IMG/VR virus record: IMGVR_UViG_3300006925_000070
Span: 1 to 31,724 of that record
Source of the DNA: a virus
Direction: 5' to 3' (one strand)
DNA: 31,724 nt
The translations under genes were made by a program, and so were the position numbers. Each line of letters begins with the position of its first letter. The first letter of the stretch is position 1. The notes beneath the pieces are model-generated. The model was given only the letters and a program-made list of their open reading frames with translations. It made no database searches and was not told where the DNA came from. This document shows positions 1-31,724 of the stretch, piece after piece.

Positions 1-2817
1 TGTTTTGACCTAAAGGGTGTTCCTGGTTTTGTACATCATATTGGTGATATAAAAATGCCAGACGCAATGGATCCTAACAATTTAGTTCTTAACTCAGCTG
101 CAGATGACACAGAAATTAATTTTACAGAAGATACTAATGTCAATTACTTGACAAATAAATTAAATAAAGGTTGGCAACCAGTAACATCTCGAGGTAAAGA
201 TTATAATAAAACTTGGGCTCACGCTTTAATACCTAGAGTCGAAGTTAGATTTCCAGATTCTATAAAAAACCAAATATCTGGCTATAAAATAGTTAAAGTA
301 GAAATGCTGGAAAACGATAGAATGGTAATGACTCAAGGGTTGTTAAATCCTATTATGAGGTATAAAAATGATTCGAACACACCTGCTGATATGAAAAACA
401 AGGTTGGTGTTGGGTATGTGCCGCATAACTTAAATAAAAGCGATACTAATGGAAGTAACGCGACTTGGGCTGCTGGAGCTATGGAACAATACGGATATAC
501 TCTTGATACTCCTGACGCTACTTTTGGCGGTCTCCCTCTCTCTTATGGTTCTGGGTTTGATTTAAAAGTAATATATCCTGTAGAAATGGATATGGGTGGT
601 GTTAATTGGTATCAAGACGAGTCAGGCGCAGACATTGGTTTTAGCGCTGATCCTAGTGTAACTTCAGGTAGTGGTGTTGTTGGAAAGACTGAATTGTGGG
701 GGGAAAACACTACTCATAGCTATGCTTCTAGCGCAAATAATAATGTACAAAGATTAGTAGATACTAGACAAGACTTTTCTGGTATGTCTTTTATCTCTGG
801 TGGATCTACAAATGACCCGCATGTAAGTGGAATAAATATAAGGGGTACAGGCACATATATTTCTTACAAATATAGGCCTGTAAAAATAATGGAAGACCTT
901 GATAAGTTTCTTAGCTACTCAGATGAAAAATTATTAAATGGTGTTCGTAGACAACTAAAGTTTACTAAAGCAGTTGTTAATGGTGAAGAGGTTGGTACAT
1001 CTTCAAGTGGAATGAGTTATATATTTAGAAATTCATCTGTACAATCTCAATCAGCTAGTGGTAATCATGACTGGGTTAATTCAGGATCTTATATAGCAAA
1101 TTCCTCTGGGATTGACCATGCTACTACAGGAGAGATGAACCATTGCCCAACAACTATGTTTGTTTCTACTCATCCAGATAATATACCTATGCCGTCAGTT
1201 GTAAAAGTTGATAATGCGACTAGCGCTACAATACCTGATGATCATTGGTTTGGCCACATGGATCATGGTGCTGTTCACGGGACTAAACTTTGGAGATGGA
1301 ATACATCTAAATGGATTTGCGAAGTAATAAGACATACTGCTGATGGTTGGGAACAGTTTGGTGGCGTTAGTGATGGTGCGATTAGAAATAATAGATTTAT
1401 ATCTGCTTCTCCGTTTAAGAAAAAAACTACTACAGATTTTTTAATTACAGAAGGAGATGTTTATGTAGATTATTACTCTATAGGTAAATCACTTCAAGGA
1501 GGGACTGCGAGTACTCAATCGTATGGTCAAACTTTTCCTATAGAATCGAGGTACAATATAGCATTAAGACAAGGAGTTTATCTTGGCTCTTCTGATGTAG
1601 CAAACTTTAATGTAGAAGATAATTACTTATACAATACTGCATACTCGATGCAAAATTCACTAAAAGGTTATGTGGCTAAGCCTAATAATTTCACTTCTAA
1701 TGATTTCTTTAGAGCAAAAATAGCTGCATCTCAAACAAAATTAGTTGGAGAGCCTTTTGATGCTTGGAGTGTTTTTCCTTCTAGTGATTTTATAGAATTA
1801 AATTTAGCTCAAGGAAAATTAACTGATTTAGTTAATTATAAAAATAATTTATATGCATTACAGGACCAGGGAGTTTCACTTTTATCTATTAATCCTAGAG
1901 CTTTAATTACAGCAGAAGGATCTGCAGCTGATATACAAATTGTTTCAGGAACTGGTACGGCTATAGAGAGATATGATTATTTAACTACACAATATGGTTC
2001 TCAGCATTTTAATAAAGCCGTAACAACTCCTACTGGTTTTTATTTTATAGATTCAGATAAAGGTGAGCTTATTAAATTTGATGGAAACACTATAAATCCA
2101 GCATCTTTATCTTTAGGTTATAAATCATATATTGAATCTATTACTAAAGACAAAATTATACCAATCAATTCTAATAATAATATTGGTAGCTTAGTACAGG
2201 GAATATATTGTGGTTATGATAGTGAATTTAGGGAATGTCATTTTACAATATCAGATAGTACTAACACTATAAATAGTTTTGTAATTTCTGATTTAGATGC
2301 CAAACTTGTTACTAAATTAGAACTAAAAAGTGATGCGACAACATCTTCTTTTGGATCAATATTTTTCAAAAAATATATATCTTACAAAAATAGACTATAT
2401 GGAGTAGGACATCAAACATCTAGCAATTCTAATGATTCTATATATTTATTTAACTCAGATGTGTATCAAAATTTTAACGTTGGATTTGTAGTAAATGATA
2501 ATGCTATAATTAATAAAATATTTGATTCTTCAGAAATAATAACTGATGTACAAAATACAACAGATATATTTAGCGCACATCTCTTGGAGGATTCTATTGG
2601 CAACAACAGTGCGGCTGGAGGTTCGCTTGAAAGAATTAGAGAAGGAATACACAGGCTTCCACTAAGAGGTTTAACAAATACGCACAGAATGAGAGGTAAT
2701 TGGTTAAAACACGCCATACATTATTACCAACCAGTAGTATCAAATAGTATTGATTCAGCTAATGACAAAAAATTCAATATATTTGCAATAAACACAAGAT
2801 ACAGACAATCAAGATAA
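1..2817 (+). CDS. Large tail-hub (nozzle/muzzle-type) structural protein, 5' end cut by window edge
   Basis: The frame is open from base 1, so this is the C-terminal ~938 residues of a longer protein; the Met at position 55 is internal. The visible part is beta-rich, with short repeats of the form 'YKNNLYALQDQGVSLLSINP', 'GFYFIDSDKGELIKFDG' and 'GIYCGYDSEFRECHFTIS'. Such blades are typical of beta-propeller-like tail hub proteins. It ends in an Arg-rich segment (RMRGNWLKHAI...FNIFAINTRYRQS) that resembles the C-termini of the large tail protein lying upstream of cargo genes in crAss-like phages. A gap of only 4 nt separates it from the next gene, and cargo and polymerase genes follow, which fits a tail exit-channel protein. 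The role is inferred from fold-like repeats and synteny; a search or structure prediction has not been done. Confidence 0.6.
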   Translation, partial: CFDLKGVPGFVHHIGDIKMPDAMDPNNLVLNSAADDTEINFTEDTNVNYLTNKLNKGWQPVTSRGKDYNKTWAHALIPRVEVRFPDSIKNQISGYKIVKVEMLENDRMVMTQGLLNPIMRYKNDSNTPADMKNKVGVGYVPHNLNKSDTNGSNATWAAGAMEQYGYTLDTPDATFGGLPLSYGSGFDLKVIYPVEMDMGGVNWYQDESGADIGFSADPSVTSGSGVVGKTELWGENTTHSYASSANNNVQRLVDTRQDFSGMSFISGGSTNDPHVSGINIRGTGTYISYKYRPVKIMEDLDKFLSYSDEKLLNGVRRQLKFTKAVVNGEEVGTSSSGMSYIFRNSSVQSQSASGNHDWVNSGSYIANSSGIDHATTGEMNHCPTTMFVSTHPDNIPMPSVVKVDNATSATIPDDHWFGHMDHGAVHGTKLWRWNTSKWICEVIRHTADGWEQFGGVSDGAIRNNRFISASPFKKKTTTDFLITEGDVYVDYYSIGKSLQGGTASTQSYGQTFPIESRYNIALRQGVYLGSSDVANFNVEDNYLYNTAYSMQNSLKGYVAKPNNFTSNDFFRAKIAASQTKLVGEPFDAWSVFPSSDFIELNLAQGKLTDLVNYKNNLYALQDQGVSLLSINPRALITAEGSAADIQIVSGTGTAIERYDYLTTQYGSQHFNKAVTTPTGFYFIDSDKGELIKFDGNTINPASLSLGYKSYIESITKDKIIPINSNNNIGSLVQGIYCGYDSEFRECHFTISDSTNTINSFVISDLDAKLVTKLELKSDATTSSFGSIFFKKYISYKNRLYGVGHQTSSNSNDSIYLFNSDVYQNFNVGFVVNDNAIINKIFDSSEIITDVQNTTDIFSAHLLEDSIGNNSAAGGSLERIREGIHRLPLRGLTNTHRMRGNWLKHAIHYYQPVVSNSIDSANDKKFNIFAINTRYRQSR

Positions 2818-2821
2818 TATT

Positions 2822-3379
2822 ATGCCAGAAAATTCAAACATATATAGTTCATTATTCCCAAATGGGGTAAGCCAAGGAGGAATGTATCAAACATTTAATT
2901 CTGGAGGATATAATAACATATTAAATAACAGTTCTTCGATTAATACTGGATCTAACATGTCTGACACTATTAGTGGTGGTGGTGGTTTTAACCTTGATGT
3001 TGGTAATACTTTAGGGGCGTTAGGTAGTCTTGCTGCGGGCTCAGGTGAGGTTACCAGTAAAAATGTTAAAGACAAAACCACTCTGAATTACGCATCTAAA
3101 GGTGTTCAACTTGGATCTAAATTAGGGCCTTGGGGTGCACTAATTGGAGGTATTGGTGGTGGATTATATGGAGCTATGCAGGGTGGTGAAATGGAAAGAA
3201 AAATGAAGCATCATGAAAGAAATGTTATTTCTACAGAAGGTCTTGTTTCACAAATGCAGTCAAACATTAAAGATTCTCAATCTTCTGTTTCTGATTTCTG
3301 GCAAGGACAAAAGAATGCTACAGAAAACGCTTATAGCGTGGGGCACATAGATAATTTTTTACAAAAAAATAGAGTATAA
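2822..3379 (+). CDS. Small glycine-rich virion/ejection protein (185 aa)
   Basis: I do not recognise a family. The N-terminal ~55 residues are Asn/Ser/Gly-rich and probably disordered. Residues ~60-75 (GNTLGALGSLAAGSG) and 101-122 (LGPWGALIGGIGGGLYGAMQ) form two hydrophobic small-residue segments; the second is a glycine-zipper pattern that could pack helices or insert in a membrane. A charged, helical tail follows (MERKMKHHER...). The gene lies 4 nt after the tail-hub gene and 2 nt before the lytic cargo gene, the usual place for a short internal or ejection protein. The start is the ATG in an ATTATG context at 2819-2824; no Shine-Dalgarno is visible. Confidence 0.6.
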   Translation: MPENSNIYSSLFPNGVSQGGMYQTFNSGGYNNILNNSSSINTGSNMSDTISGGGGFNLDVGNTLGALGSLAAGSGEVTSKNVKDKTTLNYASKGVQLGSKLGPWGALIGGIGGGLYGAMQGGEMERKMKHHERNVISTEGLVSQMQSNIKDSQSSVSDFWQGQKNATENAYSVGHIDNFLQKNRV

Positions 3380-3381
3380 TT

Positions 3382-5883
3382 ATGAGTTTACCAGCAATAC
3401 CAGTAGGAGGTAAGTATTTAAGTAAAAGTCAAATAAATAAAAACAAAGATTTATTTTTAAAACAACCAGGAGTTGCTAAAAGAATAAATGAGTTATCTAA
3501 ATCTTTAGGCGTTAGCCCTGAAGAAATACTTTTTGTTTTTGAAAAAGAAACTGCAGGTAGCTTTTCTCCGTCCCAGAAAAATTTAGGAGGAGGAAATGCT
3601 GTAGGTTTAATTCAGTTTTTAGATACAGATGGTGATGCAGGTAAAGGTGGTAAAACTGTAAATGGTAAATTCTACAAGCATTCTGACTTAGAAAAAATGT
3701 CAACACTAGAGCAGTTAGATGTTGTTGACGAATATTTTAAAGAAAATTTTACATCTAAAAATGGTATTCCAGGTCAACTATATTTATCTATTAGTAGGCC
3801 AGCATCAGTAGGCGCTGATCCAAATAGCATAGCATACGCTGCGGGAAGTGCAGAAGCAAATCAGAATTCAGGATGGCAAAATTCTGACGGAGCTGTTACT
3901 GTTGGGTCTTTAATGAAATTTGGAAGTAAACAAGAATTTGCTCAATGGATTCCTGAGCCAGACAAACCCTATGATGTTAAAAAATCTAGTGCTGGTGAAG
4001 CTTTAGAATTAATAAAGCAAATAAATGATTTTGATAAAAATTATAATATACCTGCTGTAGTTGATGGTGACAACTCATATTTTATGGGTGACGCATTAAC
4101 ATATAAAACAGAGTCTAGACTACCTATTGAGGAAAGAGAAGACATTAAGCAAAAAGTTTTAGAGTATTCTCAAAATTTTACAGACGATCTTTCCTATAGA
4201 TTTATGGATTCTGGCGGTGATAGTGATAGGGGTGATAAGTATTTAGACGGGCTAAAAAATTTAATGGGTTTAGACAAGTTAGATTTAAGTAATCCTGACG
4301 ATTATGTTAAATCTCAGAATACTGCTTTATATATAAACAAATTAATTAGAGATCCTGAATTTAAATCATTAGCTATAGAAAATCACAAGAATGATGATAA
4401 AGGTGAAAACTTTACTGACATGCTTAATGATAGATCTTTTGATTTAAATAAAGTTTGGAGTGGATTGGGTTCACCTAAATTAGGCCCAAAATATAAAGGT
4501 AAATATAGTTCGCCAGGATTTCAAGACTTTAAACAAGAATTAATTGATAAGCTAAAAGATAACGAATACGTTAAAAATAATTTTAAGCAAAGTAAAAAAT
4601 TCGATATTAATTATAATCCTGTATTTGACGCAAAAAAAGGAAATATTGATTTTAAAAATATACAGAATTGGACTGGAAGTATAGCTGATAAAATAAAAAA
4701 CGATAAAGAACCCTTATTAAAAGATACACCTTTAACTCCAGAAGTAGAAAAAGAAGAAACTGTTTTAACTGAAATACTTGAAGAAGAAGCTAAGACATCA
4801 TTATTAGATTTAGATAGTGAAAATGTAGTATTAGATCAAGAATTAGATATTGAAACAGACAGCGATACTGAAGAAGAGGAAGACTCTATGGATTCTTTAG
4901 GGCTTAACGAAGATGGCTCTCCTAAAGTTAAAACTTCTGATAAAAAAACTAAAACTTATAATGATGCAATGGGCGGTGATGATGCAGCATTTGAAGAAAC
5001 GTTTTTAGATAAGATAGGTGGTGTATCATCATTAATAGGTTTAGCAACTGGAGTTGTAGGTTTAGGTCAGGCTCTTAAAGAAGTAGATATACCTAAAGAC
5101 CCAAAGCTTGGTCCTGCATTTCAACAAAGATTAGAAGAATCTAAACGAATGGCTCAACAAGGACTAACGCCTTCTGAGTTAGCTAAAGCACACAATGAGT
5201 TAGATTCATCTTATGCTACGGGTATAGAAAATATTGTTAGAGGTTCTGCTGGTAATAGAGCTCAATTTATGGCTGGGCTTGGTGGTCTTGATGTTGCGCG
5301 TCAATCTGCATTAATGGACATTGCAGTAGCAGATGCACAGATGCAAAGACAGAATCAAGAAAAGTATGATGGTATGATGATGATGAATGAGCAATATGAA
5401 GCTGCTAGAACATCTAAATACAACAATGCTAAGTTTGAGCAAGAAATGATGAATAAACAAGCAGGAGCTGCTCTTGCTGGATCTGCGCTAAGTATGGTTA
5501 CTGAGTCTATTGGAGATAGACAGTTAAACCAGCTTAGAAAAATGCAGACACAGAAAATGATGAGAGATATGGGTTATATCCCTGACTCGAAAGGTAATTC
5601 TGCACAATATAAATTAGGTACAGATAAAGAGGGAAATGATTTGCTTGCAGATATAAATTCTCTTACATCTGATGGCTCTCAAAGAACTGGCTTAATAGAG
5701 GGTATAAAAAATAAGTTTAAAATTAAGCAAGAGGCTAAAAGTAAAGAGCATGATGCAAATCAATTTAAATTAGCCCATCAAAAGGCGATGAATGATATAA
5801 AATTAAAAGAAGAAGAAAAATCAGTTATGAATTTTGCTAATCAATACCCAGGATTACTTGGAGGAAGTTCATTAATATACTAA
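3382..5883 (+). CDS. Virion cargo protein with N-terminal lysozyme-like (transglycosylase) domain
   Basis: Residues ~35-190 carry the pattern of phage lysozyme/SLT-like domains. A Glu (E56 in FEKETAGSFSP, with E54 as the alternative) is followed by the GNAVGLIQFL box (71-80), then MSTLEQLDVVDEYF, and later EANQNSGWQNSDGAVTVGSL, the common 'N-dG-iT' ending of this domain. The domain would cut peptidoglycan during DNA entry. The middle (~450-535) is acidic and low-complexity. After it comes a hydrophobic stretch (~543-565, IGGVSSLIGLATGVVGLGQA) and a long Gln/Met-rich helical region with a second small-residue segment (QAGAALAGSALSMV). At 833 residues it is far longer than a lone endolysin, and it has no holin neighbour. 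It lies 2 nt after the 185-aa gene, inside the cargo block. I call it a packaged, ejected protein rather than a release lysin. Confidence 0.75.
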   Translation: MSLPAIPVGGKYLSKSQINKNKDLFLKQPGVAKRINELSKSLGVSPEEILFVFEKETAGSFSPSQKNLGGGNAVGLIQFLDTDGDAGKGGKTVNGKFYKHSDLEKMSTLEQLDVVDEYFKENFTSKNGIPGQLYLSISRPASVGADPNSIAYAAGSAEANQNSGWQNSDGAVTVGSLMKFGSKQEFAQWIPEPDKPYDVKKSSAGEALELIKQINDFDKNYNIPAVVDGDNSYFMGDALTYKTESRLPIEEREDIKQKVLEYSQNFTDDLSYRFMDSGGDSDRGDKYLDGLKNLMGLDKLDLSNPDDYVKSQNTALYINKLIRDPEFKSLAIENHKNDDKGENFTDMLNDRSFDLNKVWSGLGSPKLGPKYKGKYSSPGFQDFKQELIDKLKDNEYVKNNFKQSKKFDINYNPVFDAKKGNIDFKNIQNWTGSIADKIKNDKEPLLKDTPLTPEVEKEETVLTEILEEEAKTSLLDLDSENVVLDQELDIETDSDTEEEEDSMDSLGLNEDGSPKVKTSDKKTKTYNDAMGGDDAAFEETFLDKIGGVSSLIGLATGVVGLGQALKEVDIPKDPKLGPAFQQRLEESKRMAQQGLTPSELAKAHNELDSSYATGIENIVRGSAGNRAQFMAGLGGLDVARQSALMDIAVADAQMQRQNQEKYDGMMMMNEQYEAARTSKYNNAKFEQEMMNKQAGAALAGSALSMVTESIGDRQLNQLRKMQTQKMMRDMGYIPDSKGNSAQYKLGTDKEGNDLLADINSLTSDGSQRTGLIEGIKNKFKIKQEAKSKEHDANQFKLAHQKAMNDIKLKEEEKSVMNFANQYPGLLGGSSLIY

Positions 5884-5887
5884 AATT

Positions 5888-7849
5888 ATGGCTATAGACT
5901 ACGGAGCTATGCAGGCTCTAACACAAATATTTCAAGGAACATCTCAAGCAAGAAGAGCAAGAAGACAGGAAGTCGCTCAATTGCAAAACGAGATGTACCA
6001 AATGGAGCAAAGAGAATTGCAAAACGCAAATCTTGTTGCTAGTGAGCAGGCTACAATAGAGAAGTCTAGACAGCAATACTTACAAACTGTTCATAACATC
6101 CCTCACATGAGAGATTACGTCAATAACTTTTTTGACGAAAAGTCTTCTGAATTTAAAGGAATACTTAAAGAATATAATGGTAGATATTCTAGCGCTATGT
6201 CTAGCGGTAAAGTTTTAGACTTTAGAGATAGTATTTTAGCAGACTTACAAAGAACAGATAAATATCAGAAAGCCGTTAAGTCTGCTTCTGCGTTAGCAAA
6301 CTTTGATGCATACGAAGTTGGTAAAGACGGTAATGGTGTTTCTACTAAAGGATTGCTATCCGAAAGAGATAGAGATCGTAGAGCTGCGTATTTAAGAGGT
6401 GAGTTAGATGAGTTTTCTTTAACTGGATTAAGAACTGAGTATAATGCAGTAGATGCTGCTGATCATTACGAAGGTACTAAACCTAATTTTGATGAAATAT
6501 ATAGTCAGCAATACCAAGCTGTAGTTCACAACTACATGACTGAAACTGGAGACAGAGATTGGTCTGCTTTACAAAACTACGCAGACCAACATTATGATGG
6601 TAACACGCAAGCAGCTTTAAAAGCTTGGGCTAAAACTGACATGGGTATAGCTGGTGCTTACAATGAAAATATGAAAGGCACAAAAGAAATTCCTGTTATT
6701 GAGCAAGAAGCTAGAATGAGAAATATTTTAGATACTACTTACGATAATAAATATAAAGCAATTGATGGTATGGATTTTATTATAGGCCAGCCAGCTATGC
6801 AGCAAATGGGTGTAAGCTTAACGGGTATAGAAAAGAAGGGTGATGTACAACTTTATAGTAAGGGTGTTTTTACTGATTTTCCAGAATCTGTTTTACAAGA
6901 GATAATAAAACAACGCGGAGCAATAAATGGAATAACAAGTAATGGAGACGGGTCTTATCAGCTTGCTAATATAAAAAATTGTTTTGATGCTAATGGTGCT
7001 TATGTAGATGGAGCAGAAGCTATAGACAAACACACAAACATGAATTATGCTGGTATGTATGTAGCAACTAAAGCTGTGTTTGAAATAGAAGGTCCTAACG
7101 GTCAAATGATTAAAAAAGAACAGTTAGTTGGAGATACAAGAGATAAAGATTTAAGAAAATCATTAGAAAAACAGTGGGGAGTAAAATATGAAAACATAAA
7201 AATGGTTCCTACTTTTGTTGCTACATTTGAGCACGACAATACTTTAGGTGCTGGATTTGAAGATATGAGGTGGTGGGATAAACAAGTTCATATGCAAATA
7301 GACCCTAAAAGTGGAATGCTAGAAAGAATTATGGATAATACAGGCGTAGAAGAAAGCCTTCAAGCATCACAAAAAAGTGAACAGATTGTTAATAAGATGC
7401 AAAAATCTAAACAAGAAGAAATACAAACACATTTAGATTCTAGAAGAGATCAGCAAATGAAACCTGCAAATGAAATATATAATACTCAACAAACAAGTGA
7501 CGGTGAAGCTGTAACTATGACGTTTATGGATGATTATATAACATCATATGCAGATGTTAATTCTTCTGATAAAGCTAAAAAGAATCACTCAGTATTAATG
7601 TCTATGGCATCTCTTAGTGCTATAGATAATAATGATGGTGATTACCCTGGACAAGTTAAAGCATACTACAGCGCTTTTGATGGGCTGTTAAACGGTAAAA
7701 GCGATAACGCAATTAAGTTCCAAAAAGCAATAGAAGGTGGTGATAGAAAAACTATCTTTGAATTTGTAAATTCAATGTTTAATAATGTTAGCTTCGACCC
7801 TGAAAAAGCTGAAAGTTTAACTCAGACTTGGTCTAATTATAGAAAATAA
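5888..7849 (+). CDS. Putative virion cargo/internal protein (653 aa)
   Basis: I do not recognise a catalytic motif. Residues ~10-95 are strongly helical and rich in Gln/Arg/Glu (QARRARRQEVAQLQNEMYQ...), with coiled-coil character. The rest is a mixed alpha/beta polar sequence with no signal peptide or clear membrane segment. The Gln-rich helical start resembles the C-terminal half of the preceding lytic cargo protein. The gene sits 4 nt after that gene and 3 nt before the giant polymerase gene, so it is probably co-translated and co-packaged. In crAss-like phages this position holds cargo proteins stored in the tail or capsid and ejected with the genome; that role is inferred from position only. 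The start is in an ATTATG context at 5885-5890. Confidence 0.6.
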   Translation: MAIDYGAMQALTQIFQGTSQARRARRQEVAQLQNEMYQMEQRELQNANLVASEQATIEKSRQQYLQTVHNIPHMRDYVNNFFDEKSSEFKGILKEYNGRYSSAMSSGKVLDFRDSILADLQRTDKYQKAVKSASALANFDAYEVGKDGNGVSTKGLLSERDRDRRAAYLRGELDEFSLTGLRTEYNAVDAADHYEGTKPNFDEIYSQQYQAVVHNYMTETGDRDWSALQNYADQHYDGNTQAALKAWAKTDMGIAGAYNENMKGTKEIPVIEQEARMRNILDTTYDNKYKAIDGMDFIIGQPAMQQMGVSLTGIEKKGDVQLYSKGVFTDFPESVLQEIIKQRGAINGITSNGDGSYQLANIKNCFDANGAYVDGAEAIDKHTNMNYAGMYVATKAVFEIEGPNGQMIKKEQLVGDTRDKDLRKSLEKQWGVKYENIKMVPTFVATFEHDNTLGAGFEDMRWWDKQVHMQIDPKSGMLERIMDNTGVEESLQASQKSEQIVNKMQKSKQEEIQTHLDSRRDQQMKPANEIYNTQQTSDGEAVTMTFMDDYITSYADVNSSDKAKKNHSVLMSMASLSAIDNNDGDYPGQVKAYYSAFDGLLNGKSDNAIKFQKAIEGGDRKTIFEFVNSMFNNVSFDPEKAESLTQTWSNYRK

Positions 7850-7852
7850 TAA

Positions 7853-10800
7853 ATGCAAGAAGATTTATTAAATTACGCAGATCCTTCATTAATCAATCAA
7901 GGAACAGCTCCACAACCAGAACAAAGTGAATTAGGTGCAAATCCAATGTTGTCTTCAGATGATTCTGATTATTTAGCGCAACAAGCTGCAATTAGTGGAG
8001 TAGAAGAAACTATTAATCCTTTAACATCTGGCTTACAAAAAAGAGATGAACAAGCTACCAATCAAGGCTACGTTGATCCTGAGTTAATGTTTGAAGGCAA
8101 CCTTGAAAAAGGTGGTAAAAGTTTAGTAGCAGGTGTTGGTATTGTTGTTAACGATATAGGCAACATGATTGATTACGCTGCAATGACAATGTTGCCAGAT
8201 GAAGTTAGAAAGTCTGATACGTTTATGAATCTTGCAGAAAGATTGCCAAACTTTCATGAGTATGGTGATGCTTTACAAAAATGGGGTGAAGTTCATCAGT
8301 CACCAGGACTTGATGAGTTTACTTTAGATGATATGTTTAAAGCTGAGTTTTGGTTTACTGACGTAGCTAAGACTCTTCCATATATGGCTGCTATGTTTGT
8401 TCCAGGAGCGCAAGGCGCTGGTATAGCAAGAGGCCTTGCAATGGCAGGAGCAAAATCTGCAGCTAAAAGAGGTTTGTTTGGTTCTGCTAAAAGAATGCTT
8501 GGAGTAAGAGCCGCACAGGAGACTGCTAAAGCCGCTGCTAAAGGTGGGGCAAAAGCTGTTGCAGGTGCTGCAGCAACAACAGGAGGATCAGGAGTAATGG
8601 GTGCATTAGCAACGTCTACTGCAGCAGGTGAAATAGGATTAACATCTTTAGGTTCTGGCCTTGCTACATGGCTAGGTGCTGGTACAGCAAGTACAACTGT
8701 AATTGGTGCAGGTTTAGCAGGTGATGTATATAATAGAGCATTAGACATGGGAATGACTGAAGAAGAGGCTGGTGAAGCTGCTCATGGTACATTTATAGAT
8801 AACATGGCTTGGATAGGTCTTAATGGTTTGTCTTGGGGTGTGCAGTTTGGTGGTGTTTCTGGTAGGGCTTTTAGAGCTTTTAATAAAATAAAAGGTGGAG
8901 CTCAAACAGCTAATCAGTTACAAAAAACTTTTGGACAAAGACTTATGCAGCATGCTCGTAGAGGTGCAGCATCTGGTACGTTTGAAGGTACAGAAGAAAT
9001 GTTCCAAGAAACATACGAAACTTGGATACAAGAAAAGAATTTAGCAGAAGCTAAAGGTGAAGAGTTTATTTCTTATACAGATTTTTTAACGTCAGACGAA
9101 AACAGAAAAACATTAGGAGTTTCGTTTGCCGCTGGTTTCCTTATGGGAGGTAAAGGTGGATTTATGAATAGCGTTGCAGAAAATGGTAGAAGAATAACTA
9201 ACAAAAGAGTTTCTATTGATGACGACATTAACATGTATGAAAACATGAATGAAGCTCAAAGAAAAGTCAGAACTCTTGAGATTATAGAAGCTGCTGTTAG
9301 AGAAGATCAACTAGATGGTCTTAATGGTACTTTAGATAAGCTGCAAAAAGCAGGTAAAATATCTACAGAAGAAAGAGTTGATCTTGACAATATAATTGTC
9401 GAGTACGCTGAAATAGCAGCTACTCTTCCTTTTAAAGAAAAACTAACAGAGGTTGGACAACAAACTTTATTTAACTTAAAGGTTAAGCAAAATCAAAACA
9501 ATAAAGCTAAAACAAATTTAGAGGCTTTAAAGGATAAAAGCTTACAAGAGGCAAATGATAATTTGACTGGTAAAGTTTTAAACGATCAAATAGCTTTAAT
9601 AGAGGCAGAGCACGCTGTTAACATGACAAATCTCGAAAACGAGATGAATGAAAACAATGATGCTGTAGCTAAATTGCTTACTTCTAAAAAATATTCTGAA
9701 AAGAGTAAAGGAGTTGATAAAAAAAGAGTATCAGAAATAAATAAGTTTGTAGAGACTGAGGAGTACAATAATATGTCTGACTCAGCAAAACAAGATATAT
9801 TACAAGAAAGACAAAACCTACAAGAAAGAATCAAAGAAGATTCTTATGTAGTTAATGATGCTCTTTCTATGACAGAGTCTGAATTTCAGCAATTTACTAC
9901 AGAAGGTGCAGAGCAAAAAGCTGTTGCCGATAAAGAAGCTGCTGAAGCTGCAGGTGTAAAAGCAGAACAAACAGCAGAGAAAGGCAAGGAAAAAGCTAAA
10001 TCTTTATTTGAAAAAGGTAAAGAGTTATTTGGTAAAGCATATAATGCAACTAGAGATTTTGCAAAAAAGCAAGCATTATCATTTAAAGAAAGTTCAGCTA
10101 TAAAAAGAGTTACTAAGCCTATAACTGAAGATGTACAAAAACTTGTTGACGAAGGAAAGTCAGCAGAAGAAATATCTGAATTTATAAAAAGCAAATTAAC
10201 TCCTGAGCAAATAGAAAAATCTGGCGTTACAAAAGAAAGATTAAATGAGCTTATAGATGAAGCGTCTGCATTTTATACTGGTGCTAAACCCGAAAGTGAA
10301 ACTGCAGAGGCTGAAACAGAAGAAGAATTAAAAACAGATCCTGAAACAGTTACAGTTACAGACGAAGAAGTCTTTGCTGAAATAAGAAAAAGACGTGAAG
10401 AAGCTGCCAAAGAAGGAAAGGGATCTGGTACAGAAGGACTCACAACACAAGAGGAAATAGATGCTGTAAGGGAAGAATTAATTAAAGCTAAACAAGATGC
10501 AGAATCAGAATCAGTTATCCCAGAAGGAGAAGAACAAATTAGCTCAGAAGAAGCAGAGAAAGAATCACAAAAAAGCACTGAGCAAGCTAAAGAAGAATCT
10601 AAATCAACAGTAGATAGTATTTTAGATTTTGCAAGGAATGTAGCTAAAAAAAGTAAGAAGCTTTTATCTCGTCAAGAGAATAAAGAATTAGATAAAGCGA
10701 TTACTAATCTTGGAAAAACTTGGTCTAAGTTTGCTCCAAATGTAAAAAGCAAAAAACTAAAAGTAGAAGAAGAAACAACTAAAGGTGTGTTGTCTTACTA

Positions 10801-13800
10801 CGCTTCTATAAATCCAGGCTTACACGGTGCGGTTATGGAGGCTGCATCAAAAAAGTTTCCTGACAAACAGTTATTAATATTACGAAATGTTATTGACGAG
10901 CATGGAAGTCAAGTTGGTGGGTATGCGATGGGATCTGCTGTATTAGCAAAAGAAGGATCTGATTTAGGTATTAGAATAATGCATGAGTATGGACATGTTT
11001 ATTATGATATGCTAAAAGATAATCCGTCTTTTATGCGTGGAGTAAATAAAATTATAGGAAGTGATATTTATAATGATGTTAAAAAACAATATGCAGAATT
11101 AGTTTTGTATAAAACATCTGATGGAAATATTATTAGTGCTGGAGATTTAATATCTCAAATAGAAAATAGTAGACTTGTAGAAAATAAAAAATACAAAGAA
11201 ACTATCGAAGCTTTTAGAGAGGCCGTAAAAAGTGGTGATGGTGAAGCTATTAATTCTTTAGCTAATAATTTATTAAACAAACTACAAGAAGATGGTGTTG
11301 CAAAAGTTCTACCAGATGAACAACAAGTAGATATTATAGAAGAAGCATTTGTTACGTCATTAGCTCCACAGCTTGTAACTAAATTAGATTTATTATTTAA
11401 AAAACCTGCCGAAGCTAAAGAGTATAAATCTTTTATTAGAAGAACTACAGAAAGAGTTGCAAAAATGTTTACTCCTTCTGATTCTAAAAAAATATTATCT
11501 GAATTAGATAGGGGTTTTGAAAATCTTACTACAGATGAAATGTATACTAAAATAGCGGATGATTTTGCTAAAGGTACACAGGGAGGTAGTTTAAAGTTTC
11601 AAAATTCTAGATCTAAAAAGTTAAAACTAAACAGAACATTTTCAGCATCAATAGCTGTTGCTATAAATAAGATGAATCCAAACATGTACAACACAATGAG
11701 TGTACAGGAACTATCTAAAACAGCAATTGATTTTGCTACACAATACTCTAAATCTATTGGTGAAGATATAAAAATTACAAAAGAACTTAGAGAAGAAGTT
11801 GAAAGTAGAGTTCTTATTCGTCAAGAGTCAATGAAAGGATTTACACTTTCTCCTTCTGGAAAAACTAGTGGCGTTTCTTCTATATATAAAGCAGCAGGAA
11901 TGAAACAAAATATTCCTAGCGACTTAGAACAACAGCAAGAAAATTTTGACGAAGTAGAGTCGTTATTAGAAGAATCTGATATAGGTGCTGATTGGTATAT
12001 GTCTGCTGAAAAAGCAATGGACAATTCTACATCAACATTTATTACTGCTTTAATGAAAATAGCAAATCCTGATAGTAGAAATATTACTACAGGAAAGCCA
12101 AGGTATCAAAAATCAAAACTAGAAGCTGGTTTATTAAACATGGCGCATTCTAATAGAGATAATGTTAATGATTTTACTAGAGCTTTTATGAACTCAAATG
12201 AAGGTCATATTAAAAAAGCTAGAGAAATAATGCAGGAAAGATTATCGGAAGGCGAAATGTATGCTGCCATAAGAGATATTCATAATAACTATAGAAATAA
12301 ATTTATAGAATCAATATTAAATACTACAGTAACTAGTGATGGTTCTATTTCAGAATCTGTAGCTATACATGACTCAGAAAGAAGAAGAGTTAACGCTATG
12401 AAGAAAGCAGGTAATCAAATTTTCTTTAAAAATAATACCCTGTTAAAAAGCGCTGTACTAGAAAGAATATCTGCAGCACAAGCAAAAATAAATAAAGGAC
12501 AAAAATTATCTCAACAAGAAGGTTTAGAAATTGCAACTGCTATTTTGAGATCAGTAGAAGGTTTAAATAATTATTTAGATTATGATCAATTAGCGAACAT
12601 AAGACTATATAGAGGTAATAGACTTTTAAATGTACAAGACTATATAGCTGATATAATATCAGATAAAAGTTTAGTTGATAAAAAGACTGGTAAAACTTAT
12701 TTATCTCAAGGTAAAATACCTGTTATGAATATGGTTCCTTTATTTAAAAGCATGGTTATAGCTTCTAGAGGTAAAAATGCTATTAAGTCTGTTTCTGATG
12801 TAAATGGTAATATGACTTTAGCATTTAATTATAATAATAACTTATTAAATAATTCTGATGTTATAATTAACATGGCTAAAACTCCAGAAGGTAGAAAAAA
12901 ATTAGCAAAAAAATATTTAAAGAAAAGAAAAGGTAAGCTTGTAGGTAATCCATTTGTTGAAATGGTTATTGGTCTTGGCGTTAATGGTATGGCAGATCAA
13001 GCTTATCAAATAGGTTTTGATGGTGGGGTTATTTCTTATAGAGATGGTGATGGTAAAGGCGTAAAATTTGAACAACAAACTAAAGACGATATTGTTCAGT
13101 TTGATATGGAAAAATTTGCATCTAATTGGGATTCAAGAAAGCCTGGAAAAAGTAGAAGCTTTTACACTCAGCCTATAGCAATTTTTGCAAACTCAAAAAG
13201 AAGATATTCTATTGCGTCTCCAATGGCTACTACTGAAGCTCAAAAGCAAAAAGTAATAAGCGGATTAATTGCAAAAAAAGACCACAAAGTAAAATATAAA
13301 GATGGTCAATTAGCTTTAGGTTTTGAAATAAAAGCTAATGGCAAGTATGATATTTCTCAAGAGGTTTCTAAAATGAAGCAGTGGTTTTATGATAACCCTA
13401 ATTTAATTAAATCAAATAAAGTTCTATTTAGCTTTGCAAAAGTTACTGGTAATAGAGTTGCAATAACACCACAAGGTGAGCAAATGATAGAAGACTATGT
13501 GTTTAACTATATGGTAAATAGTTATTATGCACAGCAACTATTTGTTGGTAAGCACGGACAAGCAAAAAGTCAAGCTGATTATATAAAAAGAGCTACAGGA
13601 GCTATAGCAAGACACGATGGCTCTATGAGAGGAGTTGCTATTGAGCCAATGATATATAAAGATGTAGATGAAAATGGTGTAAATGCTACTGATGCTGGTG
13701 CATTTATATTACCTGAAGACGTACCTATGATTCAGGATAGGGTTAGTAATAATGTCGGTAGAGGATTTAAGTTTGTTTATTATGGTAGTGATATGCGAGT

Positions 13801-16800
13801 AGATGATGAAAACACAAACATGGTTGGTGATGAATCAATAGCAGATCAAGATTATTATTTTAAAACATATGTGCATGTACTAGATTCTGAGTTTATTGCA
13901 GATTCTCCAGAATTACAAAAAATAGAAAGAGAGCTAAGAGCTAGAAAAAAATTCAATAATGACCAGCAAAATATGTTTGGTGAAACATTGAATATAGCAA
14001 TGTATGAAAGTGCAGCTAAAAAGGCCCCATCAATACATGGGACGTCTGCATCTGCTGAAAGCTTTGAGGAGGGTTCAAACGCTTGGAATCAACTTAATGA
14101 CGCTTACATGTCTGGTAATAAAGTTGTTGGTATTGACGGATCTAATATGGGTATACAATTACCTATGGATAAGTATAGAGAAGAAGTTGTAGAGCCAACA
14201 CAAATGTCAGCAGCAGACTTAAATGAATTAACTCCTGAGCAGTTAGAAGATATGGAAGAAATATTAAAGCTAAGACAAGAAGCATTAGACTTGGCTTTAG
14301 AAGAGTCTGCAGGAGATATTTTGTCTGAAGGTATAGATGCTACTCCAGAAGCAAGAGCTAAAAGTAAAGAAGCAGTTGTATCTAAAATAAGTAAAAGTTC
14401 TGTTGCTGCTACATTTAACGGTATAGCAAGATACCAAGCCATAACAAATCCTAGAGTAAGCCAAAATCTTCCTTCTTTATCTAAGTTCTATGGTAATAGT
14501 ATTAGAAGTTCTGTAAAAAAATCTTCTAAAGTTATGACTGCTGGTACAATAGCAATCCAAGGTGTTGCTGTAGGTAAAGGCCTTAAAGGTTATTTTGATG
14601 AGAACGGTAAAGAGTACATAGGCATGAGATATGAAGTTCAAGCTGATGGTACTACAATTAAAAAGCCTGCTATATTACCTGCAGAAGCAATTGTTCCAGC
14701 TGGACTAAAAGGTAAATATTTTTCTAGAGTAAATGAAGAGTTTAATAATGAAACTGAAGCAAAAAGATATGCTGACGGTTTAATTGTAGATACAGCAGCG
14801 TCTACTGACTTGGATAAAGCTGGAGTTAGAATAAAAGGATTAAATAGAAAATTCCCTAGTAAAAGAGCAGCTAAAGAATTTTTATACAATAAAATTGCTG
14901 TTCAACCAGATGGTAAATTTATTATTCTTGGTGATGAGTTTTTTGGACCTCGTGTTCCTGCTCACGGAAAGCAATCTAAACCTATTATGGAAATTAAAGG
15001 TTTTCAAAAAGAAGTTTTAGATAAGAATGGTAAGCACTTAAATAATCACATACAAGTTTCTCCAGAAATAAATAGAATATTAGGTTCCGATCATGATGGT
15101 GATAGTTTATTTATAAACTTACCCTATGAAAATCCTAAAACTAAAAGACAAGAAAAAGTAAATGAGCTTTTAAGTAAGCAATTTAAGTTTTATAGAAATG
15201 TTGCTATGTTTGATTTATTAACTGCGTCAATGGAGTATGAATCAGGTGTTGAAGCTAGAATAAAAGCAATACAAAAGAAAAATCCTAATAAAGTAAAAAG
15301 ATCTTCACAGACATCACCAATAGGTGCTTCTGAGTTTTTTGAGGAAAACGTACAGGGTAGCGGTATGATTGGAACTATTGCTGCCTTAAACAATGGAATG
15401 TCTTATGCTGCAAGGTATGGAGTTGAAATAGGTGTTAAAGGTGGAATAACTATAGATGGTAAAACTATAGATAAATTCCAAGATGATACAAGTCTTAAAG
15501 GTAAAGAATCTCTTTCTTTTAAAAATGCAGTACTATTGAATATAGCATTAGATAACACAAAAAATCAACATGCAACTGCTTTAGGTATGAACCCTTCTAC
15601 TATAAGTGCTGTAGCATTTATGACTAGATTAGGGTTTGATAGCTCTTCTTTAGACTCTGTATTTACATCTAAAGCCGCAGAGTTATACGCTAAATTTAAA
15701 GGCAAGAAAGCGTTAAAGGATCAAACTTTTATTAATACTAATGAAACAAGCGCTGCTGTATTGGCTTACATGAATATGCTTGGAGGCACAGCTGAACAAG
15801 CAAGAAAAGCACTTGACAACTCTATTGCTTTTGGCGTTAATATAGATACGTCTAAAATTACAAGTAAACCTATTGATCAAATGACAGCAATAGAAAAGCA
15901 GCAAATGATTTCTGTGCTTGCAATGTTTGAAATAGCAGAAGGTGTAACTAAAGATATTTATGCTATTAATAATATGCTTGGGCAGCACAAAAATGTTTCT
16001 TATAACGAGCATGAAGCTAATAAACAGCTTGAAGATTACAACAACATTATAGGTGGTAAGAGTTCATTGAAAGGTAATGGCTTGACAGAAATGAATAATA
16101 ATCCTGTAATAAAATCTTATAAAGATAGATTAGCTAAAACGTCTGCTATATATCAAAGCAATAATATCACAGGTACAGTTCACGCATCTAGTACCATGGA
16201 GTTAATTGAAAATTTAACTGGTAATGAAAATATAGCTAGAAGAGATGGTGATGAGCAAAGTAAAATTGTTAGAGATGTATTTACTAATACACTTCAGAAT
16301 ACAGTACCTATGTTTAAAAAGACATTAAAGCATTTAGGTAATTTTGAAGGAGATAGGCCAGAGCCTAGGGTTAACAAAGTTGTAAGAAACTTACAAGAAA
16401 AAATTGAAGACAAAGGTTTGCAAGACAACTTATTTATTCAATCAACTCAATTTAGTTTTTATGAAGGCTATGGTAATAACATGAATAAATACACTTTAAA
16501 ACCAAATGTAGATTTTATAAATGAGTACACTACTGATGGTGAAATTTTAACGATAAGAAAAGCCTTTAGTGAATTACCATTAGATGTACAAGAAGATATA
16601 TTTATAGTTGACTCTATTGTTAATGAGTTAGGATATAGAAACACATCTGTACAGCCTTTGTTTGACATGAAGACTTTAGAAAAGTTAAGTGAAGAAATTG
16701 ATACAGTGCATCAAGAAGTTATAGATGATCTTTCTGATATAATTAGCCCTGAGTTAATGGCTGAGTCTATTATATTAGATAACCCTGAAATTATACCTAC

Positions 16801-19711
16801 AGCTGCAAGAATACATGCTGGGGCGTCAGGCTCTAAATTTATAAAAGGATATGGAACAATAGCTAGAGTTGGAACAGAAAAAAGAAATGGTATACCTGTA
16901 AAGATTAAGGCGGTAGATGTAGCTAATAAAGCGCAGAAAGATTTGATGATAACAAATCAACCGCACTATGTTAAAATTGGAATACCAGGGAAAGGGATTG
17001 CAGTTTATAAGTATAAACCATTTAATGAGTCTAAAGTTAAAAGCGGAAAAGCAAGTAAACTTGATCAAGCAAAAAGAAATGGTTTATATGAATTAGTTGA
17101 TGTTGTAAAACCTGATCCTAAAAAAGGTAAACAAAAAAGAAGTGAAGGAACTAATCTTTTGAAGATGCAAAACATGGCAAAGAAAAAGCCAACAATAGCT
17201 AAATCTAAAAAGATGAAATTCTCACACAGTAGAAGTTCTGAGTTTACTGGATACAGCTCTGCTGATGCTGAAATGTTTAGCCTTGAAGAGTACCTTGAAG
17301 ATAAAGGACACAACGTCAGGAGCGTTATGAAAAACAAGGTCTTAAAAGAAGCAATGGAGTCGCTCTATAAAAACTATGTCGCAAATTTTAATTTAGCCCA
17401 GGAGTTTGACCGAACAATCATTCAAACTGGGAGAATTAAAAGACTCTCAGAAGAAAAACTATATGATTACGCATCGGTTATGCAAAAGCTTGATCCTAGC
17501 GCGTTATCTTCTGCTCACAAGGCTGTTGTATTAGAATTAGCTAAACGTGCATCAGAAGTTCAGAAAGCGTCTCGTAATGGTATAGACTGGACAGATAAGG
17601 GTGACATATCTTGGTTACATGCTTGGTTTGGATCTAATAACATTCCTGGACACAGACCAGAAATCCAAAACTTAATTCGTACTATGGAAAAAGAGTATGG
17701 AAAGTTTATGGAAGAAAATATTAAATTTCAAACTGAACTTGATAGACTCACAAAAAATCTTATTAGAAGCAAAATAGCAGAAGACGTAGGTCCTGCATCT
17801 AAAGTGGCTGAAGGTCTTAGATGGATTATGGGTTCTTATCCTAGCTGGACTGGGTACACTCAAAAAATGTATGAAAACATGTACGATAAGGTAGATGTTA
17901 AAATGAACGGAATAAAAACCCAAGAGTTAAAATTAAAAACAACAAAGGATTTTTTAGCTACAAAACCAACACAAGCTGAAGTAGAATTTTATACGTTCTT
18001 TAAAGAAACTACAAACAAGTATGGTAGAGTAACACAGCAAGCTCTTGGTGAAAGATATAAAGAGGGTTATATTCCTCATATTAAAATGGGGCTTTTTGGT
18101 TCTATAAAACAACGAGGCTTGTTTGGCCTTTATGACTATATGCTTCAAGGTACTGGAGACATTAATCATGTAAAAGTTAAAGGATATAACCCTATGACTG
18201 GTAAACAAGAGATTTTACCGTTTCACCAATGGAAGTTAGTATATTATTCCGCTAAAGGCACAAAAGGTGGATTTAAAAGTTTAGTAAATAAAAAGCAGTT
18301 TAAATCTGCTGCAAAATTAGATATAATTAGAAAGCGTGCAGAAAAGCTAGCAAAGCAAGGTAAGCATGACGATGGAACCAATATATCTATGACTGAGCAA
18401 GAAATACATGGTACTATGGGTACTAGTTTAATGTCTAGATTTACACAATCAAGAGGCGTTAGATCAGCTATGTTTGCTAGTGAAGATCTAGGAATGGCCC
18501 TTTCTCAATATGTTAATACTACATTATTTACATATGGTAATGAAAACTTTAGAGGTTTTAAATCTATGACACCATTGCTCGACGGTGTAATAGAATATAA
18601 TAAAACTAAAGGAAATAAAAATGCAGTTACATATTTAGAAAATGTTTGGAAAAAAGGTTTCTATACATTTAAAGATAGTCAGTTTGGTATGGGTAGATTG
18701 GGAGATAATGCACTACACCAATTAGTTAAATTAACTCGTATTAGATATTTATCTCTTGGATTTGGTGGAGGTTTTGGAAACTTAATGGTTGGTAAGTACA
18801 ATGAGTTTAGATCTAAAGGCGGCAAGAATTTCTTAAGAGGAGAGTCAAGATATTGGGGGCAACGCAAAAAGGCTTGGGCGTTAATTAAAAATCAATTAAA
18901 TCCTGAAAAATTTGCATACGATTTAATTCAAGGTAATGATTCTTCAGGACTTGATACAATACTTATGTCGCCATATATAGGGTCAGAACATTATATTCAA
19001 GGCTCTGGATTTGTTTCTCAATTTACAGAAGAAGAATGGGGCAGAATAAGTGAAGACGGAGAAATACCTGCAGATATGCAAGATAAAGTTGATTTATATA
19101 TTGACAACGTAACAAGACAACAGGGTTATGGTTATTCTAAAGTAGATCAAATTGGTATTGCTACATACTCTTGGGGTAAAGCAATAATGCAATTTAAAAA
19201 ATGGATGCCTACATCTATAGCTGAAAGATTCCAAAAAGAAACTATAGATAGGTTTGGAGAAATGAGATCTGGTAGTAATAGAGAGGCTTTTATTTTTGGT
19301 GCTAATTTTACTAGAAAATTAATAGCTGGAGAAGAGTCTATTAAAAACTTTAGAAAAAGATTTAACGAGCTACCTAAGTCAAAGCAAGAAGCTGTTAAAA
19401 CATTCTTTAGGGGTATGCAGGTTGTAAGTGCTTTAACTATACTTTCAATGTTATTTGGAGATTCAGATGACGAAGAGTTAAGGGGATTGGCAGACTTAGC
19501 ATCAGACACTAGAGATGACATAATGTTTATGACAGATCCTAGAAGATTAAAGTACATGGCAGAGCCTGCATCTTGGAGTCTTGTGGAGTCTGGAGCAACA
19601 ATGGCTGTAGGTATTGCTACCGCAGACGAAGCTAAATTTGTTGGTGGCCTTAGAGGTGTTAGTTGGACTGCGGCTCAAGTACTTAAAGAGTCAAAAAGTT
19701 TAGAAAATTAA
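7853..19711 (+). CDS. Giant virion polyprotein: ejection region, zinc metalloprotease, crAss-type RNA polymerase, C-terminal ejection region (3952 aa)
   Basis: Residues ~168-300 hold hydrophobic, Ala/Gly-rich segments; another (GVSFAAGFLMGG) is at ~422-437. Coiled coil runs to ~680 and a Lys/Glu-rich linker to ~960. A zincin follows, with HEYGH at 1044-1048 and a candidate third ligand in IIEEAF (1161-1166). The polymerase spans ~1255-3121: TDAGAF box (1946-1951), ESAAKK (2052-2057), metal-binding DHDGD (2413-2417) preceded by a PRVPAHGKQS stretch and VSPEI, GMIG (2504-2507), and ALDNTK (2565-2570). These match the order I know for the double-psi beta-barrel polymerase of crAss-like phages (phi14:2 gp66 type), which is packaged and transcribes early genes. 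The C-terminal ~820 residues resemble large phage ejection proteins (YSWGKAIMQFKKWMPT, then a hydrophobic helix near 3854-3870). There is no frameshift or internal stop. Polymerase identity is strong; the ejection roles are inferred. Confidence 0.88.
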   Translation: MQEDLLNYADPSLINQGTAPQPEQSELGANPMLSSDDSDYLAQQAAISGVEETINPLTSGLQKRDEQATNQGYVDPELMFEGNLEKGGKSLVAGVGIVVNDIGNMIDYAAMTMLPDEVRKSDTFMNLAERLPNFHEYGDALQKWGEVHQSPGLDEFTLDDMFKAEFWFTDVAKTLPYMAAMFVPGAQGAGIARGLAMAGAKSAAKRGLFGSAKRMLGVRAAQETAKAAAKGGAKAVAGAAATTGGSGVMGALATSTAAGEIGLTSLGSGLATWLGAGTASTTVIGAGLAGDVYNRALDMGMTEEEAGEAAHGTFIDNMAWIGLNGLSWGVQFGGVSGRAFRAFNKIKGGAQTANQLQKTFGQRLMQHARRGAASGTFEGTEEMFQETYETWIQEKNLAEAKGEEFISYTDFLTSDENRKTLGVSFAAGFLMGGKGGFMNSVAENGRRITNKRVSIDDDINMYENMNEAQRKVRTLEIIEAAVREDQLDGLNGTLDKLQKAGKISTEERVDLDNIIVEYAEIAATLPFKEKLTEVGQQTLFNLKVKQNQNNKAKTNLEALKDKSLQEANDNLTGKVLNDQIALIEAEHAVNMTNLENEMNENNDAVAKLLTSKKYSEKSKGVDKKRVSEINKFVETEEYNNMSDSAKQDILQERQNLQERIKEDSYVVNDALSMTESEFQQFTTEGAEQKAVADKEAAEAAGVKAEQTAEKGKEKAKSLFEKGKELFGKAYNATRDFAKKQALSFKESSAIKRVTKPITEDVQKLVDEGKSAEEISEFIKSKLTPEQIEKSGVTKERLNELIDEASAFYTGAKPESETAEAETEEELKTDPETVTVTDEEVFAEIRKRREEAAKEGKGSGTEGLTTQEEIDAVREELIKAKQDAESESVIPEGEEQISSEEAEKESQKSTEQAKEESKSTVDSILDFARNVAKKSKKLLSRQENKELDKAITNLGKTWSKFAPNVKSKKLKVEEETTKGVLSYYASINPGLHGAVMEAASKKFPDKQLLILRNVIDEHGSQVGGYAMGSAVLAKEGSDLGIRIMHEYGHVYYDMLKDNPSFMRGVNKIIGSDIYNDVKKQYAELVLYKTSDGNIISAGDLISQIENSRLVENKKYKETIEAFREAVKSGDGEAINSLANNLLNKLQEDGVAKVLPDEQQVDIIEEAFVTSLAPQLVTKLDLLFKKPAEAKEYKSFIRRTTERVAKMFTPSDSKKILSELDRGFENLTTDEMYTKIADDFAKGTQGGSLKFQNSRSKKLKLNRTFSASIAVAINKMNPNMYNTMSVQELSKTAIDFATQYSKSIGEDIKITKELREEVESRVLIRQESMKGFTLSPSGKTSGVSSIYKAAGMKQNIPSDLEQQQENFDEVESLLEESDIGADWYMSAEKAMDNSTSTFITALMKIANPDSRNITTGKPRYQKSKLEAGLLNMAHSNRDNVNDFTRAFMNSNEGHIKKAREIMQERLSEGEMYAAIRDIHNNYRNKFIESILNTTVTSDGSISESVAIHDSERRRVNAMKKAGNQIFFKNNTLLKSAVLERISAAQAKINKGQKLSQQEGLEIATAILRSVEGLNNYLDYDQLANIRLYRGNRLLNVQDYIADIISDKSLVDKKTGKTYLSQGKIPVMNMVPLFKSMVIASRGKNAIKSVSDVNGNMTLAFNYNNNLLNNSDVIINMAKTPEGRKKLAKKYLKKRKGKLVGNPFVEMVIGLGVNGMADQAYQIGFDGGVISYRDGDGKGVKFEQQTKDDIVQFDMEKFASNWDSRKPGKSRSFYTQPIAIFANSKRRYSIASPMATTEAQKQKVISGLIAKKDHKVKYKDGQLALGFEIKANGKYDISQEVSKMKQWFYDNPNLIKSNKVLFSFAKVTGNRVAITPQGEQMIEDYVFNYMVNSYYAQQLFVGKHGQAKSQADYIKRATGAIARHDGSMRGVAIEPMIYKDVDENGVNATDAGAFILPEDVPMIQDRVSNNVGRGFKFVYYGSDMRVDDENTNMVGDESIADQDYYFKTYVHVLDSEFIADSPELQKIERELRARKKFNNDQQNMFGETLNIAMYESAAKKAPSIHGTSASAESFEEGSNAWNQLNDAYMSGNKVVGIDGSNMGIQLPMDKYREEVVEPTQMSAADLNELTPEQLEDMEEILKLRQEALDLALEESAGDILSEGIDATPEARAKSKEAVVSKISKSSVAATFNGIARYQAITNPRVSQNLPSLSKFYGNSIRSSVKKSSKVMTAGTIAIQGVAVGKGLKGYFDENGKEYIGMRYEVQADGTTIKKPAILPAEAIVPAGLKGKYFSRVNEEFNNETEAKRYADGLIVDTAASTDLDKAGVRIKGLNRKFPSKRAAKEFLYNKIAVQPDGKFIILGDEFFGPRVPAHGKQSKPIMEIKGFQKEVLDKNGKHLNNHIQVSPEINRILGSDHDGDSLFINLPYENPKTKRQEKVNELLSKQFKFYRNVAMFDLLTASMEYESGVEARIKAIQKKNPNKVKRSSQTSPIGASEFFEENVQGSGMIGTIAALNNGMSYAARYGVEIGVKGGITIDGKTIDKFQDDTSLKGKESLSFKNAVLLNIALDNTKNQHATALGMNPSTISAVAFMTRLGFDSSSLDSVFTSKAAELYAKFKGKKALKDQTFINTNETSAAVLAYMNMLGGTAEQARKALDNSIAFGVNIDTSKITSKPIDQMTAIEKQQMISVLAMFEIAEGVTKDIYAINNMLGQHKNVSYNEHEANKQLEDYNNIIGGKSSLKGNGLTEMNNNPVIKSYKDRLAKTSAIYQSNNITGTVHASSTMELIENLTGNENIARRDGDEQSKIVRDVFTNTLQNTVPMFKKTLKHLGNFEGDRPEPRVNKVVRNLQEKIEDKGLQDNLFIQSTQFSFYEGYGNNMNKYTLKPNVDFINEYTTDGEILTIRKAFSELPLDVQEDIFIVDSIVNELGYRNTSVQPLFDMKTLEKLSEEIDTVHQEVIDDLSDIISPELMAESIILDNPEIIPTAARIHAGASGSKFIKGYGTIARVGTEKRNGIPVKIKAVDVANKAQKDLMITNQPHYVKIGIPGKGIAVYKYKPFNESKVKSGKASKLDQAKRNGLYELVDVVKPDPKKGKQKRSEGTNLLKMQNMAKKKPTIAKSKKMKFSHSRSSEFTGYSSADAEMFSLEEYLEDKGHNVRSVMKNKVLKEAMESLYKNYVANFNLAQEFDRTIIQTGRIKRLSEEKLYDYASVMQKLDPSALSSAHKAVVLELAKRASEVQKASRNGIDWTDKGDISWLHAWFGSNNIPGHRPEIQNLIRTMEKEYGKFMEENIKFQTELDRLTKNLIRSKIAEDVGPASKVAEGLRWIMGSYPSWTGYTQKMYENMYDKVDVKMNGIKTQELKLKTTKDFLATKPTQAEVEFYTFFKETTNKYGRVTQQALGERYKEGYIPHIKMGLFGSIKQRGLFGLYDYMLQGTGDINHVKVKGYNPMTGKQEILPFHQWKLVYYSAKGTKGGFKSLVNKKQFKSAAKLDIIRKRAEKLAKQGKHDDGTNISMTEQEIHGTMGTSLMSRFTQSRGVRSAMFASEDLGMALSQYVNTTLFTYGNENFRGFKSMTPLLDGVIEYNKTKGNKNAVTYLENVWKKGFYTFKDSQFGMGRLGDNALHQLVKLTRIRYLSLGFGGGFGNLMVGKYNEFRSKGGKNFLRGESRYWGQRKKAWALIKNQLNPEKFAYDLIQGNDSSGLDTILMSPYIGSEHYIQGSGFVSQFTEEEWGRISEDGEIPADMQDKVDLYIDNVTRQQGYGYSKVDQIGIATYSWGKAIMQFKKWMPTSIAERFQKETIDRFGEMRSGSNREAFIFGANFTRKLIAGEESIKNFRKRFNELPKSKQEAVKTFFRGMQVVSALTILSMLFGDSDDEELRGLADLASDTRDDIMFMTDPRRLKYMAEPASWSLVESGATMAVGIATADEAKFVGGLRGVSWTAAQVLKESKSLEN
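10790..11452 (+). other. Zinc metalloprotease (zincin) domain inside the giant protein
   Basis: Approximate domain, residues ~980-1200. RIMHEYGHVYYDML contains the HExxH zinc-binding helix at residues 1044-1048: His1044 and His1048 as ligands and Glu1045 as the catalytic base. About 115 residues later, VDIIEEAFVTSLAP (1159-1172) offers a Glu in a helix, the usual position of a third ligand in gluzincin-type enzymes. Zincin domains are known in giant virion proteins of crAss-like phages. The substrate is unknown; self-processing or a host target are both possible. Confidence 0.72.
11594..11614 (+). other. KFxxSRS motif, copy 1 (between protease and polymerase)
   Basis: Residues 1248-1254 read KFQNSRS. 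The motif lies between the end of the zincin domain and the start of the polymerase region. With copy 2 at 17216-17236 it brackets the polymerase. Its function is unknown; a linker or processing site is inferred. Confidence 0.45.
11615..17215 (+). other. crAss-type double-psi beta-barrel RNA polymerase module inside the giant protein
   Basis: Residues 1255-3121, about 1870 residues, bounded by the two KFxxSRS motifs. Conserved blocks run in family order: TDAGAF (1946), ESAAKK (2052), PRVPAHGKQS with VSPEI, DHDGD (2413-2417), GMIGTIAALNN (2505-2515), ALDNTK (2565) with a following TISAV...RLGF segment, and a C-terminal HYVKIGIPGKGIAVYKY strand region. The three Asp of DHDGD are expected to hold the catalytic magnesium. 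The second DHDGD residue is His, where related enzymes usually have Phe. Confidence 0.85.
17216..17236 (+). other. KFxxSRS motif, copy 2 (between polymerase and C-terminal region)
   Basis: Residues 3122-3128 read KFSHSRS, with the same K-F-x-x-S-R-S spacing as copy 1. It follows a strongly basic stretch (AKKKPTIAKSKKM) that ends the polymerase region and precedes the helical C-terminal module. Confidence 0.45.
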
Positions 19712-19714
19712 ATG

Positions 19715-19722
19715 TATATTTG
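19715..19722 (+). promoter_or_regulatory. Possible Bacteroidetes-type -7 box (TATATTTG)
   Basis: TATATTTG fits the Bacteroidetes sigma consensus TAnnTTTG and lies in the 24-nt gap between the giant gene and the first cassette, the widest intergenic gap here. No TTTG -33 element is visible at the expected distance, and the box is 13 nt from the ATG at 19736. The octamer is expected by chance in AT-rich DNA. Weak. Confidence 0.2.
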
Positions 19723-19735
19723 TAAAAAATAAATA

Positions 19736-20287
19736 ATGGCGAATACTTTAAACACAGACGTTGCTAAAGAGCTTAATATTACAGCTCGTAGAAATGATAC
19801 TTTTAAAATGCTTTTAGAGGTTAGAAACTCTAGTAATGTATTAGAAAATTTTACAGGAAATAATAGTAATGCTACTGGTCACATATGGCAGGCTAAAATG
19901 AGTATATTAACTACTAGTGGTGATGCTGTTTTAAATATATATAGTGAGCAATGGAGAAATGCATCTGAAGGAGCGACGGCCTCAGACCCTGATGGTGACG
20001 GGGTTAATTACCAGCATCCTTCTGACGCGTTACCCGAAGCGACAACAGTAGGTCATTACACTGGAGGAACAGGCGCAAGTTCAGCTATACATTTAGCAGC
20101 TCAAGATGGTACAGCAGGAACTAAAGTTGCAATACATGTACCATATACTCATATGGATTTTCAGTCAGGAACATACAAGTATGATTTGCAAATAAGAAAG
20201 CAGACAGGTAACGCGCCAGCCACATTAGAATATATAACCTGGCTGTATGGAACATTTACTTTAAAATCTGATATTACGCAGATATAA
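19736..20287 (+). CDS. Cassette 1 adaptor-like protein (183 aa), paralogue of the 26686 and 29139 genes
   Basis: This is one of three related proteins here. Shared features are the start MA...TDVA..LNI..RRNDTF, a Ser/Asn-rich variable middle, and the ending SGTYKYDLQI...WLYGTFTL. The pattern of short beta strands, with a polar 'R-D-T' turn followed by a ligand-free Ig-like sheet, resembles N-terminal domains of baseplate upper/fibre adaptor proteins (BppU_N-like). This copy carries a ~50-residue insertion (NIYSEQWRNASEG...DGDGVNYQHPSD). The gene follows a 24-nt gap and its stop overlaps the next ATG (TAATG at 20285-20289), so the two are probably translationally coupled. The role as the tail attachment point for the following proteins is inferred. 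Confidence 0.62.
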   Translation: MANTLNTDVAKELNITARRNDTFKMLLEVRNSSNVLENFTGNNSNATGHIWQAKMSILTTSGDAVLNIYSEQWRNASEGATASDPDGDGVNYQHPSDALPEATTVGHYTGGTGASSAIHLAAQDGTAGTKVAIHVPYTHMDFQSGTYKYDLQIRKQTGNAPATLEYITWLYGTFTLKSDITQI

Positions 20288-21021
20288 TGGCGCATGAAGT
20301 TAACATAAAAACATCTATTGCAACAGAAACCCTAAAGATAAATTATTATCCAGAGGGTTTTGCTGTTATACCTGACAGCGCTTCACATCAATATATAAAC
20401 ACAACTCCTAACGCTCAAAGCGTAGAAATACAAGACGTAACGTCTTATAGCATAACTAATGTAGACAACAGTGGCAACCTTGTTTTTGATGCGTCTAACG
20501 CTTTAGGAATAACTTTAGGTACTGCACCTTCATCACAATTATTAGAAGGCTTAGATGCTTATAAATATAGTTTTCCTGATTTCAATAATTATGGGGTTGT
20601 AGATGGGGTTGTTTCTGTATTTAGTGAAGATTTAACTACCTTAACAGCTGGAGATATAATATATTTTAAACCTCACGCAACAGGAACTGTTAATATATAT
20701 AACTCTACAATTAAAAAAGCTAATGTATCTAATTTAAATAATGGAGCTTATAATACTTTAATGATATTTTTAAGTTATTCTAATGGAACCTTAAAAGTTT
20801 TACATAAAGGATTTTTTGACTATGAAACAGATAGTGTAAATGTTAGCAACTGGGAAGCAGGAAGAACAATATACTTAGATGAAAATAATAAAATAGATAT
20901 AGTACCAACAACGCAGGCAGAAAACTGGGTTAAGTCTTTAGGGTTTTGCGTTCCAAATAAAGAAAATAAATACAGAGTTTGGTTTGAGCCTGACAGCACA
21001 TACATTAAGTTAACAACATAA
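20287..21021 (+). CDS. Putative tail fibre/attachment protein with EVNI N-terminus (244 aa)
   Basis: The start MAHEVNIKTSIATETLKI resembles the start of the 635-aa fibre (EVNISLKSK...), which also follows an adaptor paralogue by the same TAATG overlap; a common docking peptide is inferred. The body is beta-rich. The C-terminal ~60 residues (AGRTIYLDENNKIDIVPTTQAENWVKSLGF...KYRVWFEPD) have the 'Gr-iYl-dnnkI...vkslGf' pattern common in phage fibre and decoration beta-domains. No enzymatic motif is seen. It is followed 3 nt later by the 1132-aa gene in an ATTATG context. It is likely a structural part of the host-recognition apparatus; the exact role is unknown. Confidence 0.55.
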   Translation: MAHEVNIKTSIATETLKINYYPEGFAVIPDSASHQYINTTPNAQSVEIQDVTSYSITNVDNSGNLVFDASNALGITLGTAPSSQLLEGLDAYKYSFPDFNNYGVVDGVVSVFSEDLTTLTAGDIIYFKPHATGTVNIYNSTIKKANVSNLNNGAYNTLMIFLSYSNGTLKVLHKGFFDYETDSVNVSNWEAGRTIYLDENNKIDIVPTTQAENWVKSLGFCVPNKENKYRVWFEPDSTYIKLTT

Positions 21022-21024
21022 ATT

Positions 21025-24000
21025 ATGGGATATTATCCAAAAATAAGTGGAAACACAGATAGCAGATTAGATAAAAAAACTGGGGTAATGGATGCTTCAT
21101 TTGACGTCTATGTATATCAAAATAGTGGCGCAAATGATAATGCTGAAAGAGCAAACATGATTGTATGTATAGTAAATAATGCTATTGAAGGATCTGGCCC
21201 AGATGCCGATTTAGGAATTGATGAGATTCAAATATATAACCCATCATTTTATGGCGGTATTGTACAAAACGTGTTAGAAGGTACAATTAATACAAACGCT
21301 GATAGCGGATGGATATTAGATCCAGTAGTTTCTGGTATTACCTACATTGGCGCTCCTGAAGGTCAAAATAATATAGCTCAATCTTCAAGTGGCGAAACGT
21401 GGAAGACTGCTGGTGAAGCAAGCCTATGTAATGCTTTTGTAACACATCCAGGTGATAGTTTTGTAGATACAAGCGCAAATAATTTAGGGACCACACCTGC
21501 AAATTACAATATAGTACCTCTTTATTTAGCCCACAATCTCGTTCAAAAAGATGTTAATGGCGATTATGAAGCACCAATACCAGCTAACTCATGGGCTTCT
21601 TTTGTGGTGGCTTATCAGCCCTCTCAAATAGAAACGCTCAGTGGTTATAAATTAAAAATATTTACAAACGCTGGTAATTTTCAATTAGACTTACACGGTA
21701 GTTCTTTTAATGAAGTAATAATGGGTGCAAATGTTGGTTCTATTAGCGGATCTACATTTACACCCACTGGTGTGACTATAAATGATGGTGGAGCATGGAA
21801 AATTGGTAACAACTCAAATGGTTGTTATCCAAGAGCAAAAACACCCGCACTATTAAGGTCTTTGATAGGAGATGATGTTTGCTTAAAGTTAACTGACGTA
21901 AGCTCTAATTTAGGACAGGTTGGATGGAAATGGAAACTATCAAGTAGTGGCTCTAGTCTTACATCAATTGCAAGCAGCTACCCACAAGAAGGGAATATGG
22001 CTTCTGCAGTGGCAGACTCTGGTAATAGTTCTGGTTACGAATGGATTGAAGGTGGTGTTTCTGAATGGGTTGCACCTGAAAACATGGAAGATATGTCTGA
22101 TAACAACTATAGGATAAATGGTAATACTGTTATAGGAATGTCAACGTATAGTCAATATCCTTTAGGTAAAAATTTTAGACTAGAAGATGAAGATGTAGTT
22201 TGGCATAACGGGTCATATTATAGCGCTAGTGGAACTGTAAACTATTCAAAAAGTGACTTTTTTAGAGCCAGAATGTTTTGGTTAAAGTACGAAACAAATC
22301 CTACTAATTACGATAACTCAGCTATTTATAACGAGTTGTTTACTATGTCCGTATCGTGGGGTGTTTACACAAAAATTACTACACCAACTAGTAGGACGCA
22401 GGGAGATACCGAATTAAACGTAACGACTGCGCAGTCATTTGCATCACATGTTCATGGTGCTGGTTACGGACACAAATCTTATAGGCTACTAGATTGGTTA
22501 AGTAACGGAAGTGAGTTTGACCTTACACAACAAGTTACATATAATAACTGGGGTAATGATGCAGCATATGCATTAGAAAGTTATGATTTTGCAGCTGAAG
22601 TAGGAGCAAATACCTCTGGTACTCCTGGTGGTAGATTTGCAATATACTCACCTGCTGGTCATTTAGGAAAAAATCCTTATCAATGGAGTTCTAGTGATTC
22701 AGCTGGAAGTTATAGTAATACAACTTTTACTGCTTTTTCTACAAATGCTGATACCGCACATGCATGGTTAAAATACAATTTGATTATTCGAAAAAGAGCA
22801 GATCTTTTATATGAAAATACTACATGGCCTTGTAAGTTTGATAGAATAACTACTGAGTATCTTTGGGATTTTGATAAAATCTCATACTACTCAAAAGATA
22901 TAGATCGTTGTTGGGATTTAGAAGGTGACTACCCTGGTCTTAAATCAAAGTTATATTGGAACTATGTTGTTGCTCCATCAATATCAAGAATATCTTTAAT
23001 TCCAAAAAATACAGCTACTATAGATAAAGATCAAGGATCTTATATTGCCGATGGTTCACAGCCAGATCTTTTCGATAAAGATTTTTCTGCGCAAATAATT
23101 CCTGAGCCTGTAAGTCAATGGTATCAAAGTCCTAATGAAGGTTATCACGCTATAGATAATGATTCTTCAAATTGGGAAAACAATCAATTTAGCGGTACAA
23201 ACGGAAAAGCTCATTATGATGATAGTTCTAGAAATGCAGTAGTTACTGTTGATAGGGTTGCAGCGTGGCAAGATGTAAACAGTAAAGTTAATACAAGTGC
23301 TGGTACACATAATCCTGTGTATAGAGGCTATGTAGATTCTAACAACAATAGAATACATGAGTTTACTCCTGTTAATACTATTTACAAAATAGAGACTCCT
23401 GCTTTAAGTCCTAATGATAATAATTATTACTCTTTTGGTTCTTTTAGATTTTTTAATCACGGCGATGATGTTGTATATATTCACAGCATGAAAATTGTTA
23501 AAGCAGATAATGACGATGATATTTTTGAAGAGGATTTATTTCAAAACCCCACAGGAGATCCTACGAATCCAGAAGAATTAAATGTAGGGTACAAGCCAAA
23601 TGATTTATCAGCTGATGACGAAAAGATTCACTGGCATATAAGTGAGTGGGGACCCCATGCTGAAAATGAAAATGCGGATCCATGGAGAACTGTAGGGGCT
23701 ACAGCTGCAGGAAATTCAGGTTTGTATACAGAAAAGAAATTTTACACTCCTCACACTTCCTCAACTCAAAATACACCAATAGGAAATTATAGACAAGATA
23801 CTGGTAGTGATGCAAGGTACTGTAGTCCAGTAAGAAAGTGGTTTGATATTAACGCAAACGATAGTAGTCCAAACAGCTCAAATCAGACCAGCTCTGAAGG
23901 CTTTGATAACCTACTTTTTAATGATGATGATACACAAGATAATTATGGTATTGTTGCCCCTACGTTTGAGCAGTTAGGGTGTCCTTCTAATACAGATAAT

Positions 24001-24423
24001 TTTTATAACGGAACAAGGTTTTTTGAAACCTGGAATAACGAACCAACTACAGGAACTGGATCCCAAACTCAATATAATGCTCCTGTTGGTGACAGCTTGT
24101 TTTTAATTAGGTTTAAATTAGAGCCAAAAGGAACTGTTCATGATATAGGAGATTACAGAGCAAAACTTGTAGTTTTTACTTACACACATGAGTATGCAAA
24201 TAGAAAAAAAGTTGCAGCCAATGGCACGCCTACTAATAGCACGCATAATTTTGATAACTGGGAGGGTAGTTCCCCAGAGATAAACTTAAAGCTAGAAGAA
24301 CATCATTTTTATTTTAAAGCATCAGTTGTTCCTGCACCTATTTTACAAGTAATGGATGCGGATGATACTATAGCATTTCCAGATAGTACTGATGTTGATT
24401 TTGGATCAATAAATGTTGGATAA
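21025..24423 (+). CDS. Large multi-Ig-domain putative receptor-binding protein (1132 aa)
   Basis: The protein is Ser/Asn/Thr/Tyr-rich, beta-rich, and has no signal peptide or membrane helix. Several segments look like Hydin/ASPM-type Ig domains: ANSWASFVVAYQPSQ...LKIFTNAGNFQLDLHG near residues 190-230, YYSFGSFRFFNHGDDVVYIHSMKIV near 810, and LFLIRFKLEPKG...GDYRAKLVVF near 1040. The last residues, PILQVMDADDTIAFP...DFGSINVG, look like the opening strand of one more such domain, but the protein stops there. The next ORF, overlapping by one base (TAATG), seems to supply the continuing strands. The size, composition and position after an adaptor gene suggest a surface adhesin; the ligand is unknown. 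Confidence 0.55.
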   Translation: MGYYPKISGNTDSRLDKKTGVMDASFDVYVYQNSGANDNAERANMIVCIVNNAIEGSGPDADLGIDEIQIYNPSFYGGIVQNVLEGTINTNADSGWILDPVVSGITYIGAPEGQNNIAQSSSGETWKTAGEASLCNAFVTHPGDSFVDTSANNLGTTPANYNIVPLYLAHNLVQKDVNGDYEAPIPANSWASFVVAYQPSQIETLSGYKLKIFTNAGNFQLDLHGSSFNEVIMGANVGSISGSTFTPTGVTINDGGAWKIGNNSNGCYPRAKTPALLRSLIGDDVCLKLTDVSSNLGQVGWKWKLSSSGSSLTSIASSYPQEGNMASAVADSGNSSGYEWIEGGVSEWVAPENMEDMSDNNYRINGNTVIGMSTYSQYPLGKNFRLEDEDVVWHNGSYYSASGTVNYSKSDFFRARMFWLKYETNPTNYDNSAIYNELFTMSVSWGVYTKITTPTSRTQGDTELNVTTAQSFASHVHGAGYGHKSYRLLDWLSNGSEFDLTQQVTYNNWGNDAAYALESYDFAAEVGANTSGTPGGRFAIYSPAGHLGKNPYQWSSSDSAGSYSNTTFTAFSTNADTAHAWLKYNLIIRKRADLLYENTTWPCKFDRITTEYLWDFDKISYYSKDIDRCWDLEGDYPGLKSKLYWNYVVAPSISRISLIPKNTATIDKDQGSYIADGSQPDLFDKDFSAQIIPEPVSQWYQSPNEGYHAIDNDSSNWENNQFSGTNGKAHYDDSSRNAVVTVDRVAAWQDVNSKVNTSAGTHNPVYRGYVDSNNNRIHEFTPVNTIYKIETPALSPNDNNYYSFGSFRFFNHGDDVVYIHSMKIVKADNDDDIFEEDLFQNPTGDPTNPEELNVGYKPNDLSADDEKIHWHISEWGPHAENENADPWRTVGATAAGNSGLYTEKKFYTPHTSSTQNTPIGNYRQDTGSDARYCSPVRKWFDINANDSSPNSSNQTSSEGFDNLLFNDDDTQDNYGIVAPTFEQLGCPSNTDNFYNGTRFFETWNNEPTTGTGSQTQYNAPVGDSLFLIRFKLEPKGTVHDIGDYRAKLVVFTYTHEYANRKKVAANGTPTNSTHNFDNWEGSSPEINLKLEEHHFYFKASVVPAPILQVMDADDTIAFPDSTDVDFGSINVG

Positions 24424-25040
24424 TGCCTTTTCCAGTACAAAATGTAAATGGGGAAGATTTAGGGTTTATTCCTGTTCAGGGTAAATTAATTATAGTTAAG
24501 ATAAGAAATGTACACCCTTTAATGGTTCCAGTAATTTCAAATGGATATGTATTAAATGATTTTCCTTATTCAGAAATAGCAGATTTAGGTTCATATGGTG
24601 GTTTAGAATTAGGTTTTACATGTTTACCTGATTCACAAGACTACAGCAACACAGTTAATGTAACAACAAATATAAGTCAAATACCATATCCTGAAGGACC
24701 TTTGTTAAATTTAATGGGCTCTCAAACAACTTCATGGCCTTATAATTGGTCTATGACAAATCATAGGTTTGTAAATAGTTTTAGTTTAAGGAATTATAGT
24801 AACACTGGTGATGAATTTATTTTTGCTGTAACATTTTTTCCAATTAGAAGTAGAACATATAACGCGACATTAGTAATAGAACACCTTCTTCCTGGATCTA
24901 CTTTTGTGCATAAATTTATATTAAATCTTACAGGAATAAGATATGGAAATATAAACGAAATAGATCATACAGAATACCCACAAATGGTTTTTGAAATAAA
25001 CCACGTAGGGTCTAACAACATATTAAAAATAGAAACATAA
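24423..25040 (+). CDS. Ig-like domain protein continuing the upstream adhesin chain (205 aa)
   Basis: The N-terminal QGKLIIVKIRNVHPLMVPVI fits the second and third strands of a Hydin/ASPM Ig domain, whose first strand (DFGSINVG) closes the preceding gene. A second such domain is suggested by FVNSFSLRNYSNTGDEFIFAVTFFP, ending in TFVHKFILNLTGI, the usual 'fvvtF-P...l-G' pattern. It overlaps its neighbours by one base on both sides (TAATG at 24421-24425 and 25038-25042), so it is probably made by termination-reinitiation. No other function is visible. It could be a separate subunit that completes the neighbour's domain, or the product of an ancestral split. Confidence 0.5.
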   Translation: MPFPVQNVNGEDLGFIPVQGKLIIVKIRNVHPLMVPVISNGYVLNDFPYSEIADLGSYGGLELGFTCLPDSQDYSNTVNVTTNISQIPYPEGPLLNLMGSQTTSWPYNWSMTNHRFVNSFSLRNYSNTGDEFIFAVTFFPIRSRTYNATLVIEHLLPGSTFVHKFILNLTGIRYGNINEIDHTEYPQMVFEINHVGSNNILKIET

Positions 25041-25843
25041 TGCCAGATCCAATATTAGAAATATATGACCTTGATAATAGGCGGCTTCAAAATAACACTG
25101 GTGCTATTATTGCAGACAGCATACACATGCCAGAAGAGGTTGATGTAGAAATTGTAACTCATACTTTAAACCTGTATGCAGGATGGAACTTGATTTCAAC
25201 TTATGTAAACGTTGACTCTTTAAGTAATAAATCTCTTAGTAATATATTATACCCATTAGTTAGTAATGGAAACTTAATTATCGCTAAAGACTATCTTGGT
25301 AGTGCCTACCTTCCTGAATGGAATTTTAATGGAATTGGTGACTGGAAAAACGGTCAAGCTTATCAAATTAAATTAAATAATTCACAGACACTTGAAATAA
25401 CAGGAGAAAGAATGGTACACACAACTCCGCAAGGATCTTATTACGGAATGGAGATTGAAATACAAGGAGGTTGGAATTTTATTGGAATACCAACTATCGG
25501 TGTTTATAATCTTGTTGAGGTATTTGATATGATGAGAGTTACCCAAGACACTAACACCAACAACGGCTCTTCATGTAGTCAAGGAGATACGATGTCTATT
25601 GGGCCTGCGAATTTAACTAATTGCGGAAGCGGAGCTATTATTATTATTAAAAATTATTTAGGATCAGCTTATCTTCCTGAATGGAATTTTAATGGGATAG
25701 GTAGTTTGTTGCCTGGACAAGGGTATCAAATAAAAATGTTTGGTCCATCAAGTAACAAGTATAAACTTTTATTTACAGAATCATCAATAAGCAATGAATG
25801 GGTCTTATGGGATGGACAATTTACTGATGAGAATCCGCAATAA
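25040..25843 (+). CDS. Putative adhesin with two GWN/YQIK repeats (267 aa)
   Basis: The N-terminal PDPILEIYDLDN repeats the PILQVMDAD segment that ends the 1132-aa protein. Two tandem domains follow at residues ~46-123 and ~142-245. Each begins AGWNLIS or GGWNFIG, continues with IAKDYLGSAYLPEWNFNGIG or IIKNYLGSAYLPEWNFNGIG, and ends QAYQIK or QGYQIK. I know this pattern from C-terminal regions of secreted proteins of marine Bacteroidetes. The copies share a 23-nt identical run (25310-25332 and 25673-25695). The second copy has an insertion with two Cys (SSCSQGD, LTNCGSG). It is coupled to the previous gene by TAATG. Surface binding is inferred. Confidence 0.55.
   Translation: MPDPILEIYDLDNRRLQNNTGAIIADSIHMPEEVDVEIVTHTLNLYAGWNLISTYVNVDSLSNKSLSNILYPLVSNGNLIIAKDYLGSAYLPEWNFNGIGDWKNGQAYQIKLNNSQTLEITGERMVHTTPQGSYYGMEIEIQGGWNFIGIPTIGVYNLVEVFDMMRVTQDTNTNNGSSCSQGDTMSIGPANLTNCGSGAIIIIKNYLGSAYLPEWNFNGIGSLLPGQGYQIKMFGPSSNKYKLLFTESSISNEWVLWDGQFTDENPQ
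25175..25774 (+). repeat. Tandem GWN/YQIK domain repeat
   Basis: Two protein-level repeats lie at 25175-25408 and ~25463-25774. The core 'YLGSAYLPEWNFNGIG' is identical at the protein level, while flanking codons differ. This implies an old duplication with protein-level constraint, or a core recently homogenised by recombination. Confidence 0.8.
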
Positions 25844-25849
25844 ATCGTT

Positions 25850-26575
25850 ATGACAAAAATAAAATTATTACAAGGAATACTGCCAGGAAATTCTACACCA
25901 CAAGAGTTTGTTGAAAAATTGTATATTAAAAAAAATATAATAGTCCCTGAAAAAGATGAAATAATAATAACGCATACAGACAACAGTTTTAATTTAACTA
26001 TACCTTATAATCAAACAGAATCTATTATAAATAAAATAGATTATCCTAAAAGCTTTATAGATAAAATTCAACCTTTACGTCTTGTCGCCATCTCAGGGGG
26101 TTATGGAGAAGAGGTTTCTTTGCTTGTTAAGCAAATGAACTTAATTAAATTTATTAATTTTTTAGAAGAATATAAGTTAGATATAGAAAGCGACACCCAA
26201 ATAACGCAAAAAAATATAATACAACAAAATGAGGTAGTACAAAAAACAAATAAAAGTATTAATACTTTAATATTAGATTATAGATTTATAAAAAATCAAT
26301 TTTTAAACACTCAAAAATACTATTATAAAACAAAAGATTCTTTAGGTAATACTTGGGGTTCAAGTGAGTCGTTTTATAGAAACCAAATAAAAACAATAAA
26401 TTTTAAAAATGTTATTGATGATACAACGTCAACAAACAAAGATGGTTTTACATTAAATGAAACTTATTATTTATTTTTATCTAATGAAAATAAAGACGTT
26501 AAATTATCATACACAGCGACAAGTAGTTTAGCTTTGAATAAAGGTGTAATAACAATTAATACTTTAAGTTTATAA
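25850..26575 (+). CDS. Unrecognised protein (241 aa), A-rich gene in the first cassette
   Basis: I do not recognise this protein. The N-terminal half is Ile/Lys-rich (NIIVPEKDEIIITHTDNSFNLTIP). The middle (~105-155) is a Gln/Asn/Lys-rich helix (TQKNIIQQNEVVQKTNKSINTL) and the C-terminal ~90 residues are beta-like (YYLFLSNENKDVKLSYTATSS). No Cys cluster, catalytic motif or membrane segment is seen. Codon use is visibly more A-rich than in its neighbours, which may mark later acquisition. It follows the GWN protein by 6 nt (start GTTATG) and precedes a 34-codon ORF. It is probably a structural or accessory part of the host-recognition region; this is inferred only from position. Confidence 0.5.
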   Translation: MTKIKLLQGILPGNSTPQEFVEKLYIKKNIIVPEKDEIIITHTDNSFNLTIPYNQTESIINKIDYPKSFIDKIQPLRLVAISGGYGEEVSLLVKQMNLIKFINFLEEYKLDIESDTQITQKNIIQQNEVVQKTNKSINTLILDYRFIKNQFLNTQKYYYKTKDSLGNTWGSSESFYRNQIKTINFKNVIDDTTSTNKDGFTLNETYYLFLSNENKDVKLSYTATSSLALNKGVITINTLSL

Positions 26576-26576
26576 C

Positions 26577-26681
26577 ATGAAAATAACAACAAAAAATATT
26601 AATGTATCTTTGTATGGTAAAGTTGTTAACAAAAATATAACTACTAAAAAGTCTATAAAAATAAAAACAAGTAAAACATAA
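26577..26681 (+). CDS. Possible 34-aa micro-protein with fibre-N-terminus-like sequence
   Basis: ATG at 26577, TAA at 26679-26681, filling the space between the 241-aa gene (ends 26575) and the second adaptor gene (starts 26686). Its sequence starts MKITTKNINVSLYGKVVNKN and goes on with ITTKKS, a highly basic stretch. It resembles the first ~22 residues of the 635-aa fibre (EVNISLKSKSNPVINITT): an N-[IV]-SL core and a shared NITT. Tight packing supports coding. It could be a free docking peptide or the remnant of a lost fibre gene. Confidence 0.4.
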   Translation: MKITTKNINVSLYGKVVNKNITTKKSIKIKTSKT

Positions 26682-26685
26682 GATT

Positions 26686-27072
26686 ATGGCAAAAGTATCT
26701 GCAGATATAGCTGAAACAGTAGACATTACCCTGAGAAGAGGTGACTCTTTTTATTTAAAAATAGAATTAACTAACGAAGACGGGACTAATTATAATCTTT
26801 ATGATAGTAACGGGGTTTCCGCTATGGATTGTAACTTTGAGGTATACAACAATGATAGGTTAATTTTGGGTTATGCAGCGAAAGAAGCATTGTCACCTAT
26901 GGTTTCTCAAACAATAGCTGTTGATCCTGCCGAATCTACTATAACTATTGATAGTGCTGCGACAAACCAATCATTATATAGTGGAGCGTATAAATATAAA
27001 TTGTATGTAACTGATAATGGTAGTGTTTTTAATACAGTAATGATTGGTAAGTTTAAAGTTATTGACCTGTAA
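26686..27072 (+). CDS. Cassette 2 adaptor-like protein (128 aa)
   Basis: Second member of the three-gene paralogue set: MAKVSADIAETVDITLRRGDSF at the start and SGAYKYKLYVTDNGSVFNTVMIGKFKVIDL at the end. Between them are alternating strands (NLYDSNGVSAMDCNFEVYNND). The length is normal for a single BppU_N-like beta-sandwich. The start is in an ATTATG context (26683-26688). The stop codon overlaps the ATG of the 635-aa fibre gene (TAATG at 27070-27074), the same arrangement as cassette 1. This suggests that adaptor and fibre are made together and assemble as a pair. The adaptor function is inferred from similarity and position. Confidence 0.62.
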   Translation: MAKVSADIAETVDITLRRGDSFYLKIELTNEDGTNYNLYDSNGVSAMDCNFEVYNNDRLILGYAAKEALSPMVSQTIAVDPAESTITIDSAATNQSLYSGAYKYKLYVTDNGSVFNTVMIGKFKVIDL

Positions 27073-28979
27073 TGCCAAACACAGAAGTAAACATATCGTT
27101 AAAAAGTAAAAGTAATCCTGTAATAAACATTACAACAGTTGATAGTGGTACTGTTACAGGATCTGCAATAATAGCTCCTACAGTATCTTTTATATCCACA
27201 GGGCCTAGAGGCGCTGTAGGCGCTAAAGGCGATAACGGAAATGATGGAACTGCAGTTGTCGCACCAAATAGTATTACAGCTACAGAAATAGCGCCAGGAG
27301 TTATAACAGCTACAGAGATAGCTAGCAATAGTATAACCGCAGGAAATCTTGCTGTTGGAGCCGTGACCAATCATTCAATTGCAGATGGAGCAATAGCTGC
27401 GTCAAAAATAGCAGACGGAACAATTACGTCTGGGAAACTAGCATCAGGTACTATAAGTAGTGCTGTTATAGATATTATAGACAACAACGCTATTGATAAA
27501 AGTAAAATTGCAGAGCAAACATTGGATGCTAGTACGCTTGCAACAGATTCTATTTTAACATCTAAAGTAAAAGATAGAAACATCACTGGTGCTAAGATAG
27601 AATCTAATGCAGATTTAGATGGTGAAGTAAAAGTTCACAATTTAAAATTAAAAGGTTCTTCACCAGCCACGCTTACAGGACCCGACAATTACGCTTTACA
27701 AATAAAATCTAACACTACTATAGATTTTCAAAATACATCAAATACAACTATAGCATCTTTAGATCAAAATGGAAATTTAACTTTATCTGGTACTGTAGAC
27801 GGAATAAATATAGCTACAGATGTTGCTGCTAATTCTAATAAAACAGGAATTACTACAGCACAAGCAAATGCTATCATAGCCAACACGGCTAAAACTGTTA
27901 TTACTACTAGTCAAGCTAACGCAATTACTGCGAACACAGCTAAGGTTGACCTTACTGTTGAAAATGCTGGAACAGTACACGCTAGTAACTATACAGACAC
28001 AAATACCACATACGATGTAATGGGTAGCGGTAATAGTTACGCTGCTGGTTTAATTCCTGCTGGGTCTGCCGCGCACTCTAATAATTTTTTAAGAAAAGAC
28101 GGCACATTTGCAATACCATATATATACTTAGGTATGGATGGTATAGCTTTAAGTTTTAATCAAATTTCTGTAGACCTTAAAGCAAATGGTGGCCTTGTTA
28201 TAGAAAATGGTAAAATAGCCTTAGACTTAGGGGCGTCTTCTATTACAAATAATCTTACCATACCTGCAGCTTACACAGACGCAGAAGCAGTTAGTGCAGT
28301 AGCAGCGGCAGATAATTACATTAAAAATGATGCTAATGAAGTGTTAGCTGGTAGTCTTGAAATCAGTGAGCAATTATTTGTTGTTAAATCTACTGGTGGA
28401 AGTAAATCTAGATTTAGAAATTCTTCTACTACAACTAACAGAACTTTAGAGGTTCCAGACGCTAGTGGTACTTTAGCCCTTACATCAGACATACCTAGCT
28501 TTACTCCTAATCCTACCGTCATAGGACAATTTTCTACTAGAGTTTCTTCATATTGGTCTGGAAGATATTATTATGGTCACGCAAGTTATGGTTGGAATTA
28601 CTTTGCTTGGAATTATGCTACTACATCGAAAACAACGTTAGACGATAGGTATATTCATGTAGGTATGGTTTCTCCTATAACGACAAATAATGTAAAAGTA
28701 AGAGCAACCGTAAGAAACGATAGTAATACTGAAAATGTAGAGCTTTGTTTATTAAAAGGTTTAAGGCCAAATGGTAGCTCATCAAATGTTTCTTTAACAG
28801 AATTAGGTAGTGTTACGGTTACAATTTCTACTGTTGATTTACATTACAATGGAGATATTGATGTTACTAACGCTAATTTAGCGGCTGGTGATTTAGTTTT
28901 TTTAGCTGTAAAAAGAGTATCAAGTGCTGCAGATGCAACAAAATATATACAAGTAAGCGCAACAATATATGGCGAATAA
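27072..28979 (+). CDS. Tail fibre with collagen-like and beta-repeat shaft (635 aa)
   Basis: Residues 1-20 carry the EVNI docking-like start. Residues 44-60 are collagen-like Gly-X-Y triplets (GPRGAVGAKGDNGNDG). Residues ~67-130 are 10-residue repeats (SITATEIAPG, VITATEIASN, SITAGNLAVG, AIAASKIADG and others), a trimeric beta shaft pattern of phage fibres. Residues 257-290 are two 17-residue repeats (KTGITTAQANAIIANTA type). NNFLRKDGTFAIPY (~337-350) and a Tyr/Trp-rich C-terminal domain (~490-635, SYWSGRYYYGHASYGWNYF) follow; the latter is the probable receptor-binding tip. The gene is coupled to the adaptor by TAATG. A homotrimeric, host-binding fibre is very likely; the receptor is unknown. 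Confidence 0.82.
   Translation: MPNTEVNISLKSKSNPVINITTVDSGTVTGSAIIAPTVSFISTGPRGAVGAKGDNGNDGTAVVAPNSITATEIAPGVITATEIASNSITAGNLAVGAVTNHSIADGAIAASKIADGTITSGKLASGTISSAVIDIIDNNAIDKSKIAEQTLDASTLATDSILTSKVKDRNITGAKIESNADLDGEVKVHNLKLKGSSPATLTGPDNYALQIKSNTTIDFQNTSNTTIASLDQNGNLTLSGTVDGINIATDVAANSNKTGITTAQANAIIANTAKTVITTSQANAITANTAKVDLTVENAGTVHASNYTDTNTTYDVMGSGNSYAAGLIPAGSAAHSNNFLRKDGTFAIPYIYLGMDGIALSFNQISVDLKANGGLVIENGKIALDLGASSITNNLTIPAAYTDAEAVSAVAAADNYIKNDANEVLAGSLEISEQLFVVKSTGGSKSRFRNSSTTTNRTLEVPDASGTLALTSDIPSFTPNPTVIGQFSTRVSSYWSGRYYYGHASYGWNYFAWNYATTSKTTLDDRYIHVGMVSPITTNNVKVRATVRNDSNTENVELCLLKGLRPNGSSSNVSLTELGSVTVTISTVDLHYNGDIDVTNANLAAGDLVFLAVKRVSSAADATKYIQVSATIYGE
27264..27461 (+). repeat. Decapeptide (30-nt) fibre-shaft repeats
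   Basis: About six 10-residue units encode residues 65-130 of the fibre. Units 1 and 2 are nearly identical in DNA (27273-27293 and 27303-27323, 30 nt apart). Later units diverge but keep the x-I-T...I-A-x-G pattern, so unit number could change by slippage or recombination. Confidence 0.75.
27840..27941 (+). repeat. Two 17-residue (51-nt) fibre repeats
   Basis: Residues 257-273 and 274-290 read KTGITTAQANAIIANTA and KTVITTSQANAITANTA. They are a direct tandem repeat with a TxxQAxAIxANTA helical pattern, probably a trimeric coiled-coil segment. Confidence 0.75.
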
Positions 28980-29139
28980 ATACATACCTAAAGATGTTAA
29001 AAATCTTTTTATACCTGGTATAAATGAAGATATAAAAAAAGCTGCTGAAGATTGTACTACAGCAGAATTAACTGTTTTAGTTAATAGTTTAGTGGATGTG
29101 CTAAATGAAATTTTAAAAGAACAGAAAGGAGAACAGTAA
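28969..29139 (+). CDS. Small helical protein (56 aa) between fibre and third adaptor
   Basis: ATG at 28969 lies 11 nt inside the end of the fibre gene in another frame; TAA at 29137-29139 overlaps the next ATG. The protein begins MANKYIPKDVKNLFIPGIN, then a Leu/Val-rich helix (TAELTVLVNSLVDVLNEILK) with a charged tail (EQKGEQ). Overlaps at both ends with ordinary junction geometry support a real gene. The last codons carry the Shine-Dalgarno AGGAG for the following adaptor. The function is unknown. A small assembly chaperone for the fibre or a virion linker is possible; there is no membrane segment for a holin. Confidence 0.6.
   Translation: MANKYIPKDVKNLFIPGINEDIKKAAEDCTTAELTVLVNSLVDVLNEILKEQKGEQ
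29127..29131 (+). promoter_or_regulatory. Shine-Dalgarno AGGAG for the third adaptor gene
   Basis: AGGAG lies 7 nt before the ATG at 29139, inside the last codons of the 56-aa gene. It stands out because the other starts in the window lack a visible Shine-Dalgarno. Confidence 0.5.
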
Positions 29140-29513
29140 TGGCAACAATAAATACAGACATAGCTCAAAAGATAGATATTATAGTTAGAGAAGATAACAC
29201 TGCTACTATAAGTTTAAACATTACTGATTCGTCAGGATCTGCTTTTGACCTCACTGGTTATAGTGTTAAATTCGTAGTTGAAAACAATAGCGGAGAAGTT
29301 TTATTTAATCTTAGTAATGAAAGCTCTGATGGTATAACTAATCCTGCAGACGGAACAGGAACTTTAGATTCAACAGGAAAATGTATTATTAAGATAGAAG
29401 CTTCAGAAACAAGCCTTATTCCAGGGACTTATAAACATAAACTTGTACTTATAAATTCTGGCGTTTCTACGCAAACATGGATGTATGGAAAATTTAAAGT
29501 TAATAAAGATTAA
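29139..29513 (+). CDS. Cassette 3 adaptor-like protein (124 aa)
   Basis: Third paralogue: MATINTDIAQKIDIIVREDNT at the start (with TDIA, DI and R-x-D/N-T conserved), FDLTGYSVKFVVENNSGEVLFNLS in the middle and PGTYKHKLVLINSGV...WMYGKFKVNKD at the end. The DLTG-y-v-F-v pattern is the clearest BppU_N-like feature among the three copies. Its N-terminus is closest to the 183-aa copy (NTD[IV]A). It overlaps the 56-aa gene by one base and has a good Shine-Dalgarno. It is not directly followed by a fibre: a 58-codon and an 88-codon gene come before the adhesin. The adaptor role is inferred. Confidence 0.65.
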   Translation: MATINTDIAQKIDIIVREDNTATISLNITDSSGSAFDLTGYSVKFVVENNSGEVLFNLSNESSDGITNPADGTGTLDSTGKCIIKIEASETSLIPGTYKHKLVLINSGVSTQTWMYGKFKVNKD

Positions 29514-29525
29514 ATAAGTATATTT

Positions 29526-29702
29526 GTGAAAGATTTGATTGAGCAATTAAAAAAATTAAACCACGCATGGTATTGTTCTAAAACAAAATGTACATGTTCT
29601 ACTATCAAACTTGAAGACGAGGTGGATCTTGGTGATAGAATAATACAGGAAATGTGGGATAAAGAAAAACGATTTATAAATTCTAAAAATAAAATAAAAT
29701 GA
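29526..29702 (+). CDS. Small Cys-rich protein (58 aa), GTG start
   Basis: The frame opens after the in-frame TAA at 29511-29513. The first plausible start is GTG at 29526, since no early ATG exists. It ends with TGA at 29700-29702, overlapping the next ATG in an ATGA junction. The start of the protein is VKDLIEQLKKLNHAWYC, then SKTKCTC and an acidic helical C-terminus (LEDEVDLGDRIIQEMW). His13, Cys17, Cys22 and Cys24 could bind a metal. No family is recognised. It is the only gene here with a GTG start and a TGA stop. The ATGA overlap and full use of the gap support coding, but the start remains uncertain. Confidence 0.5.
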   Translation: MKDLIEQLKKLNHAWYCSKTKCTCSTIKLEDEVDLGDRIIQEMWDKEKRFINSKNKIK

Positions 29703-29965
29703 ATGTAAATGATTTGTATAATAAGCAGATTGCTAAAGGTGGCTTTTTGACAACAAAAGAAGGCGCTTCACCAGCAGGTGTGACTGCAAGCTCAGGGACA
29801 TATTATGCCGTTCAGTTTGTAACAGATTGTACTCCTTCAACGTTTACTGCAGGTAATTCAACAACTGTTACTGGTTCTATTTATCCAGCGGGCATGGTTA
29901 TATATGGTGATATAACTGCAATTACATGTTCAGAAGACGAAGTATATATATTATATAAAAATTAA
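29699..29965 (+). CDS. Small beta-rich putative virion protein (88 aa)
   Basis: MNVNDLYNKQIAKGGFLTTKEG is followed by strands VTASSGTYYAVQFVTDCTP, STTVTGSIYPAGMVIYGDITAI and a C-terminal EDEVYILYK. The 'paGm-iyGdIt-i' pattern is one I associate with short structural proteins of marine phages, but I cannot name the family. It starts inside the stop of the 58-aa gene (ATGA) and is 3 nt before the adhesin gene. It is possibly a small attachment or decoration subunit of cassette 3; the role is inferred from context. Confidence 0.55.
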   Translation: MNVNDLYNKQIAKGGFLTTKEGASPAGVTASSGTYYAVQFVTDCTPSTFTAGNSTTVTGSIYPAGMVIYGDITAITCSEDEVYILYKN

Positions 29966-29968
29966 AAA

Positions 29969-31724
29969 ATGATAGGTTTAAAGCTAACAGCTTTTACTGC
30001 TAGTGTTGTTAAGTCTATAGTAAAGAAAGCCTTACAGGCTTGGTATAAGGCTGATAACACTCAAGCTCCTTTAGGGGAGGAGGAGATAGCTAATGGTAGT
30101 TTTGCTACTGGACCAGAGTTAGTAAATAACAATAATTGGTCAAGAAGTAGTACTGTTTCATCAGGTAGTAAATTATTAGATGGTGATGATCTTATATTTC
30201 CAGGAGATAGCAATACAGCATTTACACCAAGTCAAAGTGGTATAACATTAGGGCCAGAAGGTTTTAGATTTGTTACACAAGGTACTAGTAGCTTTATTGG
30301 TATGAATGCTGGCGCTATACTAACTGAAGCTAATAGTAGTAACGCTACAGTAGCTGTTACGTATACTATACTACAGTCTAATAGAAGTAATACTTTGTCT
30401 ATATCAAATGCAAGCGATCATGGAGGTGATGTTCATTTAGATACTTCTGTTGGTACTCATACTTTATACTTTACACCTGGTAGGAATGATCTTTTAATTA
30501 AAAGAAGAGGTGATGATATTGATGTTACTATAGCTAACGTATCTGTTAAACAAACCAACCCTAACGATAGTTGGGCAGTTGGTACTGGTTGGGCTGTAGA
30601 GGATGGTACAGCCACCTGTAGTAGTGAAAATGCTAATTTAACTACAGATGTAAGCTCTGTAGCTGGTAAAATCTATAAAGTAACTGTAAATGTAACTAGA
30701 ACTTCTGGGCTTTTAGCTATCGATTTAGGAGGTTCTGATCTTCAATCTACCACTAGCTCTGGAGTTCAAACTTTTACTATAAAGGCTGTCGACACTGGTC
30801 ACTTGAGATTTTACGGTGGAGCATTTAGGGGTTCATTAAGTAATATTTCTGTAAAAGAAATAACAAACTCTGTTAAAGACTTTTCCCCTAACAATAACAA
30901 CGGTGTGTTATATTCTGGTAAGGCTTTAAGCTTTGATGGTACTGGTGATAAAATAAATTTAAATTATTGGAAATCTGAAACTATAAATGATAATACTAAA
31001 GCAACATTTACTTGTTGGATCAATGCAGACGATGCTACTTCTGAACAAATATTTCTTGGCCACAACCAACAACCTAATTCAAGGTTTTACTTAGCAGGTA
31101 AAAATGATGTATTAGATTTAGGATGGGGTATTTCATCGTGGAACACAACTCCTACTGCTGGAGCTCTACCTACTATATTAGATAACACTTGGTATAGAGT
31201 CGTTGCTGTTATAGAAGGAAAGACTTGTAAGGTTTTTATGAATGGAGAGTACCAATTTGAAAAAACAAACACTAATGACTTTACAACCGATACAGATGGT
31301 TTATACTTTGGATCTCATGGAGATGGAACTTCTTACGATTGGACAGGTAAACTAGCAGACTTTCAAATATACGACAAAGCTTGGACACCCTCAGACGTAA
31401 AGTACGATTGGGAAAATCCTGATAAAGACGTATTCGATGACGAAGGTAGAACAGAGGTTTTAGGTGAAGAGTTAATTGTTGGCGGAGTTAGTTCTACTGG
31501 TTCTTGGGGATTAGCATACCCTGATACGACAGTATCTGTTGTTGATGGTATTTTACGGGTTTCACCTAGTAGTGCAGGTGCTTATGGGGTAAGGCAAACA
31601 TTAACTACAAAAGTTGGTGCTGTTTATAAAATCACTGCTACAGTAAATATGGATAATGCAAGTAGTGGTTCAGGTAATTTAAAAATCTCTAACGATTCTA
31701 ATCTTGGGACAGGAACAACGTTAA
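29969..31724 (+). CDS. Jelly-roll/LamG adhesin, 3' end cut by window edge (585+ aa)
   Basis: ATG at 29969 opens a frame with no stop to base 31724. Residues 1-25 are a helical, hydrophobic/basic start (MIGLKLTAFTASVVKSIVKK). Two carbohydrate-binding-like jelly rolls follow at ~39-196 and ~198-298. The first opens ANGSF, and the two end in IANVSVKQT and LSNISVKEI. A LamG/concanavalin-like domain spans ~300-485: ALSFDGTGDKINL, WYRVVAVIEG with FMNGEY, and LADFQIYDKAWTPSDV. Another jelly roll opens at ~495 (TEVLGEELIVGG...YKITATVN) and runs off the window. It is a probable glycan-binding receptor-binding protein of cassette 3. The total length and C-terminal tip cannot be seen. Confidence 0.78.
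   Translation, partial: MIGLKLTAFTASVVKSIVKKALQAWYKADNTQAPLGEEEIANGSFATGPELVNNNNWSRSSTVSSGSKLLDGDDLIFPGDSNTAFTPSQSGITLGPEGFRFVTQGTSSFIGMNAGAILTEANSSNATVAVTYTILQSNRSNTLSISNASDHGGDVHLDTSVGTHTLYFTPGRNDLLIKRRGDDIDVTIANVSVKQTNPNDSWAVGTGWAVEDGTATCSSENANLTTDVSSVAGKIYKVTVNVTRTSGLLAIDLGGSDLQSTTSSGVQTFTIKAVDTGHLRFYGGAFRGSLSNISVKEITNSVKDFSPNNNNGVLYSGKALSFDGTGDKINLNYWKSETINDNTKATFTCWINADDATSEQIFLGHNQQPNSRFYLAGKNDVLDLGWGISSWNTTPTAGALPTILDNTWYRVVAVIEGKTCKVFMNGEYQFEKTNTNDFTTDTDGLYFGSHGDGTSYDWTGKLADFQIYDKAWTPSDVKYDWENPDKDVFDDEGRTEVLGEELIVGGVSSTGSWGLAYPDTTVSVVDGILRVSPSSAGAYGVRQTLTTKVGAVYKITATVNMDNASSGSGNLKISNDSNLGTGTTL

Follow-up and report, generated by a model that had tools for sequence, protein, structure and literature searches.

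What three diverged copies of a small adaptor-like gene do in the tail of a crAss-like phage, and whether each of them heads a receptor-binding cassette of its own, as the original prediction supposed, is the question raised by the locus described here. Fibre mounting has been resolved for crAss001, in which the rings R1 and R2 carry the THA/THB hubs that the fibres dock to (PMC10172136), and is hardly known for other crAss-like phages.

Adaptor paralogues of an aquatic crAss-like phage

All positions below refer to the window, that is the whole stretch of DNA analysed, a 31.7-kb virus record. The only crAss hallmark inside it is the product of the first gene (1-2817), which matches the stabilization/muzzle protein of gut crassviruses. 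The genes lying further upstream (portal, major capsid protein, rings R2 and R1) were taken from two contigs, L002 and L003, which are identical with the window by 99.9% across its first 4.4 kb and by 95% across 1.1 kb, respectively. Profile comparison with L002 and relatives related R2 to crAss001 gp40 (E 1e-8) and R1 to gp43 (E 1e-16), and one relative, G008, matched Crass_capsid above the cut-off (E 1e-27). Since the muzzle gene lies in the window, the ring and capsid genes in overlapping contigs and Crass_capsid in G008, the set characteristic of Crassvirales (major capsid protein, muzzle and ring proteins) is present, partly by way of L002 and the relatives, and judged by these genes the phage is an aquatic crAss-like one, distant from named phages. 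DNA search revealed no close relatives among the latter, nor did the RNAP-like protein (7853-19711, 3952 aa) find a match there. This protein carries a HEYGH stretch and a DHDGD motif, which presumably resembles that of crAss-type RNA polymerases.

All three adaptor genes are on the plus strand and were found at the predicted places and lengths. A1 (19736..20287, 183 aa) opens a block of genes directly after the RNAP-like gene, A2 (26686..27072, 128 aa) precedes the fibre gene F, and A3 (29139..29513, 124 aa) is the last member of the block. The proposed kinship of the three was confirmed: phmmer run among all open reading frames of 25 sources connected A2 with A3 at E 1.7e-10, A1 with A3 at E 8e-5 and A1 with A2 at E 1.3e-4, and A2 and A3 share 29% identity in a full-length alignment. 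All of them match phrog_1084 (A2 at E 8e-8, A3 at 4e-10 and A1, in its C-terminal part only, at 3e-4), a family without assigned function that also matches 27 of the 31 adaptor homologues. Invariant in these 31 are M1, D, R, Y, T and G. The motifs quoted in the original prediction are present, except for the spacing at the start, which is R-x-x-[DN]-[TS] (RRNDT, RRGDS and REDNT) instead of R-x-[DN]-[TS]. In the phylogenetic tree A1, A2 and A3 form three clades with support of 99/100, 98/85 and 92/74, and each clade appears as a single group in 100% (A1), 100% (A2) and 92% (A3) of bootstrap trees. As the tree resolves three supported orthologous clades, the copies must be old, and their sequences identify them as real, anciently diverged paralogues making up three orthologous groups.

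Named families were approached from below their thresholds. The match of BppU_N (PF10651) to A3 (E 4.8e-4) scored 20.3 bits, under the gathering cut-off of 23.1, which leaves A3 outside this family; among the 31 homologues BppU_N matches five (best E 4.7e-6), and LtfC, as a sub-threshold Pfam match, two. A2 had no match among named phages, A3 and the family consensus gave weak ones to minor tail proteins of Microbacterium phages, and the adaptor profile found chance-level matches only among PDB sequences.

Predicted fold and coupling to the next gene

AlphaFold models of A1 (mean pLDDT 77, the insertion being poorly predicted) and A3 (mean pLDDT 89) have main strands that correspond along the alignment. 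With both models VIA-align ranked the same structures first, namely Douge BppU, T5 p132 and DT57C LtfC (Z 9.8, 9.4 and 9.4 for A1; 11.4, 10.9 and 10.8 for A3). The best phage Ig matches, with Z from 9.8 to 9.4 for A1 and from 11.4 to 9.9 for A3, stand above the first non-phage Ig folds (6.6 and 7.9, respectively), and the next-ranked structures in both cases are phage neck and baseplate proteins, including those of TP901-1 (BppU) and 80alpha. The original prediction had placed the three copies on one attachment-type fold and proposed structure prediction as a check. The models of A1 and A3 do not differ in fold and have the same best matches, both falling into the BppU-N/LtfC group, an Ig-like beta-sandwich ranked above other Ig folds, and A2 would be placed in it by sequence. 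Thus an LtfC/BppU-type fold of the adaptors is strongly supported by modelling.

Ig folds are common and sharing one does not alone demonstrate a function. The nearest structures are fibre anchors of other phages. T5 p132 forms a dodecameric collar of Ig fold that carries the lateral fibres, and was linked by the authors of its structure to the N-domain of BppU (PMC10038345). In DT57C, whose LtfC is the counterpart of T5 p132, the fibre chains of LtfA donate short strands from their N-termini to the ring of LtfC (PMC10713586). By this analogy the adaptor role originally proposed gains support, and A1, A2 and A3 may be Ig-fold collar proteins anchoring fibres to the tail. The list of fold matches of both models also contains the neck proteins of Sf14, P74-26 and Bas63, and the N-terminus of A3 matches PHROGs of neck passage structure and minor head proteins, which would suit a location at the neck or head (as whisker, collar or stopper-like proteins), away from the site of fibre docking. 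However, the best structural matches anchor fibres at a baseplate or collar, and the adaptor genes are interleaved with the fibre gene, adjoin it and covary with it; a neck or head location appears to us quite improbable. Still less can be expected from the assumption that the adaptors serve as Ig decorations binding glycans, or as chaperones of fibre assembly, rather than as permanent anchors. Ig folds are indeed frequent as phage decorations and the ring domain of Douge BppU additionally bound host glycans (PMC13033339), but the adaptors are stand-alone single domains overlapping the fibre gene and closest to ring-forming anchors, so we regard this assumption as very unlikely.

Further indications in favour of anchoring by A1 and A2 come from the way in which adaptors are coupled to their neighbours. 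In a set of 69 pairs, which includes related sequences and many phage contigs with one adaptor, the last base of the adaptor stop codon is also the first of the following gene (an overlap of one base) in 55 cases, and in 13 the start lies three bases further upstream (an overlap of four bases). In the window B1 (20287..21021, plus strand, 244 aa) starts inside the stop codon of A1, and F (27072..28979, plus strand, 635 aa) inside that of A2. B1, a candidate client of A1, has the strand-like N-terminus MAHEVNIKTSIATETLKINYY. F, a candidate client of A2, also begins with a strand-like segment, followed by collagen-like Gly-X-Y; it matches tail fibre PHROGs, and its profile found one chain in the PDB, orf16 of 9eg4 (E 3e-5 over 61 residues). 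Both pairs, A1-B1 and A2-F, thereby display the LtfC-type arrangement of a stand-alone adaptor beside a client with a strand-forming N-terminus, and A3 has no overlapping client of this kind. With near-copies removed (20 versus 249 sequences), N-termini of the next proteins are enriched in alternating hydrophobics (2.85 versus 1.58, p 4.5e-5), while the control segment (residues 41-65 of the same proteins) shows no enrichment (p 0.16). The best non-B1 matches of the B1 N-terminal profile are the N-termini of F, which scores higher than other genes with p 7e-8 when related sequences are kept in; direct alignment of the two N-termini is suggestive only. The client N-termini have, therefore, the pattern expected of strand donation, which does not in itself prove a contact, and one can assume that B1 (for A1) and F (for A2) would donate short N-terminal beta-strands to the adaptor sheet, as LtfA does to LtfC.

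Many other phage contigs (L076-L125) carry a single adaptor overlapping a downstream gene that encodes up to ~830 aa. Since most of those tested have no Crass_capsid match, the adaptor-client pair extends beyond the crAss-like lineage and, because it recurs in so many single-adaptor contigs, could mark fibre genes that no profile recognises.

Gene order and exchange of the host-recognition block

Behind B1, which has syntenic homologues in all relatives, four further genes follow on the plus strand. B2 (21025..24423, 1132 aa) diverges fast and, judging from its position, is probably a fibre or appendage protein of the virion; no database family matched it, and search of the PDB with the profiles of B1 and B2 found nothing. 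Next come B3 (24423..25040, 205 aa), B4 (25040..25843, 267 aa), with two repeats of the GWN[LF]I type, and B5 (25850..26575, 241 aa). The segment present in two copies in B4 contains GWN[LF]I and SAYLPEWNFNGIG, and the size of this family varies in relatives from 239 to 1802 aa. Between B5 and A2 there is a 34-codon frame (26577-26681), possibly a remnant of the gene for ~300-325 aa that several relatives have there, and between F and A3 a 56-aa frame (28969..29139, plus strand) overlaps both.

In 11 records compared gene by gene the order is conserved: RNAP-like gene, A1, B1-B5, (extra gene), A2, F, (small gene), A3, variable small genes, lysis. Search of whole records with the adaptor profile registered exactly three adaptors in 13 records of the lineage, that is in the window and in G003, G004, G005, G008, G010, G011, G012, G014, G015, G016, G020 and G028, and every close relative spanning the region has three. 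The genes following the adaptors had been described as unrelated. This is correct for the products behind A1 and A2, as B1 and F have no full-length similarity, but they are not unrelated imports, since across relatives the genes downstream of A1 and A2 belong to the same syntenic families. A3, in turn, closes the block instead of heading a cassette: in relatives it stands just after the fibre cassette and before the variable small genes, to which lysis genes succeed. In the window it is followed by a small frame, an 88-aa frame and a LamG-domain protein that begins ~450 bases past A3 and has no counterpart among the relatives compared. This concanavalin-like lectin (29969-31723, E 1e-17), truncated by the end of the window at a length of at least 585 aa, is perhaps a recently gained carbohydrate-binding protein. 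The small frame (29514-29700) has no ATG start and resembles the 55-aa genes found after A3 in G003 and G004 (HAWYCSKTKCTC versus HEWCCSKNKC).

Two relatives are rearranged. In G036 no adaptor stands directly in front of F, the block ends with two tandem adaptors, and their total is still three. The tandem copies are L149 and L150, the second being a protein of 306 aa that starts like an adaptor and continues into a longer C-terminal part. The block of G038, a distant relative with the strongest Crass_capsid match (E 2.8e-86), contains A1, B1, three further genes, F and A3, thus two adaptors with none immediately in front of F, and is situated between the capsid genes and R2, not after the RNAP-like gene. 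Based on these arrangements the block behaves as a unit, in which an adaptor is not needed before each client.

Traces of exchange are seen at its borders. The RNAP-like genes of the window and L008 are 89-96% identical in DNA right to their end; past this point identity is 57-59% halfway through A1, 75% where the 3' end of that gene is conserved, and 51-55% in early B1; comparison with L005 gave the same profile. Identity collapses within A1 and within or around A3. G005 and G012 are 98.6% identical across 5.8 kb starting just before the end of A3, whereas their A1 proteins agree in 51% of residues and their B2 and B3 proteins in 23-27%. In G010 and G011 A2 together with the N-terminus of F forms an island of high identity amid divergent stretches. 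Pairwise identities compared in 10-12 genomes gave Spearman coefficients of 0.68 for A1-B1, 0.67 for A1-A2, 0.64 for A2 and the N-terminus of F, 0.67 for A2-A3 and 0.47 for A1-A3 (p from 0.001 to 0.02 within the block). The flanks are uncorrelated with A1, the coefficient being 0.05 for the C-terminus of the RNAP-like protein (measured over 89 residues, aligned poorly in some pairs) and -0.07 for the lysis gene; noise alone does not explain this on the right side, where a coefficient of 0.76 (8 genomes) was obtained between two genes of the flank. Thus A1, B1, B2, A2, the N-terminus of F and A3 covary with each other and not with the flanks, which means that variation affects the block mainly as a whole. 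For the complete F protein the correlation with adaptors is weak (0.13-0.27), as would be expected if fibre tips were exchanged while the N-terminus stayed fixed; this is apparently the only finer swap, and on the same comparisons the units of A1, A2 and A3 are not swapped independently.

Three independent and interchangeable host-recognition cassettes with one adaptor heading each, as the original prediction had it, are consistent with the overlap of A1 and A2 with mutually unrelated genes, with the LamG-domain protein, peculiar to the window, behind A3 and with the island in G010 and G011. Opposed to them are the variable small and lysis genes following A3 in relatives, the fixed orthology of the copies with the same families behind A1 and A2, the covariation of all three adaptors, and G036, which retained three adaptors in a broken order. 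Such cassettes are, in our opinion, unlikely. Swapping of specificities behind adaptors survives in part, as exchange does occur beside them; the comparison of close relatives, suggested as a check, gave a constant number of three, with variation of one block and not of separate units.

We consider it fairly probable that the adaptors are collars of the LtfC/BppU-N type, which anchor fibres by strand donation from their clients and stand at the start, in the middle and at the end of one exchangeable host-recognition block. The three copies would then be specialised paralogues, probably occupying separate collar positions or rings, and the block may be exchanged between related phages largely whole, breaking at the adaptor genes or inside them; in addition, fibre tips would be swapped behind the conserved N-terminus of F. 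Against the collars count the absence of a coupled client for A3 and the position of F in G036 and G038.

Relation to known docking and collar systems

The adaptors were absent from 16 crassvirus, crAss-like and pachyvirus records searched (positive controls were included in a second search), and the literature searched contained no paper linking crAss-like phages with BppU-type anchors. The fold class is already known; its use by crAss-like phages in such a number and arrangement was not found described there, in line with the initial impression of an unfamiliar organisation. In aquatic crAss-like phages the adaptors delimit a host-recognition block that is exchangeable, and they connect this block to the collar principle known from T5 and from siphophages of Gram-positive hosts. 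It is conceivable, though for the present doubtful, that three LtfC/BppU-type collars replace the docking hub of gut crassviruses, that the end adaptors serve as recombination junctions, and that the whole apparatus moves with its mounts between phages and genome positions.

With THA/THB of crAss001 (gp38/gp39) the adaptors share the supposed task of docking fibres on the barrel of a crAss-like tail, and in G038 their block occupies the place where crAss001 has THA/THB. They differ in having no sequence relation to these proteins, as hhalign of the adaptor profile against gp38 and gp39 gave no similarity. Profiles of THA/THB found nothing in adaptor-bearing records. The same holds for phi14:2 and cr118_1, two crassviruses devoid of adaptors, and the negative result therefore does not bear on a possible replacement of the hub.

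With LtfC (p132) and LtfA/pb1 of T5 and DT57C the similarity lies in the fold predicted for A1 and A3 (Z 9.4 to 10.9), in the small stand-alone Ig adaptor and in the short, strand-forming N-terminus of the client fibre (PMC10713586). Unlike the single LtfC there are three paralogues, the phage is crAss-like and not T5-like, and the LtfC Pfam match remains sub-threshold; the dodecameric ring is known in T5, while the adaptors are known from genes and predicted models. In TP901-1 (BppU-N), 80alpha (FibU/FibL) and Douge (BppU) the domain is fused to the appendage, whereas in the present phage adaptor and client are encoded apart, by two genes that overlap. The fold is nevertheless alike, with weak BppU_N similarity in sequence, and these domains anchor appendages round the tail tip, which is the role proposed for the adaptors.
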